Assembly (NCBI RefSeq): GCF_004564075.1
Contig: NZ_CP038257.1
Coordinates: forward strand, 62,001-126,000
Direction: 5' to 3'
DNA length: 64,000 nucleotides
DNA from: Microbacterium sediminis
GTDB lineage: Bacteria; Actinomycetota; Actinomycetes; Actinomycetales; Microbacteriaceae
A program made the translations under genes and the position numbers. Shown here piece by piece: positions 1-64,000 of this stretch. The notes beneath the pieces are model-generated. The model worked only from the letters and a program-made list of their open reading frames with translations. It was not told the origin of the DNA and did no database searches. Within the stretch, counting starts at the first letter, position 1; each line of letters begins with the position of its first letter.

Positions 1-357
1 CCGTCTGTGACCGGCACGGCAGGTGGTGTCACGGTGACGGTGTCCGCTCGCGCTCAGTCCCTGGTGTGGGACTCCGGCGACGGGCAGCAGAAGGCGTGTG
101 GCGCTGGAACCGCCTTCGACGTGGCCTACTGGGCGAACCGTCCCGCGGAGGATTCGCCGACATGTGGGTGGAGGTACACCCAGACCGGCACGTTCACCGT
201 CTCGGCGACGACCAACTGGGTCGTCGAATGGACCGGTGGCGGCGAGTCCGGTCAGATCCAGATGCCGTCGACGACGGCGACGACCCAGGTGCAGGTCGGC
301 GAGCTGCAGTCGGTCAACGTCTCCAGCGAAGGCGACACGTTCGCCGTTGGCGGCTGA
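1..357 (+). CDS. C-terminal part of a PKD-like protein (5' end outside window)
   Basis: The reading frame is open from the first base and stops at 357, so only the last 118 residues are present. The segment is rich in Thr, Val, Gly and Trp. It contains a VWDSGDG stretch, two cysteines about 28 residues apart and a YTQTGTFTVSATTNW stretch, which is the strand pattern of PKD/Ig-like beta-sandwich domains. Such domains are normally extracytoplasmic. It lies 83 bp upstream of the LysM-BTAD gene and the prepilin peptidase, so a role in a surface or conjugation apparatus is plausible but inferred. No enzyme motif is visible. Confidence 0.6.
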   Translation, partial: PSVTGTAGGVTVTVSARAQSLVWDSGDGQQKACGAGTAFDVAYWANRPAEDSPTCGWRYTQTGTFTVSATTNWVVEWTGGGESGQIQMPSTTATTQVQVGELQSVNVSSEGDTFAVGG

Positions 358-440
358 ACAGACAAGAGGAGGTGTGAAGTGACTCGCAGCGGGTGACGGA
401 CATCGCCGATACGTTCGTACGGATCTGAGGAGGTCGCAGG

Positions 441-3614
<3,174 letters not shown>

Positions 3615-3625
3615 GCGGAGTGACG

Positions 3626-3820
3626 ATGAATATCCACGCGATGATGATCGGCAAGCCCGGCAGGGGCCGGACCGCTCGCCTGAGCAGCTGGGCTCCGCTC
3701 CCGACAGGGCCCGGCCTGTTCGCGCTCCAGGATCCCGAGGCTGAGTTCCTGCGCACCGCGCGTGCGTCGTTCAGCACGAAGCCCCTGACCTTCCGCCTCC
3801 CCGCCGCATCGGGCTGCTGA
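3626..3820 (+). CDS. Small basic hypothetical protein (64 aa)
   Basis: The ATG at 3626 follows a GGAG site and comes 12 bp after the LysM-BTAD stop codon. The 64-aa product starts MNIHAMMIGKPGRG and is rich in Arg, Pro and Ser, with no transmembrane segment or known motif. It sits in the same direction between two convincing genes, 14 bp before the prepilin peptidase start, which supports translation as part of one transcript. Its function is unknown. Confidence 0.5.
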   Translation: MNIHAMMIGKPGRGRTARLSSWAPLPTGPGLFALQDPEAEFLRTARASFSTKPLTFRLPAASGC

Positions 3821-3834
3821 GCGAGAAGAGCACC

Positions 3835-4419
3835 ATGGTGAGCGTGAGCGTGAGCGAAGCGGCCCCCCGAGCCACCGCGGCATCGGGCGCGGGGCGATGG
3901 CTCTCCGGCGCGCTCCTGGCCAGCGTGGCGATCGCCGCGCTGTACCCGCTTCTCGGGCCGGGCACGCACCGGTGGGCGCTCCTGGCCGCCACGGCGATCG
4001 CCGCCGCCGCGATCGCCGTGGTCGACCACCGCACCTTCACGTTGCCCAACCGGTACGTCGGTCCGCTCGCGGCCGCCGGCGCCGTGCAGGTCGTCGCCAC
4101 GGCCCTGTTCACCACCGACGTCTGGGCCGCAGCCTGGCCAGCGATCGCGGCGGCCGTCGTGTTCATCACGTACGCAGTCATGGGCATGGCCGGCTGGTTC
4201 GGATTCGGCGACGCGAAGTTCGCCGCAGCGCTCGCCCTCATCGTCGCCCTCTATGCGGGCCCGCTGGCGATCTACCTGGTCCCGCTCGCGATCCTCACCG
4301 GCGCGGCCCGTCGTGTGATCCGTGGCGCCCGAGCACGCAAGAGCAAGCTCGCCCACGGCCCCGACATCGCTGCCGCAGCCATCGGCATCATCCTCATCAC
4401 GCAGCTGCTCACCTCCTGA
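3835..4419 (+). CDS. Prepilin peptidase (A24 family, short form)
   Basis: The 194-aa protein has about six hydrophobic helices. It carries the two conserved aspartate regions of type IV prepilin/preflagellin peptidases: VVDHRTFTLPNR near residue 62 and GFGDAKFAAAL near 122-132. The family cleaves the leader peptide of type IV or Tad-type pilins at the cytoplasmic membrane face. The N-terminal methylase domain of long PilD proteins is absent, as in Tad-type peptidases. No pilin gene is in the window; it may lie upstream with the PKD-like gene. The ATG is preceded by GAGAAGAG. Confidence 0.8.
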   Translation: MVSVSVSEAAPRATAASGAGRWLSGALLASVAIAALYPLLGPGTHRWALLAATAIAAAAIAVVDHRTFTLPNRYVGPLAAAGAVQVVATALFTTDVWAAAWPAIAAAVVFITYAVMGMAGWFGFGDAKFAAALALIVALYAGPLAIYLVPLAILTGAARRVIRGARARKSKLAHGPDIAAAAIGIILITQLLTS

Positions 4420-4430
4420 GCCCGGCGAAG

Positions 4431-4486
4431 TGTCGACTCGACCCGGTGCCGCCCACCCCTTGTAGGTAAGAGGGGATCCGCCCCTC
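4431..4486 (+). promoter_or_regulatory. 56-bp repeated upstream element, copy A
   Basis: The copy starts with TGTCGAC. Sixteen bases later comes a 33-bp block beginning CACCCCTTGTAGGTAAG and ending CCCCTC. GAGGGG-ATCCG-CCCCTC can form a hairpin, while the preceding CCCCTT can pair with the same GAGGGG, so the two stems exclude each other. The element ends 20 bp before the ATG at 4507. Copies B (4711-4766) and C (19701-19756) have identical length and spacing. Confidence 0.7.
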
Positions 4487-4506
4487 GACGTCAGAGGAGG
4501 ACGGGC

Positions 4507-4680
4507 ATGAGCACCTTCGACACCGCCTGGGAGAAGGCACACGACTACGCCGTCACCGCGGGAGTCGACGAGCCGGACGCGTTCGCCGCGGACTACGCGC
4601 AGATGGTCGACGACCTCGCGAACGAGCCCAGGTACCCAGACCTGCCGCTCCCGGCCCCAGCCGACTTCCTCTGGCCCTAA
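4507..4680 (+). CDS. Small acidic hypothetical protein (57 aa)
   Basis: The ATG at 4507 has a strong AGAGGAGG ribosome-binding site 6 bp upstream. The frame encodes 57 residues beginning MSTFDTAWEKAHDYAV and ending PADFLWP. It is acidic, predicted helical and soluble, with no known domain. Upstream element copy A sits before it and copy B after its stop, so it looks like a separately controlled small gene between the prepilin peptidase and the FtsK-like ATPase. Its function is unknown. Confidence 0.65.
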   Translation: MSTFDTAWEKAHDYAVTAGVDEPDAFAADYAQMVDDLANEPRYPDLPLPAPADFLWP

Positions 4681-4710
4681 CGCAGCCGGCACCGGAGCGG
4701 CCGGCGAGCT

Positions 4711-4766
4711 TGTCGACACCAGCCACGACCACCCACCCCTTGTAGGTAGGAGGGGATCCACCCTCC
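4711..4766 (+). promoter_or_regulatory. 56-bp repeated upstream element, copy B
   Basis: Copy B has TGTCGAC, then CACCCCTTGTAGGTAGGA at the same offset as in copy A, and ends CCCTCC. The stem is GGAGGG-GATCCA-CCCTCC. Its 33-bp 3' half is nearly identical to copy A. Bases that differ next to the stem differ in step in the 3' arm (CCCCTC against CCCTCC), as expected for a selected hairpin. It ends 18 bp before the GTG start at 4785. Confidence 0.7.
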
Positions 4767-4784
4767 ACCAACGGAGGAGACACC

Positions 4785-6017
4785 GTGACCACTGCAACCA
4801 TCGAAGCCGAGGACTTCTTCACCGCCTGGCAGCTCGAGCTCGACGCGCACCTGCTCGTGCTCGCCCAGGCCGGACGCGGCAAAGATCACCTCATCCGACG
4901 CACCACCGACCGCATCATCGACGACCTGGCAGGCTCCGTGCGCATCATCGGCACCGGCCACTACCGACTCACCACAGTCCACCCCAACGCGCTTGTCAGC
5001 ACCGACCCCCACATCGCCCTGCTCGCCATCAACGCAGAGCTCGACGAGATGGCGCGACGCTACGACGCGATCACGGCCGGAGAACCCAAGCCCGCCCCTC
5101 GCCTGGTCATCATCGACGACTTCCAGCAGCTGCTCTACACGCTCAACACCTACGACCGCTGCCAGTTCCTCGACCGCATCGACGACCTGATCTCCCTCGG
5201 ACGCTCGGCAGGGATGCACGTGGTGATCGTCTCCGACCACACCCCCACCATCACCGTTCGCGAGCTGTCCCAGATGGCGATCACCGTGCTCGGCCGCCCG
5301 GACGGTATGGACCCGCTCTACGACCTGCTCAAGACCTTCGGCGTTGAGATCCCCGACACCCTCCCCATCGGCCACGCGACCTTCCACGGCTACAACCGAT
5401 CCGGCGTGACCATCCGGCTCCCAGCCCCGCGCATGGCACGCCTCGCAATCGCCGACCCGCCCTACCTCGGCCGCGCCAACCGCTGGTACGGCACCGGCCG
5501 CGGACACGCATCAGGAACCGGCAAACCCGACCACCACGACCACGCCGCCACCTGGGACCACCCCGCCACCCACCTCCAGCTCCTCGACCGTCTGCAGACG
5601 GACTATGACGGCTGGGCGCTCGCCGCAGCACCAGCCACGCTCGGGCTGTACCTGTCGCGCCTGGACGAGCAGCTGCGAGCTGGCGGTGTCCGCGTCGCGG
5701 TGTGGCATCGCGGAAACGCCGTCCCCAGCGGCTCGCGCATTGCATCGCAATGGGAGCCGGTGATCGTCCGCAGCCCCGCCGGCCGCAGCGCCCATGGCAC
5801 CGACCTGGCCGTCTCGGACGTGCTGACCGCGGGGATCCCGTACAGATCCGGATTCGTCGGACGCAAGCCCGATGCCTGGACACGATGGGTGCTCGAACTG
5901 CTCGGATTCCGATCGGACGACGACTCTCTCGACGACCTGTTCCTCGGGTCAGGATCCGTCACCGCCGCCGCAGACGGCCGACTCGCGTTTCCTGCTCCGA
6001 TGCCCGCTACGGCGTGA
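4785..6017 (+). CDS. FtsK/SpoIIIE-like ATPase with degenerate P-loop
   Basis: The 410-aa protein has a Walker-A-like AQAGRGKDHLI near residue 27-37, in which the usual Ser/Thr after Lys is replaced by Asp. It has a Walker B RLVIIDDFQQLL near residue 106-117. A following LISLGRSAGMHVVIVSDH resembles the FtsK stretch LARxGRAAGIHLxxATQ. The family pumps DNA or drives secretion; with a damaged P-loop this copy may be a regulatory or scaffold paralogue. The GTG start lies 9 bp after GGAGGA, directly behind element copy B. The last ~180 residues have no recognisable domain. The context suggests a role with the neighbouring surface or conjugation genes. Confidence 0.6.
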   Translation: MTTATIEAEDFFTAWQLELDAHLLVLAQAGRGKDHLIRRTTDRIIDDLAGSVRIIGTGHYRLTTVHPNALVSTDPHIALLAINAELDEMARRYDAITAGEPKPAPRLVIIDDFQQLLYTLNTYDRCQFLDRIDDLISLGRSAGMHVVIVSDHTPTITVRELSQMAITVLGRPDGMDPLYDLLKTFGVEIPDTLPIGHATFHGYNRSGVTIRLPAPRMARLAIADPPYLGRANRWYGTGRGHASGTGKPDHHDHAATWDHPATHLQLLDRLQTDYDGWALAAAPATLGLYLSRLDEQLRAGGVRVAVWHRGNAVPSGSRIASQWEPVIVRSPAGRSAHGTDLAVSDVLTAGIPYRSGFVGRKPDAWTRWVLELLGFRSDDDSLDDLFLGSGSVTAAADGRLAFPAPMPATA

Positions 6018-6129
6018 CGAGAACGGCTCGTCGACTGTCCCGCTCACTCCGCCAGCACCTTTCGACAGGATGGTCGCAGAGAGGGGCGGCGGCAGCAGCT
6101 GAACCTATTCGCAGGCGCGGGAGGAACAA

Positions 6130-6804
6130 GTGAGCGACGGAGTGGCATGGCGAGACGACGCGATCGAGCAGCAGGGTAAGAGCACCTGGGTGATTGACCG
6201 CACGATTGTCATCCAGGACGATGACATCTTTCCGCCCCTTGCCTGGGCGCTTCGCTCGGACAGGCTCATCACATTCCACGTCGAGCCCCACTACCTGCAC
6301 AGTTTCCTCCATTCGTGGGCGCTCGATCCTGTCGGCACCGACGGCAATCGCCGTGCCCGCCACCTCCACACCGACCGCGGCGGCGAGCGCGGAGGGATGC
6401 TGCGTCGCTGGCTTCCCACCGAGAGCTGGCCGCGCATCGATCACCCGGCGCCGCACAGTGTGCCGGAGGCGCTGCAACGACCATTCGAGCGGGCGCGTCG
6501 TGAGCGGGAGGAGCGCCGTGCCTGGTACCACCTCCAGCAGCAGCTCGAGGTGAACCGTAATCCGTGGCGCGAGACCCGGATTGCCGATGACGACCTCGTC
6601 CAAGCCGCGATGTCCTACATCATCGCCGTGGACGATCAGAACTATGCGGACGGGGACCGCTCAGCCGCCGACGCGGCGCTCCGAGAACTGAAAAGCAGCA
6701 TCTCCGAGTTGGACCGGGAAACGCTGGAATCTCTCTATCTGCACCAGCTGCTGGAGTATTCGCGAGAAGGTCTTGACCGCTATGACGCGGACGCGGAGGA
6801 ATAG
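6130..6804 (+). CDS. Hypothetical protein (224 aa)
   Basis: The GTG start at 6130 follows GGGAGGAAC. The 224-aa product is soluble and charged. Its middle (about residues 115-140) is very rich in Arg and Glu (RARREREERRAWYHLQQQLE) and probably forms a long helix. The C-terminal ~80 residues are acidic and helical. No known domain or catalytic motif is recognised. It lies between the FtsK-like gene and lsr2, all on the plus strand. Its function is unknown. Confidence 0.6.
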   Translation: MSDGVAWRDDAIEQQGKSTWVIDRTIVIQDDDIFPPLAWALRSDRLITFHVEPHYLHSFLHSWALDPVGTDGNRRARHLHTDRGGERGGMLRRWLPTESWPRIDHPAPHSVPEALQRPFERARREREERRAWYHLQQQLEVNRNPWRETRIADDDLVQAAMSYIIAVDDQNYADGDRSAADAALRELKSSISELDRETLESLYLHQLLEYSREGLDRYDADAEE

Positions 6805-6876
6805 CAGATACACGCGCGAGAGCGAGGTGTCGATAAGGTCGCACCAGGACTACCCCTGGATGTGGAGGACGCCCTT

Positions 6877-7200
6877 TTGGCTCGCAAGATCATCACCACG
6901 CTGGTTGACGACATCGACGGCACAGAAGCCGCGGAGACTGTGACCTTCGCGATCGACGGAAAGCAATTCGAGATCGATCTCTCCACCGACAACGCCGCGA
7001 AGATCCGAGGCGAGTTCGAGGCCTGGGCCAAGAGCGCGCGCCGCATCGGCGCAGCCACCCGGCGTCTGGCGAGGACGTCGCGGGGCGGACGGGCCGATCT
7101 CAACACGGTGCGTGAATGGGCCCGTCAGAACGGACACCAGGTCAGCGATCGCGGCAGGGTTCCCGCGGCCATCCTCGAGGCGTACGACGCGGCGCACTGA
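6877..7200 (+). CDS. lsr2: Lsr2 family nucleoid-associated xenogeneic silencer
   Basis: From the TTG at 6877 the product begins MARKIITTLVDDIDG, the canonical Lsr2 N-terminus, and GGAGG lies 8 bp upstream. An in-frame GTG at 6862 would add five residues not found in the family. The 107-aa protein has the N-terminal dimerisation strands, a basic linker (SRGGRADLN) and a C-terminal DNA-binding part that starts TVREWARQNGHQVSDRGR. In family members the AT-hook-like RGR loop inserts into the minor groove of AT-rich DNA, and the protein silences horizontally acquired genes. An accessory-element copy probably keeps the element's own genes quiet in the host. Confidence 0.92.
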   Translation: MARKIITTLVDDIDGTEAAETVTFAIDGKQFEIDLSTDNAAKIRGEFEAWAKSARRIGAATRRLARTSRGGRADLNTVREWARQNGHQVSDRGRVPAAILEAYDAAH

Positions 7201-7205
7201 CGCGG

Positions 7206-7259
7206 TCACTCCTGGGCTGAGCCGCGCGCTGCGCGCCAGTGCTCCGTGACGGGATAACC
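7206..7259 (-). pseudogene. Detached 3' end of abiEii
   Basis: On the minus strand the last codons read GYPVTEHWRAARGSAQE followed by TGA at 7206. They begin inside the 8-bp sequence GGTTATCC that also ends the surviving abiEii coding sequence at 17987-17994. Removing 7260-17994 joins the two parts in frame, so this is the original C-terminus of the AbiEii toxin, cut off by transposon insertion. Confidence 0.85.
7252..7259. repeat. Left 8-bp target-site duplication GGATAACC
   Basis: GGATAACC directly precedes the ISL3 left end at 7260. The identical octamer directly follows the outer right end at 17987-17994. Eight bases is the usual duplication length of ISL3-family elements. Confidence 0.9.
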
Positions 7260-8720
7260 GGCTCTTCGGACATCCGGTGGGGGGGTCATGGGGTGAGTCC
7301 GCCGGCGGTGAGGAGCATGCGGAGGCGGTAGTTCTCGCGGTTGCGATAGCCGCGGGCGAGGCGGCGGTGGAGCTCGATGATCCCGTTGATCGCCTCGGTG
7401 CCGCCGTTGTTCGCGCGGCTCGTGGTGAAGTACGCCAGGAACGCTGAACGCCAGCGGCGGAGGGTGCGGCCGAGGCGGGCGATCTCGGGGATCGGGCAGG
7501 TGTGGAACGTGTCGACCACCCTCTCGGCGATCCGCCGCCCCTCGGTCAGGTCCTTCGCGTGGTAGGCAGAGCGCAGCTGCTGTGCGCACTGCCACGCGAC
7601 GAACACCTCGTCGTGCGCAGGATCGGCCTCGATTGCCGCGGTCAGCCGGATCCGCTGCTTGTCGGTGAGGTTCTCGGCCCCGGCACGGAGGATGGTCTGA
7701 ATCCCGTAGAGCGGGTCGCCCTTCCGACCGCGATGCCCGAGGGTGTCTTGCTGGACGCGGCGGCGGACCTCGTCGACGGCGGCGGTGCCGAGCTTGACGA
7801 CATGGAACGCGTCCAGCACAGCGACCGCGTCTTCGAGCGTGTCATCGATCGCAGTCTTGTAGCCCGCGAACGGGTCCAGCGCCGCCACCTTCACGTTCTT
7901 TCGGAACGCTTCGCCCCGCTCGCTGAGCCAGGACGCGTATGCCTTCCCCGATCTGCCCGGCACGAGGTCGAGCAGCCTGGCCCGCGTCTTCCCGGTGCTG
8001 TCGCGGCTGAGGTCGACCATGCCGGTCAGTTCCTTCGGGCCCCGCTTGCGGTGGTCGACGTGATGCCAGATGTGCTCGTCGACGCCGAGCGTGGTCACGT
8101 TCTCGAACCGGGACTCGTCGGCTGCCAACCGCACCAGTTCAGGCTCAACAGCCCGCCACACCGTCTTCCACGATGTCCCGAGCTGACGACGTAGTCCTTC
8201 GATCGTGGCGTGCTCGCGGCGCAGCTGCCCGATCGCCCAGTCGACGGCTCGCCTTGTGAGCGACCCGCGCCGAGCGACCAGCGAGGGAAGCTGCTCCACG
8301 AACGTCTTCTTGGCACAGCCCACGTCGCCGCATCGCCAGACCCGTTGCCGACAGACGATCCGCACCCGCGTCACGCCCGGCACGTCATGCAACACTCGAC
8401 GGCGGCGCCCTCGACCGATCGCCACGACCCCGCACAACGGGCACCCGGTCGGCGCCGCCGGTGTCGAAACGGTGACGATCAGCAGCCCGTCGCGGCGGTC
8501 AACGTGCTCGACATGGACGCCGTCGAGACCGACCAGCAGATCGCAGCGGTAACACGGATCAGCGGCAGAGCGCGCGTCAGCGCACCCCGAAGTAGGGTGA
8601 AGCACGTCGAGGTCCTCGTGATGGATCAGCAGTTGGCGCTACTGATCCTCGGGGACCTCGACCCCTACCCGCCGACCATCACCCGGCGAGCCTCACCCCC
8701 ACCGCATGTCCGAAGAGCCC
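7260..8720 (-). mobile_element. ISL3-family insertion sequence
   Basis: The IS has terminal inverted repeats GGCTCTTCGGACATCCGGTG at 7260 and its inverted counterpart (CCGCATGTCCGAAGAGCC) ending at about 8719. One transposase gene fills the element. The octamer after its own right end (CCCAATTC) does not match GGATAACC, so this IS did not insert alone here; it moved as the left part of the larger transposon. Confidence 0.85.
7286..8605 (-). CDS. tnpA: ISL3 family transposase
   Basis: The 439-aa protein has an N-terminal zinc-ribbon (CPLCG near residue 54, then CRQRVWRCGDVGC near 85-97) and a helix-turn-helix around 120-150. The DDE domain starts at TTLGVDEHIWH, with ALDPFAGYKTAI and DAFHVVKL, and ends with a Glu in GGTEAINGIIE. 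These are the features of ISL3 transposases (DUF4351-less, zf-ISL3 plus DDE_Tnp_ISL3). The gene appears full length, so the transposon could still be mobile. The GTG start lies about 115 bp inside the IS. Confidence 0.93.
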   Translation of the reverse strand: MLHPTSGCADARSAADPCYRCDLLVGLDGVHVEHVDRRDGLLIVTVSTPAAPTGCPLCGVVAIGRGRRRRVLHDVPGVTRVRIVCRQRVWRCGDVGCAKKTFVEQLPSLVARRGSLTRRAVDWAIGQLRREHATIEGLRRQLGTSWKTVWRAVEPELVRLAADESRFENVTTLGVDEHIWHHVDHRKRGPKELTGMVDLSRDSTGKTRARLLDLVPGRSGKAYASWLSERGEAFRKNVKVAALDPFAGYKTAIDDTLEDAVAVLDAFHVVKLGTAAVDEVRRRVQQDTLGHRGRKGDPLYGIQTILRAGAENLTDKQRIRLTAAIEADPAHDEVFVAWQCAQQLRSAYHAKDLTEGRRIAERVVDTFHTCPIPEIARLGRTLRRWRSAFLAYFTTSRANNGGTEAINGIIELHRRLARGYRNRENYRLRMLLTAGGLTP

Positions 8721-8907
8721 CCAATTCCCTTGGTCACCCCGGTGTGAACCATGCACCCCGGGCGGGCCATCCCCGTATCGGTGCACACCGTGCGTAGCGA
8801 GCTTTCCCGGAATCTCCTTGTGTCCTGGCGTTAACACGGGTGTCGTAGCATCGCATTAGCACCGCGACCACTCCTGAGAGTTGCACCCGGGATGAGGTGA
8901 ATGCATC
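8721..8907. other. Intergenic region behind the IS, probable promoter area
   Basis: Between the right end of the IS and the GTG at 8908 there is no credible gene. AT-richer stretches (GTTAACACGG, GTCGTAGCATCGCATTAGC near 8830-8861) could hold a promoter for the small downstream ORF, but no clear -35/-10 pair at standard spacing was found. Confidence 0.35.
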
Positions 8908-9117
8908 GTGACGGCACCGGGGTATGAGTTCAGCGTCTGGGAGCGCTACGCCACCGAGTTCACACTGGCTTTCGGTGACAATCCGTCGCGCATCCGGGCG
9001 GTGCGGGTGGCCTACTTCGAGCACGAGTTCGATGTGGACTTGATTGCGCAGCTCAGCGGTTTTCCTGTTTGGAGAATCCGACAGGCGTTGTCCCAGGGAC
9101 TTCCACAGGCGAGCTGA
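8908..9117 (+). CDS. Small hypothetical protein with possible HTH
   Basis: The GTG start has GATGAGG 10 bp upstream. The 69-aa product ends with a segment that looks like a helix-turn-helix (DVDLIAQLSGFPVWRIRQAL). Its codon use is ordinary for the region. It is transposon cargo, located just downstream of the ISL3 copy. A role in regulation is possible but unproven. No known family was recognised. Confidence 0.45.
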   Translation: MTAPGYEFSVWERYATEFTLAFGDNPSRIRAVRVAYFEHEFDVDLIAQLSGFPVWRIRQALSQGLPQAS

Positions 9118-9701
9118 AGAATCGTCGACCAGAGTCCCAGAACTGCTCGCCCATCTACCATCCCCTTGCGGGCACTGCGCGGTGAGGGGACGTCAGCGTG
9201 CGACGGTTCGGCCCGGGCGCGATGTCTCCCCTTTCACGTCTGAGTGGCCATCGGTCTGATCGGGCCATGAGCAGGATCAGTTTCGCGCGTCGCCCCCGCC
9301 CTCTGGTTCCGCGCTGCGGGCGTCATCGTCGTGGCAGGCTTCTTCGCGTCGTTGGTTACCGGTGTCTGCTGCCCCGGCGCCCCCGCCAGCGGAACATCGA
9401 CGTGCGGAACGTTCGAGCGCTTGACCGCCGGGATCGACAGATCACGTGGCTCTGGCTCGCACGGACGGTCATCGTAGGCGCCATCGCGGCGCTCGAGGTG
9501 GGCGTCTTCGGTCGAGTCACCCTTGGCCGACTTCCTTGCGGGCATGGCACTGTTCGGGAGCTCGAGCGGACGCAGGGAGGTCATGAAATTGCCTTTCGCG
9601 GATAGCGGAGGCGATGAACGCTGCGTTCACCTATGGTTGGGGTCGTGGTCGCATTGCGCCCATACGATGTGCGGCGAACCCGAAAGGTGATCACCGGCTA
9701 C
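9118..9701. other. Stretch without a convincing gene
   Basis: No frame gives a clean gene. Around 9280-9400 one plus frame reads like a membrane helix (AAGVIVVAGFFASLVTGV) without a start codon. After about 9440 a different plus frame reads WLARTVIVGAIAALEVGVF. Together these look like the debris of a small membrane-protein gene with a frameshift. The last ~70 bases lead into the rpiR start (GAAAGGTGATC before the ATG at 9702). Confidence 0.35.
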
Positions 9702-10624
9702 ATGAACTCGCCCCTCAACGAGCCGCCGCTCGGCGGAACCATCGACCACATCCTCTCGATCCTGCCGTCGCTCGTACCGAGCGCGCAGCGCGTCGCCCGC
9801 ATCTGCGCCGAGCGACCCCACGACGTGGTCGACATGTCGGGCGCCGACCTCGCCGAAGCCGCCAACACGTCGCCGGCCACCGTCAGCCGCACCGCCCAGG
9901 CGCTGGGGCTGCGCAGCTTTCAGCACCTGCGCATGCTGCTCGTGCGTGACCTCGCCGCCGACGCCACCGCCGCGCCCGACGCACCCGCCGGCACCGAGGG
10001 CTTTCTGCGGTGGCTGGCCGAGGGGCGGGTGGGATGCTGCAGACCGCGCTCGCCTCGATCGACCCGGTCGCGTTCGACGCCGCTGCCGACGCCATCGCCC
10101 GCGCGCCGCGCCTGCTGATCTCGGGCACCGGCGCCTCGCACGCCGCCGCCCAGGCGTCGGCCGTCGCGTTCGCCGTCAACGGCCGGCCCTGCGAAGCGCC
10201 CGCTGACGGCGTGGTCGCCCACCTCACCGCCCGCGTGCTCGCCCCCGGTGATGTGTGCCTCATCGTCAGCTCGAGTGGCGCCAACTCGGTGACCCTCGCG
10301 GTTGCGGACGCCGCCGTCGACGCCGGCGCCACCGTGATCGGGGTCACGAGCTTCGCCCGTACCCCGCTCACCACCCGCGCCGACCACCTGCTCGTCGCCG
10401 GTGCGCGCTTCCAGGCGTGGGATCAAGGCATTCTCGGCAGCGGGCTCGTACAGCTGCTCGTGCTCAACGCCCTGCAGATCGCCGTCGCCGACCGCATGAG
10501 CGACGCCGCCGACCGCGCGCGCCTCGCGGTGCGCGAAGAGGTGCTCGACATCGTCGCCGACGACGGCTCCGACGCCGAGGCATCCGACGTGCCAGACGTT
10601 ATCGACCACGGCGATGGGCGTTGA
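9702..10624 (+). pseudogene. RpiR/MurR-type SIS-domain regulator with a frameshift
   Basis: The first frame (from ATG 9702) gives an RpiR winged HTH (SGADLAEAANTSPATVSRTAQALG) and runs to FLRWLAEG near 10026. The SIS sugar-phosphate-binding domain (LLISGTGASHAAAQ, CLIVSSSGANSVT) continues in the -1 frame to 10624. The switch lies in the G-rich stretch 10018-10035, where one missing base would explain it. RpiR proteins control sugar-phosphate uptake and catabolism, which fits a gene just upstream of the importer operon. Either the regulator is lost and the operon deregulated, or this is a base-call error. Confidence 0.75.
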
Positions 10625-10726
10625 CACTCCGTTTGCAGGAAATTCACTTTCCTCGATTGCAATAGCTCTGCAAGCGGATTTCGCGGGAAGGCCCCGGTTC
10701 GTCAGGTCGCTTGCAGAAGGCGACTC

Positions 10727-11866
10727 ATGGGAACGATCCAGCTCTCTGGTGTCGGTCGCTCCTTCAAGAGCACCGCCGCCGTCAGTGATATCGACCTGAT
10801 CATCGAAGACGGCGGGTTCGTCGTCTTGCTCGGCCCCTCGGGCTGCGGCAAGACCACCCTGCTGCGCATGATCGCCGGCCTGCTCGAGCCCACGGCCGGC
10901 CGCATCCACCTCGACGGCGACGACATCACCGACCTCCCGTCGAAGAAGCGCGACCTCGCGATGGTCTTCCAGAGCTACGCGCTCTACCCGCACCTGAGCG
11001 TGCGCAAGAACCTCGCGTTCCCGCTCAAGACGCAGCGCCTCGGCGCCGCCGAGATCGCGACCCGCGTGCAGGAGGTCGCCGACAGCCTCGAGATCGGCCA
11101 CCTGCTCGACCGCAAGCCCAAAGAGCTCTCGGGCGGGCAGCGCCAGCGCGTCGCCGTCGGCCGCGCCCTCGTGCGCAACCCCAAGGCGTTCCTGATGGAC
11201 GAGCCGCTGTCGAACCTCGACGCGAAGCTGCGCACCCAGACCCGCCACGAGCTCACCGCCCTGCACCGGCGCCTCGGCGCCACGTTCGTCTACGTCACCC
11301 ACGACCAGGTCGAAGCCATGACCATGGCGACGAAAATCGTGGTGCTCAACGCCGGCCGCATCGAGCAGTACGGCACCCCCGAGCAGGTGTACGACCGGCC
11401 CGAGTCGGTGTTCGTCGCCGGCTTCCTCGGCAGCCCGGCCATGAACCTCGTCGACGCCCGCATCGTCACGATCGACGGCAGCATCGCCGTCACCGCCGAC
11501 GGCATCGCCGGCGGCCTGTGGCCGGGAGACGTGCCCGACCTCGATGTCGTGCTCGGCGTGCGGCCCGAGAAGCTCACGATCGCGTCTGCGCACGCGGCAT
11601 CCGACACCCGGGGCGTGCGCATCGCCGGCCGCATCGACCTGGTCGAGAACCTCGGCGGTGAGCAGATCGTCACGTGCCTCGTCGCCGGGCGCGAGGTCTA
11701 CGTGCGCACCTCGCGCGAGGTCATCGCCACCCCCGGCGACGACATCGTGCTCACCGCCGCGCCCGAGAACGTGCACCTGTTCGACCGGGCCTCGGGCCGC
11801 CGGCTCGAGTGGGTCGCCGATGCACCCGTGGCCGACCCGGCCGCGCACGAGCTCGTCACCGCCTGA
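10727..11866 (+). CDS. ABC importer ATPase, UgpC/MalK type
   Basis: The 379-aa protein has Walker A GPSGCGKTT (36-44), the Q-loop at Q82, signature LSGGQ (134-138), Walker B ending in D158-E159 and the switch His at 192. A C-terminal OB-type (MOI/TOBE) extension from about 240 is typical of carbohydrate or glycerol-3-phosphate importers. It hydrolyses ATP at the cytoplasmic face to power uptake through the two permeases at 15016-16922. It opens an operon of six genes with short gaps or overlaps. The upstream gap (10625-10726) is AT-rich by local standards (TTTGCAGG, GATTGCAATAGC) and probably holds the promoter. Confidence 0.93.
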   Translation: MGTIQLSGVGRSFKSTAAVSDIDLIIEDGGFVVLLGPSGCGKTTLLRMIAGLLEPTAGRIHLDGDDITDLPSKKRDLAMVFQSYALYPHLSVRKNLAFPLKTQRLGAAEIATRVQEVADSLEIGHLLDRKPKELSGGQRQRVAVGRALVRNPKAFLMDEPLSNLDAKLRTQTRHELTALHRRLGATFVYVTHDQVEAMTMATKIVVLNAGRIEQYGTPEQVYDRPESVFVAGFLGSPAMNLVDARIVTIDGSIAVTADGIAGGLWPGDVPDLDVVLGVRPEKLTIASAHAASDTRGVRIAGRIDLVENLGGEQIVTCLVAGREVYVRTSREVIATPGDDIVLTAAPENVHLFDRASGRRLEWVADAPVADPAAHELVTA

Positions 11867-11916
11867 GCCGCCTTCCCTCCCTTCGTTCTGCCCCTCACCC
11901 CTACCCAGGAGAAATC

Positions 11917-13257
11917 ATGAACACCCGTGCCCGTCGCGCCGTCTTCGCCACCGCGGCGATCGTCGGCGCCGCCGCCCTCGCCGGATGCGCAGGCAGCGCG
12001 CCCGCGGCATCCGGCTCGCTCACCGAGCTGACCGACGACCAGCAGGTCGAGATCGTCTTCGAGTCGTACAACCTCGCGAACGTCGGCACCTTTTCGGATG
12101 CCATCAACCAGCTGCTGGACGAGTTCATGGACGAGAACCCGAACATTACCGTCGTCGGCCAGCCCAGCCCGTTGACCAGCACCGCCGCGAGCGTGCAGCA
12201 GCAGCTGCTCGCCGGGCAAGCGCCCGACATCGCGCAGCTGACCTTCAACGAGCTCGACTTCGCCGCCACCACCCTCGGCGCGCAGAACCTCAGCACCCTC
12301 GTGGGCGACGAGGGCCTCGCCGATCAGTTCGGGGGCGACTACCCCTACCACGAGCGCGCCGCCGTGCTCGCCGACTGGGACGACGCCACCTACGGCCTGC
12401 CCTACGTCTTCTCGACTCCCATCCTGTGGATCAACGAAGACCAGTTCACCGCCGCAGGCCTCGACCCCGAGACCGTCGATCTGTCGACGTGGGATGCTGT
12501 CGCCGACGCCGCCGCGCAGATCACCGAGTCCACCGGTGCCCCCTCGATGAGCGTGTGGTGCGTGGTCACCAGCGGCAGCTGGTGCATGCAGGGCCTCTTC
12601 CTCTCGAACGGCGCCCAGGTGCTGAGCGATGACCGCACGACGATCGAGTTCGGCTCGGACGCCGCGATCGATACGGTCGCGACCTTCACCGAGATGTACG
12701 AGGACGGCGTGCTCACCAACGAGGACTTCACCAGCCAGTACGAGGCGTTCGCGCAGGGGAAGACCGCGATCCACGTCAACAGCTCGGGCATGCAGGGCGC
12801 GTTCATGATGGGCGCCGAGGCCGGTGGCTGGACCCTCGACGCTCGCACCCTGCCCGCGTTCGGAGACCAGGCGGTCGTGCCCACCAACTCGGGCTCGTTC
12901 CTCGCGATGTTCGCCACCGACCCCGCCAAGCAGGCCGCCGCGTGGGAGCTCATGCAGTTCATGACCAGCCCCCGCGCCTACGAGATCATCTCGACCCAGA
13001 TCGGGTACCTACCGCTGCGCAGCAGCATGGCCGACGAGGGCGGACCGCTCTATGACTGGGTCGAAGCCAACCCGCTCGTGAAGCCCAACCTCGAGCAGCT
13101 CGACGCGCTCGAGCCGTGGGTGTCGTACCCCGGCGACAGCTACGCCCAGGTCGACCAGGTGCTCGCCACCGCCATCGAAGACGCGGTCTTCTACGGCGCC
13201 GACCCGGCCGCCACTATGACCGAGGCCGCCGAGCGCGCGCAGGGGCTGATCGAATGA
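11917..13257 (+). CDS. Extracellular solute-binding lipoprotein (family 1)
   Basis: The chosen ATG at 11917 follows AGGAGAAATC and gives a clean lipoprotein signal with lipobox L-A-G-C at residues 21-24. The in-frame extension upstream has no signal peptide. The 446-aa protein has the SBP_bac_1 layout (VEIVFESYNLANVGTF at the start, PALWINEDQF-like LWINEDQF in the middle, AWELMQFMTSP near the end). It should be anchored outside the membrane and deliver the solute to the permeases. Family members bind sugars, glycerol-3-phosphate or glycerophosphodiesters. Its stop overlaps the next ATG by 4 bp. Confidence 0.92.
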   Translation: MNTRARRAVFATAAIVGAAALAGCAGSAPAASGSLTELTDDQQVEIVFESYNLANVGTFSDAINQLLDEFMDENPNITVVGQPSPLTSTAASVQQQLLAGQAPDIAQLTFNELDFAATTLGAQNLSTLVGDEGLADQFGGDYPYHERAAVLADWDDATYGLPYVFSTPILWINEDQFTAAGLDPETVDLSTWDAVADAAAQITESTGAPSMSVWCVVTSGSWCMQGLFLSNGAQVLSDDRTTIEFGSDAAIDTVATFTEMYEDGVLTNEDFTSQYEAFAQGKTAIHVNSSGMQGAFMMGAEAGGWTLDARTLPAFGDQAVVPTNSGSFLAMFATDPAKQAAAWELMQFMTSPRAYEIISTQIGYLPLRSSMADEGGPLYDWVEANPLVKPNLEQLDALEPWVSYPGDSYAQVDQVLATAIEDAVFYGADPAATMTEAAERAQGLIE

Positions 13258-14084
13258 CCATCGACCTCGACCTGACGCCTTCGGCGACGGATGCCGCGGC
13301 CGCTTCGTCGCCGGATGCCGCGACCGCGGCGCCTCGTGAGCGTCGCCACGCCGTGGCCGGCCTCTACAACCTGCGCGACACCGGCGGCTACCGTGCAGCC
13401 GGCGGCACCAGCCGGTGGGGCAAGCTGCTGCGGTCAGATGCTCTGCACCGCATCGACGCGACCGGTCGCGACCGGCTGGCCGAGATCGGCGTCGCCCACA
13501 TCATCGACCTGCGCGGCGGCGACGAGCGCGCCACAGCGCCGAGCGCGGTCGACGGGCTCGAGGTCACCGTGCACCACCTGCCCGTGTTCGACGACGCCGA
13601 CCCGGCCGCGCAGGCCACCACGCACGTCGGACTCGTGCCCGTCTACGACCACATCGTCGACGAGCGCGGGGCGCAGCTGGTCGACGCGATCCGGGTGATC
13701 ATCGCGGCTGACGACGACGACGCGGTGCTCGTGCACTGCACCGCCGGCAAAGACCGCACCGGTCTCGTCGTGGCCTTCGCGCTCGCCGCCGCCGGGGTCG
13801 ACCGCGACGACGTCGTGGCCGACTACGCCGCCACCGCCGAGAACCTGCGCGGCGAGTGGTCAGACGCGATGACCGCCGTCTTCGAACAGCGCGGCATCGA
13901 ACTGACCGCGGGAATGGTCGAACTCATCACCGAGAGCCCCGCCGAGGTGCTCGAGGCGCTGCTCGAGCGCATCGACCGCGAGCACGGGTCGATCAGCGCC
14001 TACCTCCTCGCCCACGGACTCACCCCCACCGAGCTCGAGCGTCTCACCGCCGTGATCATCGACCCCGCCGCCACCGCGGTCTGA
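13254..14084 (+). CDS. Tyrosine-phosphatase-like phosphatase (CX5R family)
   Basis: The 276-aa protein starts in an ATGA overlap with the binding-protein gene. It has the NLRDTGGY motif near residue 39 and the catalytic loop HCTAGKDRTG near 160-169, in which Cys is the nucleophile and Arg binds phosphate, as in the bacterial Y_phosphatase3 family (M. tuberculosis PtpB-like). In an importer operon beside a phosphodiesterase, a metabolic role seems more likely than signalling. It may remove phosphate from the monoester made by the phosphodiesterase. The first ~30 residues are low-complexity Ala/Asp. The substrate is unknown. Confidence 0.88.
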   Translation: MTIDLDLTPSATDAAAASSPDAATAAPRERRHAVAGLYNLRDTGGYRAAGGTSRWGKLLRSDALHRIDATGRDRLAEIGVAHIIDLRGGDERATAPSAVDGLEVTVHHLPVFDDADPAAQATTHVGLVPVYDHIVDERGAQLVDAIRVIIAADDDDAVLVHCTAGKDRTGLVVAFALAAAGVDRDDVVADYAATAENLRGEWSDAMTAVFEQRGIELTAGMVELITESPAEVLEALLERIDREHGSISAYLLAHGLTPTELERLTAVIIDPAATAV

Positions 14085-14102
14085 TCGGAAGGAACACACA
14101 CC

Positions 14103-15008
14103 ATGTCGCACATCGCGAGCCAGCATCCCGCTCCCGAGCACTTCATCCTGCATGTCTCTGACACCCACTTCGTGGGCGACGGCGACCTGCTGTACGAGCG
14201 CATCGACAGTGACAAGAACCTCGCAGAGCTGTTCGACGGCTTCACCAAGGCCAACGCCCGCCCCGAAGCGATCGTGTTCACCGGCGACCTCGCCGACACC
14301 GGCCGCCCCGACGCCTACGAGCGCCTGCGGGCCATCGTCGAGCCCGCCGCCGAGAAGCTCGGTGCCCAGGTGATCTGGGTGATGGGCAATCACGACGAGC
14401 GCGTCGCGTTCCGCCGCGGCCTGCTCGACGAGGAGGCCGACCAGTCCGAGCCCGTCGACCGCGTCTACGACGTCAACGGTCTGCGCATCATCGCGCTCGA
14501 CTCGACGGTGCCCGGGCAGCACCACGGCGAGATCAGCGACGAGCAGTTGGCGTGGCTGCGCCGCGAGCTCGAAGTCCCCGCGCCCGACGGCACCCTCATC
14601 GCGCTGCACCACCCGCCCGTGCCGAGCCCGCTCGGGCTCGGCGCCCTGTTCGAGCTGCGCGACCAGGAGCGCCTCGCCGAGGTCATCCGGGGCACCGACG
14701 TGCGCGGCATCCTGGGCGGTCACCTGCACTACTCGACCACCAGCACGTTCGCGGGCGTGCCCGTGTCGGTCGCGTCGGCGACCTGCTACACGCTGGACCT
14801 CGCCGTCGCCTACCCCGGTGCCCGCGGCCAGGACGGCGGCCAGTCCTACAACCTCGTGCACGTCTACGGCGACCGGGTGCTGCACTCCGTCGTGCCGATC
14901 GGGCAGTTCCCGACCGTCTACGAGATGACTCCCGAGATGCTCGAGGCGTTCATGAACATGACCCCCGACGAGCAGCTCGCCGCCGTCAACGCGTTGGCGG
15001 GAGAGTAG
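14103..15008 (+). CDS. Calcineurin-like (class III cyclic-nucleotide/glycerophosphodiester) phosphodiesterase
   Basis: The 301-aa protein has all metallophosphoesterase motifs: SDTH (Asp20, His22), GDLADTG near 61, GNHDE near 98, an HHPP near 175 and GGHLHYS near 205. This is the layout of the Icc/CpdA and GpdQ group, which hydrolyse cAMP, glycerophosphodiesters or other phosphodiesters at a two-metal centre. No signal peptide is present, so it should act in the cytoplasm on imported substrate. A strong AAGGAA site precedes the ATG. Confidence 0.9.
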   Translation: MSHIASQHPAPEHFILHVSDTHFVGDGDLLYERIDSDKNLAELFDGFTKANARPEAIVFTGDLADTGRPDAYERLRAIVEPAAEKLGAQVIWVMGNHDERVAFRRGLLDEEADQSEPVDRVYDVNGLRIIALDSTVPGQHHGEISDEQLAWLRRELEVPAPDGTLIALHHPPVPSPLGLGALFELRDQERLAEVIRGTDVRGILGGHLHYSTTSTFAGVPVSVASATCYTLDLAVAYPGARGQDGGQSYNLVHVYGDRVLHSVVPIGQFPTVYEMTPEMLEAFMNMTPDEQLAAVNALAGE

Positions 15009-15015
15009 TCAGCCC

Positions 15016-15996
15016 ATGTTCGTCACCGTCTCCGCTCCCTCGGCCGCCGCTGCGCCGGCCGAGGGAGCGGGCGCGGCTCCGGCCGAGGCATCCGCGCCCG
15101 TCGTGCGCCGCTCGCGCTTTCGGCCCCAGAGCCTGCTGCCCTACCTGTATGTGCTGCCGGGCACCGCGTTCCTCATCCTCTGGACCTACAGTCCCCTCGC
15201 CCAGACGTTCGGCCTGTCGTTCTACGACTGGAACCTGCTGCCCACAAGCCCCAAGACGTTCGTCGGCGGGTCGAACTACGCCGAGGTGCTGGCGCTGCCC
15301 GAGCTGCACACCGCGCTGCTGAACACCGTCGTCTACATCGCCGCGTTCTTCGTCTTCTCGCTCGTGCTGCCGATCGCGATCGCCGTCATGTCACGGCAGG
15401 TGCGGGGGCGAATGCGCACCTTCTATCAGGCGCTGATCTTCGTGCCGTTCCTCATCACCCCCGTCGCCACCAGCGCCGTGTGGCGGTGGCTGTTCGCCGA
15501 GCAGGGGGCATTCGCCACCGTGCTCGCGCACTTCGGCGTCGACATGCCGAACGTCTTCCGCGACCCCGACCTCGCCATCTGGGCCGTCATCGTCATCGTC
15601 GGGTGGCAGATGCTGGGCTTCGGCGTGCTCGTGATCGCCGCCGGCTTCGCCGGCATCAGCCCCGAATACGGTCAAGCCGCCGCACTCGACGGTGCCGGCG
15701 CCGGCCGCATCTTCGGACGCATCACCTTGCCGCTGCTCTCACCGACCCTGGTCTTCCTGTCGCTCATGACGATCCTCCTCGCCGCGCAGTGGACCTACCC
15801 GATCATCGACCTGCTCACCCAGGGCGGGCCCACCAACTCAACCACGAACATCTACTACCTGCTGTACCAGTTCGGGTTCCAGAACTTCGACGTGGGCATC
15901 TCGTCGGCGGCCGGGGTGATCTTCTTCGTCGGGTTCGGCGTGATCGCACTCATCTTCCTCGAGCTGCAGGAGCGGCTCAGCTTCTACGACAACTAG
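15016..15996 (+). CDS. ABC importer permease, MalF/UgpA type
   Basis: The 326-aa protein has a ~35-residue Ala/Pro N-terminal tail and then six transmembrane helices. The EAA loop reads EYGQAAALDGAGAGRIFGRITLPLL near residue 215, with shorter helices around it. It begins 7 bp after the phosphodiesterase stop. It forms half of the membrane channel with the following permease and is energised by the ATPase at 10727. Confidence 0.92.
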   Translation: MFVTVSAPSAAAAPAEGAGAAPAEASAPVVRRSRFRPQSLLPYLYVLPGTAFLILWTYSPLAQTFGLSFYDWNLLPTSPKTFVGGSNYAEVLALPELHTALLNTVVYIAAFFVFSLVLPIAIAVMSRQVRGRMRTFYQALIFVPFLITPVATSAVWRWLFAEQGAFATVLAHFGVDMPNVFRDPDLAIWAVIVIVGWQMLGFGVLVIAAGFAGISPEYGQAAALDGAGAGRIFGRITLPLLSPTLVFLSLMTILLAAQWTYPIIDLLTQGGPTNSTTNIYYLLYQFGFQNFDVGISSAAGVIFFVGFGVIALIFLELQERLSFYDN

Positions 15997-16004
15997 GACC
16001 ACCC

Positions 16005-16922
16005 ATGTCATTCGTCACCGTCACCGGGCCGGCGCTCGCCGCCGACACCGTGCTGCACAAGGGCGCTCGCGTGCGGGCGGCTTCCGCTTCGGCGGAAGAT
16101 GTCGCCGTGGCATCCCGCACCCGCCTCGGCACCATCGCCGGCCACGTCGTGCTGATCATGCTCGCGCTGTTCAGTGTCTTCCCCGTGTACTGGATGTTCG
16201 CCACCGCCTTCCGCGCCCCCGAGAACGCGCTCGACCAGACGCTGCTGCCCTGGCCGCTCAGCCTCGAGAACTTCGCCTACGTGTGGAACACCATCCCCAT
16301 CGGCAACATGCTGTGGAACACCTTCGCGATGTCGATCATGCTCGCCGTGGCGCAGCTGCTCATCGCCGTGCTCGCCGCCTACGGGTTCGCCATGTGGGAC
16401 TTCCGCGGGCGCAAGCTGCTCATGTTCCTCTTCATCGGGTCGTGGCTCGTGCCGTTCCAGGTCACGATGATCCCCAACTATGTGCTCGTGTCGCAGATGG
16501 GCCTGCTCGGCACCGTCGGGGGCGTCGTGATCCCCCAGCTCGCCGGAGCCTTCGCCGTGCTGCTCATGGTGCAGCACATGCGCGCCTTCCCCCGCGAGCT
16601 GATCGAAGCCGCACACCTCGACGGGCGCTCGAGCTGGGCCACGCTCTGGACCGTCGTCGTGCCCAACATGAAGCCGGCGCTCGCCGCGCTCGGGATCATG
16701 GCGTTCATCTCGGCGTGGAACGAATACCTCTGGCCGACGCTCATCATGCGCCAGGGCGATGCACTCATCCAGGTCGGCGTGCGCAGCTTCTTGAGCGCCG
16801 AGGAAAACAACTGGGGCGCGACGATGGCCGCCGCCGGGCTCGCCTGCGTGCCCGTGCTGCTCATCTACGTGTTCCTCCAGCGATACGTCGTCGACGCCTT
16901 CGTGCGATCAGGACTCAAGTGA
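16005..16922 (+). CDS. ABC importer permease, MalG/UgpE type
   Basis: The ATG at 16005 is 8 bp after the previous stop. The 305-aa protein has an N-terminal ~45-residue cytoplasmic tail, six helices and the EAA loop ELIEAAHLDGRSSWATLW near residue 205. It is the second channel subunit and the last gene of the importer operon. No clear hairpin terminator is seen in the following bases. Confidence 0.92.
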   Translation: MSFVTVTGPALAADTVLHKGARVRAASASAEDVAVASRTRLGTIAGHVVLIMLALFSVFPVYWMFATAFRAPENALDQTLLPWPLSLENFAYVWNTIPIGNMLWNTFAMSIMLAVAQLLIAVLAAYGFAMWDFRGRKLLMFLFIGSWLVPFQVTMIPNYVLVSQMGLLGTVGGVVIPQLAGAFAVLLMVQHMRAFPRELIEAAHLDGRSSWATLWTVVVPNMKPALAALGIMAFISAWNEYLWPTLIMRQGDALIQVGVRSFLSAEENNWGATMAAAGLACVPVLLIYVFLQRYVVDAFVRSGLK

Positions 16923-17128
16923 GGCACCGTCCCTACGGCTGAACTGACCAAGCCACCCAAAGCAGCGACGTCTTGCACCGATCCCCTTGCGGGCGACGAA
17001 CGCAAGCGGGAGGTCGCGGGCGATCTTCCGGGCGTCGTCAAGCGTGCCCCTACTCGTTGACTTCCCATGGCTGGCCGAAGCTGGCGCCGCGTACGACCGA
17101 CCAAGCTTCTACCGCGCGCTCGCACGAG
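16923..17128. other. Gene debris inside the transposon
   Basis: No intact gene lies here. A minus-strand frame reads DDARKIARDLPLAFVARKGI at about 16985-17045 without a start codon. A plus-strand frame reads VPLLVDFPWLAEAGAAYDRP just after it. They look like unrelated fragments joined together. Confidence 0.35.
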
Positions 17129-17387
17129 TCAATCGTCGCCCCACAGTCCCGTCACGTAGTAGTCCTCTGCGTCGGTGTAGATCGAATCGCCGACCCGCTC
17201 TTCAACGTTCGGGAGTCCGGCGAGCTCATCGGATGCGCCGTCGAGAACCAACTCATATACGGAGCACTGCAGAAGGACCGGGACTAGCGTCACCTCATGT
17301 ACGGCGTACTCGTGCTCCGGAGCACCGTCGTCGTCGTATTCGACGTGCAGGCTTCCCTCGTCGCGCGCCCGGACGTGCGTTAGCCAG
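17129..17387 (-). pseudogene. Remnant of an acidic hypothetical gene (5' end lost)
   Basis: The minus strand reads, without a usable start codon, RARDEGSLHVEYDDDG, then VTLVPVLLQCSVYELVLDG and finally EDYYVTGLWGDD before TGA at 17129. The composition is that of a real acidic protein. A TGA lies immediately upstream of the open stretch, so the 5' end was removed. Translation from an internal GTG would give only ~54 residues. The family is unknown. Confidence 0.5.
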
Positions 17388-17449
17388 GGTCGTTGTCAAG
17401 GGGGGATGCAGACGACGGCTGTCAGCGCATTGTTGATCTGGAGGTACTG

Positions 17450-17770
17450 ATGATCACCGCAGATCAACAAAGGCTGGTGTTCGAGCCGCTCGGCCAGGGC
17501 GCCTGGCGGCTGTGCGACGCCGGCATCGACGAAGCAAGCGCCGAGCGCTTGATCGCCTACGTGGAGCGCGCGGCGAGCGGCGGGTACGAGGCGATCTGGA
17601 TGCGGCCGGGTCTGCGAGCCAGCCATCACGCGACGCGCGAAGACGTTCGACTGACTGCCATGGCGCAGCGGAGCGGGAAGGTCGCCTCGACGCGTTCGAA
17701 GCCGATCCCGATCCCGCATCTCACACCGCTGCAGTCCCCGCTAGCCCGAGGACTCCCCGGCGCCAACTGA
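17450..17770 (+). CDS. Hypothetical protein (106 aa)
   Basis: The ATG at 17450 has GGAGG 7 bp upstream. The first ~60 residues (LVFEPLGQGAWRLCDAGIDE, then IAYVERAASGGYEAIWM) have normal protein composition. The C-terminal third is Pro/Ser/Arg-rich. No known domain is recognised. It is the last gene before the right end of the transposon. Confidence 0.5.
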   Translation: MITADQQRLVFEPLGQGAWRLCDAGIDEASAERLIAYVERAASGGYEAIWMRPGLRASHHATREDVRLTAMAQRSGKVASTRSKPIPIPHLTPLQSPLARGLPGAN

Positions 17771-17937
17771 CGAGCCGCACCCATCGCAATGGCGCGGGCC
17801 TGCGACTGGGCTCGGGGTCGCGCTTCTGAGTTGAAGCCGCCGCCCACTGTTGTGGAGGCGCGGGCACTCGCATTGAACCGATCGCACGGCACCGCGTTAG
17901 ACCAACACAGCTGTCCGGTTGGCTGTCGGCTCGGGCA

Positions 17938-18999
17938 TCAGGTACATGCCCTCACCCCATGACCCCCACCGAATGTCCGAAGAGCCGGATAACCGGAGCG
18001 CACGTGCGCGCGCACGTGGACCTCCCCCGAAGGGGATCCGCTGCCGCCCGGCTCCGGCGGCGGAGGGTTCTGTGTCCAGCCTGAGCCAGGGACCCAGACC
18101 GTCCCCGGTTGCACGGGCGCGTCGGCGAGCGCGGGATCGATCAGCTGACGCGCGAGAGCCACGGCCTCACCCAGATCGGTGATCCCGCCGGCTGAGGGCG
18201 TGCCGGCCGCGAGCACCCGGTAGGGACCGTCCCAACCGTCCGGGACCGTGAACGTCGTGAACGAGTCGAGCTTTGACAGTGCACGCTTCGCGTCGATGGC
18301 CATCTGCAGCTCGCGCAGGTCGACGTGCTGCGTGCGTGCAATGGTGACGATGTCCACCAGGTCTTTCGCGCGGCTGCTGGGGCGGCCGTTGTAGGTGCTC
18401 ATCGTCGCAGTGACCTTCTCCGCGACCTGATCGGAGATCGGGAACAGCCGGTAGGGGTGCGACGGGACCGGCCGCCCCAGCTGCAGCCGCGTCGACGGCT
18501 CGATCGTCTCGACGCGGCCGACCGGGGGAGGGCCGACGACCACGTCGATGGGGATGTCGGAGATCCTCCGGCCGGTGTTCGCGTCCAGACATGTGAACAC
18601 CAGGCGCCGGGTCGCGACACCCGGCTGGTTCTCTCCTCGCCCGGTCGCACGGGCACGGGTGAGCTGGAACCGCACATGGTCGCCGAGATCACGCGCGGCT
18701 GCCTGCTCGAGCGCCTGCTGCGCGGCATCCAGATCGGCGGCGCCGGTCGAGGCCAGATCCAGGTCTTTCGTCGACCGTGACTTCGGCACCCGGGCGAGCA
18801 TCGCCGTGCCGCCCTTGAGCAGCCACTCGGACTCTTCCCCCTCCGCAAAGACCCGGCTGAGGAAACGATCGTGCTGTGCCTGCACGATCTGCGCATTCAC
18901 ATCCAGCGCGCTCGCGCCGTCACCGGCTGCCTTCGTCGCGGCCGCCTTGATCGCCTGCGCAAGCCCCGTCCAGTCTTTGTAGCCGTCGGGCTCAGGCAT
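17938..18999 (-). CDS. abiEii: AbiEii nucleotidyltransferase toxin, C-terminus replaced by transposon sequence
   Basis: The ATG at 18999 overlaps the abiEi stop by 8 bp. The protein carries the type IV toxin nucleotidyltransferase motifs: LLKGGTAMLAR near residue 55, SRSTKDLDLAS just after, and IPIDVVVGP near 150. AbiEii enzymes inhibit growth by adding nucleotides to tRNA, giving phage exclusion. The transposon entered near the 3' end, so the last native residues GYPVTEHWRAARGSAQE (now at 7206-7259) are replaced by about 16 residues read from the transposon tip before a stop at 17938. The catalytic part is intact. The product may still work, but this needs a test. Confidence 0.85.
   Translation of the reverse strand: MPEPDGYKDWTGLAQAIKAAATKAAGDGASALDVNAQIVQAQHDRFLSRVFAEGEESEWLLKGGTAMLARVPKSRSTKDLDLASTGAADLDAAQQALEQAAARDLGDHVRFQLTRARATGRGENQPGVATRRLVFTCLDANTGRRISDIPIDVVVGPPPVGRVETIEPSTRLQLGRPVPSHPYRLFPISDQVAEKVTATMSTYNGRPSSRAKDLVDIVTIARTQHVDLRELQMAIDAKRALSKLDSFTTFTVPDGWDGPYRVLAAGTPSAGGITDLGEAVALARQLIDPALADAPVQPGTVWVPGSGWTQNPPPPEPGGSGSPSGEVHVRAHVRSGYPALRTFGGGHGVRACT
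17987..17994. repeat. Right 8-bp target-site duplication GGATAACC
   Basis: This octamer directly follows the outer right inverted repeat and equals 7252-7259. Read on the minus strand it supplies the Gly-Tyr-Pro codons of abiEii. Confidence 0.9.
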
Positions 19000-19651
19000 C
19001 GGCCGGCACCACCGCGTCGACGCCCGCAAGAGCGAGCAGATCAGCCGCGAGCGCGGCACCCGAGGGGTACTTGTTGGGCTTGGCCAGCGGCTCCAGATAC
19101 TCGGTCAGGCGGGCGGGGGAGAGCAGCTTTCCCGCGTCCGCGGCGTCGGCGAGCGCATCGGCGACGAGGGAGCGGTCGACCCACTGCTCGATCAGGTCGG
19201 CGATCGTGCGCTCGACGCTCATGGTCGGCATCCCGTCGACGGAGACCACCTCGGTGGGCGCGAGCTCGCGGGTGCGGAGCCGCACCCCGTCCAGGCGGGT
19301 ACCGCGGCGGGTGGGAACGACGAACTCGAGTGGCCCGGGGAACCAGTCGCCGATGCCATGCAGCTGCGCGGCCGTCTGGCCTGCGGCGACGACGGGCGGG
19401 ACGCCGGTGTCTGTGCGGGGACGGTCGGCGCCGCCGAGGGCGAGCCAGGTCGCGAGGATCGCCTCCTGCTCGTGCTCTGGCGCGCCGGCGAGGCGGTAGA
19501 CGCCGCGCGCGACGCGGATGAGCGCGCCGCTGTTGGCGAGGCGCGTCAGGGTCGGGCGCGCCACGCCAGCCTCGAGCGCCTGGGCGGTGGTCACCAGGCC
19601 CCAACGCTGTGACGCGAGCTCGCCCAGACGAGCGAAAGTTGATCCTGCCAT
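18992..19651 (-). CDS. abiEi: AbiEi antitoxin/autorepressor
   Basis: From the ATG at 19651 the 219-aa product starts MAGSTFARLGELASQRWGLV and has the AbiEi N-terminal winged helix (QALEAGVARPTLTRLANSGA, VARGVYRL). A C-terminal domain for antitoxicity follows. AbiEi represses its own operon and neutralises AbiEii. A TACACT box lies only 5 bases upstream of the ATG on the minus strand, suggesting a leaderless transcript. A CAAC-N4-GTTG repeat at 19676-19687 is a candidate operator. The in-frame extension to 19726 has no support. This transcript diverges from the DNA-binding block at 19804. Confidence 0.88.
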   Translation of the reverse strand: MAGSTFARLGELASQRWGLVTTAQALEAGVARPTLTRLANSGALIRVARGVYRLAGAPEHEQEAILATWLALGGADRPRTDTGVPPVVAAGQTAAQLHGIGDWFPGPLEFVVPTRRGTRLDGVRLRTRELAPTEVVSVDGMPTMSVERTIADLIEQWVDRSLVADALADAADAGKLLSPARLTEYLEPLAKPNKYPSGAALAADLLALAGVDAVVPADA

Positions 19652-19700
19652 GCGCACAGTGTAGCGAGAAACCGCAACAAACGTTGTAGCTCGGTCAGAT

Positions 19701-19756
19701 TGTCGACTTCGAGCCTCTGGGGCCACCCCTTAGCAGTGAGGGGGTTCCAAACCCTC
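19701..19756 (+). promoter_or_regulatory. 56-bp repeated upstream element, copy C
   Basis: TGTCGAC, a 16-base spacer and CACCCCTTAGCAGTGAGG ending CCCTC occur at exactly the offsets seen in copies A and B. The possible stem is GAGGG with CCCTC, competing with CCCC/GGGG. It lies 47 bp before the ATG at 19804, with the AATATAACC palindrome between. Confidence 0.65.
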
Positions 19757-19763
19757 GGGAACG

Positions 19764-19785
19764 GGTTATATTCGGGAATATAACC
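19764..19785. promoter_or_regulatory. Palindromic operator GGTTATATTC-GG-GAATATAACC
   Basis: Two perfect 10-base arms are separated by GG and end 18 bp before the ATG at 19804. Half-sites GAATATAACC and TAATATAACC recur at 23020-23029 and 23400-23409, each 19-21 bp before a start codon. TATATT within the arm can also serve as a -10 box. Confidence 0.6.
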
Positions 19786-19803
19786 ATCTGTGAGGAGGAG
19801 AAG

Positions 19804-20688
19804 ATGCGGACCCACACCTGCCCGCCGGACCACAAGCACGGGCTGACCTCCACCTGCTACGTCGTCCACCTCTGCGGGTGCCGCGCCTGCATGGACGGCA
19901 ACGCGCGCCGCCGCCGCGACCGCTACCGTCTCCTGGCCTACGGGCGATACCAGGACGCGCACCAGCCCATCGAGCCGATCCGGCAGCACCTGCAGGCACT
20001 GGTCGACACCGGGATGATCCCCGAACGGATCGCCATCAGCGCCGGCGTCGGCGGCGCCACGGTCCGTCGCCTGCTCAACAGCGAGACGGCACGGTTCGTC
20101 ACCGGCGCCACCGCCCGCAAACTCCTCGCAGTCACCCCCGACAGCAGCACTCTCGCCGCGCAGGGCCGAGTCAACGGCCGCGGCACCCGGCGGCGCCTCC
20201 AGGCTCTGGCCGCGATCGGATGGAACCACCACGAGATCGCACGCCGACTCGGCTACCCGCGCTGGAAGGTCAACAAGGCACTCGAAAGCGCCTACGTGGA
20301 CATCCGCGTCCACGACGACATCGCCGCGCTCTACGACGAGCTCTGGGACCAGCAGCCCCCCACCCACACCCGAGCGCAGCGGGTCGGCCGCTCCTACGCG
20401 CTCACGGTCGCACGCCGGCACGGCTGGCTGCCGCCGCTGGCCTGGGACGACATCGACACCGACCCGGCACCGCCCACAGTCGAGCAGGAACCCCTGGTCG
20501 ACGAGATCGCGATCGAGCTCGCTCTCGCCGGCCAGAACGTCCGCCTCACCCGAGACGAGCGCCTCGAAGCCACCCGACGCGGGACCGAACGCGGACTCAG
20601 CCTCACCCAGCTCAGCGACCTGCTCGGCGTCGACGTCCGCACCATCGACCGCGACCGTGACGACCTCGGACTCCGGCAGGCCGCCTGA
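19804..20688 (+). CDS. Cys-rich N-terminal, multi-HTH DNA-binding protein
   Basis: The 294-aa protein starts with a Cys/His cluster (HTCPPDHKHG, then HLCGCRAC) like the HGT-GCRC-type small proteins of actinophages. Candidate helix-turn-helix units follow: PERIAISAGVGGATVRRLL near 78, HHEIARRLGYPRWKVNKAL near 144 and LTQLSDLLGVDVRTIDRD near 265. GAGGAGGAGAAG precedes the ATG. It opens a run of overlapping genes to 22459 and is a likely regulator of the element. The exact family is not recognised. Confidence 0.65.
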   Translation: MRTHTCPPDHKHGLTSTCYVVHLCGCRACMDGNARRRRDRYRLLAYGRYQDAHQPIEPIRQHLQALVDTGMIPERIAISAGVGGATVRRLLNSETARFVTGATARKLLAVTPDSSTLAAQGRVNGRGTRRRLQALAAIGWNHHEIARRLGYPRWKVNKALESAYVDIRVHDDIAALYDELWDQQPPTHTRAQRVGRSYALTVARRHGWLPPLAWDDIDTDPAPPTVEQEPLVDEIAIELALAGQNVRLTRDERLEATRRGTERGLSLTQLSDLLGVDVRTIDRDRDDLGLRQAA

Positions 20689-20939
20689 TGAGCAAGACGC
20701 TCGACATCCTCGAAGCCGCCCTGCACGGCACCACCGCCGGCTACCTGGCCGGATGCCGCAGCAAGGGAGGATGCCCGAACCACGGCAACCGCCAGCTGCT
20801 CACCTGCACCGAAGCGGCCCGCGCCCGCCGCCACTACTTCTCGCTCGCCTCGCTCGAGGAGACCGAGCCGATCACCCGGCAGATGCTCCGCGACGCCAAG
20901 AACAGCCCCTTCGCACCGAAAGAAGCCGCAGATGTCTGA
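20688..20939 (+). CDS. Small Cys-containing protein related to the upstream N-terminus
   Basis: The 83-aa product begins in an overlap with the preceding stop codon. Its HGTTAGYLAGCRSKGGCPNHG stretch resembles the His/Cys-containing N-terminus of the neighbour at 19804 and of actinophage HGT-GCRC proteins. Four cysteines and two histidines could bind zinc. A DNA-binding or regulatory role is inferred. Confidence 0.55.
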   Translation: MSKTLDILEAALHGTTAGYLAGCRSKGGCPNHGNRQLLTCTEAARARRHYFSLASLEETEPITRQMLRDAKNSPFAPKEAADV

Positions 20940-21234
20940 CCAGCCGAACACCTTCACCATCGACCCCACCAAAGAGGGAGAGTGGCTGCGGGTCGTCCGC
21001 GCGCTCGGCGGCCATCGCTGGGCCCTGTCGCTGCGCTTCACCCCCCTCCCGCTGACTCAGCGAGGCGCCCGGCACACCCGGCCAACGCGGCAGCCCACAC
21101 CCCACGCGGCAGCAGGCCACGGGCCGAACGCGAGAGTGCACCTGCCCAGCTGCGCGATCTCCCCCCAGCTCGGCAACGGCCGCGGCGCCCACCTCAAGCA
21201 GATCCCCCACCTGGGCCGAACCGAGGAGCACTGA
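20932..21234 (+). CDS. Hypothetical protein (100 aa)
   Basis: The ATG at 20932 lies 8 bp inside the previous gene. The first ~40 residues (NTFTIDPTKEGEWLRVVRAL) are well-formed protein. The rest is Pro/Arg/His-rich and probably unstructured. It is kept in the overlapping gene run, which supports translation. Its function is unknown. Confidence 0.5.
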   Translation: MSDQPNTFTIDPTKEGEWLRVVRALGGHRWALSLRFTPLPLTQRGARHTRPTRQPTPHAAAGHGPNARVHLPSCAISPQLGNGRGAHLKQIPHLGRTEEH

Positions 21235-21710
21235 TGATCGACATCGCTGTGCGCCTCCAGGAAGCCATGACCATCCAGACCGGCACACCCGTCACCGTCC
21301 GATGGAGCTTCCGCGAGTTCGCGCTCAACTGCACCCGCCGCGACGGCCGCCCCCTCACCCAACGGATGCACAGGCTCTTCCAGACGCTGCTCAACCGTGA
21401 AGCGCTCCGCGAGCTCACTCCAGGAGAGGACCCAACGATGGGATCCCGCGCAACCCTCATCGAGATCATCGACGACCTCGCCGTCAGCGCCGACCACCAA
21501 GGCGCCCGCGCGGCCGCGCTCGACGAGGTCCTCCTCAGTGCCGGCATGTTCCACCTCGGCGACCAGCTCCGCCGCCAGAGCCACGCACTCTCAGAGCTCG
21601 ACGCCGACGACGAAACCCTCGAGGTCATCGACGAGGCACGCACCCAGATCGCCCGAACCATACTGCTGCTCGACCAAGCCGAGACCGCACAGGCCGAGGA
21701 GCGCAGGTGA
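21234..21710 (+). CDS. Helical hypothetical protein (158 aa)
   Basis: The ATG overlaps the previous stop (TGATG) and has CCGAGGAG upstream. The protein is largely helical and acidic, with Ala-rich C-terminal helices (EVIDEARTQIARTILLLDQ) that could form a coiled coil. The N-terminal ~40 residues contain VRWSFREFALNCTRRDGR. No known family was recognised. The next gene overlaps by 4 bp. Confidence 0.55.
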   Translation: MIDIAVRLQEAMTIQTGTPVTVRWSFREFALNCTRRDGRPLTQRMHRLFQTLLNREALRELTPGEDPTMGSRATLIEIIDDLAVSADHQGARAAALDEVLLSAGMFHLGDQLRRQSHALSELDADDETLEVIDEARTQIARTILLLDQAETAQAEERR

Positions 21711-22459
21711 ACCGACGCACCCGCCGCGCCAGCACAGCCCTCGCCGCGGTCGCAGCTCTCGCGCTCGGCTTCGGCGCCCACCAGCTGGGCATCACTTCCT
21801 GGATCGACACATGGACGCGCCCGCAGGCACCCGCCCCGGACCCGACCTACGACTACACCGCGCTCGCCGCAGTCGCGCAGGAGCTGCCGCTGATCGATCC
21901 AACCGAGGAGATTCCCGAGTATCGCCGGGCCATGTTCGGCGAGCGCTGGATCGACATCGAGGGGAACGGCTGCGATCAGCGAGACGATCTCCTCGCCGTC
22001 CAGCTGCAGGACGTCGTCCGTGACGGTTGCACGGTGCTCTCCGGCGTGCTCGACCCCGATCCGTACACGGGCACACGCATTGAGTTCGAGCACGACCGGA
22101 TCGCCGCCCCTGGAGCCCCGGGAAGCTCCGGCGTCCAGATCGACCACATCGTCAGCCTTTCGGCGGCGCACGCCGGGGGCGCGTGGGCGTGGACCGAGCA
22201 GCAGCGCATTCAGTTCGCCAACTCGTTCGACAACATCGTCGCCGTCGATGGCAACACGAATGCGGCCAAGAACGACCACGGGCCAGCCCTGTGGCTGCCA
22301 TCGAACGCCGACTACGTGTGCACCTACGTCGCCCGCTACACGGAGATCGTCGACACCTGGCACCTCGCGGTCGACGAAGCCGACCGCGGTGCGCTCGTGG
22401 ACACGCTCTCAACCTGCGCTGCCCAGCAAGCCAGCGACGAGAGCGGGAGCATGTCGTGA
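21707..22459 (+). CDS. Secreted HNH-type nuclease (DUF1524/GmrSD C-terminal-like)
   Basis: The 250-aa protein has an N-terminal signal or anchor helix (STALAAVAALALGFGA). It carries the DUF1524 hallmarks: GNGCDQRDDLL near 84, the catalytic QIDHIVSLSAAHAGGAW near 145, and the Asn/His-rich end AVDGNTNAAKNDHGPALWLP near 185-200. Relatives are exported actinobacterial nucleases with a beta-beta-alpha metal fold. On a mobile element it could degrade competing or extracellular DNA, or act during transfer. It ends the overlapping gene run that starts at 19804. Confidence 0.82.
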   Translation: MNRRTRRASTALAAVAALALGFGAHQLGITSWIDTWTRPQAPAPDPTYDYTALAAVAQELPLIDPTEEIPEYRRAMFGERWIDIEGNGCDQRDDLLAVQLQDVVRDGCTVLSGVLDPDPYTGTRIEFEHDRIAAPGAPGSSGVQIDHIVSLSAAHAGGAWAWTEQQRIQFANSFDNIVAVDGNTNAAKNDHGPALWLPSNADYVCTYVARYTEIVDTWHLAVDEADRGALVDTLSTCAAQQASDESGSMS

Positions 22460-22464
22460 AGCCG

Positions 22465-22998
22465 CTACGAACCCGCGTGGGATCTCGCCGCGCGCGCCTG
22501 ACGCTTGGCTGCGCGAGCGCGGTCTACGACCTCGTTCGCATCCGTCGTGTCGACACCGAGGGTGCGTCTGATCACCTCGAGCTCGGCGTCGGTCCAGCGG
22601 GTGCGCCCTCGCATCCGCTCACCGAACGTGACGACGTTCAAGCCGAGCAGGTCGATCAGAGCCGCCTGCGTGGGAACCTCGGGCGCCCCCGCCCCGTCCG
22701 CGATCGCCGCCCGCAACCGCTCCGCGAAAGCCGCATCGCGAGCCAGTCCCGGCATCAGTCGCGGCCGGCGGCCGCGCTGCGAGGGCGCCCTGCGCGCGCG
22801 CTCCTGCGCGAATGCGTCGATCGCGGCCTCGTCGTAGAGCGGGGAGTTGCCTTCTATGGCAACCGGCTCGGGGAGCAGAGGACCCTCCTGGCCGGCTCTG
22901 CGCAGCTTGTTGCTGATGGAGCGCATCTTGTAGACCGCGACGACGGACACGCCGAGCTTCTCGGCGACGTCCGCCGTGGTGAGGTGCCGTCCGGTCAT
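22465..22998 (-). CDS. HTH regulator (excisionase/MerR-type N-terminus)
   Basis: The ATG at 22998 follows GAGAGGAG on the minus strand. The 177-aa product starts MTGRHLTTADVAEKLGVSVV, a helix-turn-helix of the MerR/excisionase kind. A second helical DNA-binding-like segment lies near 120-150 (TQAALIDLLGLNVVTFGERM). The longer frame up to 23388 has no ribosome-binding site or conserved residues. Its own promoter contains GGTTATATTC (23020-23029), shared with the promoters at 19804 and 23429, so it is a candidate regulator of all three; this is inference. Confidence 0.7.
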   Translation of the reverse strand: MTGRHLTTADVAEKLGVSVVAVYKMRSISNKLRRAGQEGPLLPEPVAIEGNSPLYDEAAIDAFAQERARRAPSQRGRRPRLMPGLARDAAFAERLRAAIADGAGAPEVPTQAALIDLLGLNVVTFGERMRGRTRWTDAELEVIRRTLGVDTTDANEVVDRARAAKRQARAARSHAGS

Positions 22999-23019
22999 CA
23001 GCGCTCCTCTCAGCTGGAT

Positions 23020-23029
23020 GAATATAACC
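23020..23029 (-). promoter_or_regulatory. GGTTATATTC operator/-10 half-site of the HTH regulator gene
   Basis: Read on the minus strand, GGTTATATTC lies 21 bp before the ATG at 22998 and matches one arm of the palindrome at 19764-19785. It includes TATATT at a position suitable for a -10 box. Confidence 0.55.
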
Positions 23030-23091
23030 ACTTTCGCGGTTACGGCGCGCCGCGGCAACCAGACCCAACTTGGTTGGGGATGCTGGGGCGC

Positions 23092-23328
23092 ATGGCTAAC
23101 AAGGACGCGGACGCCATCCGTGAGGAGCTCCGTCGCATCGGCCAGCAGCTCGCGCAAGCGGACGAGCTGCGCGAACGCCGCGGCAAAGTCGTCGACGAGG
23201 CGCGCGCGGCCGAGCTGACCCAGCGAGAGATCGCCCTCCTGCTGGGGATGACCGAGGAAGGGCTGCGGAAGGCGCAGAAGTCCTACCACGGACGCGGGCG
23301 CTCTTACGGCGGCCGCCTCGCGTCCTAG
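23092..23328 (+). CDS. Small HTH protein (78 aa)
   Basis: Starting at ATG 23092, the product MANKDADAIREELRRIGQQL is a charged helix followed by a helix-turn-helix-like segment (LTQREIALLLGMTEEGLRKA) and a basic tail. It resembles small sigma-like or DNA-binding proteins on actinobacterial plasmids. It is divergent from the regulator at 22465-22998. Confidence 0.6.
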   Translation: MANKDADAIREELRRIGQQLAQADELRERRGKVVDEARAAELTQREIALLLGMTEEGLRKAQKSYHGRGRSYGGRLAS

Positions 23329-23375
23329 CGACCCCGCCAGACCTTCATGGAGCGCCCGTCGACTGCGAAATCTGA

Positions 23376-23409
23376 TTGCAATTTTCAAGCACTCTTGACT
23401 AATATAACC
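23376..23409 (+). promoter_or_regulatory. Promoter of the 542-aa putative replication gene
   Basis: TTGCAA (23376-23381), an 18-base spacer and TAATAT (23400-23405) form a fair promoter. The AATATAACC motif overlaps the -10. A TCAAG-CACT-CTTGA inverted repeat lies in the spacer and could be an operator. The ATG follows at 23429 after GAGGGGGTGAG. Confidence 0.6.
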
Positions 23410-23428
23410 TGACGAATGAGGGGGTGAG

Positions 23429-25057
23429 ATGGACGAGCTGAACTACCGACCCAAGCCGTGGACGCCGAAGGACGTGCCCACGATCTGGGTCGACCAGACC
23501 ACCGGGCAAGGCGTCACCGACGCCGGCACGCCCGTTCGCCCCGTCATCGGCGAGCGCCGCAAGAACCCCAACCTGACGGACCTGCTCGACACGGCTGCCT
23601 CGTACGGCGCTAACCGCATCATGCTGACCGGGAAGCGCCCCGAGCCTGCGCCTGGCGTGCGGCACTGGCTGTACGTCCAGACCCCGAACTGGAAGCCCGG
23701 AGCCCACTGGGTCAACAACGGCCCGCCCACCGGTCGGTTCGAGCACGCGGTCACCGGCTTCAAGATCGAAGTCCGCACCGCGGAGGAGTGGTTCGGCGAC
23801 GGGCCGCTGACCCCTGCCCAGGCTCGTCTGGCCTGGAACGTCACCGCGTCGATCATTCGCCACGCCGACGAGAACGCGCGCCTGTTCAACAGCCCTGCCG
23901 CCACCGGAACGAACCTGTGGGCGCTGTCGCTGCCGAAGAACATCAACCCCGTGCCGGTCGAAGACGACATCGCCCAGGAGATCCACTTCACCTCGGGCCT
24001 GCACCACTACGACCACCTGGTCGCGGGGGAGTCGTTCGCCAAGCACGAGGACTGCGTCCCGCTGATCGACCCGGCCAAGACGAAGAAGATCAGCGAGTTC
24101 GCCTACGTCGACGGCCGGTTCATGTTCGCCGGCGTCGGGCGCGAGCTCGGTATCGGCCCCGCGATCCGGCTGAACCAGGCCGCCGCGTACGAGCTGCTCG
24201 AGCAAGACCCCTACGCGCGCGCCCGCTTCCACGTGCGGTTCCGCGTCCCTCAGGGCTGGAACCACGTTGGCCTGCTCGGTGTGAAGCACCTGGACGTTCG
24301 CGAAGGCTGGTTCTATCCGAACCGGCCCGGAGCGGTGCACGACACCTGGGCCGACGGCAGCGAGATCCACGTCGCCCTCAAGCACGGGTGGGAGATCCGC
24401 CCTCACGAGGCCGTGGTGTTCCGCAAGGCCAAGCCTCTAGACACCTTCACCGAGCGCATGACGCGCGCCCGCGAGCGAGTCCAGCTGCAGGACGAGATGC
24501 ACCCGGACCTGCGCCGCGCTGTGCTCGCCGCGCTGCGGAACATCATGCTGCACTCGATCGGTGCATTCGCCGCCGCGGGCCGCGACGAGACCCGCGTCGC
24601 CGCGTCGCCCGATGACGTCCCGCCCGAGTACAGGGCCAAGATGCTGCGACAGGGCAACCTCTGGATCTATCGCATCCCGTCGCGCCCGAACGACCGCACC
24701 CGAAGCTTCTACCACCCGGAGCTCGCCGCCCAGGTCTGGGGTCGCGCACGCGCTCGCGTCCTCCACGGCCCCAGCTCCCTCGGCGGCTACACCTCCGGTG
24801 CTCTCACGGTCGACCCCTCGACGCTCATCGGCATCCAGGGTGATGCGATCTACACGACCAAGCTGCCGGCGTGGTCCCTGCCGGACCGGTTCATCGGCGG
24901 CGGCGACGACGGCAAGACCGGGCGCCTGCGCCTGCAGGGCTACCTCAACGGATCCTTCATCACGCCGGAGACGCTGCGGCAGCGTGACGCGCTGAAAGCA
25001 CGTGCCGAGCGGGCCGGCATCGCCAAGGCGCTCGAGCAGGCAGAGGAGAAGGGCTGA
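23429..25057 (+). CDS. Large plasmid-type protein, possible replication initiator
   Basis: The 542-aa soluble protein has long well-formed segments such as TNLWALSLPKNINPVPVEDD, SEFAYVDGRFMFAGVGRELG and VREGWFYPNRPGAVHDTWADG, but no motif I can assign. A DNA-polymerase- or Rep-like enzyme is possible. It overlaps a DNA-binding gene and is followed by a ribbon-helix-helix gene, a rep/partition-like arrangement. It has its own operator-controlled promoter, as replication genes often do. The assignment to replication rests on context only. Confidence 0.45.
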   Translation: MDELNYRPKPWTPKDVPTIWVDQTTGQGVTDAGTPVRPVIGERRKNPNLTDLLDTAASYGANRIMLTGKRPEPAPGVRHWLYVQTPNWKPGAHWVNNGPPTGRFEHAVTGFKIEVRTAEEWFGDGPLTPAQARLAWNVTASIIRHADENARLFNSPAATGTNLWALSLPKNINPVPVEDDIAQEIHFTSGLHHYDHLVAGESFAKHEDCVPLIDPAKTKKISEFAYVDGRFMFAGVGRELGIGPAIRLNQAAAYELLEQDPYARARFHVRFRVPQGWNHVGLLGVKHLDVREGWFYPNRPGAVHDTWADGSEIHVALKHGWEIRPHEAVVFRKAKPLDTFTERMTRARERVQLQDEMHPDLRRAVLAALRNIMLHSIGAFAAAGRDETRVAASPDDVPPEYRAKMLRQGNLWIYRIPSRPNDRTRSFYHPELAAQVWGRARARVLHGPSSLGGYTSGALTVDPSTLIGIQGDAIYTTKLPAWSLPDRFIGGGDDGKTGRLRLQGYLNGSFITPETLRQRDALKARAERAGIAKALEQAEEKG

Positions 25058-25881
25058 TGGCTGACCAGCAGCGCACCGCCCAAGACCTCATCCGCGATCT
25101 GCGGCGCAAGGGCATCAGCACGGCCGAGATCGCCGAGGAGCTGCACCGCTCGCCTCGAATGGTCCGCAAGATCCTCAACGGCGAAACCAGCGGCGCCCTC
25201 TACCGCCAGGCGCTCCAGGAGCTCGCTGACACCGGACGCCTCACCCACGTCCCGCCGCGGCGCCGGCGCAAGGACGGCTCGATCGCCCCCGTGCGAGGCA
25301 AGGCCGGCGCCAAGCCCGTCATCCCCGAAGACCTCAGCGGCACCTACGTTGAGGGTCGCCAGGGTGGTCGGCTGCGCGTCGACGTGGCATACGCCACCGG
25401 GGGCGACCGGTACATCGAGATGCGCATCCCCAAGGGCCGCACCGCGAAGGGCCGCGAGCAGGCGAACGCCGAACTGATCAAGCAGGTCCGCAACGCCGCC
25501 AAGGGCCAGTCCCACGACAAGCAGAAGCAGATCACCGCCCACCTGACCTTCTCCAACGGCCGCGTGATGGAGGTCAACTCGTACAACGCCTCGACGATGC
25601 TCAAGCGCATCCACGAGAACGGCGGCGACGCCCTCGGCTGGTTCCGCGAAGAGTCGAAGAACCGATACGTGAACCTCGACACCAGCCGCGACACCATCAC
25701 CGGCGTCACCCTCAACGTCGTCAGCACGGCCAAGACGACCGAGTACCAGAGGCAGGCCGAGCGCGGCCGCACTCGCCGCCCCCGCTCGCTGTCGCCGGCG
25801 GAGCTCATCAGCATGGAAGAGAAGCGGCGCATCGAGGAGCGCCGCGCTCGCCGCCGTGGAAACCGAGGAGGTGGTCAGTGA
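25057..25881 (+). CDS. DNA-binding protein with N-terminal HTH
   Basis: The 274-aa protein starts in a 1-base overlap with the preceding stop. Residues 6-40 form a helix-turn-helix (LRRKGISTAEIAEELHRSPR). A basic linker follows (PPRRRRKDGS), then an alpha/beta region with YIEMRIPKGRTAKGREQANA and a basic C-terminus. It is cotranscribed with the 542-aa gene and probably acts on the same DNA site. The family is unknown. Confidence 0.6.
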   Translation: MADQQRTAQDLIRDLRRKGISTAEIAEELHRSPRMVRKILNGETSGALYRQALQELADTGRLTHVPPRRRRKDGSIAPVRGKAGAKPVIPEDLSGTYVEGRQGGRLRVDVAYATGGDRYIEMRIPKGRTAKGREQANAELIKQVRNAAKGQSHDKQKQITAHLTFSNGRVMEVNSYNASTMLKRIHENGGDALGWFREESKNRYVNLDTSRDTITGVTLNVVSTAKTTEYQRQAERGRTRRPRSLSPAELISMEEKRRIEERRARRRGNRGGGQ

Positions 25882-26279
25882 CCATGGCCGCCCCGAAGAA
25901 GCCCACAGCTGCAGCGAAGCCCCGCGCACGCAAGGCCGCGCCCCCCGCTGAGGAAGTCACCAGCGACGTCGACCAGGCAGCGACGTCCGAAGCACCCGCA
26001 CGCGCACCTCGCGCAAGCCAGAAGCCGGCAGCGGCGAGCGCGACGCCTCCTGAGTCGGCCGAGGCGGAGACGCCACCGCCGGCGAAGAAGAAGCGGGGGC
26101 CCTACAACGTCGTCTACGTCCAGAAGAAGCCCGTCTCGATCCGTCTCCCCGACGACGCGCTTGAACTGATGGACTGGGCCAAGCAGGATGCAGCCAGCCG
26201 CGGCGACCGCCTCACCAAGGACGAGATCGTCACCGTTGCGCTTCGCGCCTACTGGGGCCGCAAACGGCGCCGCGGGTAA
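25878..26279 (+). CDS. Ribbon-helix-helix protein with disordered basic N-terminus
   Basis: The 133-aa protein has ~70 Ala/Pro/Lys-rich residues (like a ParG or histone tail) and then a ribbon-helix-helix: the strand KPVSIRLPDDALELMDWA followed by helices ending VTVALRAYWGRK. Such proteins repress their operons or act as partition centromere-binding proteins. GTG 25878 fits the AGGAGG spacing; an ATG at 25884 is also possible. A paralogue of its C-terminal domain lies at 28081-28305. Confidence 0.72.
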   Translation: MTMAAPKKPTAAAKPRARKAAPPAEEVTSDVDQAATSEAPARAPRASQKPAAASATPPESAEAETPPPAKKKRGPYNVVYVQKKPVSIRLPDDALELMDWAKQDAASRGDRLTKDEIVTVALRAYWGRKRRRG

Positions 26280-26314
26280 TGACCGTCTCCTGAGCTGCTG
26301 GCAGGGAAGTCGAG

Positions 26315-26740
26315 ATGAGTGAAACTAACGGGCCGGCCGAGTTGCCGGTCTACTCGATCGCCGAGGCATTCGTGAAGCGATCCGGAATGTATATCGGGCA
26401 GCCCGTCACGTTCGAGCGAGTGCACACGTTCCTGCTCGGTTTCGAAACGGCGATGTTGTACGTTCGCGACGAGCTCGCGCGCGATCGCAATGCGTTTCAG
26501 CCCGTGGGCGTGCTCGGTCAGTTCCGGGAGCAGCTGCGATCCGAGGGGCGGCTCAGGTGGGACTCCTGGTCCCTGACGATCGTGGCGGAAGCGATCGGCT
26601 GGACTGGCGACGAGCCTCCGGCGATCGACGATCTGACCGAAGAGCAGCACCTCGAGGCAGTCCGGGACCTTCTCCCGTTGCTCGAGAAGGTCTTTGCCCT
26701 CCCCGCGGAGCTTGTCACCTCGCTCCGTGACTCCGCCTGA
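26315..26740 (+). CDS. Hypothetical protein (141 aa)
   Basis: The ATG at 26315 follows GGAAGTCGAG. The 141-aa product is soluble, acidic and helical (EAFVKRSGMYIGQPVTFERV, RVHTFLLGFETAMLYVRDEL). Its look is that of small immunity or barrier proteins, but no family was recognised. Codon use is normal. Confidence 0.6.
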   Translation: MSETNGPAELPVYSIAEAFVKRSGMYIGQPVTFERVHTFLLGFETAMLYVRDELARDRNAFQPVGVLGQFREQLRSEGRLRWDSWSLTIVAEAIGWTGDEPPAIDDLTEEQHLEAVRDLLPLLEKVFALPAELVTSLRDSA

Positions 26741-26817
26741 GAAGGGTAGGCACCCCACCGCTGTCGGTGTGTCGTCCCGCCCATCGAGTTCGAGAACGCG
26801 TTCTATGCTGTGCGGCG

Positions 26818-26952
26818 ATGATCAACCTGACCGCCACCGTCCCGCTTGGACCGCTGACAGAACTTGTCGGACGATCCCTCTCGGCGACTGGGAGATGGGT
26901 CAACTCATCCGGTAGCGCCTACCTGTCATATCCATCACTCAGAGGATCCTGA
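26818..26952 (+). CDS. Possible truncated small ORF
   Basis: The ATG at 26818 starts a 44-aa frame, MINLTATVPLGPLTELVGRS onward, which loses protein-like character after ~30 residues. TATGCT upstream (26800-26805) could be a -10 box. It is probably the 5' end of a gene broken at the junction with the methyltransferase fragment. Confidence 0.3.
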   Translation: MINLTATVPLGPLTELVGRSLSATGRWVNSSGSAYLSYPSLRGS

Positions 26953-27008
26953 CCCGGACGAACGATCGCAGTCGCTCGAGGGCAAAGGACCCGTGCGGAT
27001 GTCGCGCG

Positions 27009-28108
27009 TCACACCTCGACCTCGAACGGCAACTTTCGCAGTGTCGTCGCGGAAATCCCGGTGCTCTTGTACATCCGGGCGTGGGCGTACTGGATCTCCG
27101 GCAGCAGATCGATGCGGCCGATCGCCTCCAGCATGATCTCGTCGGCCTGACCGGTGAGATGACGCAGTTCGGGGATCGCGTACCCGCCCACGTACTTCCC
27201 GGAGTTGAGATCCCAGGAGCGCACGGCCGGCAGCGCCTCCTCGATCCTCTCGCCGAGCTCCACCAGAGCATCGAACGTGTCCTGCCCGTAAGCGTGCGGG
27301 GAGAATGGGATCTGCGACATCGTGCCCTTGGTGACGTTGAAGCAGTCGCCCGTGAACGTCCACCACAGGAACGCCAGCCGCGACGCCGCGATCGCGCTGG
27401 CCGCGAGCTGGTCCTTCCGGTTCTGAACGAACAGCTTCCCCTCGTTGAGGGGCACCGTGGCGTGCGTGGTCTTGTCGTAGGTGACCGGCGGCACCGTGTA
27501 CGTGCTCAGGAAGTACGTGGCGGTCTTCTTGAAACCGACGGAGTAGTCGCTCACACGGACAAGCGGCGTCGAGGAGATCGTGCCCTTCGCAAGCAGCGTG
27601 TCGATCAGCTCGAACATCGCGTCGCTGCTGGCGCGCATCCAGTTCGGGGTCCGCGAGCCGGCGGGCCGAAGCGAATACCGCAGTGTCGCCATCAGATGCG
27701 GACGGAACGCCTCGATCCAGCTGTGGGTGAGCGTCGTGTGCAGCTCGGAGACGCTGCCATACCCGGCGGCGGTGATGATCGTGCTGCGCACCTTCACCTG
27801 GAACAGGGCAGCCGGGCGTTCCTGGAAGGTGCTCACCCAGATCGCATCGAACCGCCGCTCGTAGAACTTCCGCAGTGACTCGTCGCGATCGGCGAACTGG
27901 CTGCGGATGGGAACGATCAGGCTGAGCCGGCCATCCGGGCGCGTGATCTGCGCCGAGCGCTCGCAGCAGGAGGCGTAGATGTCGTCGACGTTGTCTGTCT
28001 CGAAGCCGGTGATGCGGTAGCTGAGCTCGCGCCGGTTGACGTAGGGTGGGTTGCCGATGACGACGTCGAAGCCGCCCTGATTGGGGTGTGACACGTCGCC
28101 CCGCACCG
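27009..28108 (-). pseudogene. C-terminal part of an N6-adenine DNA methyltransferase (Eco57I/PglX-like)
   Basis: The minus-strand frame carries the adenine-methyltransferase motif FDVVIGNPPYV and a long target-recognition-type region (WWTFTGDCFNVTKGTMSQI, PELRHLTGQADEIM) down to the stop at 27009. Everything upstream of the NPPY motif, including the S-adenosylmethionine-binding part, is missing. At about 28085-28108 the homology ends and the sequence becomes a ribbon-helix-helix gene on the other strand. It therefore cannot be an active methylase, and no partner endonuclease is nearby. Confidence 0.75.
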
Positions 28109-28305
28109 GCAAGAAGCGCGGCCCGTACAATGTCCAGCGCATCGAAAAACACCCCGCGACCTTCCGACTACCTCCGGACGTCTTCGAGTACATCAACCAG
28201 GCACGCGACGAAGCCGCGGCCCGTGGTGATCGCCTCACCAAAGACGAAGCGATCACCATGGCAGTCCGCGCGTTCTGGGGCGGCAAGCGCCAGCGCCGCC
28301 GCTGA
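28081..28305 (+). CDS. Ribbon-helix-helix paralogue, 5' end rearranged
   Basis: The product MGCDTSPRTGKKRGPYNVQR onward matches the C-terminal domain of the protein at 25878 (RGPYNV, IRLPDD/FRLPPD, SRGDRLTKDE, RAYWG/RAFWG). Its basic N-terminal tail is absent. The first ~10 codons come from the methyltransferase junction, with TTG as the only start. A duplication of the ribbon-helix-helix domain joined into the methylase gene would explain this. It may still be expressed. Confidence 0.55.
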   Translation: MGCDTSPRTGKKRGPYNVQRIEKHPATFRLPPDVFEYINQARDEAAARGDRLTKDEAITMAVRAFWGGKRQRRR

Positions 28306-28384
28306 TCACCACACCGACATAACCGACGAAAAGAACTCTGGAGGCATCTGATGAGCCGTCGATCTATGCTCGAGCAGGAAACCG

Positions 28385-28540
28385 ATCCGCTACACCCCGC
28401 GCGGATGCTACCGCGCACCTGAGACGAACGCGCGGTCCTTCACCGAGGATGGCTACATCTCGACATGATCAACCGAGGCAGCGAGAAGATTTCGTGCGAA
28501 GAGGTGGAGGACCTCGTCTACCGCTATGACAGCTTCGATC
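28385..28540 (+). pseudogene. Aryl-AMP ligase (EntE/DhbE-like), upstream fragment
   Basis: Two stretches match the hinge region of 2,3-dihydroxybenzoate/salicylate-AMP ligases: YTPRGCYRAPETNARSF with TEDGYIST, then MINRGSEKISCEEVEDLVY. About 25 residues between them are deleted and the frame changes. The sequence stops at the IS110 end (28540) after TATGACAGCTTCGAT. The rest continues at 32807. Confidence 0.7.
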
Positions 28541-28646
28541 TAGACGCTATGGGGTGTTGAGCCTGGGGCCCCCGCCCGCGTAGACCGTGGGTTGCGGGCC
28601 GGTTGTTACCCGGCTTGCCGAGCCACATACGTGAGGGAGGCCCCAG

Positions 28647-29729
28647 TTGATATCTGAGCGTACGAGTGTCGGGCTGGATGTGCACGCGCGGAGCGTTGTC
28701 GCGGCCGCGATCGATGAGAGAACCGGGGAGCTCGTGCAGCGGCGCATGGGCTCCAGCACCGAGGAGATCGTCGCGTGGGTGACGGGCCTGCATGGCCCGG
28801 TCGCGGCGACGTACGAGGCCGGCCCGACAGGGTTCGGACTGGCTCGCGCGTTGACGGCCGCGGGAGTGCGATGCGTGGTCGCTGCCCCGTCGAAGCTGCA
28901 ACGACCGGTCGGAGACCGGGTGAAAACCGACGCGCGTGACGCGGTGCACCTGGCACGCCTCCTGCGCCTCGGGGAGATCGTCGAGGTGGTCGTCCCGAGT
29001 GTCGAATCCGAGGCCGCCAGGGATCTGGTGCGCGCCCGTGAGGATGCCCGCGGTGATCTGATGTCCGCCCGTCACCGGGTCAGCAAGCTGTTGCTGCGAC
29101 AGGGTATCCAGTACTCGGGCGGGAAGGCGTGGACGGTCGCGCACGACACGTGGCTGCGCCAGCAGCGGTTCGAGCTGACCGGGCTGCAGGCCGCATTCGA
29201 TGCTGCCTATGACGCGATGGTCCAGGCCGTCGACCGACGCGACCGGCTCGACACGGCGATCAAGGAGATGGCCGCTGACAGCGAGTTCACGGCGGTCGTG
29301 GACCGGCTCTGCTGCCTGAGGGGCGTCTCGACGCTGACCGGGTTCGCTCTCGCCGTCGAGGTCGGCGACTGGTCGCGCCTGGACGGGCACCGCATCGGCG
29401 CCTACGTCGGTCTGACGCCGTCGGAGTCCTCGTCCGGGGCGTCGCGGGCGTTGGGCGGGATCACCAAGACCGGCAACGGCCACGCCCGCCGGCTGCTGAT
29501 CGAAGCCGCCTGGCACCACCGTCCCGCCTACCGGCCGTCGTCGCCGATCATGCGCGCCCGCTGGGACCGGGCCAGCGCCGCCGCGCGAGCCCGAGGACAC
29601 GCAGGCAACCAGCGCCTTCACCACCGCTGGCAGACGTTCCAGGCCCGCGGGAAGCGCACCGTCGTCGCCAACGCCGCGATCGCCCGCGAACTGGCCGGCT
29701 GGTGCTGGTCCCTGGCCGTCATGACCTGA
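28647..29729 (+). CDS. IS110 family transposase, copy 1
   Basis: The 360-aa protein starts at TTG after GGGAGG and begins MISERTSVGLDVHARSVVAA. It has the RuvC-like DEDD start (GLDVHA), the TDARDAVHLARLL motif near 95 and the C-terminal transposase_20 part with the serine-containing GVSTLTGFALAVEVGDW and the GLTPSESSSG stretch. IS110 recombinases are guided by a structured non-coding RNA from an element end. Copy 2 at 31618-32700 differs at only a few residues. Confidence 0.93.
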   Translation: MISERTSVGLDVHARSVVAAAIDERTGELVQRRMGSSTEEIVAWVTGLHGPVAATYEAGPTGFGLARALTAAGVRCVVAAPSKLQRPVGDRVKTDARDAVHLARLLRLGEIVEVVVPSVESEAARDLVRAREDARGDLMSARHRVSKLLLRQGIQYSGGKAWTVAHDTWLRQQRFELTGLQAAFDAAYDAMVQAVDRRDRLDTAIKEMAADSEFTAVVDRLCCLRGVSTLTGFALAVEVGDWSRLDGHRIGAYVGLTPSESSSGASRALGGITKTGNGHARRLLIEAAWHHRPAYRPSSPIMRARWDRASAAARARGHAGNQRLHHRWQTFQARGKRTVVANAAIARELAGWCWSLAVMT

Positions 29730-29990
29730 CAGCACCTTCGAGTTTCCGGTCGTCGATGGTGGTGACGGCAGCGTCCGGGCGACTCGCGACACGCCCTATG
29801 AGCAACCCGCCCAGCGGGCCACGCTCGATCTCTAGACTCGCGTGACCGCCCCGCCGAACAAGCCGTCATGCGGTAACCAACCCGCGGATATCAGAGTGAC
29901 AACGCGTCGAACATGACACGCGCGTCACCACCCGGGACGACCGGAACGAGCGGACGCCGTCGCCGACGGGCACGGCGTCCGCTCACCCCT
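29730..29990 (+). ncRNA. Candidate IS110 bridge-RNA region in the 3' non-coding end
   Basis: The ~290-bp 3' end has no ORF. It holds two possible hairpins: GAGC-AACCCGCCCAGCGGGCC-ACGCTC at 29800-29826, and a 13-bp perfect stem (29948-29960 with 29972-29984). In copy 2 the first hairpin keeps its CCCG/CGGG stem while the loop changes from CCCAG to CAGGT. IS110-family elements express a guide RNA from a non-coding end; placing it here is inference. Confidence 0.35.
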
Positions 29991-30068
29991 GCCACTTGAC
30001 AACACCCCACCCCATATCAGGGCGTGTTGATCAAGAGGTTCCGCTCCTCGGTGGGTGAGTCTTGAACG

Positions 30069-30954
30069 GTGACGCGACAGGAGATCTCTGACGAGGTGTG
30101 GGCCGTGATGGAGCCGTTGATGCCGACGGTGACCGGTCGGTCGCGGCCGTGGACGGATCACCGGCTCGCTATCGAGGGGATGGCGTGGAAGTACCGGACC
30201 GGTGCGCCGTGGCGTGACGTTCCGGAACGGTTCGGGAAGTGGAACTCGATCTACAAGCGGTTCAACCGGTGGGCCGGGGACGGCACCTGGCAGAAGCTGC
30301 TCACCGAGGTGCAGAAGCAGGCCGACGCCGCTGGGGAAATCGACTGGGTCGTCTCGATCGACTCCACGATCGCGCGCGTGCATCAGCACGGCGCGACCCT
30401 CGCCCGGGACACAGGGGGCTGTGCCGAATCACAAGAATCCGTGGTCCGAGCCGCCTGATCACGGGATCGGACGCTCCCGCGGCGGGCTGACGACCAAACT
30501 GCACCTGGTCTGCGACGGCCGCGGCCGGCCGCTGAGCATGATGATCACCGCCGGGAACATCAACGACACCACGATGATGAGCGCGGTGCTGGAGAACATC
30601 CGCGTTCCCCGCGACGGGAAGGGCCGCCCCCGCACCCACCCCGACCGGGTGCTCGCCGACAAGGGGTACCCCTCAAGGGCGAACCGCGCCTGGCTCCGCG
30701 ACCGGAGGATCGCGGCGACCATCCCCGAGCGGGACGACCAGATCGCGCACCGCCGCAAGAAGCCGGGCCGGCCGATCGCTTTCGGCGACAAGCAGAAGGA
30801 ACGCTACAAGGGACGCAACGTCGTAGAACGCTGCTTCAACCGTCTCAAGCAGTGGCGCGGCATCGCGATGCGCTCGGACAAACTCGCCCGCAACTACCGA
30901 GCCGCCGTCAGCCTCGCCGCGGCGCTGATCTGGATCAAGACCGATCTCCGCTGA
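30069..30954 (+). CDS. IS5 family transposase in two frames
   Basis: The first frame (30069-30458) encodes the DUF4096-type N-terminus (GMAWKYRTGAPWRDVPERFG) and the first catalytic Asp (VVSIDSTIARVHQHG). The second frame gives the rest (KNPWSEPPDHGIGRSRGGLT, LADKGYPSRANR, RNVVERCFNRLKQWR) to 30954. The frames join at a run of five G (30414-30418), as in IS427-group elements that use a frameshift to make the full transposase. It could be functional. Confidence 0.85.
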
Positions 30955-31264
30955 GCGCTTCGCGCTCCTGCAGCGTGCGCTCAAGCTGTCCCACCGTCGG
31001 CGCACCCGCAAAGCCGCGCTCGGTCAGATAGACCCTGCACGCCAAGTCGGCAGTGTTCCCCTGGGACGGGAACAAGTCCTGACCGTCCAGAAGAATCGTG
31101 GGCGAGCCCGCGAAACCAGAGCTCACCGCCTCAGCCTCGGTGCGGATCAACACGAACTCCACCGGAACATCGCCCCGTCCGATCGAGTCGAGCACCAGCC
31201 GTACTCGATCGCCCGCCTCCTGCCAATTCGGGCAATCCTCGATATGCAGCACCTGGATCTTCAC
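30935..31264 (-). CDS. Thioredoxin-fold protein with one active-site Cys replaced
   Basis: The 109-aa protein MKIQVLHIEDCPNWQEAGDR resembles the glutaredoxin/thioredoxin-like proteins found beside alkylmercury lyase genes in actinobacteria, including SSGFAGSPTILLDGQDLFP and the C-terminal GAPTVGQLERTL. The usual CPNC is CPNW, so dithiol chemistry is unlikely. It overlaps the transposase 3' end by 20 bp on the opposite strand and lies inside the IS5 terminal repeats. It is a likely passenger from a metal-resistance locus. Confidence 0.7.
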   Translation of the reverse strand: MKIQVLHIEDCPNWQEAGDRVRLVLDSIGRGDVPVEFVLIRTEAEAVSSGFAGSPTILLDGQDLFPSQGNTADLACRVYLTERGFAGAPTVGQLERTLQEREALSGDRS

Positions 31265-31328
31265 ACGCCCATTCTCCCGCGCAACTCACGGCGGCTGGCC
31301 ACCCCGCACCTTCTTGATCAACACGCCC

Positions 31329-32806
31329 TGATATGGGGTGGGGTCTTGTCAAGTGCAGGGGTGAGCGGACGCCGTGCCCGTCGGCGACGGCGTCCGCTCG
31401 TTCCGGTCGTCCCGGGTGGTGACGCGCGTGTCATGTTCGACGCGTTGTCACTCTGATATCCGCGGGTTGGTTACCGCATGACGGCTTGTTCGGCGGGGCG
31501 GTCACGCGAGTCTAGAGATCGAGCGTGACCCGACCTGCGGGTTGCTCATAGGGCGCGTCGCGAGTCGCCCGGACGCTGCCGTCACCACCATCGACGACCG
31601 GAAACTCGAAGGTGCTGTCAGGTCATGACGGCCAGGGACCAGCACCAGCCGGCCAGTTCGCGGGCGATCGCGGCGTTGGCGACGACGGTGCGCTTCCCGC
31701 GGGCCTGGAACGTCTGCCAGCGGTGGTGAAGGCGCTGGTTTCCCGCGTGTCCTCGAGCGCGCGCGGCGGCGCTGGCCCGGTCCCAGCGGGCGCGCATGAT
31801 CGGCGACGACGGCCGGTAGGCGGGACGGTGGTGCCAGGCCGCTTCGATCAGCAGCCGGCGGGCGTGGCCGTTGCCGGTCTTGGTGATCCCGCCCAACGCC
31901 CGCGACGCCCCGGACGAGGACTCCGACGGCGTCAGACCGACGTAGGCGCCGATGCGGTGCCCGTCCAGGCGCGACCAGTCGCCGACCTCGACGGCGAGAG
32001 CGAACCCGGTCAGCGTCGAGACGCCCCTCAGGCAGCAGAGCCGGTCCACGACCGCCGTGAACTCGCTGTCAGCGGCCATCTCCTTGATCGCCGTGTCGAG
32101 CCGGTCGCGTCGGTCGACGGCCTGGACCATCGCGTCATAGGCAGCATCGAATGCGGCCTGCAACCCGGTCAGCTCGAACCGCTGCTGGCGCAGCCACGTG
32201 TCGTGCGCGACGGTCCATGCCTTCCCGCCCGCGTACTGGATGCCCTGCCGCAGCAGCAGCTTGCTCACTCGGTGACGCGCCGACATCAGATCCCCGCGGG
32301 CATCTTCGCGGGCACGCACCAGGTCCCGCGCCGCTTCGGCCTGAACGCTCGGAACGGTCACCTCCACGATCTCGCCCAGCCGCAGCAGCCGGGCCAGATG
32401 GACCGCGTCGCGCATGTCCGTTTTGACCCTGTCCCCGACGGGGCGCTGCAGTTTCGAGGGAGCTGCGACCACCGCCCGCACTCCCGCGGCTGTCAACGCA
32501 CGGGCCAGTCCGAACCCGGTCGGGCCGGCTTCGTAGGTCGCCGCGACCGGGCCGGGCAGACTCGTCACCCACGCGACGATCTCCTCCGTCCCCGCACCCA
32601 TGCGCCGCTGGATGAGCTCACCGCTGCGCTCATCGATCGCGGCCGCGACTGTGCTGCGCGCGTGCACATCCAGCCCAACGCTCGTACGCTCAGAAATCAA
32701 CTGGGGCCTCCCTCACATATGTGGCTCGGCAAGCCCGCGACACCGGGCTCGCAACCCACGGTCTATGCGAGCGGGGGCCCCAGGCTCAACACCCCATAGC
32801 GTCTAG
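31329..32806 (-). mobile_element. IS110-family element, copy 2 (inverted)
   Basis: This is an inverted, nearly identical copy of 28540-30019, with outer end CTAG at 32803-32806. With the IS5 terminal repeats the two arms form an inverted repeat of about 1.49 kb (28540-30035 and 31313-32806) around 1.28 kb. Small differences include one base less in the CCTGCACTTG stretch and the variable hairpin loop at 31537-31552. Confidence 0.8.
31618..32700 (-). CDS. IS110 family transposase, copy 2
   Basis: The 360-aa protein starts at TTG (MISERTSVGLDVHARSTVAA) and is identical in motif layout to copy 1. Changes are few (for example GAGTEEI for GSSTEEI and TDMRDAVHLARLL for TDARDAVHLARLL). Both copies look intact, so either could mobilise the elements. 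Confidence 0.93.
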   Translation of the reverse strand: MISERTSVGLDVHARSTVAAAIDERSGELIQRRMGAGTEEIVAWVTSLPGPVAATYEAGPTGFGLARALTAAGVRAVVAAPSKLQRPVGDRVKTDMRDAVHLARLLRLGEIVEVTVPSVQAEAARDLVRAREDARGDLMSARHRVSKLLLRQGIQYAGGKAWTVAHDTWLRQQRFELTGLQAAFDAAYDAMVQAVDRRDRLDTAIKEMAADSEFTAVVDRLCCLRGVSTLTGFALAVEVGDWSRLDGHRIGAYVGLTPSESSSGASRALGGITKTGNGHARRLLIEAAWHHRPAYRPSSPIMRARWDRASAAARARGHAGNQRLHHRWQTFQARGKRTVVANAAIARELAGWCWSLAVMT

Positions 32807-33020
32807 CGGCCGCCGTCGCGATGCTCGACCCCGTGTTCAGCGAGCGGGTATGCGTCTACGTGAGTCTCAAGGAGGGCGGCCCGCTCGGGCTCGAACGGAT
32901 CCGCGCCGCCATGGAGTCCGCCGGGGTGGCTAAGCATAAGCACCCCGAGCGGCTGATCGCCGTCGACGACATGCCCCTCACCAAGGTAGGCAAGATTGAC
33001 AAGAGGGAGCGGAGAGGGCT
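32807..33020 (+). pseudogene. Aryl-AMP ligase, C-terminal fragment
   Basis: Directly after the IS110 end the plus frame reads AVAMLDPVFSERVCVYVSLK, then MESAGVAKHKHPERLIAVDD and PLTKVGKIDKRE. This is the C-terminal subdomain of EntE-type ligases with the catalytic Lys of the GKIDK motif. It continues the fragment at 28385-28540. The gene once activated an aromatic acid (inferred) and is now split by the 4.3-kb insertion. Confidence 0.75.
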
Positions 33021-33055
33021 TTGCCCGCCGCGACAGCGCCTAATGGGGCAGACGC

Positions 33056-33610
33056 TCAGCGCCCGCGCCGCCACGCGAGCCAGTGGCGGATGCTCTCCTC
33101 GAGCGCGTGCAATAGAGGCAACATCACCCAGATGACGCACGCGACGGTCAGTGGCGTCGTACATAGGATCTGGAGGTACGGCGGCAGGCCGGTCAGGAGC
33201 GGAGCGATGAAGTAGGCGTTGAACATGGCAGGCGGTACCAGCGCGATCCACACTAAAATCGCCGTCCACCACCGCGGGCGCGCGGGACCGGCCGTCGGGA
33301 TTGCACCGGTGAGGGCGTCCGGAGTCAGTGGACGGGCCTGCCCGATCGTGAGCGGCACGGCCTGTTGCAGGTGCGCCTGCCGCTCCTTACTGTCCTCCCA
33401 CCGGATGAGGTCATGGGGGGAAGCGAACGTGATCTCGACGACAACCTGGCGCCGGTGCCGTTCCGAGACTCGGACCTTCGACTCCCGGTAGCCGGGGAAC
33501 GACTGGGCCCGGCCGGTGAAACCATGCGCCCACTCGGTGAGATCGTCCAGCCGCCCGGGGACGGCTGTGCGCGCCACCCGAGCCGTGACCGTGAGGTTAT
33601 CTGGTTGCAT
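33056..33610 (-). CDS. ABM-domain protein with two C-terminal membrane helices
   Basis: The 184-aa protein has an N-terminal antibiotic-biosynthesis-monooxygenase-like fold (residues ~1-100; DLTEWAHGFTGRAQSFPGYR, VVVEITFASPHDLIRWEDSK). Two transmembrane helices follow near 115-135 and 145-168. This two-part layout is common in bacteria, with a membrane-bound ABM domain of unknown substrate. It is isolated between fragments and has no operon partner. Confidence 0.7.
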   Translation of the reverse strand: MQPDNLTVTARVARTAVPGRLDDLTEWAHGFTGRAQSFPGYRESKVRVSERHRRQVVVEITFASPHDLIRWEDSKERQAHLQQAVPLTIGQARPLTPDALTGAIPTAGPARPRWWTAILVWIALVPPAMFNAYFIAPLLTGLPPYLQILCTTPLTVACVIWVMLPLLHALEESIRHWLAWRRGR

Positions 33611-33749
33611 GGTGTCCTCCCGGGGCAGAGGAAGCCCCGTCTCCCAGCGTATTGCGCCGATGACGCGGCACTGAACAGCTTCCGACCATCGGGGTCCGGA
33701 TCAATAGCGCGAAATAGTGCTCTTCCGAGCAGTGGAGTGTCACCGCCAC

Positions 33750-34230
33750 TGCCGCCTCACGCAGGATGGAAAGTTGAAAGACCTGGATCGACGGGGAGGT
33801 CATTTGCACGAGGCGTTTCGCTTGCTGCGGGAAGAAAGGCTCAAACGAGGCCGATACCATCGCCGAGCGACGGTGTATCACCCGGACGTAGAAGAGGTCG
33901 ACCAGCTCTACGGTGTCCGGCTTCAGCTGGAGTCCTTAGGCGCGCGCCGGACGGTGGACGGATGCTGCGCTCCGAGATCGGCGCTTCGCGCGAGTACGGG
34001 ACGCTAATGGATGCGGCGCTGGCAGTCGGTGACATGGACGCCTGGCTGGTGGCGCACCACGCGTTCCTCCGCTGCTGCGTCGCGCGTGCAGACATCCCGT
34101 TGGGGCGGGTAGTGGACTCCTACCCGGAACGCTGCTTACACATCTATCAGTTGTGGCACCCGCAGTCGTTCGCCATCGCTCATCGCGAGTACGAGGCCGT
34201 CCTCGAGTCGATCGTCAGGCGTCCGACGCC
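33750..34230 (+). pseudogene. GntR/FCD-family regulator remnant, frameshifted
   Basis: One frame gives the end of a GntR winged helix and linker (LHEAFRLLREERL, ATVYHPDVEEVDQLYGVRL). Near 33950 the match shifts to another frame with the FCD ligand domain (DAALAVGDMDAWLVAHHAFL, SYPERCLHIYQLWHPQSFAI). The start of the HTH is missing and the frame is broken, so it is dead. Such regulators often control aromatic or sugar-acid catabolism. Confidence 0.65.
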
Positions 34231-34347
34231 CAGGGGATCGATCTGTCGCCGCTGGCGACCCACGAGTTCGCCTTCGACGATGCCGCCGCCGCCTTCGAGC
34301 AGTCCCGCGACGCGTCCAGCAGCCTGAAGGTCCTGCTCCGACCGTAG
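34210..34347 (+). pseudogene. C-terminal tail of a zinc-dependent dehydrogenase (MDR)
   Basis: The last ~43 codons before TAG at 34345 read GIDLSPLATHEFAFDDAAAA and SRDASSSLKVLLRP, the typical end of threonine/sorbitol-dehydrogenase-like MDR enzymes. Nothing of the catalytic or Rossmann domain remains. It is fused directly to the GntR remnant. Confidence 0.6.
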
Positions 34348-34500
34348 AGCGCCTGGGCCGTCGGGGCCGTCACAGGGAGCCACGCGGGCGGCGTGGGGTG
34401 GCACGGGCTGCAGTGGCACCGCGGAGACGATCCTCCCGCCTGTCGGGTCGGCATCGGAGCGCGCGGTGCAGGAGGAGCGCGCCCACGTTGCAAGTAAGCT

Positions 34501-34515
34501 TTCTGCCGTGCAGAA
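34501..34515. promoter_or_regulatory. IclR-type operator TTCTGC-CGT-GCAGAA over the iclR start
   Basis: A perfect 6-base inverted repeat with a 3-base spacer covers the GTG start at 34508. It matches the two-half-site core of the 26-bp operators at 40094, 40241, 53003 and 62444. The position predicts autorepression. Confidence 0.65.
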
Positions 34516-35290
34516 TCGACAGCTCGGGTCGCCGGGCGATCCACCCCAGTATCCGATCGAGTCGGTCGACAACGCGCTGAAGCTGATCCTGCTGCTGGGT
34601 GAGGAGCACGAGCTGCGGCTCACGGACGCCGGTGCCCTCCTCGGGGTGGCGACCTCGACCGCGCACCGACTTCTCGCGATGCTGGCATGGCGCGGCTTCG
34701 TGCGGCAGAACCCGGTGACCAAGGCTTACGGCCCTGGCCCGGCGCTGACGACGGTGGCCTTCTCGGTGCTGCGCAGGATGGATGTCCCGAGACTGGCGCA
34801 GCCGATCCTCGAGGACCTCAGCGCCGCCCTCGGTGAGACCTGCCACCTGGGCACGCTCGAGGGCAACCATGTCCGATTCCTCGCCGTTGCCGAGCCCGAT
34901 GTGGCCGTGCGCGTGGTTTCGAGACTGGGCAAGACCCTGCCGGCGCATTGCACCTCGACCGGCAAGGCGCTGCTTGCCGAGCTGAGCGACGAGCAGCTCT
35001 TCCGGCTGTACCCGGACGAGCAGCTCGAGATCGTCACACCGAACTCCATACGTTCCCGAGACGAACTCGTCGCCGAACTGGTTCGGACACGACTGGACGG
35101 TTATGCCGTGAATCGGCAGGAAAGCGAGGACGGCGTGGCGAGCGTCGCGGTCCCGGTCCACGTCTCGTCGGGACTGCGACTGGCGATCAACGCCTCCGCG
35201 CCCGTGCAGCGGTTACCGCCGGGCAAGGTCAAGTCCCTAGCGCGGTCACTGCAGGACGCCGCGATCCGCCTCGCCGAACTGTTGGGGTGA
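34508..35290 (+). CDS. IclR family regulator of cluster I
   Basis: The GTG at 34508 is chosen because the product (MQNRQLGSPGDPPQYPIESV) aligns with the second IclR at 57779. The in-frame ATG at 34466 would extend it through the operator. The 260-aa protein has the winged HTH (LRLTDAGALLGVATSTAHRL) and the IclR effector domain (THLGTLEG-type CHLGTLEGNHVRFLAV, LGKTLPAHCTSTGKALLAEL). It probably senses an aromatic acid or intermediate and controls the operons around 40094-40266. Confidence 0.88.
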   Translation: MQNRQLGSPGDPPQYPIESVDNALKLILLLGEEHELRLTDAGALLGVATSTAHRLLAMLAWRGFVRQNPVTKAYGPGPALTTVAFSVLRRMDVPRLAQPILEDLSAALGETCHLGTLEGNHVRFLAVAEPDVAVRVVSRLGKTLPAHCTSTGKALLAELSDEQLFRLYPDEQLEIVTPNSIRSRDELVAELVRTRLDGYAVNRQESEDGVASVAVPVHVSSGLRLAINASAPVQRLPPGKVKSLARSLQDAAIRLAELLG

Positions 35291-35389
35291 ACCGGCCCGG
35301 GTCGTCGTAGCGCCCATGGATGCGCTGCGCACGCGAACACGCCGCTGATGAGCGTGGCTGCGGGAGCGACCGACCCGCCGCCGTGGGCC

Positions 35390-36229
35390 TCAGTGCCCGT
35401 TGGCCGGATCGTCCGGGTCGCGGGCGGCTTCTTCGCCTTGATCCAGCCCACTCAGCGTCGCCATATCCTCCGAGCTGAGCGTGAAATCGAAGACGTCGAT
35501 GTTCTGCGCGAGATGCTTCTCATCGCCGGCGCGCGGGAGGGGAACGATCCCTTCCTCGATGTGCCAGCGCAGTAGGACCTGTGCGGGCGACTTGTCATAC
35601 TTCGACGCGATCGCGGTCACCGCGGGATCGGACAGCAGGGCTCCTCCGCGTCCGAGCGGGCTCCACGCCTCGGTCAGGATGCCGTGAGCGCGCTGGAAGC
35701 TGCGCTGTTCGACACGGGCGATGTCGACGCTGAGCTGGATCTGATCGACGTCGGGGACGACACCGGTCGCGTCGACGACGCGCTGAAGGTGGTGAGACTT
35801 GAAGTTGGAGACGCCGATCGCCTTCACTCGTCCCTCTTCGAGCAGTCTCACCAGACCCTTCCACGCTTCGACGTATCGGTCGAGGGCCGGAACCGGCCAA
35901 TGGATCAGGAACAGATCGAGGTAGTCGACGCGAAGGGTCTTCAGCGATCGGTCGTACGCGCGCTGCACTCCCTCGACGCTGTGGTCCTCCTTGTTGAACT
36001 TGCTCGTGATGAAGACCTCGTCACGAGGGATGCCCGATGCACGCAGACCGGCACCGACGGCCTCCTCATTCGCGTACTTGTACGCCGTATCGAACAGGCG
36101 GTAACCGTAGCCGACCGCCTTCTCGACCATCGTTGCGCACTCGTCTCCCGTGAGTGGCCACGTGCCCACCCCGATTCGCGGGATGCGGTGACCGTGCAGG
36201 AGGGGGAGGGTGGTGTCGTCAGCTCTCAT
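35390..36229 (-). CDS. Aldo/keto reductase, last gene of cluster I
   Basis: The 279-aa protein has the AKR tetrad: Asp47 and Tyr52 in FDTAYKYANE, the Lys in FITSKFNKE near 77 and the His in LFLIHWP near 109. NADPH-binding C-terminal residues follow (PLPRAGDEKHLAQN). It starts in an ATGA overlap with the reductase gene, so it is translated with the dioxygenase operon. It probably reduces an aldehyde or ketone made from the ring substrate or its side chain. The substrate is unknown. Confidence 0.88.
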   Translation of the reverse strand: MRADDTTLPLLHGHRIPRIGVGTWPLTGDECATMVEKAVGYGYRLFDTAYKYANEEAVGAGLRASGIPRDEVFITSKFNKEDHSVEGVQRAYDRSLKTLRVDYLDLFLIHWPVPALDRYVEAWKGLVRLLEEGRVKAIGVSNFKSHHLQRVVDATGVVPDVDQIQLSVDIARVEQRSFQRAHGILTEAWSPLGRGGALLSDPAVTAIASKYDKSPAQVLLRWHIEEGIVPLPRAGDEKHLAQNIDVFDFTLSSEDMATLSGLDQGEEAARDPDDPANGH

Positions 36230-37464
36230 CGGGCGGCCGCCTTCGCCGGAGCCGTGCTCGAGGGCTCGAGGAGGGCGCGCAGCCGATGTATCAGCTCGTC
36301 CGCCTTCGCTCGCGAGGCGACCGAGCGGCGGGCGTCGACGAGGGCACGCGGCCAGTTCACGATGACGGCACCTTCGGCCTGCCCTTGGCTCTCGCCGTAC
36401 ACGACGGCGAAGCGGTCCTGCGCAGGGTCGCCCACCATCGTCCAGTGATCAGATCCGGTATGCCCGACGATCTGGATCTTCCAGTCGTACTGGTCGCTCC
36501 ACACATACTCCGTCGGGTCGTAGCTGCGCAGGTCATCCGGGTGAGCGATGTTATGCGCGACAATCAGCGCCTGATCCGTCGCGCTCGTCCAGTGCTCCAA
36601 CCGGATCGGGTCGGGATGCCGTCGGTTCATGAATCGTGCCACGTCGCCGATCGCATACACGTGGGAGACGCCGACGGCGGCAAGCGTGCCTTCGCAGACG
36701 ACACCGTTATCCAGCGCGAGGCCCGACGACTCGAGCCACTCCGTGTTGACGACCGCTCCGATACCGAGCAGGACAGCGTCGACATCCAGCGTCGCGCCAT
36801 CGGTGAGCGTGACCTGGACGCGGTCACCCGTGCGCTCGACGTTCTCGACGGAGACGCCGAAGCGTAGCTCAGCACCCTCCCTGCGGTACTTCTCCGCGAA
36901 GATACCGCCCACTTCCATATTCATCGCCCGGCCCATCGGAGCACCGATCGGTTCGATGATGGTGACCTTGACACCGGCCGCAAGCGCTGTGGCGGCCGCC
37001 TCGGCGCCGATGAATCCGGCGCCGACCACCGCGAGGTGGCGGCCCGGAACGAGCTCCTTGCGCAGCTCGTCGGCATCGGCGCGGGTACGCAGCACGTGGA
37101 CGCCGGGAGTGGAAGCCCACGGGGTTCGGCGAGCTCGGGCACCCGTCGCGATGACGAGGATGTCGTAGGTCAGCTCGCTGCCGTCGGCGAGCGTCAGCGT
37201 CTTGCCGGCAGGATCCAGCTCGGTCGCGGCGACGCCGAAACGGGTCTCGACCCGCAGGCCTTCGAGCGCTTCCGCCGTCGTCAGCGCGATCTCCGGGTCG
37301 GATGCGGCGCCGCTGAGGTACTTCTTCGACAGCGGGGGACGGTCGTAGAGGGGATGGCTCTCCTGGTCCACCAGCGTGATCGCGCCGGTGAACCCCTCCG
37401 AACGAAGATTCTGTACGAGCTTGACTCCGGCGACGGAAGCACCGACGACGACGACGTGAGACAT
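36226..37464 (-). CDS. Ferredoxin reductase of cluster I dioxygenase
   Basis: The 412-aa FAD/NAD(P)H reductase has GxGxxG-type dinucleotide motifs at the N-terminus (VVVVGASVAGVKL) and near 145 (LAVVGAGFIGAEAAATAL). It also has the family's DQESHPLYDRPPLSKKYL and VYAIGDVARF (FAD). It belongs to the BphA4/CamA/rubredoxin-reductase group and passes electrons from NADH to the [3Fe-4S] ferredoxin encoded 10 bp upstream. The C-terminal reductase domain (SDQYDWKIQIVGH, VNWPRALVDARR) is complete. Confidence 0.92.
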   Translation of the reverse strand: MSHVVVVGASVAGVKLVQNLRSEGFTGAITLVDQESHPLYDRPPLSKKYLSGAASDPEIALTTAEALEGLRVETRFGVAATELDPAGKTLTLADGSELTYDILVIATGARARRTPWASTPGVHVLRTRADADELRKELVPGRHLAVVGAGFIGAEAAATALAAGVKVTIIEPIGAPMGRAMNMEVGGIFAEKYRREGAELRFGVSVENVERTGDRVQVTLTDGATLDVDAVLLGIGAVVNTEWLESSGLALDNGVVCEGTLAAVGVSHVYAIGDVARFMNRRHPDPIRLEHWTSATDQALIVAHNIAHPDDLRSYDPTEYVWSDQYDWKIQIVGHTGSDHWTMVGDPAQDRFAVVYGESQGQAEGAVIVNWPRALVDARRSVASRAKADELIHRLRALLEPSSTAPAKAAAR

Positions 37465-37474
37465 GCGAATCGGC

Positions 37475-37675
37475 TCAACCCTCGACAGACAGCGCCGAGA
37501 CCGGGCAGCTTCGGGCGGCTTCCTCGACGCGAGTGCGCTCCGCGTCCGGCACCTCGAGCTGCAAGAGCACGACCTTGCCGTCGTCGTCGATGTCGAAGTA
37601 GTCTCCCGCGGCCACGACGCAGTTCGCGTAGCCCTGGCAGAGGGAGAGGTCAGCCTTCACCGTGGCCATGGTCAT
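37475..37675 (-). CDS. [3Fe-4S] ferredoxin of cluster I
   Basis: The 66-aa protein has CQGYANC and a later SCPVSAL, giving three cluster cysteines as in actinobacterial 3Fe-4S ferredoxins. It shuttles electrons from the reductase to the Rieske oxygenase. Starts at 37675 or 37669 (MATVKADLSL) are both possible. The gene overlaps the 3' end of the small conserved gene by 20-26 bp. Confidence 0.9.
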   Translation of the reverse strand: MTMATVKADLSLCQGYANCVVAAGDYFDIDDDGKVVLLQLEVPDAERTRVEEAARSCPVSALSVEG

Positions 37676-37994
37676 TCCTCGTTGATGATGGGTCGGGGTC
37701 GGGGAACATGGGCGCGTACGGCGACCCGATCATCGCTGAGAACGTCTGGACGGTCTGCCAGGTGAGCGCCTCCAGCTCGAGCGGGTCGAGTGCGATCCAT
37801 TGTCCGGATTTCGGAGAGTCGATGAGCAGACGCGTCCCGTTGCGGGTCTCGACCCGGCTCACCGTGATCTCAGAGAACTCGTTGGCGATCGTGAGCGGCT
37901 CGCCGACGGTGCGCGCGACCAAACGTGCGCGCTCCTCGGCGGCGGCGATCGCGGCGGCCCGATCGACGTCGGCGCCTTCCCACTCCAGGGTCAC
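37650..37994 (-). CDS. Conserved small dioxygenase-cluster protein 1 (unknown function)
   Basis: The 114-aa soluble protein begins MTLEWEGADVDRAAAIAAAE. It shares ANEFSEI, SRVETRNG, SPKSGQW, LDPLELEALTWQT and FSAMI with the proteins at 44943-45269 and 60036-60356, in all three clusters at the same position between beta subunit and ferredoxin. The ATGA overlap with the beta gene implies coupled translation. It has no Cys and no membrane helix. It may be an accessory subunit or assembly factor. No known domain is recognised. Confidence 0.75.
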   Translation of the reverse strand: MTLEWEGADVDRAAAIAAAEERARLVARTVGEPLTIANEFSEITVSRVETRNGTRLLIDSPKSGQWIALDPLELEALTWQTVQTFSAMIGSPYAPMFPDPDPSSTRNDHGHGEG

Positions 37995-38581
37995 AGGAAG
38001 ATCGCCAGGTTCTGGGTGCGCAGCACCGACTCGTCGACGAGGATGACGCGGCGCGCGAGCTTGTACTCGCCTCCGACGTCACGGAACACATCCTCCCGGT
38101 GGGCGGAGATGATCGACGGCTCGTTCACGTCTCCTCGGCTGCGGAACAGCAGCATCGCGGAGTCGGCGAGCACCTCGCCGGGCACGTCGGTCTCGAACAC
38201 CCGCACGTTGGTCACGAAGTGACGCAGCCGGGACGGAGGGTCCTCGGTCCAGGCATGCTCGGTAAGGAACCGTGCGACGCGCCGGCTGAGCGAGTACTTG
38301 TTCTCGTCCCAGTGCGCCATCCCGGGGGACGTGCTGAAGGGCGTGCCGAGTGCGGTGGTCACGCGGACGGGCATGACGTAGTGGATGTCTTCCGTCAGCA
38401 TGTCCAGCCAGCTCTCATACCGCTGCTGGTCGAGAGTGTAGGCCTCTTCGACGAGCCAGCGATGGATCGTGGCGTGCAGCTCGCTCGTGAAGGGCAGGGA
38501 CGAGCCCACCCGGTCGGCGAGGGTTGACGACTTGCGAAGCCGGGAGACTTCGGAAACTGCCTTGCCGGTCTCCTCGATCAT
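37991..38581 (-). CDS. Ring-hydroxylating dioxygenase beta subunit, cluster I
   Basis: The 196-aa protein shows the NTF2-like beta-subunit pattern (RWLVEEAYTLDQQRYESWLD, HYVMPVRVTT, MAHWDENKYSL, SRLRHFVTNVRVFE, LFRSRGD, VDESVLRTQNLAIFL). The subunit is structural and packs against the alpha subunit in an alpha3beta3 hexamer. The start overlaps the alpha stop by 4 bp. Confidence 0.93.
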   Translation of the reverse strand: MIEETGKAVSEVSRLRKSSTLADRVGSSLPFTSELHATIHRWLVEEAYTLDQQRYESWLDMLTEDIHYVMPVRVTTALGTPFSTSPGMAHWDENKYSLSRRVARFLTEHAWTEDPPSRLRHFVTNVRVFETDVPGEVLADSAMLLFRSRGDVNEPSIISAHREDVFRDVGGEYKLARRVILVDESVLRTQNLAIFL

Positions 38582-40020
38582 CGGACCACCTTCTGACCAT
38601 TGTTCGTGATGCCCGCAGGTCGGGGCTCGACATCCAGTGGCGGCTCGCCGCCGATCGACAGGGCACGGAAGTCGACGCCCTCGTACTCCGACTCCAGGTA
38701 GTCCGCCCAGCGGTGGAGCAGATGGCGCTGGTTGTACTCGCCGTAGCCCACGTGCGCGACGCCGGGGCCGGCGAACTGGTCGGGGCCGAGCGGCTCGACG
38801 ACCGGCGATCCATCCTTGAGGATGCCCATGCGGCTGTTCAGGAGCAGGCGCCGCGCCATTGATCCCTTCGCCGTGTTCGTGAGCGAGACCCAGTTCTCCA
38901 CGTCGTCCTGCTCGAACATGCCCGTCGACCCGAAGCACATCAGGTAGGCCTTGTACGACAGTGCCTTGAACTCCTCCGGAGCCTCAGCGTCGACCGCGAA
39001 CCAGGAGTACACCTCGGTCTCGTCCTCGCTGATCGGAAGCCACGTCCGGATGGAGATGAACGGGAGCACGTCCTCGTCCGAACCCTCCTCGACCTTGGGC
39101 CAGTTGTGGACGAAGGACATGTTCGGGAAGAGCGAGGCCGCGGAGATCATGAACCCGTCGCGGCCGATGACATCGAGCTGCTCCTGAGACCAGGTCGCCT
39201 TCATCCGCTCGACCATCTCGTCCGGGTAGCCGACGTACCGCAGCCGCTCCTCGAGCGTGCCCGGCGGGAGCTTGTAGGTCGTGCCGCCTCCGTTGCCGGC
39301 CCAGTATGTGTTGCCGTCCTTGCGCTTCTCGGCCTTCGGCTCGCGGAACAGCCCGATCTCGACGACCGAGGTGTGCGTCTGGGGCGTGTGGTACATGTCG
39401 CCGGCGAAGTTCTCGGCGCCGATCTTCCAGTTCGCCTTGACGCGCCACCGCTGCGGGCCCCGGAGCTCGATGCCGCTGGGGCTCTGCCGGGTGTAGTAGT
39501 CGAGATAGAACTTGAAGTCGCCGATGTAGTCCTCGAGGCTCGGCGCATCCGGGTCCATGCTGATGAAGATCAGGCCGTTGTACATACCGAGGTTCGGCGC
39601 CGGCAGGAGCCGTGCGCCCTTTCGGCTGAACCCGGCCTCGCCGCCGTAGGCCTCCTCGTGGAAGGGGAGTCCGACGATGCGTCCGTCGTTGCGGTAGGAC
39701 CACCCGTGGTACGGGCAGCGGAAGTGCGAGGCGTTCCCCATCTCGGCCCGGCAGACCTGCATGCCGCGATGCAGGCACATGTTGAAGTGGGCGCGGATCT
39801 CACCCTTCTCGTCGCGGACGATGATGAACGAGTCGTCGAGTATTCGCCGGACGACGTAGTCGCCGGCCTGAGGAATCTCGGACTCGTGGCCCACGAACAG
39901 CCAGGCGCGGCTGAAAAGGTTCTTTCGTTCGCGCGCGAAGATCTCCGCGTCGTTGTAGATGTACGCCGGTATCATTCCGCGACGGATCTCGTCGTAGATC
40001 GTCATGCTGGAAGTGCTCAT
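38578..40020 (-). CDS. Ring-hydroxylating dioxygenase alpha subunit, cluster I
   Basis: From ATG 40020 the 480-aa protein has the Rieske ligands Cys82, His84, Cys102 and His105 (CLHRG, CPYHGWSY). The mononuclear iron site has bridging Asp208 with His211 and His216 (GDMYHTPQTH) and a later Asp in FEQDDVENW. It inserts both atoms of O2 into an aromatic ring as a cis-diol. The three alpha subunits here are close paralogues. A TACACT box at 40037-40042 (minus strand) lies 16 bp before the start. The substrate is unknown; an aromatic acid is likely from the context of cluster III. Confidence 0.94.
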   Translation of the reverse strand: MSTSSMTIYDEIRRGMIPAYIYNDAEIFARERKNLFSRAWLFVGHESEIPQAGDYVVRRILDDSFIIVRDEKGEIRAHFNMCLHRGMQVCRAEMGNASHFRCPYHGWSYRNDGRIVGLPFHEEAYGGEAGFSRKGARLLPAPNLGMYNGLIFISMDPDAPSLEDYIGDFKFYLDYYTRQSPSGIELRGPQRWRVKANWKIGAENFAGDMYHTPQTHTSVVEIGLFREPKAEKRKDGNTYWAGNGGGTTYKLPPGTLEERLRYVGYPDEMVERMKATWSQEQLDVIGRDGFMISAASLFPNMSFVHNWPKVEEGSDEDVLPFISIRTWLPISEDETEVYSWFAVDAEAPEEFKALSYKAYLMCFGSTGMFEQDDVENWVSLTNTAKGSMARRLLLNSRMGILKDGSPVVEPLGPDQFAGPGVAHVGYGEYNQRHLLHRWADYLESEYEGVDFRALSIGGEPPLDVEPRPAGITNNGQKVVR

Positions 40021-40093
40021 CGTCGCGCCTATCCGTAGTGTAATGCTTCGACACCGCTCCGACGTCGCACGTCGAAGCAGGCCGAGGCATAGT

Positions 40094-40119
40094 TTCTGAT
40101 GTGCAGAAATTGATTCTGC
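40094..40119. promoter_or_regulatory. IclR-type three-half-site operator, cluster I
   Basis: TTCTGA, 3 bases, GCAGAA, 5 bases, TTCTGC. The spacing is the same as at 40241, 53003 and 62444. It lies between the divergent alpha-subunit gene (start 40020) and aldehyde dehydrogenase gene (start 40283). CATAGT just before it resembles the TATAGT before the operator at 62444. Confidence 0.7.
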
Positions 40120-40240
40120 CACACACGCGCGCCTTACGTCAAGTGGGCCCGAGGAAGGCCTTCGCGGCCGCGCTCGGAGGAGGAGGCGATGCGTCGCGGC
40201 TGCGAGGACCATCCTCCCGTCCCAGAGGGTGGGCATGCTC

Positions 40241-40266
40241 CTCTGGAACACAGAAACCGCTTCTGC
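40241..40266. promoter_or_regulatory. IclR-type three-half-site operator in front of the aldehyde dehydrogenase
   Basis: CTCTGG, 3 bases, ACAGAA, 5 bases, TTCTGC, ending 16 bp before the ATG at 40283. The outer left half-site is weaker than at the other sites. Confidence 0.6.
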
Positions 40267-40282
40267 TGGAAACGAGGAGTCA

Positions 40283-41740
40283 ATGATGAGCCCGTCGACC
40301 GATGTCGCAGACCGGGAATGGACCGTCACTCTCGATGGCAAGCCGTGGGCCAGTGCCGCGCGCTACGAGGTCGAGAACCCCACGACCGGGCGTCCCCTGA
40401 CCTCCGCCCCCGACCTCTCCGAGGAGGAGGTCGGGCGCGCGGTGGCGGCGGCGCAGGCTGCGCAGCCGGCCTGGGGCGCGATGCCGCCCCGAGCCCGGGC
40501 CGCCGTGATCCGGCAACTCGCTGCGACGATCCGAGAGCACCGTGAGGAGCTCGCCACTCTCGACGCACTGGACGGCGGGTTCACCCTCTCGATGATGAGG
40601 GGCGATGTGGACGCGGCGGCGGAACTCATGGAGATCTTCGCCGACATGGCGCTCGACCTCGGTGGCCGGACGATTCCGGTGAGCACGAACCTCCACTACA
40701 CCATGCAGGTGCCCTACGGAGTGGTCGCGCGTATCGGTGCGTTCAACCATCCCTTCTTCTTCGCGGCGGCGAAGGTCGCCGCGCCCCTCGTCGCCGGCAA
40801 CGCCGTGGTCCTCAAGGCCCCGGACCAGACGCCGCTGTCTTCGTTGCGCCTGGCCGAGCTCGCGGTCGGGATCCTCCCGGACAATCTGTTGATCACCGTC
40901 AGCGGTCGCGGCGCGGTGACCGGACGCGCGCTGGTGCGTCATCCCGAGGTCCGCCGGATCGGTTTCATCGGGTCCACCGCGACGGGGCAATCGATCCAGC
41001 GGGATGCAGCCGAGACCGGAGTCAAGCACGTGTCGCTCGAACTGGGCGGAAAGAACGCTCAGATCGTCTTCGCCGACGCCGATTTGGAGGCGGCTGCGGC
41101 CGGTGCCGTCGCGGGTATGAACTTCACGTGGGTCGCCGGACAGAGCTGCGGCTCGACGAGCCGCCTGCTCGTGCACTCCTCGGTGGCCGACGAAGTGATC
41201 GGCCGGGTCGCCGAGCGCATGGCCGCGATCCGGGTGGGAGACCCGCTGGACCCGTCCGTGGACATGGGCCCGCTCGTGTCGGAGGCACAGTTCCAGAAGT
41301 CCATCAGCGCCATCGCCGAAGGCAGGAAGGCGGGTGCCACCGTGGCGACGGGCGGCGGCCGTCCCGCCGGCCTCGATGAGGGGTGGTTCGTCGAGCCGAC
41401 GCTGCTCACCGGTGTCAGCCCCGGGTCGTTCGTCGAGCAGAACGAGATCTTCGGCCCCGTCCTCTCCGTCACCACCTTCGACGCCGACGAGGAGGCCGTA
41501 CGGATCGCCAACGGCGTCCAGTACGGGCTCACCTCGAGCATCTGGACGCGCGACGTCACGCGCGCCCACGTCGTCGCCCGGCAGATCGAGGCCGGCTACA
41601 TCCTCGTCAACAGTGGCAGCCGGCACTTCTGGGGACTGCCGTTCGGAGGGGTGAAGGCTTCGGGGATCGGCCGCGAGGAGTCCCTCGACGAACTGATCTC
41701 GTACACCGAGACGAAGACCGTGACCGTTCTGCTCTCGTAG
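40283..41740 (+). CDS. Aldehyde dehydrogenase (NAD(P)+ dependent)
   Basis: The 485-aa protein has the ALDH core: [20 protein letters not shown], the cofactor loop FIGSTATGQ near 230, the catalytic Glu in LELGGKNAQ and the Cys in [11 protein letters not shown] near 290, and the C-terminal FGPVLSV and [11 protein letters not shown]. It oxidises an aldehyde to an acid, probably an aromatic or side-chain aldehyde leading to or from the cluster I dioxygenase. It is transcribed divergently from the dioxygenase operon under the shared operator region. AACGAGGAG precedes ATG 40283. Confidence 0.92.
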
Positions 41741-41885
41741 GGGGGCAGCGCTGCGCGCTGTACGTCGTCGCAGCAAGCGCGGCGCGATCCATGCCGGCGG
41801 TGCTGGGAGGCGCTGTTCCCGTCAGCCTCGGGCAAACCCCGTCGAGGCGAAGGCCGCCTGCAGGGATGCCTGGGCGCCGAAAACG
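41741..41885. other. Short unassigned junction region
   Basis: No gene is seen between the aldehyde dehydrogenase stop and the iclR remnant. The sequence probably contains the breakpoint at which the iclR gene was cut. Confidence 0.4.
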
Positions 41886-42039
41886 TTTGAGGTCGCGACA
41901 CCCAGGTGCTTGCTGGCGTCCGTCAGTCGAAGTTCGTTCTTCTCACCGAGCAGGAGCAGGAGTTTCAGGGCATTGTCGACCGACTCGATCGGTATTGCGG
42001 AGCCGCATCGACTCCGTCGGCTGCTCTATTTCTCTGCAC
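41886..42039 (-). pseudogene. iclR remnant of cluster II (first ~50 codons, frameshifted)
   Basis: From a GTG at 42039 the minus strand reads MQRNRAADGVDAAPQY. One base is then missing before IPIESVDNALKLLLLLGEKN and ELRLTDASKHLGVATS, after which homology stops near 41886. The layout equals the intact IclR proteins at 34508 and 57779. The start codon lies in TTCTG-TTG-TGCAGA, the same autoregulatory site. Confidence 0.7.
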
Positions 42040-42107
42040 AACAGAAACTGTATCGTTCCTGCCGGCCCTCAGGGCCGCCATCAAGGGCAAGGCGATCCCG
42101 TCCAGGT

Positions 42108-42325
42108 CTATCCGGACGCCGATTCGAGCAGCCGGCCCAGTCGTACACGAACGTCGGAAAGCGACGATCCCGCTGCGATGGACCGGCGGACTTCGACGAG
42201 AGCGCGGGGCCAATTCAGTACCACTGCCCCGTCGAATGACAGACCATTCTGAGAGTACAGAGACGCGATCCGGTCGGGTGTTCGAGGGTCCGTCACCATC
42301 TCGGGGTGGCCGCGTCCGTTTGAGT
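42108..42325 (-). pseudogene. C-terminal part of cluster II ferredoxin reductase
   Basis: The minus frame EMVTDPRTPDRIASLYSQNG then GAVVLNWPRALVEVRRS matches the last ~70 residues of the reductases at 36226 and 58601. It is separated from the N-terminal part (43707-44745) by the IS256 element. Confidence 0.75.
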
Positions 42326-43706
42326 GGTGGTCTTTCGCTTCGTTGCGATGATCAGCTGTCGTTAGTTTAGGCGGCGGTGATCTCGGGGAGTATCACCGCC
42401 TCGTCGATGGTGGGGGTGGTCGCGGTGAGCTCGGTCATGGAGGCTTCGGAGAAGTAGCGGCGGTCGGCGGCTTCCCATTCGTCGTGTTGCTCGACGAGGA
42501 CGGAGCCGGCCAGGCGGAGCAGGGCGGCGTTGTTCGGGAACACGCCAACGACGTCGGTGCGGCGCTTGATCTCCCGATTGAGGCGTTCCAGCGGGTTCGT
42601 GGACCAGATCTGTCGCCAATGCCGGGCGGGGAACGCTTTGAACGCGAGGATGTCGTCACGGGCGTCGGTGAGCATCACGGCGGTCTTGGGGTGGACGCGC
42701 TCGATCATGCGCACGACTTCGTCGAACTGGGCATCGATGTGCTCGGCGTCGGGTTGGGCGAAGATCGTGCGGATCACGCTGGCGACCATCTCCTGCCGGC
42801 CCTTCGGGAGGGCGGTCAGGACGTTGCGCATGAAGTGGACGCGGCAGCGCTGCCAGGCGGCGCCCTGCAACACGGTCGCTGCGGCCTTCTTCAGTCCGGC
42901 GTGGGCGTCGGAGATCACCAGCTTCACCCCGCCCAGACCTCGTGTCTTCAACGAGCGCAGGAACTGCTTCCAGAACTCCTCGGTCTCGCTGTCTCCGACA
43001 TCGAAGCCCAGCACGACCCGCCGCCCGTCAGCGGCGACGCCGATCGCGACGACGACCGCCTGGGACACGACACGGTGGTCGATGCGGACCTTGCAGTAGG
43101 TCGCGTCGAGGAACACGTAGGGGTAGGCGATGTCAGACAGCGAGCGGTCGCGGAACGATGCGACCTCGGCGTCGAGCCCTTGGCAGATGCGGGACACCTC
43201 GGACTTCGAGATGCCAGTGTCAGCGCCGAGCGCTTTGACGAGGTCATCGACCTTCCGGGTTGAGACGCCGTGGAGGTAGGCCTCCATCACGACCGCGAAC
43301 AAGGCTTGGTCGACCCGGCGGCGCCGCTCCAGCAGCGACGGGAAGAACGACCCCTGCCGCAACTTCGGGATCCGCAACTCCAGATCCCCAGCCGTGGTCG
43401 ACAGCACCCGCGGCCGGGAACCGTTGCGGGTAGTCGTGCGCTCGCTCGTGCGCTCGTAGGGGGCGGCGCCGATGAATGCGGCTGTCTCCGCGTCGATCAG
43501 CTCCTGGTAGAGCCGCTCGGTCGCGGCTCGGATGCGGTCGGTGGTGCCGGTGAGCTTCAGTTCCCCGAGCAGCTCGAGGAGGGCAGACTGGTCAAGAGCC
43601 ATCGTGCGGTGTCGTCTTTCTGTGTGAGTTCTTGGTCGTTCTCACTGACCATCGCACGATGGCTCACCCCGTCGCGGTCACGACGCCGCGGGCCCGAAAG
43701 ACCACC
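42326..43706 (-). mobile_element. IS256-family element splitting the cluster II reductase
   Basis: Inverted ends GGTGGTCTTTCG (42326-42337) and CGAAAGACCACC (43695-43706) bound one transposase gene. The 8-bp flanks (GTTTGAGT and ACCCCGCG) do not match, so either flanking bases were lost or two copies recombined. Confidence 0.8.
42367..43602 (-). CDS. IS256 family transposase
   Basis: The 411-aa mutator-type transposase has the DDE motifs YPYVFLDATYCKVR, LVISDAHAGLKKA and STNPLERLNREIKRRTDVVG, plus the N-terminal LELRIPKLRQGSFFPSLLER. It is full length with an ATG start and is probably active. It is transcribed in the same direction as the split reductase. Confidence 0.95.
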   Translation of the reverse strand: MALDQSALLELLGELKLTGTTDRIRAATERLYQELIDAETAAFIGAAPYERTSERTTTRNGSRPRVLSTTAGDLELRIPKLRQGSFFPSLLERRRRVDQALFAVVMEAYLHGVSTRKVDDLVKALGADTGISKSEVSRICQGLDAEVASFRDRSLSDIAYPYVFLDATYCKVRIDHRVVSQAVVVAIGVAADGRRVVLGFDVGDSETEEFWKQFLRSLKTRGLGGVKLVISDAHAGLKKAAATVLQGAAWQRCRVHFMRNVLTALPKGRQEMVASVIRTIFAQPDAEHIDAQFDEVVRMIERVHPKTAVMLTDARDDILAFKAFPARHWRQIWSTNPLERLNREIKRRTDVVGVFPNNAALLRLAGSVLVEQHDEWEAADRRYFSEASMTELTATTPTIDEAVILPEITAA

Positions 43707-44745
43707 ACCCCGCGGGACTCCAGGTCTCGGGGTTGACTGCCGTCGTGCGACCGACGATGTGCAGCTTCCAGTTGAACTGGTCACTCCAGACATACTCGAC
43801 AGGCAGATATGAGCGTCGGTCGTCGGGATGAGCGATGTTGTGCGCGACACAGCGCGCCTGGTCGACCGCATTCGTCCAGTGCTCAAGACGGGTGAGATCG
43901 CCGCGAACCGGATGCCGCCACCGCGCAACATCGCCGATCGCATGGATTTCCGGGGCGCCGAGTGCCGTGAGGAATTCGTCGCAGACGAGACCGTCGTCGA
44001 TCTCGAGCCCTGAGTCCTCGAGCCATTCGACGTTCGGCACTGCCCCGATGCCGATGACGACGACATCACCGTGGAGCTCGGAACCGTCATCCAGGAGCAC
44101 GCGGAAGTCTCCCTTCGCACCGTCGATCTGCGCGACCGTCCGTCCGAGAACCGCATGTACGCCATGCCGGGAGTGCTTCTGCGAGAAGAGGGCGCCAATC
44201 TCGTCACCGAGCCGGCGTGACATCAGGTCGCGTGTCGCCGAGACCAGGGTGACATCGACTCCGAGCCCAAGAGCGGTCGCGGCGACCTCGGCGCCGATGA
44301 AGCCCGCTCCGATGACGATGATCCTGCGATCGGGAACTAGCTCGGCGCGCAGCCGGTCTGCGTCGTCGAGTGTCCGCAGCACATGGATTCCCTCGCCTTC
44401 ACCCCACGGCGACGGCCGCGCGCGGACGCCGGTCGCCACCACGAGGTCATCGAAGCCGACCCGCCGTCCATTCGCCAGCCGGAGCTCCGACAACGCACGG
44501 TCCAGACCTACCGCCGGCACACCGAGACGAAGGTCGATGTTAAGCTCGAGCGCCTCCGCCGCCGTGAGGAGCGTGACCTCGGCTGCACCTGCACCGACGA
44601 GGTATCCCTTCGACAGCGGCGGCTTGTCGTAGGGCAGCACGGGCTCGGAGCCGATGAGCACAACGTCTCCGCGATACCCCTCTGCCCGAAGCGCCTGCGC
44701 GGCCCGTACCCCCGCGATCGACGCACCGACAATCGCTGTCGTCAT
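43678..44745 (-). pseudogene. N-terminal part of cluster II ferredoxin reductase
   Basis: The frame encodes the FAD- and NAD-binding domains (AIVGASIAGVRAAQAL, IIVIGAGFIGAEVAATALG, IHAIGDVARW) up to LHIVGRTTAVNPETW. It then runs into the IS256 end and stops at 43678. The missing ~65 C-terminal residues are at 42108-42325. FAD binding might persist, but the C-terminal domain is lost, so it is probably inactive. Confidence 0.8.
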
Positions 44746-44939
44746 TCGTCTTCCACCCGGAGCGCGGAAACCGGGCAGCTGTTCGCCGCCTCGGTGACCC
44801 GTTTCCGGTCGGCCTCGTCGACCTCTGTTCTGAGCAGGATCACGACGCCGTCGTCATCGAGATCGAAATAGTCTCCCGCGGCCATGATGCAGTTGGCGTA
44901 GCCCTGACAGAGCCCGAGATCCGCTTTCACGACAGGCAT
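44742..44939 (-). CDS. [3Fe-4S] ferredoxin of cluster II
   Basis: The 65-aa protein MPVVKADLGLCQGYANCIMA has the same three-Cys layout as the ferredoxins of clusters I and III (CQGYANC, SCPVSAL). It overlaps the reductase start by 4 bp. The coding sequence is intact although its partner reductase is broken. Confidence 0.9.
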   Translation of the reverse strand: MPVVKADLGLCQGYANCIMAAGDYFDLDDDGVVILLRTEVDEADRKRVTEAANSCPVSALRVEDE

Positions 44940-44942
44940 GTG

Positions 44943-45269
44943 TCACTCCTCTCCTGCTTCTTCAGGCGTTATCTCAGGGAACATCGGTGCGAACGGTTGG
45001 GCGATCATGGCGGAGAACGTCGCCGTAGTCTGCCAGGTCAGCGCCTCGAGCTCGAGCGGATCGAGAGCGACCCACTGCCCGGATCGCGGCGACTCGATCA
45101 GGAGCCGGGAGCCGTTGCGTGTCTCCACGCGAGATACCCGGATCTCCGAGAACTCATTGGCGATCGAGATCGGAGCCCCTACCCGCTGGTCTTCGAGCCG
45201 CTGACGTTCGTCTGCTGCTGCGATGGCCGCGATGCGGTCGTCCTCTTCGCCTTCCCATTCGAGTTTCAT
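44943..45269 (-). CDS. Conserved small dioxygenase-cluster protein 2 (unknown function)
   Basis: The 108-aa product MKLEWEGEEDDRIAAIAAAD shares ANEFSEI, SRVETRNG, SGQW, LEALTWQT and FSAMI with the cluster I and III copies. It sits between the beta subunit (4-bp overlap) and the ferredoxin (3-bp gap). See the entry at 37650 for properties. Confidence 0.75.
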   Translation of the reverse strand: MKLEWEGEEDDRIAAIAAADERQRLEDQRVGAPISIANEFSEIRVSRVETRNGSRLLIESPRSGQWVALDPLELEALTWQTTATFSAMIAQPFAPMFPEITPEEAGEE

Positions 45270-45853
45270 AGGAAGATCGCCAGATTCTGTGTGCGCAAGA
45301 CCGACTCGTCGACCGTGATGGTTCGGCGTGCGAGCTGCAACCCGCCGCCGACACGTCGCAGAACGTCTTCGCGGCCGGCCGAGATCACCGCGGGCTCGTG
45401 CACGTCGCCGCGACTGCGGAAAAGAAGCACCGCAGAATCGACGACGACCTCGCCCGGGACGTCGCTCTCGAAGGTGCGCACGTTCGTGACGAAGTGACGG
45501 AGCCGGGAGGGCGGATCCTCTGTCCAGGCGTGTTCCGTGAGGAAGCGGGCGACCCGCCGGCTCAGGGAGTACTTGTTCTCGTCCCAATGCGCCATGCCCG
45601 GAGACGTCGAGTACCCGGCGCCGAGCGCGGTAGTGACCTGCACGGGCATGATGTAGTGCACATCGTCGGCGATGAGGTCGAGCCAGTCCTCGTACCGCTG
45701 CTCGTCGAGGATGTATGCCTCTTCGACGAGCCACCTGTGCGTCTCCAGATGCAGGCCGTCCGAGAACGACAACGAACTCCCCACCCGCGTGGCTTTGGTC
45801 GTATGTGCTCCGAGCGGCGACTCTTTCAGTCGAACCCAGCGCGCCTCGGTCAT
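45266..45853 (-). CDS. Ring-hydroxylating dioxygenase beta subunit, cluster II
   Basis: The 195-aa beta subunit starts at ATG 45853 (MTEARWVRLKESPLGAHTTK). It shares RWLVEEAYILDEQRYEDWLD, HYIMPVQVTTALGAGYSTSP, MAHWDENKYSL and LRTQNLAIFL with clusters I and III. The start overlaps the alpha stop by 4 bp. It is intact, but its alpha partner is truncated. Confidence 0.92.
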   Translation of the reverse strand: MTEARWVRLKESPLGAHTTKATRVGSSLSFSDGLHLETHRWLVEEAYILDEQRYEDWLDLIADDVHYIMPVQVTTALGAGYSTSPGMAHWDENKYSLSRRVARFLTEHAWTEDPPSRLRHFVTNVRTFESDVPGEVVVDSAVLLFRSRGDVHEPAVISAGREDVLRRVGGGLQLARRTITVDESVLRTQNLAIFL

Positions 45854-47147
45854 GACAGCCCCTCCGGCATCCCCACCGACGAGATGATCAGCGCGGTCGG
45901 CTCCGTCTCGAGGTAGTCCGCCCAGCGCTCGAGCAGATGCCGCTGGTTGTACTCTCCGTAACCGACGTGGGCCACGCCCGGGCCAGAGAACGCGTCCGGT
46001 CCGAGCGGCTCCACGACGAATCTGCCGTCTTTCAGCACGCCCATCCGGCTGTTCAGCAGCAAGCGCCGCGCCATATTCCCTTTCGCGGTGTTCGTAAGGG
46101 ACACCCAGTTCTCCACATCGTCCTGCTCGAACATCCCCGTGCTGCCGAAGCACATCAGGTACGCCTTGTACGACAGAGCCTTGAACTCCTCCGGTGCCGC
46201 TGCGTCGACGGCGAACCAGGAAAGCACCTCGGTCTCGTTCTCGCTGATCGGCTGCCAGGTACGGATCGAGATGAACGGGAGCACGTCGTCGCCGTCTTCC
46301 ACCTTCGGCCAGTTGTGCACGAAGCTCATGTTCGGGAAGATCGAGGCCGCCGAGATCATGAAGCCGTTCTCGCCGATCACATTGAGCTGGTCCTGGGACC
46401 AGACCTCCTTCATCCGGTCGATCATCTCGTCGGGGTAGCCCACGTAGCGCAGCCGCTCCTCGAGCGTTCCCTCCGGAAGCTTGTAGGTCGTGCCTCCGCC
46501 GTTGCCCGCCCAGTACGTGTTGCCGTCTTTACGCTTCTCCGCCTTCGGTTCGCGGAAGAGGCCGATCTCGACCACCGAGGTGTGGGTCTGTGGCGTGTGG
46601 TACATGTCGCCGGCGAAGTTCTCTGCGCCGATCTTCCAGTTCGCCTTCACCCGCCAGCGCTGCGGGCCGCGGAGCTCGATGCCCGAGGAGCTCTGCTTCG
46701 TGTAGTAGTCGAGATAGAAAGCGAAATCGCCGAGGTAGTCGATCAGCGGTGGCGCATCCGGATCCATGCTGATGAAGATCAACCCGTTGTAGCTGTCGAG
46801 GCTCGGCGCCGGAAGCAGGCGGGCTCCCTTGCGATTGAAGCCAGCCTCGCCACCGTACGCCTCTTCGTGGAACGGCAGCCCCACGATTCGTCCGTCGTTG
46901 CGGTACGACCAGCCGTGATACGGGCAGCGGAAGTGCGAGGCGTTGCCCATTTCCGCCCGGCACACCTGCATTCCTCGGTGCAGGCACATGTTGAACATCG
47001 CCTTGACGGAGCCACTCTCGTCGCGCACCACGATGAACGAGTCGTCGAGCACTCGCCGCACCACGTAGTCGCCGGGCTGAGGGATCTCTGATTCGTGACC
47101 CACGAAGATCCACGCGCGACTGAACAAGCGCTCCCGCTCGAGCCCTG
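45850..47147 (-). pseudogene. Ring-hydroxylating dioxygenase alpha subunit, cluster II, 5'-truncated by IS3
   Basis: Codons from GLERERLFSRAWIFVGHESE to the stop at 45850 are present, including the Rieske ligands (CLHRG, CPYHGWSY) and the iron site (GDMYHTPQTH). About 30 N-terminal residues and the promoter are replaced by the IS3 element at 47148. A TTG at 47127 could restart translation and give 425 residues, but the N-terminal arm would be missing. It is probably silent unless the IS supplies a promoter. Confidence 0.85.
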
Positions 47148-48650
47148 TGCGTCAGGATGGGGTGAGACACCAGCACTGCTGACCTTCGCACTGCACGGGG
47201 CGAGAACGGACCAATACTGAGATGACGATGACGGTTGCTGACGTCGGCACCGATGATGGGGCTATGGCTCCTCGTGCTGACCGGCCCAAGAGGCGGACGT
47301 TCACCGCCGAGTTCAAAGCGGCGATCCTGGCCGAGTACGACGCCGCGGACCGCTCTGGGCGTGGGGAGATCCTGCGCCGGGAGGGCCTGTACACCTCCCA
47401 CATCATCGAGTGGCGCAAGGCCGCGGCCGCCGGCTCGCTGTCCGGGCTGGGCAGCAAGCCGCGGGACCGGCGCGAGCGGGAGCTGCAGGCGCTACGGGCC
47501 CGGGCGGAGAAGGCCGAGGCCGAGCTGGCCAAGACCAGGGCGGCGCTGGACCTGATGGGAAAAGCACACGCGCTCTTGGAGACGCTCTCCGAGAGCGCGG
47601 ACAAGCCGCCGCGGTCGCCGCGGTGATCAACCCGGCCGTCGACGGGCTGGCCGAGCACGTCGGCACCGCGGCTGCGTGCGCGCTGCTGGGTCGCTCCCGC
47701 GCCAGTCACTACCGGGCCAAGAACCCGCCACCGCCACGTCCACGGACACCGCGGCCGGCACCGGCGAACAAGCTGTCCGCCGCCGAGCGGGCCCACGTGC
47801 TGGCCGTGTTGACCAGCCAGCGGTTCGCGGACAAGTCGGTCGCCCAGGTCTGGGCCACGCTGCTGGACGAGGGCACCTACCTGTGCTCGATGTCCACGAT
47901 GCACCGGATCCTGCGCGAGCACGACATGGCCGGGGAACGGCGCCGGCAGGCGAGCCACCCGCCCCGGACCCGGCCCGAGCTCGTCGCGACGGCGCCGGGG
48001 CAGGTGTGGAGTTGGGACATCACAAAGCTCAAGGGGCCGGAGCGGGGCGTGTACTACGACCTGTACGTCGTGCTCGACATCTTCTCCAGGTTCGTCGTGG
48101 GCTGGACCATCGCGGCCCGCGAGGACGCCGAGATCGCCAAGAACCTGCTCGAGCACGCCATGGGCATCCATGGCGTGCCGGAGGCGATCCACGCCGACCG
48201 CGGGACCTCGATGACCTCCAAACCGGTCGCTCAGCTGCTCGTCGACCTCGGGGTGGCCAGGTCGCACTCCCGCCCGCACGTGTCGAACGACAACCCTTAC
48301 AGCGAGGCGGCGTTCAAGACGCTGAAGTACGCCCCGGTCTTCCCCGAGCGCTTCGGGTCCCTGGCCGACGCCGGCGCGTTCGCCGAGCAGTTCTTCGCCT
48401 ACTACAACCACGAGCACCGCCACTGCGGGATCGGGCTGCACACCCCCGCCAGCGTCCACTTCGGCACCGCCGGGCAGGTCCGCGCCCAGCGCCAGGCCAC
48501 CCTGGACGCGGCCTACGCCGCCCGTCCCGAGCGCTTCGGCCACCGCCGACCCCAGGCGCCCAAGCTGCCCGAGGCCGCCTGGATCAACCAGCCCTCACAG
48601 GAGGCCCTCATACAGACCGCCTGACGGAATCTGTCTCACCCGCCTTGACA
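47148..48650 (+). mobile_element. IS3-family element
   Basis: The imperfect terminal repeats are TGCGTCAGGATGGGGTGAGA at the left and the inverse of TGTCAAGGCGGGTGAGACA at the right. They enclose orfA/orfB. The element cuts the cluster II alpha subunit on the left and the polysaccharide deacetylase on the right. No matching 3-4 bp duplication was found, so deletion or recombination joined unrelated flanks. Confidence 0.78.
47222..48624 (+). CDS. IS3 family transposase OrfA/OrfB with -1 programmed frameshift
   Basis: OrfA (47222-47626, 134 aa) has the HTH and leucine-zipper region (RRTFTAEFKAAILAEYDAAD, ELQALRARAEKAEAELAKTR). OrfB continues in the -1 frame to 48624 with the DDE integrase core (PGQVWSWDITKLKGPERGVY, IHADRGTSMTSKPVAQLLVD, FKTLKYAPVFPERFGS). 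The heptamer G GGA AAA at 47557-47563 is a classical X XXY YYZ slippery site in the OrfA frame and leads exactly into the OrfB frame. Confidence 0.93.
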
Positions 48651-49519
48651 CTTTCCGCTTCGATTACAGCCCGATCACGGAGCGACCGACGATTTCGTGG
48701 CCGAATGGGGCCCGAGTGGCGTTCTATGTCGGGCTGAACATCGAGCACTATCAGATCGACAAGCCCTCCACGAGCATCTTCGGCGGTACCGCGATGCTGC
48801 AGCCGGATCCACTCAATTACGGCTGGCGCGATTACGGTCCGCGGGTAGGCCTGTGGCGGATGATCGAGAGCCTCGACCGACATGGAGTGCCCGCAAGTGT
48901 GCTTCTCAACTCCGACGTTTGTCGGCACTACCCCCAGATTCTCGAGGCAGGCCGGCAACGCGGCTGGGCGTGGCTCGCGCATGGCCGCGACAATTCCACC
49001 TTCCAAGCTGGAATGGGTGCTGACACGGAGCGCGCCTACCTTCAAGACGTGACGGATACAATCGCCTCCGCCACCGGAGTACGGCCGCGGGGCTGGCTTG
49101 GCCCGGCGCTCACAGAGACGTTCGAGACGCCGCGGATCCTTCGGGAGCTGGGGTATGACTACGTCCTGGACTGGACGAACGACGATCAGCCGTATCCGCT
49201 GAACGTCGACGGGATGTTCAGCGTTCCCTACACGATAGAACTCAACGATGTGACGATGTTCGTGAGTAAGAGCTATACCGGCCCGCAGTTCCTGGAAGCG
49301 GTGATCGACCAGTTCGATCAGCTCTATTCAGACTCCGAGCACTCGGGTCGCGTCATGTCGCTGCCGTTGCACCCGTTCATCGTCGGCCAGCCGTTCCGCC
49401 ACCGCTACCTTGATCGGGCCCTCGAGCACATCACGTCTCACGATGGTGTCTGGGTGACGACGAGCGATGCCATCGCGGCGCACTATCAGTCGACGGGGAA
49501 CAGGAGAGCCGATTCGTGA
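48651..49519 (+). CDS. Polysaccharide-deacetylase-like protein, first residues lost to IS3
   Basis: The open frame begins directly at the IS end ([20 protein letters not shown]), so the native start and about ten residues are missing. A GTG at 48716 could restart. The NodB-type fold shows [27 protein letters not shown], a [11 protein letters not shown] segment and [20 protein letters not shown]. It resembles PuuE/allantoinase-type deacetylase homologues that act on small amide substrates. It is translationally coupled to the isochorismatase-like hydrolase. The substrate is unknown. Confidence 0.75.
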
Positions 49520-50181
49520 CGAATACGGAGCTGATCGATGAGTACGCACGGCTGCGCGACGAGTTCAAGGCCAAGGGATTGGGCGGCCGGATCGGCTACG
49601 GCGAGAAGCCGGCGCTGCTGATCGTCGACTTGATCACCGGATTCACGGACAGCCGTTCGCCCCTGTCAGGCGAACTGGAGTCACAGCTGGCCGCCACCAA
49701 TGCCTTACTCGTCCCCGCCCGTGAACTCGAGATCCCCATCTTCTTCTCGACGGTCGCGTACGACACCGAATTGCAGGAGGCGGGGCTCTGGATCAAGAAG
49801 ATCCCGTCCAACCACCTGTTGGTGGAGGGCAGCGAATGGGTGGAGGTCGACAGCAGGCTGGGCCAGCTGCCCCACGAGATGACCCTGGTGAAGAAGTACG
49901 CATCCTGCTTCTTCGGAACTGATCTCGCCGCACGCTTGATCTCACGGGGTGTCGACACCATCATCATCGTCGGCTGCACCACCAGTGGGTGCGTGCGCGC
50001 CTCGGCGGTTGACGCCTGCTCCTACGGCTTCCACACCATCGTCGTCGAAGAGGCAGTCGGCGACCGGGCAGCCCTTCCGCACCTGGCCAGCCTCTTTGAC
50101 ATCGACGCGAAGTACGGCGATGTCGTCAGCCTCGACGACGCACGTGCTTACCTGCGGGGGCTTGCGCAACAGAACGATTGA
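49516..50181 (+). CDS. Isochorismatase-family cysteine hydrolase
   Basis: The 221-aa protein has the triad Asp ([10 protein letters not shown] near 38), Lys ([12 protein letters not shown] near 117) and Cys ([16 protein letters not shown] near 155), as in N-carbamoylsarcosine amidases and nicotinamidases. It likely hydrolyses a C-N bond in an amide or carbamoyl compound. GTG 49516 overlaps the deacetylase stop. Together the two may form a short amide-degradation module unrelated to the ring dioxygenases. Confidence 0.85.
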
Positions 50182-50232
50182 CTGCAGTAACGCCGTGGGG
50201 CCAACTTCCTCTGTGCGGAATATTGAACCGGC

Positions 50233-50625
50233 GTGCAGGCCGAGATCCCGCAGATGCTGGCGCAGGGCGGCGGATCCATCATCAACACCGCCTCGTCCCT
50301 CGGGCAGGTCGCCATCGCCCACCAGTCCGCCTACGTCACGTCGAAGCACGGCGTCATCGGCCTCACCCGAGCCGCCGCGGTGGAGTACTCCGACAAAGGC
50401 ATCCGCGTGAACGCAGTGCTGCCCGGGGTGATCCAGACGCCAATGATAGACGCGCTGGAGGAGACCTACCCCGGCTTCAAGGACGCGCTGCTGACGAAGC
50501 ACCCGATCGGCCGACTCGGCACGCCGCACGACATCGCCGAGATGGTCGCGTGGCTCGGTTCCGACGCGGCCGCCTTCGCGACCGGCGCGCAGTTCGCCGT
50601 CGACGGCGGGTACCTCGCGATTTAG
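50233..50625 (+). pseudogene. C-terminal half of a short-chain dehydrogenase
   Basis: The frame includes GGGSIINTASSLGQ, the catalytic YVTSKHG (Tyr/Lys) and the C-terminal GAQFAVDGGYLAI, but the Rossmann cofactor-binding half is missing. A TGA lies in frame directly upstream. The break is at about 50215-50233. It cannot bind NAD(P) and is a remnant. Confidence 0.75.
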
Positions 50626-50638
50626 ACGAGGTGGCCAC

Positions 50639-50686
50639 GACGGACGGGAGGCACGGTGTCAGCTGGCACCGTGCCTCCCGTCCGTC
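50639..50686. terminator. Strong hairpin, 20-bp perfect stem
   Basis: The arms 50639-50658 and 50667-50686 (starting GACGGACGGGAGG) are perfectly complementary around the 8-base loop TCAGCTGG. The stem follows the SDR remnant stop by 14 bp. There is no T-run, which is common for actinobacterial terminators. Confidence 0.7.
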
Positions 50687-50691
50687 ACCGG

Positions 50692-51041
50692 TCGCACCGC
50701 GACCGCGGGTCGCTGGTCGGCGCGATCTTCCACTCCGACCACGGCAGCGTGTCTACACCTCGAAGTCCTACACCGGCCTCTGCGAGCGGTTCGGGGTGAT
50801 CCAGTCGATGGGAGCGATCGGCTCGTCGGCCGACAACGCCCTCGCCGAGAGCTTCAACGCGGCCCTCAAGCGCGAACTGCTCGAAGGCCGACCCGCGTTC
50901 CCGAACGCGCCCACGGCCTACCGGGCCGTGTTCCGGTGGGCGAACCGCTACAACACCCGCAGGCGCCACTCCGCGATCGGCAACATCACCCCGAACGCCT
51001 ACGAGACCGCCACCTTCGCTATCCTCACGGAAGCGGCATAA
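50692..51041 (+). pseudogene. C-terminal fragment of an IS3-type OrfB
   Basis: The sequence reads VGAIFHSDHGS in one frame, then after a small frame error VYTSKSYTGLCERFGV and NALAESFNAALKRELLEG to HSAIGNITPNAYETATF. It is the end of an integrase-core transposase, different from the IS3 copy at 47148. Confidence 0.75.
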
Positions 51042-51083
51042 CCGAAATGACACCGTGTCCACGATCCGGGGTCAAGGCCCCGT

Positions 51084-51467
51084 CTTCACCCGGTCACCGA
51101 CCGGTCGCTGCAGCTTCGACGGCGCCGCGACCATGCACCGCACCCCCGCCGCGGTCAACGCGCGGGCGAGGCCGAACCCCGTCGGGCCGGCCTCGTACGT
51201 CGCCGCCACCGGGCCCGGCAGACCCCTCGCCCAGGCGACGATCTCCTCGGTGCTGGAGCCCATGCGTCGCTGCACGAGCTCCCCGGTTCGCTCATCGATC
51301 GCAGCCGCGACCACGCTCCGCGCGTGCACATCCAGCCCGACACTCGTACGCTCAGATATCAACTGGGGCCTCCCTCACGTATGTGGATAGGCGAAGCCGG
51401 AAGACCGGCTCGCAACCCACGGTCTACGCGAGCGGAGGCCTCAGGCTCAACCACTCATAGCGTCTAG
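51084..51467 (-). mobile_element. IS110-family fragment, copy 3 (5' end only)
   Basis: The fragment has the same CTAG outer end (51464-51467) and the first ~95 codons of the IS110 transposase (MISERTSVGLDVHARSVVAA to GDRVKT). It is cut at about 51084 next to the IS3 fragment. The terminal bases differ slightly from copies 1 and 2 (GAGTGG for GGGGTG). Confidence 0.85.
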
Positions 51468-51716
51468 CTCGATGCGCGAGAGCGAGCACTCCTCGCGCGA
51501 GGCGATCGCCACGCCCGCGCGGCCCTTCTGCAGCGACGCGTCGGCCACGACCCGCCACCCGGGCAGCGCCTCCTCGAGGTGCTCGAGCTCGCCGCGCACC
51601 TCCTGCAGCGTGATGATGTCGGGCGCGGCCTGCTCCACCCATTCGGCCATGCCCTTCCGGGCGGCGGCCCGGATCCCGTTGACGTTGACGGAGGCGACGC
51701 GGACCGAACGAGGCAT
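51468..51716 (-). pseudogene. Exodeoxyribonuclease III, N-terminal fragment
   Basis: The fragment MPRSVRVASVNVNGIRAAAR with DIITLQEVRGELEHLEEALP matches ExoA/XthA, including the metal-binding Asn and Glu. It ends at ECSLSRIE, where the IS110 fragment begins. The remaining ~170 residues are absent. It was once a chromosomal-type DNA repair gene, so this marks a rearrangement breakpoint. Confidence 0.8.
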
Positions 51717-51786
51717 GCCCTAAACGTAACAAGGACCCCCGACATCACGTCCTGCCGCGGAATCCGTCTCTGCACAGTGGAATAGC

Positions 51787-52947
51787 ATGCGCAGGGTGCG
51801 CGGTCTTCGAGGGCAGGGTGGCAAGGCGGGCTCCGTCGCGATCGATGTCGTGACGGGGCTCTACGCGCTCGCGCTCGCCGCGTCGGGAGTCATGCTCACG
51901 TTCGTCGCCATTGCGGATGGGCTCTCCCTCGCGGTCATCGCTGCTCTCGGGGCGACTTCCGCGGCGGCGCAGTTCGTCTCGCGCGTCGTGGTCGGGGCGC
52001 TGTACCGCGTGGCGACCGATCGTGTGATCATGGCGGGCGCCCTCGGGATGCTTGCGGCTTCGATGGTCCTTGTGCTGGCGGCGCCTGGAGTCACAGGGCT
52101 CGTGCTCGCCCAGGTCCTGCAGGGTGTCTCGAGGGCGTGCTTCTGGAGTGGCTCGCAGGTGCATGTGATCCGGATCGCGGCCCGACCCGCTCCGCGAATG
52201 GCTCGCAACCAGTTCATCGCCAACGGGCTCGGCGCGCTCGGCCCGATGCTCGCGGGCGCGCTGGCGGACGGTGGCCCGCGATCCGCCGCCGTCCCGATCG
52301 CTGTCGTCGCTGTGCTGGGCGCGGGGCTGTGCGCGCTGTTGGCGCCGCTGCCGCTCTTCGAGCGCGTGCCGAAGAGCGCCGACAACCGCATCTGGCGGTA
52401 CCGCGACGTGAGGGTCGGATCCCTGGGCTGCCTCGCGGCAGGGGGCTTCAATGCGATCCTCGTCACGTTCGTCCCGGTGCTGTTCGACGATGTCGGATGG
52501 TCGGAGGTGGATGTGGGGCTGCTGGTCGGCGCGGCGAACGGTGGGCTCGTGGTCGGCGCGCTGCTCGGTGGGTGGCTGCCACGCCGTTGCCACACGCCTG
52601 CACTCACGGCGATGACCGCGGCCATCGGGTTGGGTGTCGTCGCGCTCGCGGCGGCGGACGCGGCGCCCGTCGTGTCGGTCGCAGGCGTCGTCGGGGCGGG
52701 GATCGCGTCGGGTGTGATCCTGACGCTCGGGCCAACAGTCGTGGGGGCGGCCGTCCCCGATCCTCAACGCGGTAGTGCCGTCGTGTTCGCGGGCGTCTTC
52801 CGTGCGGGCGCGCTCCTGGCCATGCCGCTTCTCGTGACGGCGGTCACGCTCGTCGCGCCGATGGCCATTGCCATGGTTGCGGGCGGGATCGCCGCGGGCG
52901 CGCCGGGAGTGCTCGCCGCCCTGATCCGTCCGCGCCGCGGCCGGTGA
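51787..52947 (+). CDS. MFS transporter
   Basis: The 386-aa protein has about 12 hydrophobic helices. Between helices 2 and 3 it has a VGALYRVATDRVIMAG loop in the place of the MFS motif A. A central basic loop (FERVPKSADNRIWRYRDVR) separates the two halves. The ATG at 51787 follows GGAATAGC. It may export or import a small molecule; the substrate cannot be told. The promoter of cluster III follows directly. Confidence 0.82.
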   Translation: MRRVRGLRGQGGKAGSVAIDVVTGLYALALAASGVMLTFVAIADGLSLAVIAALGATSAAAQFVSRVVVGALYRVATDRVIMAGALGMLAASMVLVLAAPGVTGLVLAQVLQGVSRACFWSGSQVHVIRIAARPAPRMARNQFIANGLGALGPMLAGALADGGPRSAAVPIAVVAVLGAGLCALLAPLPLFERVPKSADNRIWRYRDVRVGSLGCLAAGGFNAILVTFVPVLFDDVGWSEVDVGLLVGAANGGLVVGALLGGWLPRRCHTPALTAMTAAIGLGVVALAAADAAPVVSVAGVVGAGIASGVILTLGPTVVGAAVPDPQRGSAVVFAGVFRAGALLAMPLLVTAVTLVAPMAIAMVAGGIAAGAPGVLAALIRPRRGR

Positions 52948-52983
52948 ACACTGCCGAGCGCGGGCCGGGCACAGCGGCGGGGG

Positions 52984-53028
52984 TTGACATGGTCTCGTTC
53001 AATCAGAATCATGTTCTGCAAGACAGAA
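52984..53028 (+). promoter_or_regulatory. Cluster III promoter with IclR-type operator
   Basis: TTGACA (52984-52989) is followed after 17 bases by AATCAT. The 26-bp operator 53003-53028 (TCAGAA, 5 bases, TTCTGC, 3 bases, ACAGAA) overlaps the -10 and start region, which predicts repression. The permease GTG is at 53097. Confidence 0.7.
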
Positions 53029-53096
53029 AGCGATGCCAGCGGCGGTGCCGCTCCCTTCACAGGCGCGCACAGTGGCGTGCGCGGAAAGGACGTAAC

Positions 53097-54461
53097 GTGA
53101 GCATTCACATCGTCGGAGTCATCGCGCTGGTCCTGGTGTTCGTACTCGGCACCGTGCGCCCCGTGAACATCGGCATCTTCGCTCTGATCGCGACATTCGC
53201 GATCGGCGTCACGATGGCAGGCGAGGATCCGAAGGAGGTGCTGGCCGGCTTCCCCGCGGACATCTTCGTGCTGCTCGTCGGCGTGACATACCTGTTCGGC
53301 CTCGCCTCGACCAATGGGACGCTGGAGTGGATCGTCGAACGTGCTGTCCGTGCGTTCGGAGATCGTCCGGCTCTTGTCCCGTGGCTGATCTTCATCTTCT
53401 CGTCGCTGCCCACCATGGCGGGTGCCCTGGGCCCGGCCGGGGTCGCGATGCTCGCGCCGCTGTGCCTTCGGCTCGGCGAGCGCTACGGGCTCAGCCGGCG
53501 GATGTCCGCGCTCATGACCATGCACGGATCCTGTGCGGGCAACTTCTCGCCGATCAACGGGCTTGCGATCATCGCACAGCAGGCGGCGGAGAACAACGGC
53601 CTGCACGTGTCGGGGACCGCGCTGTTCCTGGGCAACCTCGGGTACAACGTGGCTCTCGCGGTCGTCATCTACTTCGTCTTCGGCGGGCGCACCCTGATGC
53701 GCGATGCGCGTGCCCACCGCGTTGCGGTGAGCGAGCGCGTGCTCGTCGCTGCGGACGGCGCGACGATCGGCGCGACGGGCGCGGCGGTCACTGGTGGGAC
53801 GTCCGCGGGTGGCCCGGCCAAGGGCGGGTTCACGGAGCTGCTCGGGCACCCGAAGACCCCGATCCGCCTTGATCAGGTGGTCACGCTGATCGTCATCATC
53901 GGCGTCGCGATCGCCGCGCTCGTGTTCGACTTCGATCTGGGCTTCGTCACGCTGGTGGCAGCGGCCCTGCTGCACTCGATCTTCGCGAACTACTTCGACG
54001 GCGCGGACAAGAAGATCGTCTGGTCCGTCGTCCTCCTGATCTGCGGCATCACCACCCTCGTGGGAGCCATGCAGCGCTTCGGCACCGTCGAGTGGATCGG
54101 GGGCGGACTCGCCGACATCGGCGCGCCGCTGCTCACGGCGTTCCTGCTGTGCCTCATCGGGGCCGTGACATCGGCGTTCGGCTCGAGTGCCGGGCTGATC
54201 GGCGTACTGGTGCCTCTCGCGGTGCCGTTCATCGCCATGGGCGGGATCGATGCCACGTGGGTGCTGGTCGCGCTCGTCATCTCCGCGACGGTGGTGGACG
54301 CGATGCCGTTCTCCTCGGTCGGCGCGCTGACGCTGTCGACCGCGCCGGAGGAGGAGCGCCCGAAGCTGTTCCGATTCATGCTCCTGTGGGGCGGGATCAT
54401 GATTGTCACGGCGCCGGTCTTCACCTGGCTCGCCTTCATCCTCCCGGCGTCGCTGGTATGA
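53097..54461 (+). CDS. Carboxylate transporter (MatC/SLC13-ArsB superfamily)
   Basis: From GTG 53097 (GGAAAGGA upstream) the 454-aa membrane protein has ~12 helices. Two similar halves contain re-entrant-loop sequences (MHGSCAGNFSPINGLAI; SAFGSSAGLIGVLVPLA) and a cytoplasmic Ala/Gly loop near 225-260. The layout is that of dicarboxylate carriers such as MatC. As the first gene of cluster III it probably imports the aromatic or dicarboxylic acid that the operon degrades. Confidence 0.82.
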   Translation: MSIHIVGVIALVLVFVLGTVRPVNIGIFALIATFAIGVTMAGEDPKEVLAGFPADIFVLLVGVTYLFGLASTNGTLEWIVERAVRAFGDRPALVPWLIFIFSSLPTMAGALGPAGVAMLAPLCLRLGERYGLSRRMSALMTMHGSCAGNFSPINGLAIIAQQAAENNGLHVSGTALFLGNLGYNVALAVVIYFVFGGRTLMRDARAHRVAVSERVLVAADGATIGATGAAVTGGTSAGGPAKGGFTELLGHPKTPIRLDQVVTLIVIIGVAIAALVFDFDLGFVTLVAAALLHSIFANYFDGADKKIVWSVVLLICGITTLVGAMQRFGTVEWIGGGLADIGAPLLTAFLLCLIGAVTSAFGSSAGLIGVLVPLAVPFIAMGGIDATWVLVALVISATVVDAMPFSSVGALTLSTAPEEERPKLFRFMLLWGGIMIVTAPVFTWLAFILPASLV

Positions 54462-55201
54462 CCACCGACATGACGATCGCGAAGAGAGGGGACGACTCCA
54501 TGGGCGAAGTGCGTGAGCAGGTCTCGCTGTCCTCCCGTGTGCTCGCCGCAGCCGGGCACGGGGATCTCGTCTGGGGGCACGCGTCGGCGCGGGATCCCGA
54601 GGGCCGCGGCATCTGGATCAAGGCCGCGGGGTGGGGACTGGACGAGATCACGCCGTCGCGCGTGCATCTCGTGGACGACGACGGCCGCCTCGTCGAGGGC
54701 GAGGGGCAGCCGCACAGCGAGTGCGCGATCCACTCCGAGGTGATGGCGGCGCGTCCGGACGTGGGGGCCGTCGTGCACACGCATCCGCCCCACGCGGTCG
54801 CGCTCTCCGCGACGGGACAGGAGCTGCGGCCGGTGAGCCACGCCGCGAACATGTTCGTTCCGCCCGCCGTGCCGCGCTTCACGCAGACGGCCGACCTCAT
54901 CCTGACGCGCGAACTCGGCGCGGCGGTGGCCGCGGCGCTGGGCGAGGCGAAGGCGCTGTTCCTCGTGAACCACGGCATCGTCGCTGTCGGCCGGGACATC
55001 CGAGAGGCCACCGTGACGGCCGTGCTGCTCGAGCGGGCGTGCGAGCAGCAGATCCTCACGCACGCCGCCGGTGGATGGCCCAGCTGGTCCGCGGCCGAGG
55101 AGTCGCTCGCCAAGCGCGGGCACATCTATCACGAGGCCGCGCTCGCGAGCGTGTGGGACTACCTCGTGCGACGGTTGCCTGGAGAAGGAGCGCGCGGATG
55201 A
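54458..55201 (+). CDS. Class II aldolase/adducin-fold decarboxylase-like enzyme (first copy)
   Basis: The 247-aa protein overlaps the permease stop (ATGA). It has the zinc-site residues of the fold: ECAIHSEVMAARPDVGAVVHTHPPHAVA with His-x-His, and a later NHGIVAVGRDIREA. Family members include fuculose-phosphate aldolase and dihydroxyphthalate decarboxylase PhtC of actinobacterial phthalate pathways. Here the latter role fits: removal of CO2 from a dihydroxylated aromatic acid. The substrate is inferred from context. Confidence 0.75.
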   Translation: MTTDMTIAKRGDDSMGEVREQVSLSSRVLAAAGHGDLVWGHASARDPEGRGIWIKAAGWGLDEITPSRVHLVDDDGRLVEGEGQPHSECAIHSEVMAARPDVGAVVHTHPPHAVALSATGQELRPVSHAANMFVPPAVPRFTQTADLILTRELGAAVAAALGEAKALFLVNHGIVAVGRDIREATVTAVLLERACEQQILTHAAGGWPSWSAAEESLAKRGHIYHEAALASVWDYLVRRLPGEGARG

Positions 55202-56187
55202 GCCTGACCTTCACGATGGCCTGTCAGGCATACGACCGCATGGATCTGCTGCGCCGAGGCGCTGTTCGGCTCGGGGACGCGGAGGTCAACTTCCTCGATC
55301 TCCCGGTGGAGGAGACGTTCTTTCGCATGGCGCGGTTCCGCGAGTTCGACATCGCCGAGATGTCGCTGTCGTCCTATACGCTGAGTCTGAGCCGCGGAGC
55401 GCCATTCGTCGCGATCCCCGTATTCCCTTCGCGTGCGTTCCGGCACAGCGCGATCTACGTGCGCGAGGACTCCGAGATCACCGACGCCGCGCAGCTCGCA
55501 GGCCGCGCGGTCGGAGTCCCCGAGTACCAGATCACAGCCGCCGTCTGGATCCGGGGCATCCTCGCGGAGCACCACGGGCTGCCTGTCTCGTCCGTGTCGT
55601 ACCGCACAGGGGGTCTGGACGAGCCGGGCCGTTACGAGAAGATCGCTCTCGACCTGCCCGACGATGTCTCCGTGACCCCGATCTCCGAAGGCCGGACGCT
55701 GTCGCAGATGCTGCTCGACGGCGAAATCGACGCGATCCACAGCGCGCGCAATCCTGGCCCGTACAACGCACCCGGCCATGGCGGCATACGGCGACTGTTC
55801 CCGGACACCGAGGCGGTGGAGCGGGACTACTTCGCGCGCACCGGGATCTTCCCGATCATGCACGTCCTGGTGGTGCGCCGCGACGTCTATGAACAGCACC
55901 GGTGGCTGCCGCGGGAGCTGATGAGGGCCGCGGAGCTCTCCAAGCGGGTGGGGCTCGCGGGGATCGACGAGACCGCGGCGCTGAGGTTCGCCCTGCCCTG
56001 GCTGTGGGCGGAGGTGGAGCGCACGCGCGAGGCACTCGGCGACGACTGGTGGCCGTACGGGCTGGAGGCGAATCGCCACGTGCTGGACACCTTCCTGCGC
56101 TACTCACATGAGCAGGGGCTCGCACCCGAGCGCTATCGCGCCGAGGACCTGTTCGCCCCCGAGACGCTGGAGCGCGTCGTTGTCTGA
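55198..56187 (+). CDS. 4,5-dihydroxyphthalate-decarboxylase-like protein
   Basis: The 329-aa protein has the periplasmic-binding-protein-II-like fold without a signal peptide: FTMACQAYDRMDLLRRGAVR, FDIAEMSLSSYTLSLSRG, AIYVREDSEI, GVPEYQITAAVWIRGILAEH. This matches the cytoplasmic Pht5 family, which decarboxylates 4,5-dihydroxyphthalate to protocatechuate. It starts 4 bp before the previous stop. The catalytic residues are not firmly known to me, so a substrate-binding role remains possible. Confidence 0.78.
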   Translation: MSLTFTMACQAYDRMDLLRRGAVRLGDAEVNFLDLPVEETFFRMARFREFDIAEMSLSSYTLSLSRGAPFVAIPVFPSRAFRHSAIYVREDSEITDAAQLAGRAVGVPEYQITAAVWIRGILAEHHGLPVSSVSYRTGGLDEPGRYEKIALDLPDDVSVTPISEGRTLSQMLLDGEIDAIHSARNPGPYNAPGHGGIRRLFPDTEAVERDYFARTGIFPIMHVLVVRRDVYEQHRWLPRELMRAAELSKRVGLAGIDETAALRFALPWLWAEVERTREALGDDWWPYGLEANRHVLDTFLRYSHEQGLAPERYRAEDLFAPETLERVVV

Positions 56188-56971
56188 GGTCGGGTGGCTC
56201 CAGGGGAAGCGCGCGCTGATCGTCGGAGCAGGGTCGGGGATCGGCAGGGCCGTCGTCGACGCGTACCGCGCGGAGGGGGCGCGGGTCGCGGTCCTGGAGC
56301 GGGACCCGGCGAAGGTCGCCGCCCTCCGGAGCGAGCTGCCGGAGGTGCCCGCCGTGCAGGGGGATGCGACGACTCGCGAGGCGAACGAGGCGGCGGTCGC
56401 CGCGACCGTGGCCGCGTACGGCGGGCTGGACGTCCTCGTCAGCTGCGTCGGCATCTTCGACTTCTATCGCGGGATCTCGGACATCGACGCGGATCAGATC
56501 GACGCCTCGTTCGACGAGATGTTCCGCGTGAACGTGAAGAGCCAACTCCACGCCGTCAAGGCCGCGCTGTCGGCGCTGCGCGAGGCGCGCGGATCGATCC
56601 TGCTGACGGAGTCGACATCCGCATACTACCCGGGGCGCGGCGGCGTGCTGTACGTGCCGAGCAAGTTCGCGGTGCGCGGGCTCGTGATGGCCCTCGGGCA
56701 CGAGCTGGCGCCGGACATCCGGGTGAACGGCATCGCGCCCGGGGGCACGGTGGGCACGGATCTGCGCGGCGTCGGCAGCCTCGGCCTCGGCGCGCGCAGT
56801 CTCGGCGACGTCCCGAACCGCGCGGACGACATCGCCGCGCGAGTCCCGCTGAAGGTCGCGCTGTCCGGCGCGGATCACGCGTGGAGCTACGTGTTCCTCG
56901 CGTCCGACCGTGCGCGGGGGATCACGGGGGATGTCATCCACACCGACGGGGGAATGGGGATCAAGGCATGA
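56180..56971 (+). CDS. Dihydrodiol-dehydrogenase-like SDR
   Basis: TTG 56180 (product MSEVGWLQGKRALIVGAGSG) overlaps the previous gene by 8 bp. The in-frame ATG at 56108 would add 24 unconserved residues. The 263-aa SDR has the TGxxxGIG-type GAGSGIG near 17, the N-terminal acidic VLERDPAK, a conserved SCVGIFD (NNAG position) and the catalytic YVPSKFAVRG. A C-terminal TDGGMGIKA is present. It resembles cis-dihydrodiol dehydrogenases (BphB/PhtB), which rearomatise the dioxygenase product to a catechol with NAD+. Confidence 0.85.
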   Translation: MSEVGWLQGKRALIVGAGSGIGRAVVDAYRAEGARVAVLERDPAKVAALRSELPEVPAVQGDATTREANEAAVAATVAAYGGLDVLVSCVGIFDFYRGISDIDADQIDASFDEMFRVNVKSQLHAVKAALSALREARGSILLTESTSAYYPGRGGVLYVPSKFAVRGLVMALGHELAPDIRVNGIAPGGTVGTDLRGVGSLGLGARSLGDVPNRADDIAARVPLKVALSGADHAWSYVFLASDRARGITGDVIHTDGGMGIKA

Positions 56972-57708
56972 TGCGGGCGGACTTCGCGGCGGAACGGCGG
57001 CTCATCGCGGACGCCTGCCGTGTGCTGGCGGGGCGCGGTCTCGCAGATGGCATCCTGGGGCACATCAGCCTGCGCGTGGGCGAGCACATCATGCTCGTGC
57101 GGTGCCGCGGCCCGCACGAGCGCGGCCTCGGGTACACCACGCCCGATGACATCCGGCTCGTGGACTTCGAAGGCGAGGCCGCGGCACCAGGTGAGCTCGA
57201 CGGCTGGTCGGTCCCCAACGAACTGCCTCTGCACGCGGAGGTGCTGCGCCGCCGGCCGGCCGTGGCGGCAGTGGTGCACGCTCACCCGCCTCGCGTCGTG
57301 GCGGCCGATCTCGCCGGGATCCGGATCCGTCCTCTCATCGGCGCGTTCGACATCCCCGGCACGCGGCTCGCGGCCGGCGGCGTGCCCGTGTACGCGCGCG
57401 GCGTCCTCGTCCGCAACCGGACATTGGCGGCCGAGATGGCGGACGCGATGGGCGAGCGCCCGCTGGTGGTGCTGCGCGGGCACGGCATCACCAGCGCGGC
57501 CGCAGGCGTCGAGCAGGCGGTGTTGCAGGCGATCAGCGTCGACATCCTGGCGGGTCTGTCGCTCGATGTCGCGTCGGCGGGAGGAGAGATCGTCGATCTT
57601 CCCGAGACGGACATGGCCGAGCTGCCGGACCTCGGCACCGGTTTCAACACGGCCACGGCCTGGCGGCATGAGCTCGCCCGGCTGCGGGGCGTCGTCCGCA
57701 CGGAATGA
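56968..57708 (+). CDS. Class II aldolase/adducin-fold decarboxylase-like enzyme (second copy)
   Basis: The 246-aa protein overlaps the SDR stop by 4 bp. It has NELPLHAEVLRRRPAVAAVV followed by HAHPPRVVA, and a C-terminal RGHGITSAAAGVEQAV, the metal-binding histidines of the fold. GHISLRVGEHIMLVRCRGPH near the start resembles dihydroxyphthalate decarboxylases. Two different copies in one operon suggest two decarboxylation or cleavage steps, or two regioisomers. Translation ends 70 bp before iclR. Confidence 0.75.
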   Translation: MMRADFAAERRLIADACRVLAGRGLADGILGHISLRVGEHIMLVRCRGPHERGLGYTTPDDIRLVDFEGEAAAPGELDGWSVPNELPLHAEVLRRRPAVAAVVHAHPPRVVAADLAGIRIRPLIGAFDIPGTRLAAGGVPVYARGVLVRNRTLAAEMADAMGERPLVVLRGHGITSAAAGVEQAVLQAISVDILAGLSLDVASAGGEIVDLPETDMAELPDLGTGFNTATAWRHELARLRGVVRTE

Positions 57709-57771
57709 GCCACCGCGCCGCACCGAGTGTCCGGAACGCCCGGCCGCGACTCTCCGCGCCGCGCATATGAT

Positions 57772-57786
57772 TTCTGTCATGAAGAA
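57772..57786. promoter_or_regulatory. Degenerate IclR operator over the second iclR start
   Basis: TTCTGT-CAT-GAAGAA covers the ATG at 57779. The placement relative to the start codon equals that of the perfect site at 34501-34515. Two mismatches make it weaker. Confidence 0.5.
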
Positions 57787-58573
57787 GAGTGGTACGGTCG
57801 ACCTCCCGGCGAGCGGCCCCGCGCCGCATTACCCGATCGAGTCGGTCGACAACGCACTCAAGATCATCCATCTCCTCGGCGCGCGGCCCGAGCTGCGGCT
57901 GACCGAGGTGGCGGAGGCACTCGGTGTCGCATCGTCGACCGCGCACCGGCTGCTCGCGATGCTGCAGTATCGCGGGTTCGTGCGCCAGGATGCGGCGTCG
58001 AAGACCTATCGGGCCGGCGGGGTGCTCTCGAGCGTGTCGTTCGCGATCCTGCAGCAGTTCGACGTGCGCGAGGCCGTGCGCCCGCTGCTGCGTCGGCTGA
58101 ACGAGGAGTTCCGCGAGACGGTGCACCTCGCGACGCTCGACGGCGCGCAGGTGCGCTTCATCGACGCCATCGAGAGCCCCCAGGCCGTGCGGGTGGCGTC
58201 GCGCCTCGGGCGGACCATGCCCGCCAACTGCACGTCGTCCGGGAAGTCGATGCTCGCGTCGCTGTCGGCCGACGAGCTGCACAGGACGTTCCCCGGTGAG
58301 GAGCTCGAGACGCTGACGGAGAAGTCGATCCGACGGCTCCCCGAGCTGGAGCGCGCCTTGGAAGAGGTCCGCCGCCGCGGGTACGCCGTGGGTGACGAGG
58401 AGAGCGAGCACGGCGTGTGCTCGGTCGCGGCCGCGTTCCCCGCCGGTGCCCTGCCGATGCGGCTCGCGATCAACGTCTCCGTCCCCGCAAGCCGCATGGA
58501 CGACACCACGCGCGCCCGCCTCGGCGAGCGGCTCGCGTCGGCGATCGACGAGAGCGCCATCACGGCGCTCTGA
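57779..58573 (+). CDS. IclR family regulator of cluster III
   Basis: The 264-aa protein MKKSGTVDLPASGPAPHYPI has the HTH LRLTEVAEALGVASSTAHRL and the effector domain (VHLATLDGAQVRFIDAIESP, LGRTMPANCTSSGKSMLASL). It is a close paralogue of the regulator at 34508. It is convergent with the reductase gene and likely represses or activates the cluster III promoters at 52984 and 62470. Confidence 0.9.
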   Translation: MKKSGTVDLPASGPAPHYPIESVDNALKIIHLLGARPELRLTEVAEALGVASSTAHRLLAMLQYRGFVRQDAASKTYRAGGVLSSVSFAILQQFDVREAVRPLLRRLNEEFRETVHLATLDGAQVRFIDAIESPQAVRVASRLGRTMPANCTSSGKSMLASLSADELHRTFPGEELETLTEKSIRRLPELERALEEVRRRGYAVGDEESEHGVCSVAAAFPAGALPMRLAINVSVPASRMDDTTRARLGERLASAIDESAITAL

Positions 58574-58600
58574 GGACTGCGCGACGCGCAGCCGATCCGT

Positions 58601-59827
58601 TCAGGAGACGACGGGCGCCGGCGCCTTGGCGATGATCTCCGTCAGCATCGTCACGAGCGCATCCGCGTCGCCTCGATCGGCCACCGCGCGGCGGGCGGCG
58701 ATGAGCGCGCGCGGCCAGTTCACGATGACGGCGCCCGTCACGCGCGCGCCGTCGGAGTACACGACGGCGAAGCGATCGTGCGCGGGGTCGCCGATCAGCT
58801 GCGATTCGGCGGAGCCCGTGCGGCCAACCACCTGAATCTTCCAGTCGTACTGGTCGCTCCAGACGTACTCGACCGGCACATACGCGCGCGCCTCCGCCGG
58901 GGAGAGCAGGTTGTGCGCGACGAGACGCGCCTGATCCGCGGCGCTCGTCCAGTGCTCCAGGCGGGTCGAGCCCGACCCGTCCTCATGCTGCCAGCGGCAG
59001 ACATCGCCGACGACGAACACGTCTGCGGCGCCGATCGCGCGGAGCCGGCCGTCCGTGACGATGCCGTTGTCGACAACGAGCCCGGATCCCTCGAGCCACT
59101 CGGTGTTGACGACGGCGCCGATGCCCACGAGCAGCGCGTCAGCGGTGATCCGCTCGCCATCTGAGAGGCGGACCTCGAGCTCCGGGCCGACGCGCTCGAC
59201 ACCGTCGACGCCCGTCCCAAAACGCGTCCGGACCCCCTCGGCGGCGTGCTTGTCGAGGAAGATCCGCCCGACGTCCTCGTTGAGCACGCGGGACATCGGC
59301 GCGGGCAGCGGATCGACGATCGTCACGTCGACGCCGGCCTTGCGTGCGGTCGCCGCGACCTCCGCGCCGATGAACCCGCCACCCACGATCACGAGACGAC
59401 GGCCCGGCTGCAGCGCGGAACGCAGCGCGTGTGCGTCGGCGGCCGTGCGCAGCACATGGATGCCCGGCCCCTCGCCCCACGGCGACGTGCGCGCGCGGGA
59501 TCCGGTTGCGATCACCAGTGCGTCGTACGCCAGCCGCTCGCCGTCCTCGAGCAGCAGCTCCTTCGCCGCAGGGTCGAGCCCCGTCGCAGCGACGCCGAAG
59601 CGCCAGGACGCGTCGATCGCGGCGAGGTCTTCCTGATCGATCAGCCGGATCGCGCCGAGGTCGTCCGGCGATGTGAGATAGGCCTTCGACAGGGGCGGCT
59701 TGTCGTACGGGTGCGCGACGTCCTCCTTCTCGACCACGACGATCTCGCCGTCGAATCCTCCGGAGCGCAGACCCTGCGCCGTCTTCACACCGCCGACCGA
59801 GGCGCCGACGATGACGATCCTGGTCAT
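58601..59827 (-). CDS. Ferredoxin reductase of cluster III dioxygenase
   Basis: The 408-aa FAD protein has IVGASVGGVKTAQGLRSGGF, the second dinucleotide motif VIVGGGFIGAEVAATARKAG, VFVVGDVCRW and the complete C-terminus (SDQYDWKIQVVGRTGSAES, VNWPRALIAARR). It transfers electrons from NAD(P)H to the ferredoxin, which overlaps its start by 4 bp. It is the last gene of the dioxygenase operon. Confidence 0.92.
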   Translation of the reverse strand: MTRIVIVGASVGGVKTAQGLRSGGFDGEIVVVEKEDVAHPYDKPPLSKAYLTSPDDLGAIRLIDQEDLAAIDASWRFGVAATGLDPAAKELLLEDGERLAYDALVIATGSRARTSPWGEGPGIHVLRTAADAHALRSALQPGRRLVIVGGGFIGAEVAATARKAGVDVTIVDPLPAPMSRVLNEDVGRIFLDKHAAEGVRTRFGTGVDGVERVGPELEVRLSDGERITADALLVGIGAVVNTEWLEGSGLVVDNGIVTDGRLRAIGAADVFVVGDVCRWQHEDGSGSTRLEHWTSAADQARLVAHNLLSPAEARAYVPVEYVWSDQYDWKIQVVGRTGSAESQLIGDPAHDRFAVVYSDGARVTGAVIVNWPRALIAARRAVADRGDADALVTMLTEIIAKAPAPVVS

Positions 59828-60024
59828 CCCCGGATCACCTTCAGCGCCGACACCGGGCAGCTGCGGGCCGCTTCATCGACGCGCGTCAGCTCCGCGTCCG
59901 GGACGTCCGTCTGCAGCAGCACGACCACGCCGTCGTCGTCGATGTCGAAGTAGTCCGAGGCGCCGACCACGCAGTTCGCGTAGCCCTGGCAGGCGCCGAG
60001 GTCGGCCTTCACAATGGCGGTCAT
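59824..60024 (-). CDS. [3Fe-4S] ferredoxin of cluster III
   Basis: The 66-aa protein MTAIVKADLGACQGYANCVV has CQGYANC and SCPVSAL as in the other clusters. It lies 11 bp downstream of the small conserved gene and overlaps the reductase start. It is the electron carrier to the alpha subunit. Confidence 0.92.
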   Translation of the reverse strand: MTAIVKADLGACQGYANCVVGASDYFDIDDDGVVVLLQTDVPDAELTRVDEAARSCPVSALKVIRG

Positions 60025-60035
60025 CTCATTACCTC

Positions 60036-60356
60036 TTACTCCGCCGGCGACTGTGCCGGCTCCGGGAACATGGGCTCGTACGGCGACGCGATCATCGCCG
60101 AGAAGGTCTGCGTCGTCTGCCACGTGAGCGCTTCGAGGTCGAGCGGGTCGAGGGCGATCCACTGGCCCGACTTCGGCGACTCGATCAGCAGGCGCGCACC
60201 GTTTCGGGTCTCCACGTGCGATACACGGATCTCGCTGAATTCGTTTGCGATCGTCAGCGGCACGCCGATCGTGCGCTCGACGAGCCGCTGATGCGCCTCG
60301 TACGCGCGGTGCGCGGCGGCGCGATCGATGTCCTCGCCTTCCCATTCGAGAGTCAT
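60036..60356 (-). CDS. Conserved small dioxygenase-cluster protein 3 (unknown function)
   Basis: The 106-aa product MTLEWEGEDIDRAAAHRAYE shares ANEFSEI, SHVETRNG, SPKSGQW, LDPLDLEALTWQT and FSAMI with copies 1 and 2. It overlaps the beta-subunit stop by 4 bp. The conservation in three clusters supports a function tied to the oxygenase. Confidence 0.78.
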   Translation of the reverse strand: MTLEWEGEDIDRAAAHRAYEAHQRLVERTIGVPLTIANEFSEIRVSHVETRNGARLLIESPKSGQWIALDPLDLEALTWQTTQTFSAMIASPYEPMFPEPAQSPAE

Positions 60357-60940
60357 AGGAAGATCGCCAGGTTCTGGGTGCGCAGCACCGACTCGTCGAT
60401 CATGATCACACGTCGCGCCAGCACGTAGCCGTCCTCCGTGCACCGCAGGACGTCCTCGCGCTGCGCGGACAGGATCGACGCGGGATTCGTGTCGCTGCGG
60501 CTGCGGAACAGCAGCACGGCGGAGTCGACGATGAGCTCGCCCTCCACGTCGGTCTCGAACGTGCGCACGTTGGTGACGTAGTGCCGCAGGCGGGACGGGG
60601 GATCCTCGGTCCACGCGTGCTCGGTGAGAAACCGCGCTACGCGGCGACTCAGGGAGTACTTGTTCTCGTCCCAGTGCGCCATGCCCGGAGAGGTCGTGTA
60701 GCCCGCGCCGAGGGCGGTCGTGACCCGCACGGGCATGAGGTAGTGCACATCGTCCGCGATGGTGGCGAGCCAGTCCTCGTACCGCTGGTCGTCGAGCATG
60801 TACGCCTCCTCGACCAGCCAGCGCGACAGCTCGAGGTGCCGCGCGTCCCCGAAGGACAGCGACGGTCCGACCTTGCGGGCCTGCGTCGCGCCCCGATTCA
60901 GCACGGACTCCGCGGACAGCTCCGCTCCGACGAACGTCAT
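60353..60940 (-). CDS. Ring-hydroxylating dioxygenase beta subunit, cluster III
   Basis: The 195-aa protein shares RWLVEEAYMLDDQRYEDWLA, HYLMPVRVTT, MAHWDENKYSL, SRLRHYVTNVRTFE and SVLRTQNLAIFL with the other beta subunits. It starts 4 bp inside the alpha gene end. It forms the structural half of the hexameric oxygenase. Confidence 0.93.
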   Translation of the reverse strand: MTFVGAELSAESVLNRGATQARKVGPSLSFGDARHLELSRWLVEEAYMLDDQRYEDWLATIADDVHYLMPVRVTTALGAGYTTSPGMAHWDENKYSLSRRVARFLTEHAWTEDPPSRLRHYVTNVRTFETDVEGELIVDSAVLLFRSRSDTNPASILSAQREDVLRCTEDGYVLARRVIMIDESVLRTQNLAIFL

Positions 60941-62421
60941 GCCGTCACTCCTTCCGTGTCCACCGCGCCGTCGCCGGCCGCGGTGCCCGCGTCGCAGGAA
61001 TCACCGGTCGCGCAGTCGCCCGCCGCGGCGGCGGCCGCCGCCGAGGGCGTCAGTCGCACCCCGCCCAGTCCGATCGGCCGCTGCGGCTCCGGCGCATCCG
61101 CCTCCACGTAGTCGACCCAGCGCTCGAGCAGGTGGCGCTGGTTGTACTCGCCGTATCCGACGTGCGCGACGCCGGGCCCCGCCCACTCGTCGTCGCCGAG
61201 CGGCTCCACGACGGGGCTGCCGTCCTTCAGCATGCCCATGCGGCTGTTCAGCAGCAGGCGCCTCGCCATCGCGCCCTTGGCGGTGTTCGTCAGCGACACC
61301 CAGTTCTCGACGTCGTCCTGCTCGAACATGCCGGTCGAGCCGAAGCACATGAGGTACGCCTTGTAGCTGAGCTCCTTGAACTCCTCGGGCGCATCGGCCG
61401 CGACCGCGAACCACGAGTAGACCTCGGTCTCGCACTCGCTGATCGGCACCCAGGTGCGCAGCGAGATGAAGGGGAGCACATCGTCGCCGTCCTCCACCTT
61501 GGGCCAGTTGTGCACCAGGCTCATGTTCGGGAAGACGGATGCCGCCGAGATCATGAATCCGTTCTCGCCGATCACATCGAGCTGCTCCTGCGACCAGGTC
61601 TGCTTCATCCGCTCGATCATGTCGTCGGGATATCCGACGTAGCGCAGCCGCTCCTCGAGCGTCCCCGGCGGCAGTTTGTAGGTGGTGCCGCCGCCGTTTC
61701 CGGCCCAGTACGTGTTGCCGTCCTTGCGCTTCTCGGCCTTCGGCTCGCGGAACAGGCCGATCTCCACGACGGACGTGTGCGTCTGGGGCGTGTGGTACAT
61801 GTCGCCCGCGAAGTTCTCGGCGCCGATCTTCCAATTGGCGTTCACGCGCCAGCGTTGCGGGCCCCGCAGCTCGATGCCCGCGGCGGACTGCTTCGTGTAG
61901 TAGTCGAGGAAGAACGTGAAGTCACCCAGGTATTCCTTCAACGGCGGGGCATCGGGATCCATGCTGATGAAGATCAACCCGTTGTACGTGTCGAGGTTGG
62001 GCGCCGGAAGGAGGCGGGCCCCCTTGCGGCTGAAGCCCTCTTCGCCGCCGTACGCCTCCTGATGGAACGGCAGTCCCACGATCCGGCCGTCGTTGCGGTA
62101 GGACCAGCCGTGATAAGGGCAGCGGAAGTGCGAGGCGTTGCCCATCTCCGCACGGCACACCTGCATGCCGCGGTGCAGACACATGTTGAAGTGGGCGCGG
62201 ATCTCGCCCTTCTCGTCTCGCACCACGATGAACGAGTCGTCCAGCACCTTGCGGACGACGTAATCGCCCGGCTGGGGAATCTCCGACACGTGGCCGACGA
62301 ACAGCCACGCGCGGCTGAAGAGGTTCCTGCGTTCGCGTTCGAAGATCTCGGCATCGTTGTAGATGTGCGCGGGCAGCATGCCGTTGCGCACCTCGTCGTA
62401 GATGGTGGGGCTTGTCGTCAT
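60937..62421 (-). CDS. Ring-hydroxylating dioxygenase alpha subunit, cluster III
   Basis: From ATG 62421 the 494-aa protein (MTTSPTIYDEVRNGMLPAHI) has the Rieske motif (CLHRG, CPYHGWSY) and iron site (GDMYHTPQTH). It is about 14 residues longer than the cluster I subunit because of an Ala-rich, Cys-containing C-terminal tail (SAAAAAAAGDCATGDSCDAG). With the transporter, SDR and decarboxylases at 53097-57708 it probably dihydroxylates a phthalate-like aromatic acid. The -10 and operator lie at 62444-62475. Confidence 0.94.
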   Translation of the reverse strand: MTTSPTIYDEVRNGMLPAHIYNDAEIFERERRNLFSRAWLFVGHVSEIPQPGDYVVRKVLDDSFIVVRDEKGEIRAHFNMCLHRGMQVCRAEMGNASHFRCPYHGWSYRNDGRIVGLPFHQEAYGGEEGFSRKGARLLPAPNLDTYNGLIFISMDPDAPPLKEYLGDFTFFLDYYTKQSAAGIELRGPQRWRVNANWKIGAENFAGDMYHTPQTHTSVVEIGLFREPKAEKRKDGNTYWAGNGGGTTYKLPPGTLEERLRYVGYPDDMIERMKQTWSQEQLDVIGENGFMISAASVFPNMSLVHNWPKVEDGDDVLPFISLRTWVPISECETEVYSWFAVAADAPEEFKELSYKAYLMCFGSTGMFEQDDVENWVSLTNTAKGAMARRLLLNSRMGMLKDGSPVVEPLGDDEWAGPGVAHVGYGEYNQRHLLERWVDYVEADAPEPQRPIGLGGVRLTPSAAAAAAAGDCATGDSCDAGTAAGDGAVDTEGVTA

Positions 62422-62443
62422 CGCCAATCCTTCACGGTCATCC

Positions 62444-62475
62444 GCAGAAACGCAATCTGCTGTGCAGAAACTATA
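62444..62475 (-). promoter_or_regulatory. Cluster III dioxygenase promoter with IclR-type operator
   Basis: Read toward the alpha gene, TATAGT (62470-62475) is followed at once by TTCTGC, 3 bases, GCAGAT, 5 bases, TTCTGC (62469-62444). The spacing is that of the other 26-bp sites. An operator just downstream of the -10 covers the start of transcription. Confidence 0.72.
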
Positions 62476-62564
62476 TCGCGAGATCCGGAGAGATACCAGC
62501 CCGGGCATGCGAAAGGGCCCGTGGCATCAGGCGGATTCGAGGGGTCGTCGCAACACCGACTGAA

Positions 62565-62867
62565 TTAGACAAGTTGTAGCAGACGCTCGGCTGGGGTATC
62601 CCAGCCGAGCGTCTTGCGTGGGCGGCCGTTGAGTTTCTGGGCGACGTGTTCGAGGTCCTCGGGGCCATAGACGGACAGGTCGGAGTGGTCCGTGGGGCCG
62701 AGAGTGACGCGGATGCACTCGTCGTGGTCGTCGTCGGTGAGGGTGACGGCGACTGCGGCGAGCGCGATGCGGTCTGCGGCGGGGTCTGTCGTCCGGCCGG
62801 GGGTGACGGAGACGTGGCCGTAGGGCCAGTTGATCGGCTCGTCCGGTTCGTGGGTCTCTCGGGTCAT
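62565..62867 (-). CDS. Chimeric ORF: hypothetical N-terminus, IS30 transposase C-terminus
   Basis: Residues 1-75 ([20 protein letters not shown] to [11 protein letters not shown]) are an acidic hypothetical protein. The last ~25 residues ([20 protein letters not shown]) are the typical end of IS30-family transposases. The junction is near 62640. The short sequence TAGACAAGTTGTAGCAGA at 62568-62585 is probably the IS30 tip. The original C-terminus of the host gene is lost. Confidence 0.6.
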
Positions 62868-63013
62868 GCTGGGGTCTCCGTCCGGGTGGGCGCGCTCGCC
62901 GCGGGGGACTCAGCGTAGCGACGAGGGCGGGGACGCCACGAGTTCGGCACGATGTGCCCGGGCGCGACGAGACCCCGGCACCGTGGGGGTGTCCGGGGTC
63001 TCGGTGGAGCGGA

Positions 63014-63307
63014 TCAGGCGAAGTCGTAGACGACGACGGAGACGGCTCGGTCCTGCTGCAGGGCGGCGGTGACTTTCTCGGCGTCGCGCTCGCCGCGGAT
63101 GCTGTCGGCGGGGTCGAGCGTGTGGTCGATCTGGCCGGTGAGGATCGGGCGGCCGTCGGTGAGGTATCCCCAGGTGGTGCGGTTGCGGGTGACGGTGGGG
63201 ATGACGGATCGGGAGTAGCTGGCGCGGGGGTCGTGGGCGACGTAGACGCGGATGCTGTCGGCGGTGCGCACGGCCGTGATGACGCGGGTCGGGATGGTGC
63301 GGGGCAT
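63014..63307 (-). CDS. Hypothetical protein (97 aa)
   Basis: The ATG at 63307 starts MPRTIPTRVITAVRTADSIR. The protein is predicted to be beta-rich (VYVAHDPRASYSRSVIPTVT, TTWGYLTDGRPILTGQIDHT), soluble and without a known motif. It is downstream of the perfect palindrome at 63330 and in the same direction as its neighbours. Confidence 0.6.
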   Translation of the reverse strand: MPRTIPTRVITAVRTADSIRVYVAHDPRASYSRSVIPTVTRNRTTWGYLTDGRPILTGQIDHTLDPADSIRGERDAEKVTAALQQDRAVSVVVYDFA

Positions 63308-63329
63308 TTGGCGACAATAGGGGCACCCC

Positions 63330-63365
63330 CCGGGGATGCGGCGAGCGCGCTCGCCGCATCCCCGG
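63330..63365. terminator. 36-bp perfect palindrome between two minus-strand genes
   Basis: CCGGGGATGCGGCGAGCG (63330-63347) is followed directly by its exact reverse complement. It lies 7 bp after the stop of the gene at 63373-63804 (minus strand) and 22 bp before the next start. A terminator hairpin is the simplest reading. The lack of a loop also allows a protein-binding dyad. Confidence 0.65.
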
Positions 63366-63372
63366 TGTGTGG

Positions 63373-63804
63373 TCAGGGGCGGGTGCCGTCGAAGCCGTCG
63401 ACGAGCCAGCGCGAGGCGGTGATCAGGTCGCCGTTGCCGTCGAGGGCGTTGCGTACGGCGGCGAGGGCGGCGTGGAGGTCGGCGGGGGCGAGGTGGGTTT
63501 CCTGGTCGTGCTGGGGCTGGTGCTCGCCGTTGCGGTAGGTCGTGGTGGTGGTGCCGGGGGTGTCGGCGTCGCGGGTGTCCCATTCCTCGCTGACGGTGAC
63601 GGTTGCGCCGTGGCGGGAGAGGCGAGCTGCGATGGTGTGGAGGTTGTCGGGCTGGTACTTGGAGTGGCCGGCGATCGTCCAGCCGGCGTCGGTCTCGTAG
63701 ATCTCGGTGTCGTGGATCTCGATGGCGTCGGCGGCTTTGGTGGCCTTCTTCTCGGTGAGGGGCTTGGTGCCGGTGGTGATGGTGAGGACGGTGTACTGAC
63801 CCAT
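63373..63804 (-). CDS. Hypothetical protein (143 aa)
   Basis: The product MGQYTVLTITTGTKPLTEKK is acidic and soluble. It has a KYQPDNLHTIAARLSRHGAT segment and a Thr-rich stretch (PGTTTTTYRNGEHQPQHDQE). The helical end (LHAALAAVRNALDGNGDLIT) resembles small actinobacterial plasmid proteins. No domain is recognised. An inverted repeat spans its 5' leader. Confidence 0.6.
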   Translation of the reverse strand: MGQYTVLTITTGTKPLTEKKATKAADAIEIHDTEIYETDAGWTIAGHSKYQPDNLHTIAARLSRHGATVTVSEEWDTRDADTPGTTTTTYRNGEHQPQHDQETHLAPADLHAALAAVRNALDGNGDLITASRWLVDGFDGTRP

Positions 63805-63811
63805 GGTGGTG

Positions 63812-63858
63812 GCCCTTCCTAGTGTGTGAATCTGACAGTTACAAGACTAGGAAGGGTC
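63812..63858 (-). promoter_or_regulatory. Inverted repeat over the leader of the 143-aa gene
   Basis: GCCCTTCCTAGT (63812-63823) and ACTAGGAAGGGTC (63846-63858) are inverted repeats of 12 positions with one mismatch, separated by 22 bases. On the minus strand the downstream arm contains the AGGAAGGG ribosome-binding site. Pairing with the upstream arm would hide it, or the arms may be an operator. Confidence 0.5.
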
Positions 63859-63866
63859 ACCGACAT

Positions 63867-64000
63867 TCAGCGGCGAGCGGCCAGCAGCTCGGCGACCTTC
63901 TCGGCCGCGTCCGCGCCGCCGGGGTGGTGCTCCTGGATCTGGTCGTAGCGGGCGGTGTAGCGCCAGTGCTGCGACTGCACAGACAGGCTCTTCGGGTTGA
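63867..64000 (-). CDS. C-terminus of an unknown protein (5' end outside window)
   Basis: The last 44 codons read NPKSLSVQSQHWRYTARYDQ and end EKVAELLAARR before TGA at 63867. The segment is helical. No family can be given from this part alone. Confidence 0.5.
   Translation of the reverse strand, partial: NPKSLSVQSQHWRYTARYDQIQEHHPGGADAAEKVAELLAARR

Follow-up and report, generated by a model that had tools for sequence, protein, structure and literature searches.

A bipartite element before operons of a Microbacterium sediminis plasmid and the divergent sigma-like factor that probably reads it

What is the role of a sequence that recurs, with the same internal spacing, shortly before start codons of Microbacterium sediminis? 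The window, that is the whole stretch of 64,000 nucleotides analyzed, corresponds to positions 62001–126000 of contig C2 (127,669 bp). By its gene content, including conjugation, Tad-pilus, ParA, and LysM genes, C2 resembles known Microbacteriaceae plasmids, and it is treated here as a plasmid. An initial annotation of the window, made from the sequence, had described a 56-bp unit in three copies and proposed that it folds into hairpins.

Copies of the element in the window and on its contig

Over the whole genome, 2,919,864 bp in two contigs, the exact pattern TGTCGAC-N16-CACCCCTT has only three matches, all on the + strand, at window positions 4431, 4711, and 19701; these are the copies with a 16-base gap reported initially. 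The reversed control pattern gave no match. Copy A (4431–4475, +) is composed of a −35-like TGTCGAC (4431–4437), a 16-nt spacer, and a −10-like CACCCCTT (4454–4461) followed by GTAGGTAAGAGGGG. Copy B (4711–4755, +) has TGTCGAC at 4711–4717 and CACCCCTT at 4734–4741, followed by GTAGGTAGGAGGGG, and copy C (19701–19745, +) has the same boxes at 19701–19707 and 19724–19731, followed by AGCAGTGAGGGGGT. A looser bipartite pattern scan of all of C2 identified further copies with TGTC at C2 positions 31544 (+), 43085 (−), 51298 (−), and 54120 (+). The three copies first counted are thus present, but C2 holds seven, four of them outside the window. A weight matrix trained on the same seven copies that it scores gave them 41.7–52.5 bits (51.6, 50.0, and 44.1 for A, B, and C), compared with 12.0 bits for the next site on C2 and 13.0 bits for the best site in 10 shuffled C2 sequences.

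The core common to the C2 copies is TGTCGnC-N15-CnnCCCCT, with TGTCG and CCCCT conserved in 7/7, and the 15 bases in between are mostly unrelated. All seven copies, which lie on both strands, have an ORF start 64–139 nt past TGTC. The claim of a genuine element, not due to chance and located before several plasmid operons, was confirmed; we found no earlier description of it, or of the sigma family presented below, in CC-licensed PMC papers.

The 56-bp units of the window end 20, 18, and 47 nt before the starts at 4507, 4785, and 19804, in agreement with their reported proximity to start codons. Promoter A precedes a 57-aa ORF (4507–4680, +) weakly similar to small ORFs of three related plasmids, and promoter B a 410-aa ORF (4785–6017, +) without Pfam match at E 0.01. 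Behind promoter C, a 294-aa HTH protein (Pfam HTH_23) is encoded at 19804–20688 (+); a 98.6% identical gene on a Microbacterium paraoxydans plasmid also stands behind a C2-type promoter. Between promoter C and its gene lies a palindrome with 10-bp arms, GGTTATATTC-GG-GAATATAACC (19764–19785), which is kept in the M. paraoxydans copy and is possibly an operator. Upstream of promoter A are a prepilin peptidase gene of the plasmid Tad-pilus cluster (Pfam Peptidase_A24; 3835–4419, +) and the gene of a 1057-aa LysM protein (441–3614, +), which served as the plasmid-family marker for finding relatives. We read the C-terminus of the LysM protein as winged-helix/BTAD-like, SARP-like in look, and BTAD is named in the annotation of some homologues. 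A six-base repeat array inside this gene (2735–2811) encodes Glu-Pro repeats.

From about 17900 to at least 24000, the window shares about 99% identity with a part of M. paraoxydans NZ_CP064874.1; this segment, which carries an AbiEi/AbiEii pair, the 294-aa HTH gene, and an HNH endonuclease gene, was recently exchanged between plasmids whose sigma types differ. A 32-bp inverted repeat, 91% complementary (7252–7283 and 17963–17994), surrounds about 10.7 kb including a ugpC-like ABC gene and might represent the ends of a mobile cassette. A 1381-nt inverted repeat, 93% complementary (28612–29992 and 31355–32735), probably corresponds to two insertion-sequence copies. Finally, a 3–5 kb stretch is present in three diverged copies (36300–39934, 42150–47143, and 58650–62338) sharing blocks 65–88% identical.

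Bipartite elements of related plasmids

Bipartite versions of the element, with TGTC at positions 1–4 and CC at positions 26–27, precede conjugation, FtsK, and Tad-pilus operons of related plasmids. Taking the T of TGTC as position 1, C is found at position 26 in 33 and at position 27 in 36 of 37 promoters from 13 plasmids. The sequence of the boxes differs among these plasmids. NZ_CP064874.1 of M. paraoxydans contains 13 copies of TGTCCGCGAA-N13-GGCCTATAC, which score 43.3–60.8 bits with a matrix trained on these copies; the next site scores 9.6 and the maximum of the shuffles is 15.5. It also holds one C2-type copy, inside the segment shared with the window. A word-pair search without sequence assumption retrieved five copies of TGTCCGCGAA..GGCCTATATGA on No7A and five copies of TGTCCG..CACCTACTC on pC1c. 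Further types are TGTCCGAT..CACCTATG and TGTCCCGG..CACC. On Glutamicibacter pGnB68, the element is TGTCCAA..GTGACCTTGA (one copy with GGTCCAA), six copies preceding annotated genes and one without a gene behind it. On Xylanimonas pXCEL01, a word search found [GT]GTCAC..ACCTTCC in seven to eight contexts, five of which are listed with a start codon behind. Rhodococcus pBD2 has three copies of TGTCA-N17-AACCT in 30 kb, a number that does not stand out statistically. The word-pair search missed the elements of pC1b, No7B, and pYJNG, which were found by targeted patterns or in operon upstream regions. The word search returned no element on pAL1 and only a weak, dissimilar candidate on pLMA7.

The M. 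paraoxydans-type element, by exact scan of the species-genome collection, was found in 65 stretches, several with more than one copy and 36 bearing Microbacterium in their title. Exact TGTCGAC-N16-CACCCCTT was present in one of 299 genomes, that of M. sediminis itself. When up to two mismatches were allowed in a family scan of 398 genomes, 51 had a match. In the M. sediminis genome itself, five places matched, each of them on C2. All other listed matches have two mismatches, many of them apparently one recurring sequence, TCGTCGAC..GGCACCTTGTAGG, that is probably coding; the reversed control pattern also matched a number of genomes. In the virus collection, the exact pattern matched 16 stretches, none of which continues like the element by eye, and three further patterns gave no match. 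Short-query blastn against plasmids returned partial matches only, in four records.

A linked sigma-like gene

By comparing the genes common to C2 and all six compared plasmids, we identified an unannotated candidate sigma gene (C2:51470–52192, 240 aa) located outside the window, in divergent orientation beside the conjugation operon. A Sigma70_r2 search detected nothing on C2, all six places found being chromosomal, and no Pfam region 2 is listed among the 39 members of the protein family. The Pfam Sigma70_r4_2 profile matches 30 of these 39 members, including that of C2, with E up to 0.05 and a best value of 1.2e-6; taken alone, the C2 protein scores 18.5 bits, under the Pfam cut-off of 25.7. 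The NCBIfam sigma70-ECF model (TIGR02937) covers its residues 80–235, also under cut-off. For its AlphaFold model (pLDDT 83.8), among the 50 structure matches listed, 48 are sigma factor or RNA polymerase complex entries by title, sigma being the aligned chain in the complexes as read from chain names, and the other two bear integrative-model titles. Residues 41–137 of the model superpose on the RpoS fragment 5h6x (region 1.2–2) with 2.5 Å over 89 residues, and residues 174–238 on region 4 of SigD (3vfz) with 2.3 Å over 62 residues. The predicted structure therefore suggests a sigma-like protein, putatively a divergent ECF-like sigma factor with a region 2/region 4 fold.

Among 295 Microbacterium genomes searched with a profile, 17 carry the sigma gene, at 22 places in all. 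We considered 19 loci of up to 20 kb each, including those of plasmids No7A, No7B, and pYJNG; the own locus, one at a contig edge (G645), and the second part of the gene that is split in G571 were left out. At 16 of the 19 loci, TGTC-N21-CC stands on the opposite strand in the 500 bp preceding the sigma gene, compared with 3.07 in shuffles, and 12 other spacings (15–27 except 21) occur at 0–8 of the same 19 loci. These 16 loci represent 11 distinct sequences at the 90% level. The three others are G602, which has C2-type promoters elsewhere, and G599 and G511C, whose sigma proteins are more distant (26% and 28% identity with the C2 protein). Among 34 operon starts picked from the promoter list, 29 have exactly one TGTC-N21-CC in 150 nt, and the boxes lie 57–103 nt ahead of the 34 start codons examined. 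As in a sigma-dependent promoter, two boxes at a fixed spacing are therefore found upstream of genes. In G571, one homologue is split over the overlapping frames 37185–37730 and 37715–37921 of contig C1 (about 9700–10500 of locus L177) and is thus probably broken; this genome also carries a second, intact C2-type homologue.

We then compared box identities among the 37 promoters of the 13 plasmids; the type of box goes with the plasmid rather than with the operon. The −35 extension (nt 5–10) shows an identity of 0.83 between different operons of the same plasmid (n = 35), a value inflated by the fact that most promoters were found by their likeness to the conjugation promoter of the plasmid. 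It is 0.43 when the same operon is compared across plasmids (n = 168) and 0.38 for all remaining pairs (n = 463). The right box follows the same trend, with 0.70 within a plasmid, 0.48 for the same operon elsewhere, and 0.45 otherwise. None of 2,000 permutations of labels within operons reached the observed box values, whereas 19 of 2,000 did so for the spacer, used as a control (0.36, 0.33, and 0.30).

The type of box also seems related to the sigma protein. When 17 plasmid sigma sequences were inspected together with their promoters, the helix RKR[VA]DRIR went with TGTC[GC]AC (C2, G370, G629a, and G661), VDCVN[QA]R..RAR with TGTCGGTT (G571a and G602), and NRR[VL][CH]RIRTKL with TGTCCGCGAA or TGTCCGGGAA (the types of M. 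paraoxydans and No7A). Exceptions are G629a and G661, which use both TGTCCAC and TGTCGAC, and pC1c, whose extension varies. By this inspection, the −35 box tends to change along with the recognition helix of sigma region 4, not one to one. The sigma protein of pC1b is 54% identical to that of C2, and for this plasmid the most C2-like boxes were predicted beforehand; this was clearly borne out at the conjugation and FtsK operons (CACCCCCTTAC and CACCCCTTTAC), the SAF operon (CACCTCTCATAGG) agreeing less well. Two plasmids with two different sigma types reside together in Curtobacterium sp. C1, and likewise in Microbacterium sp. No. 7.

Taken together, the element is very probably a promoter for a plasmid-encoded divergent ECF-like sigma factor, with its own set of sigma and boxes in each plasmid lineage. 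The core promoter would consist of the −35-like box (TGTC with an extension particular to the plasmid, here TTGTCGAC), the fixed spacing, and a −10-like box CxCC... (here CACCCCTT), and would be read by RNA polymerase carrying the product of C2:51470–52192; we infer that this factor binds to the boxes and that transcripts start just downstream. On C2, the copies stand before the conjugation, FtsK-like coupling-protein, SAF/Tad-pilus, and accessory operons, which the factor would turn on as one regulon. Since homologous sigma factors have diverged boxes on related plasmids, each plasmid lineage would have its own code, and the plasmid seems to switch on its transfer genes by a private transcription code. 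The LysM protein, considered as a regulator, is not needed for this explanation; it could act as an upstream input.

We tentatively extend this proposal to a large group of actinobacterial conjugative-type plasmids, a generalization that may well not hold. These plasmids would possess a fast-evolving private sigma, region 4 and boxes diverging together, which would insulate lineages from co-resident relatives. Genes moving between plasmids would be orphaned until their promoter is replaced, a form of promoter-code incompatibility. Copy C on the M. paraoxydans plasmid would be such an orphan, as the sigma of that plasmid should read another box.

Alternative explanations and known systems

One alternative is an RNA element (attenuator, thermometer, or leader switch) built from the two mutually exclusive hairpins of the initial annotation, which can indeed form in all three window copies (6/6 and 5/5 pairs). 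The counts over 20 C2-type promoters, 7 on C2 and 13 on five related plasmids, also exceed those obtained with shuffled tails: the first stem is complete in 5/20 (0.79 expected) and the second in 8/20, four of these on C2 (3.01 expected). However, the five complete first stems are all on C2. Since this stem is incomplete in two C2 copies (54120+ and 43085−, which lack its right arm GAGGGG) and in all 13 relatives, the stems are not a conserved feature of the element, whose conserved part is shorter than the 56 bp proposed. Copies without hairpin arms retain the bipartite core, which argues against an attenuator, an RNA thermometer, or a two-hairpin switch, and a hairpin switch as a conserved principle was rejected on these stem counts. 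The annotation had itself proposed to judge the hairpins by covarying stems in further copies, and the further copies lack such stems. The arm bases said to change together between A and B reflect, by eye, a one-base shift of the pairing register between the two copies and not compensatory changes at fixed positions. Of the three window leaders, one folds slightly better than shuffles and two are unremarkable (z −2.1, −0.8, and −0.6), and no Rfam family matches the window at gathering score. Moreover, an RNA hairpin leaves the TGTC box and its exact distance unaccounted for. We therefore regard the RNA element as highly improbable. The suggestion of a protein-controlled switch fares better: fixed spacing, location before operons, and the linked sigma-like gene indicate a promoter, so that it is right in this broad sense but not as a hairpin switch.

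A protein could also read the element in another way, as the operator of a plasmid repressor or activator binding two half-sites, transcription being ensured by the housekeeping sigma of the host. A dimeric or tandem regulator fits the fixed bipartite spacing as well, at least one other HTH protein is encoded in the window, and the right box contains TATA in two plasmid types, like a host −10. Yet on C2 there is no TA at this place, and the right box changes from one plasmid type to another, as the left one does and in the same register. The boxes are placed ahead of the start codons as −35 and −10 could be, and the linked conserved candidate has a sigma 2–4 fold, unlike a classical repressor. 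An operator of this kind is improbable in our view. As to inactive repeats spread by transposition or recombination, with no regulatory role, copy C does sit in a segment shared almost unchanged with another plasmid. But the spacer is mostly unrelated among copies, these precede ORF starts on both strands, and box types at the same operons differ between plasmids, which leaves this explanation a probability close to nil.

In five of the seven C2 copies (A, B, C, 31544+, and 51298−), the expected start is spanned by an inverted repeat, CCCCTT..AAGGGG/GAGGGG, which is absent from this place in the 13 related C2-type promoters. Two pBD2 copies out of three (L187, 13900 and 23931) show, by eye, the inverted repeat CTCT..AGAG across the expected start. 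The excess of the first stem on C2 looks real, and the C2 repeat is possibly an overlapping operator or a 5′ mRNA stem.

If the element is a promoter for the plasmid sigma factor, this system would provide a group of linear and circular plasmids with a regulator of their conjugation and Tad-pilus operons, of which we found no description; the group comprises plasmids of Microbacterium, Curtobacterium, Glutamicibacter, Xylanimonas, and, at a greater distance, Rhodococcus. It would also give a role to a gene that 24 of the 33 plasmid records with a relative label “hypothetical protein”. The natural series of sigma/promoter pairs would be of use for studying the evolution of sigma specificity and as orthogonal parts for actinobacterial genetics, and would allow one to ask how co-resident plasmids avoid cross-talk.

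With ECF (group 4) sigma-70 factors such as CnrH, RpoE, SigD, and SigL, the C2 protein shares the region 2/region 4 architecture of its model and a weak sequence similarity in region 4. It differs from them in that Pfam does not recognize its region 2 and in the boxes, TGTC and CxCC. Many ECF factors use boxes of the GGAAC/GTC type. The homologue on pBD2 of Rhodococcus erythropolis (NC_005073), 26.8% identical over 78%, is annotated as a sigma-70 family RNA polymerase sigma factor and occupies the same divergent position. One TGTCA-N17-AACCT copy precedes the conjugation operon there, with boxes that differ from those of C2 and a spacing one base shorter. A literature search on pBD2 listed nothing on this sigma factor. 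A review on Gram-positive conjugation uses the term “sigma factor” for phrI of ICEBs1 and in the title of a reference (PMC6540685).

The closest likeness, drawn from the combination of a plasmid sigma and the organization of its regulon, is with SigN (ZpdN) of Bacillus subtilis plasmid pBS32, a plasmid-encoded sigma factor which has promoters over its own plasmid (PMC6751061). Like the system proposed here, it associates a plasmid-encoded sigma with a consensus promoter before a set of operons of the same plasmid. SigN belongs to a prophage-like Bacillus plasmid, is controlled by LexA, is tied to cell death, and uses a different promoter (PMC6751061). Here, in contrast, the plasmids are actinobacterial and of the conjugation/Tad type, the protein is ECF-like without detectable Pfam region 2, and there are many plasmid-specific promoter variants. 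A plasmid sigma with its regulon is thus of a known kind, whereas what appears to be new is the protein family, the association of this family with plasmids of the conjugation/Tad type, and a promoter code that differs from plasmid to plasmid.
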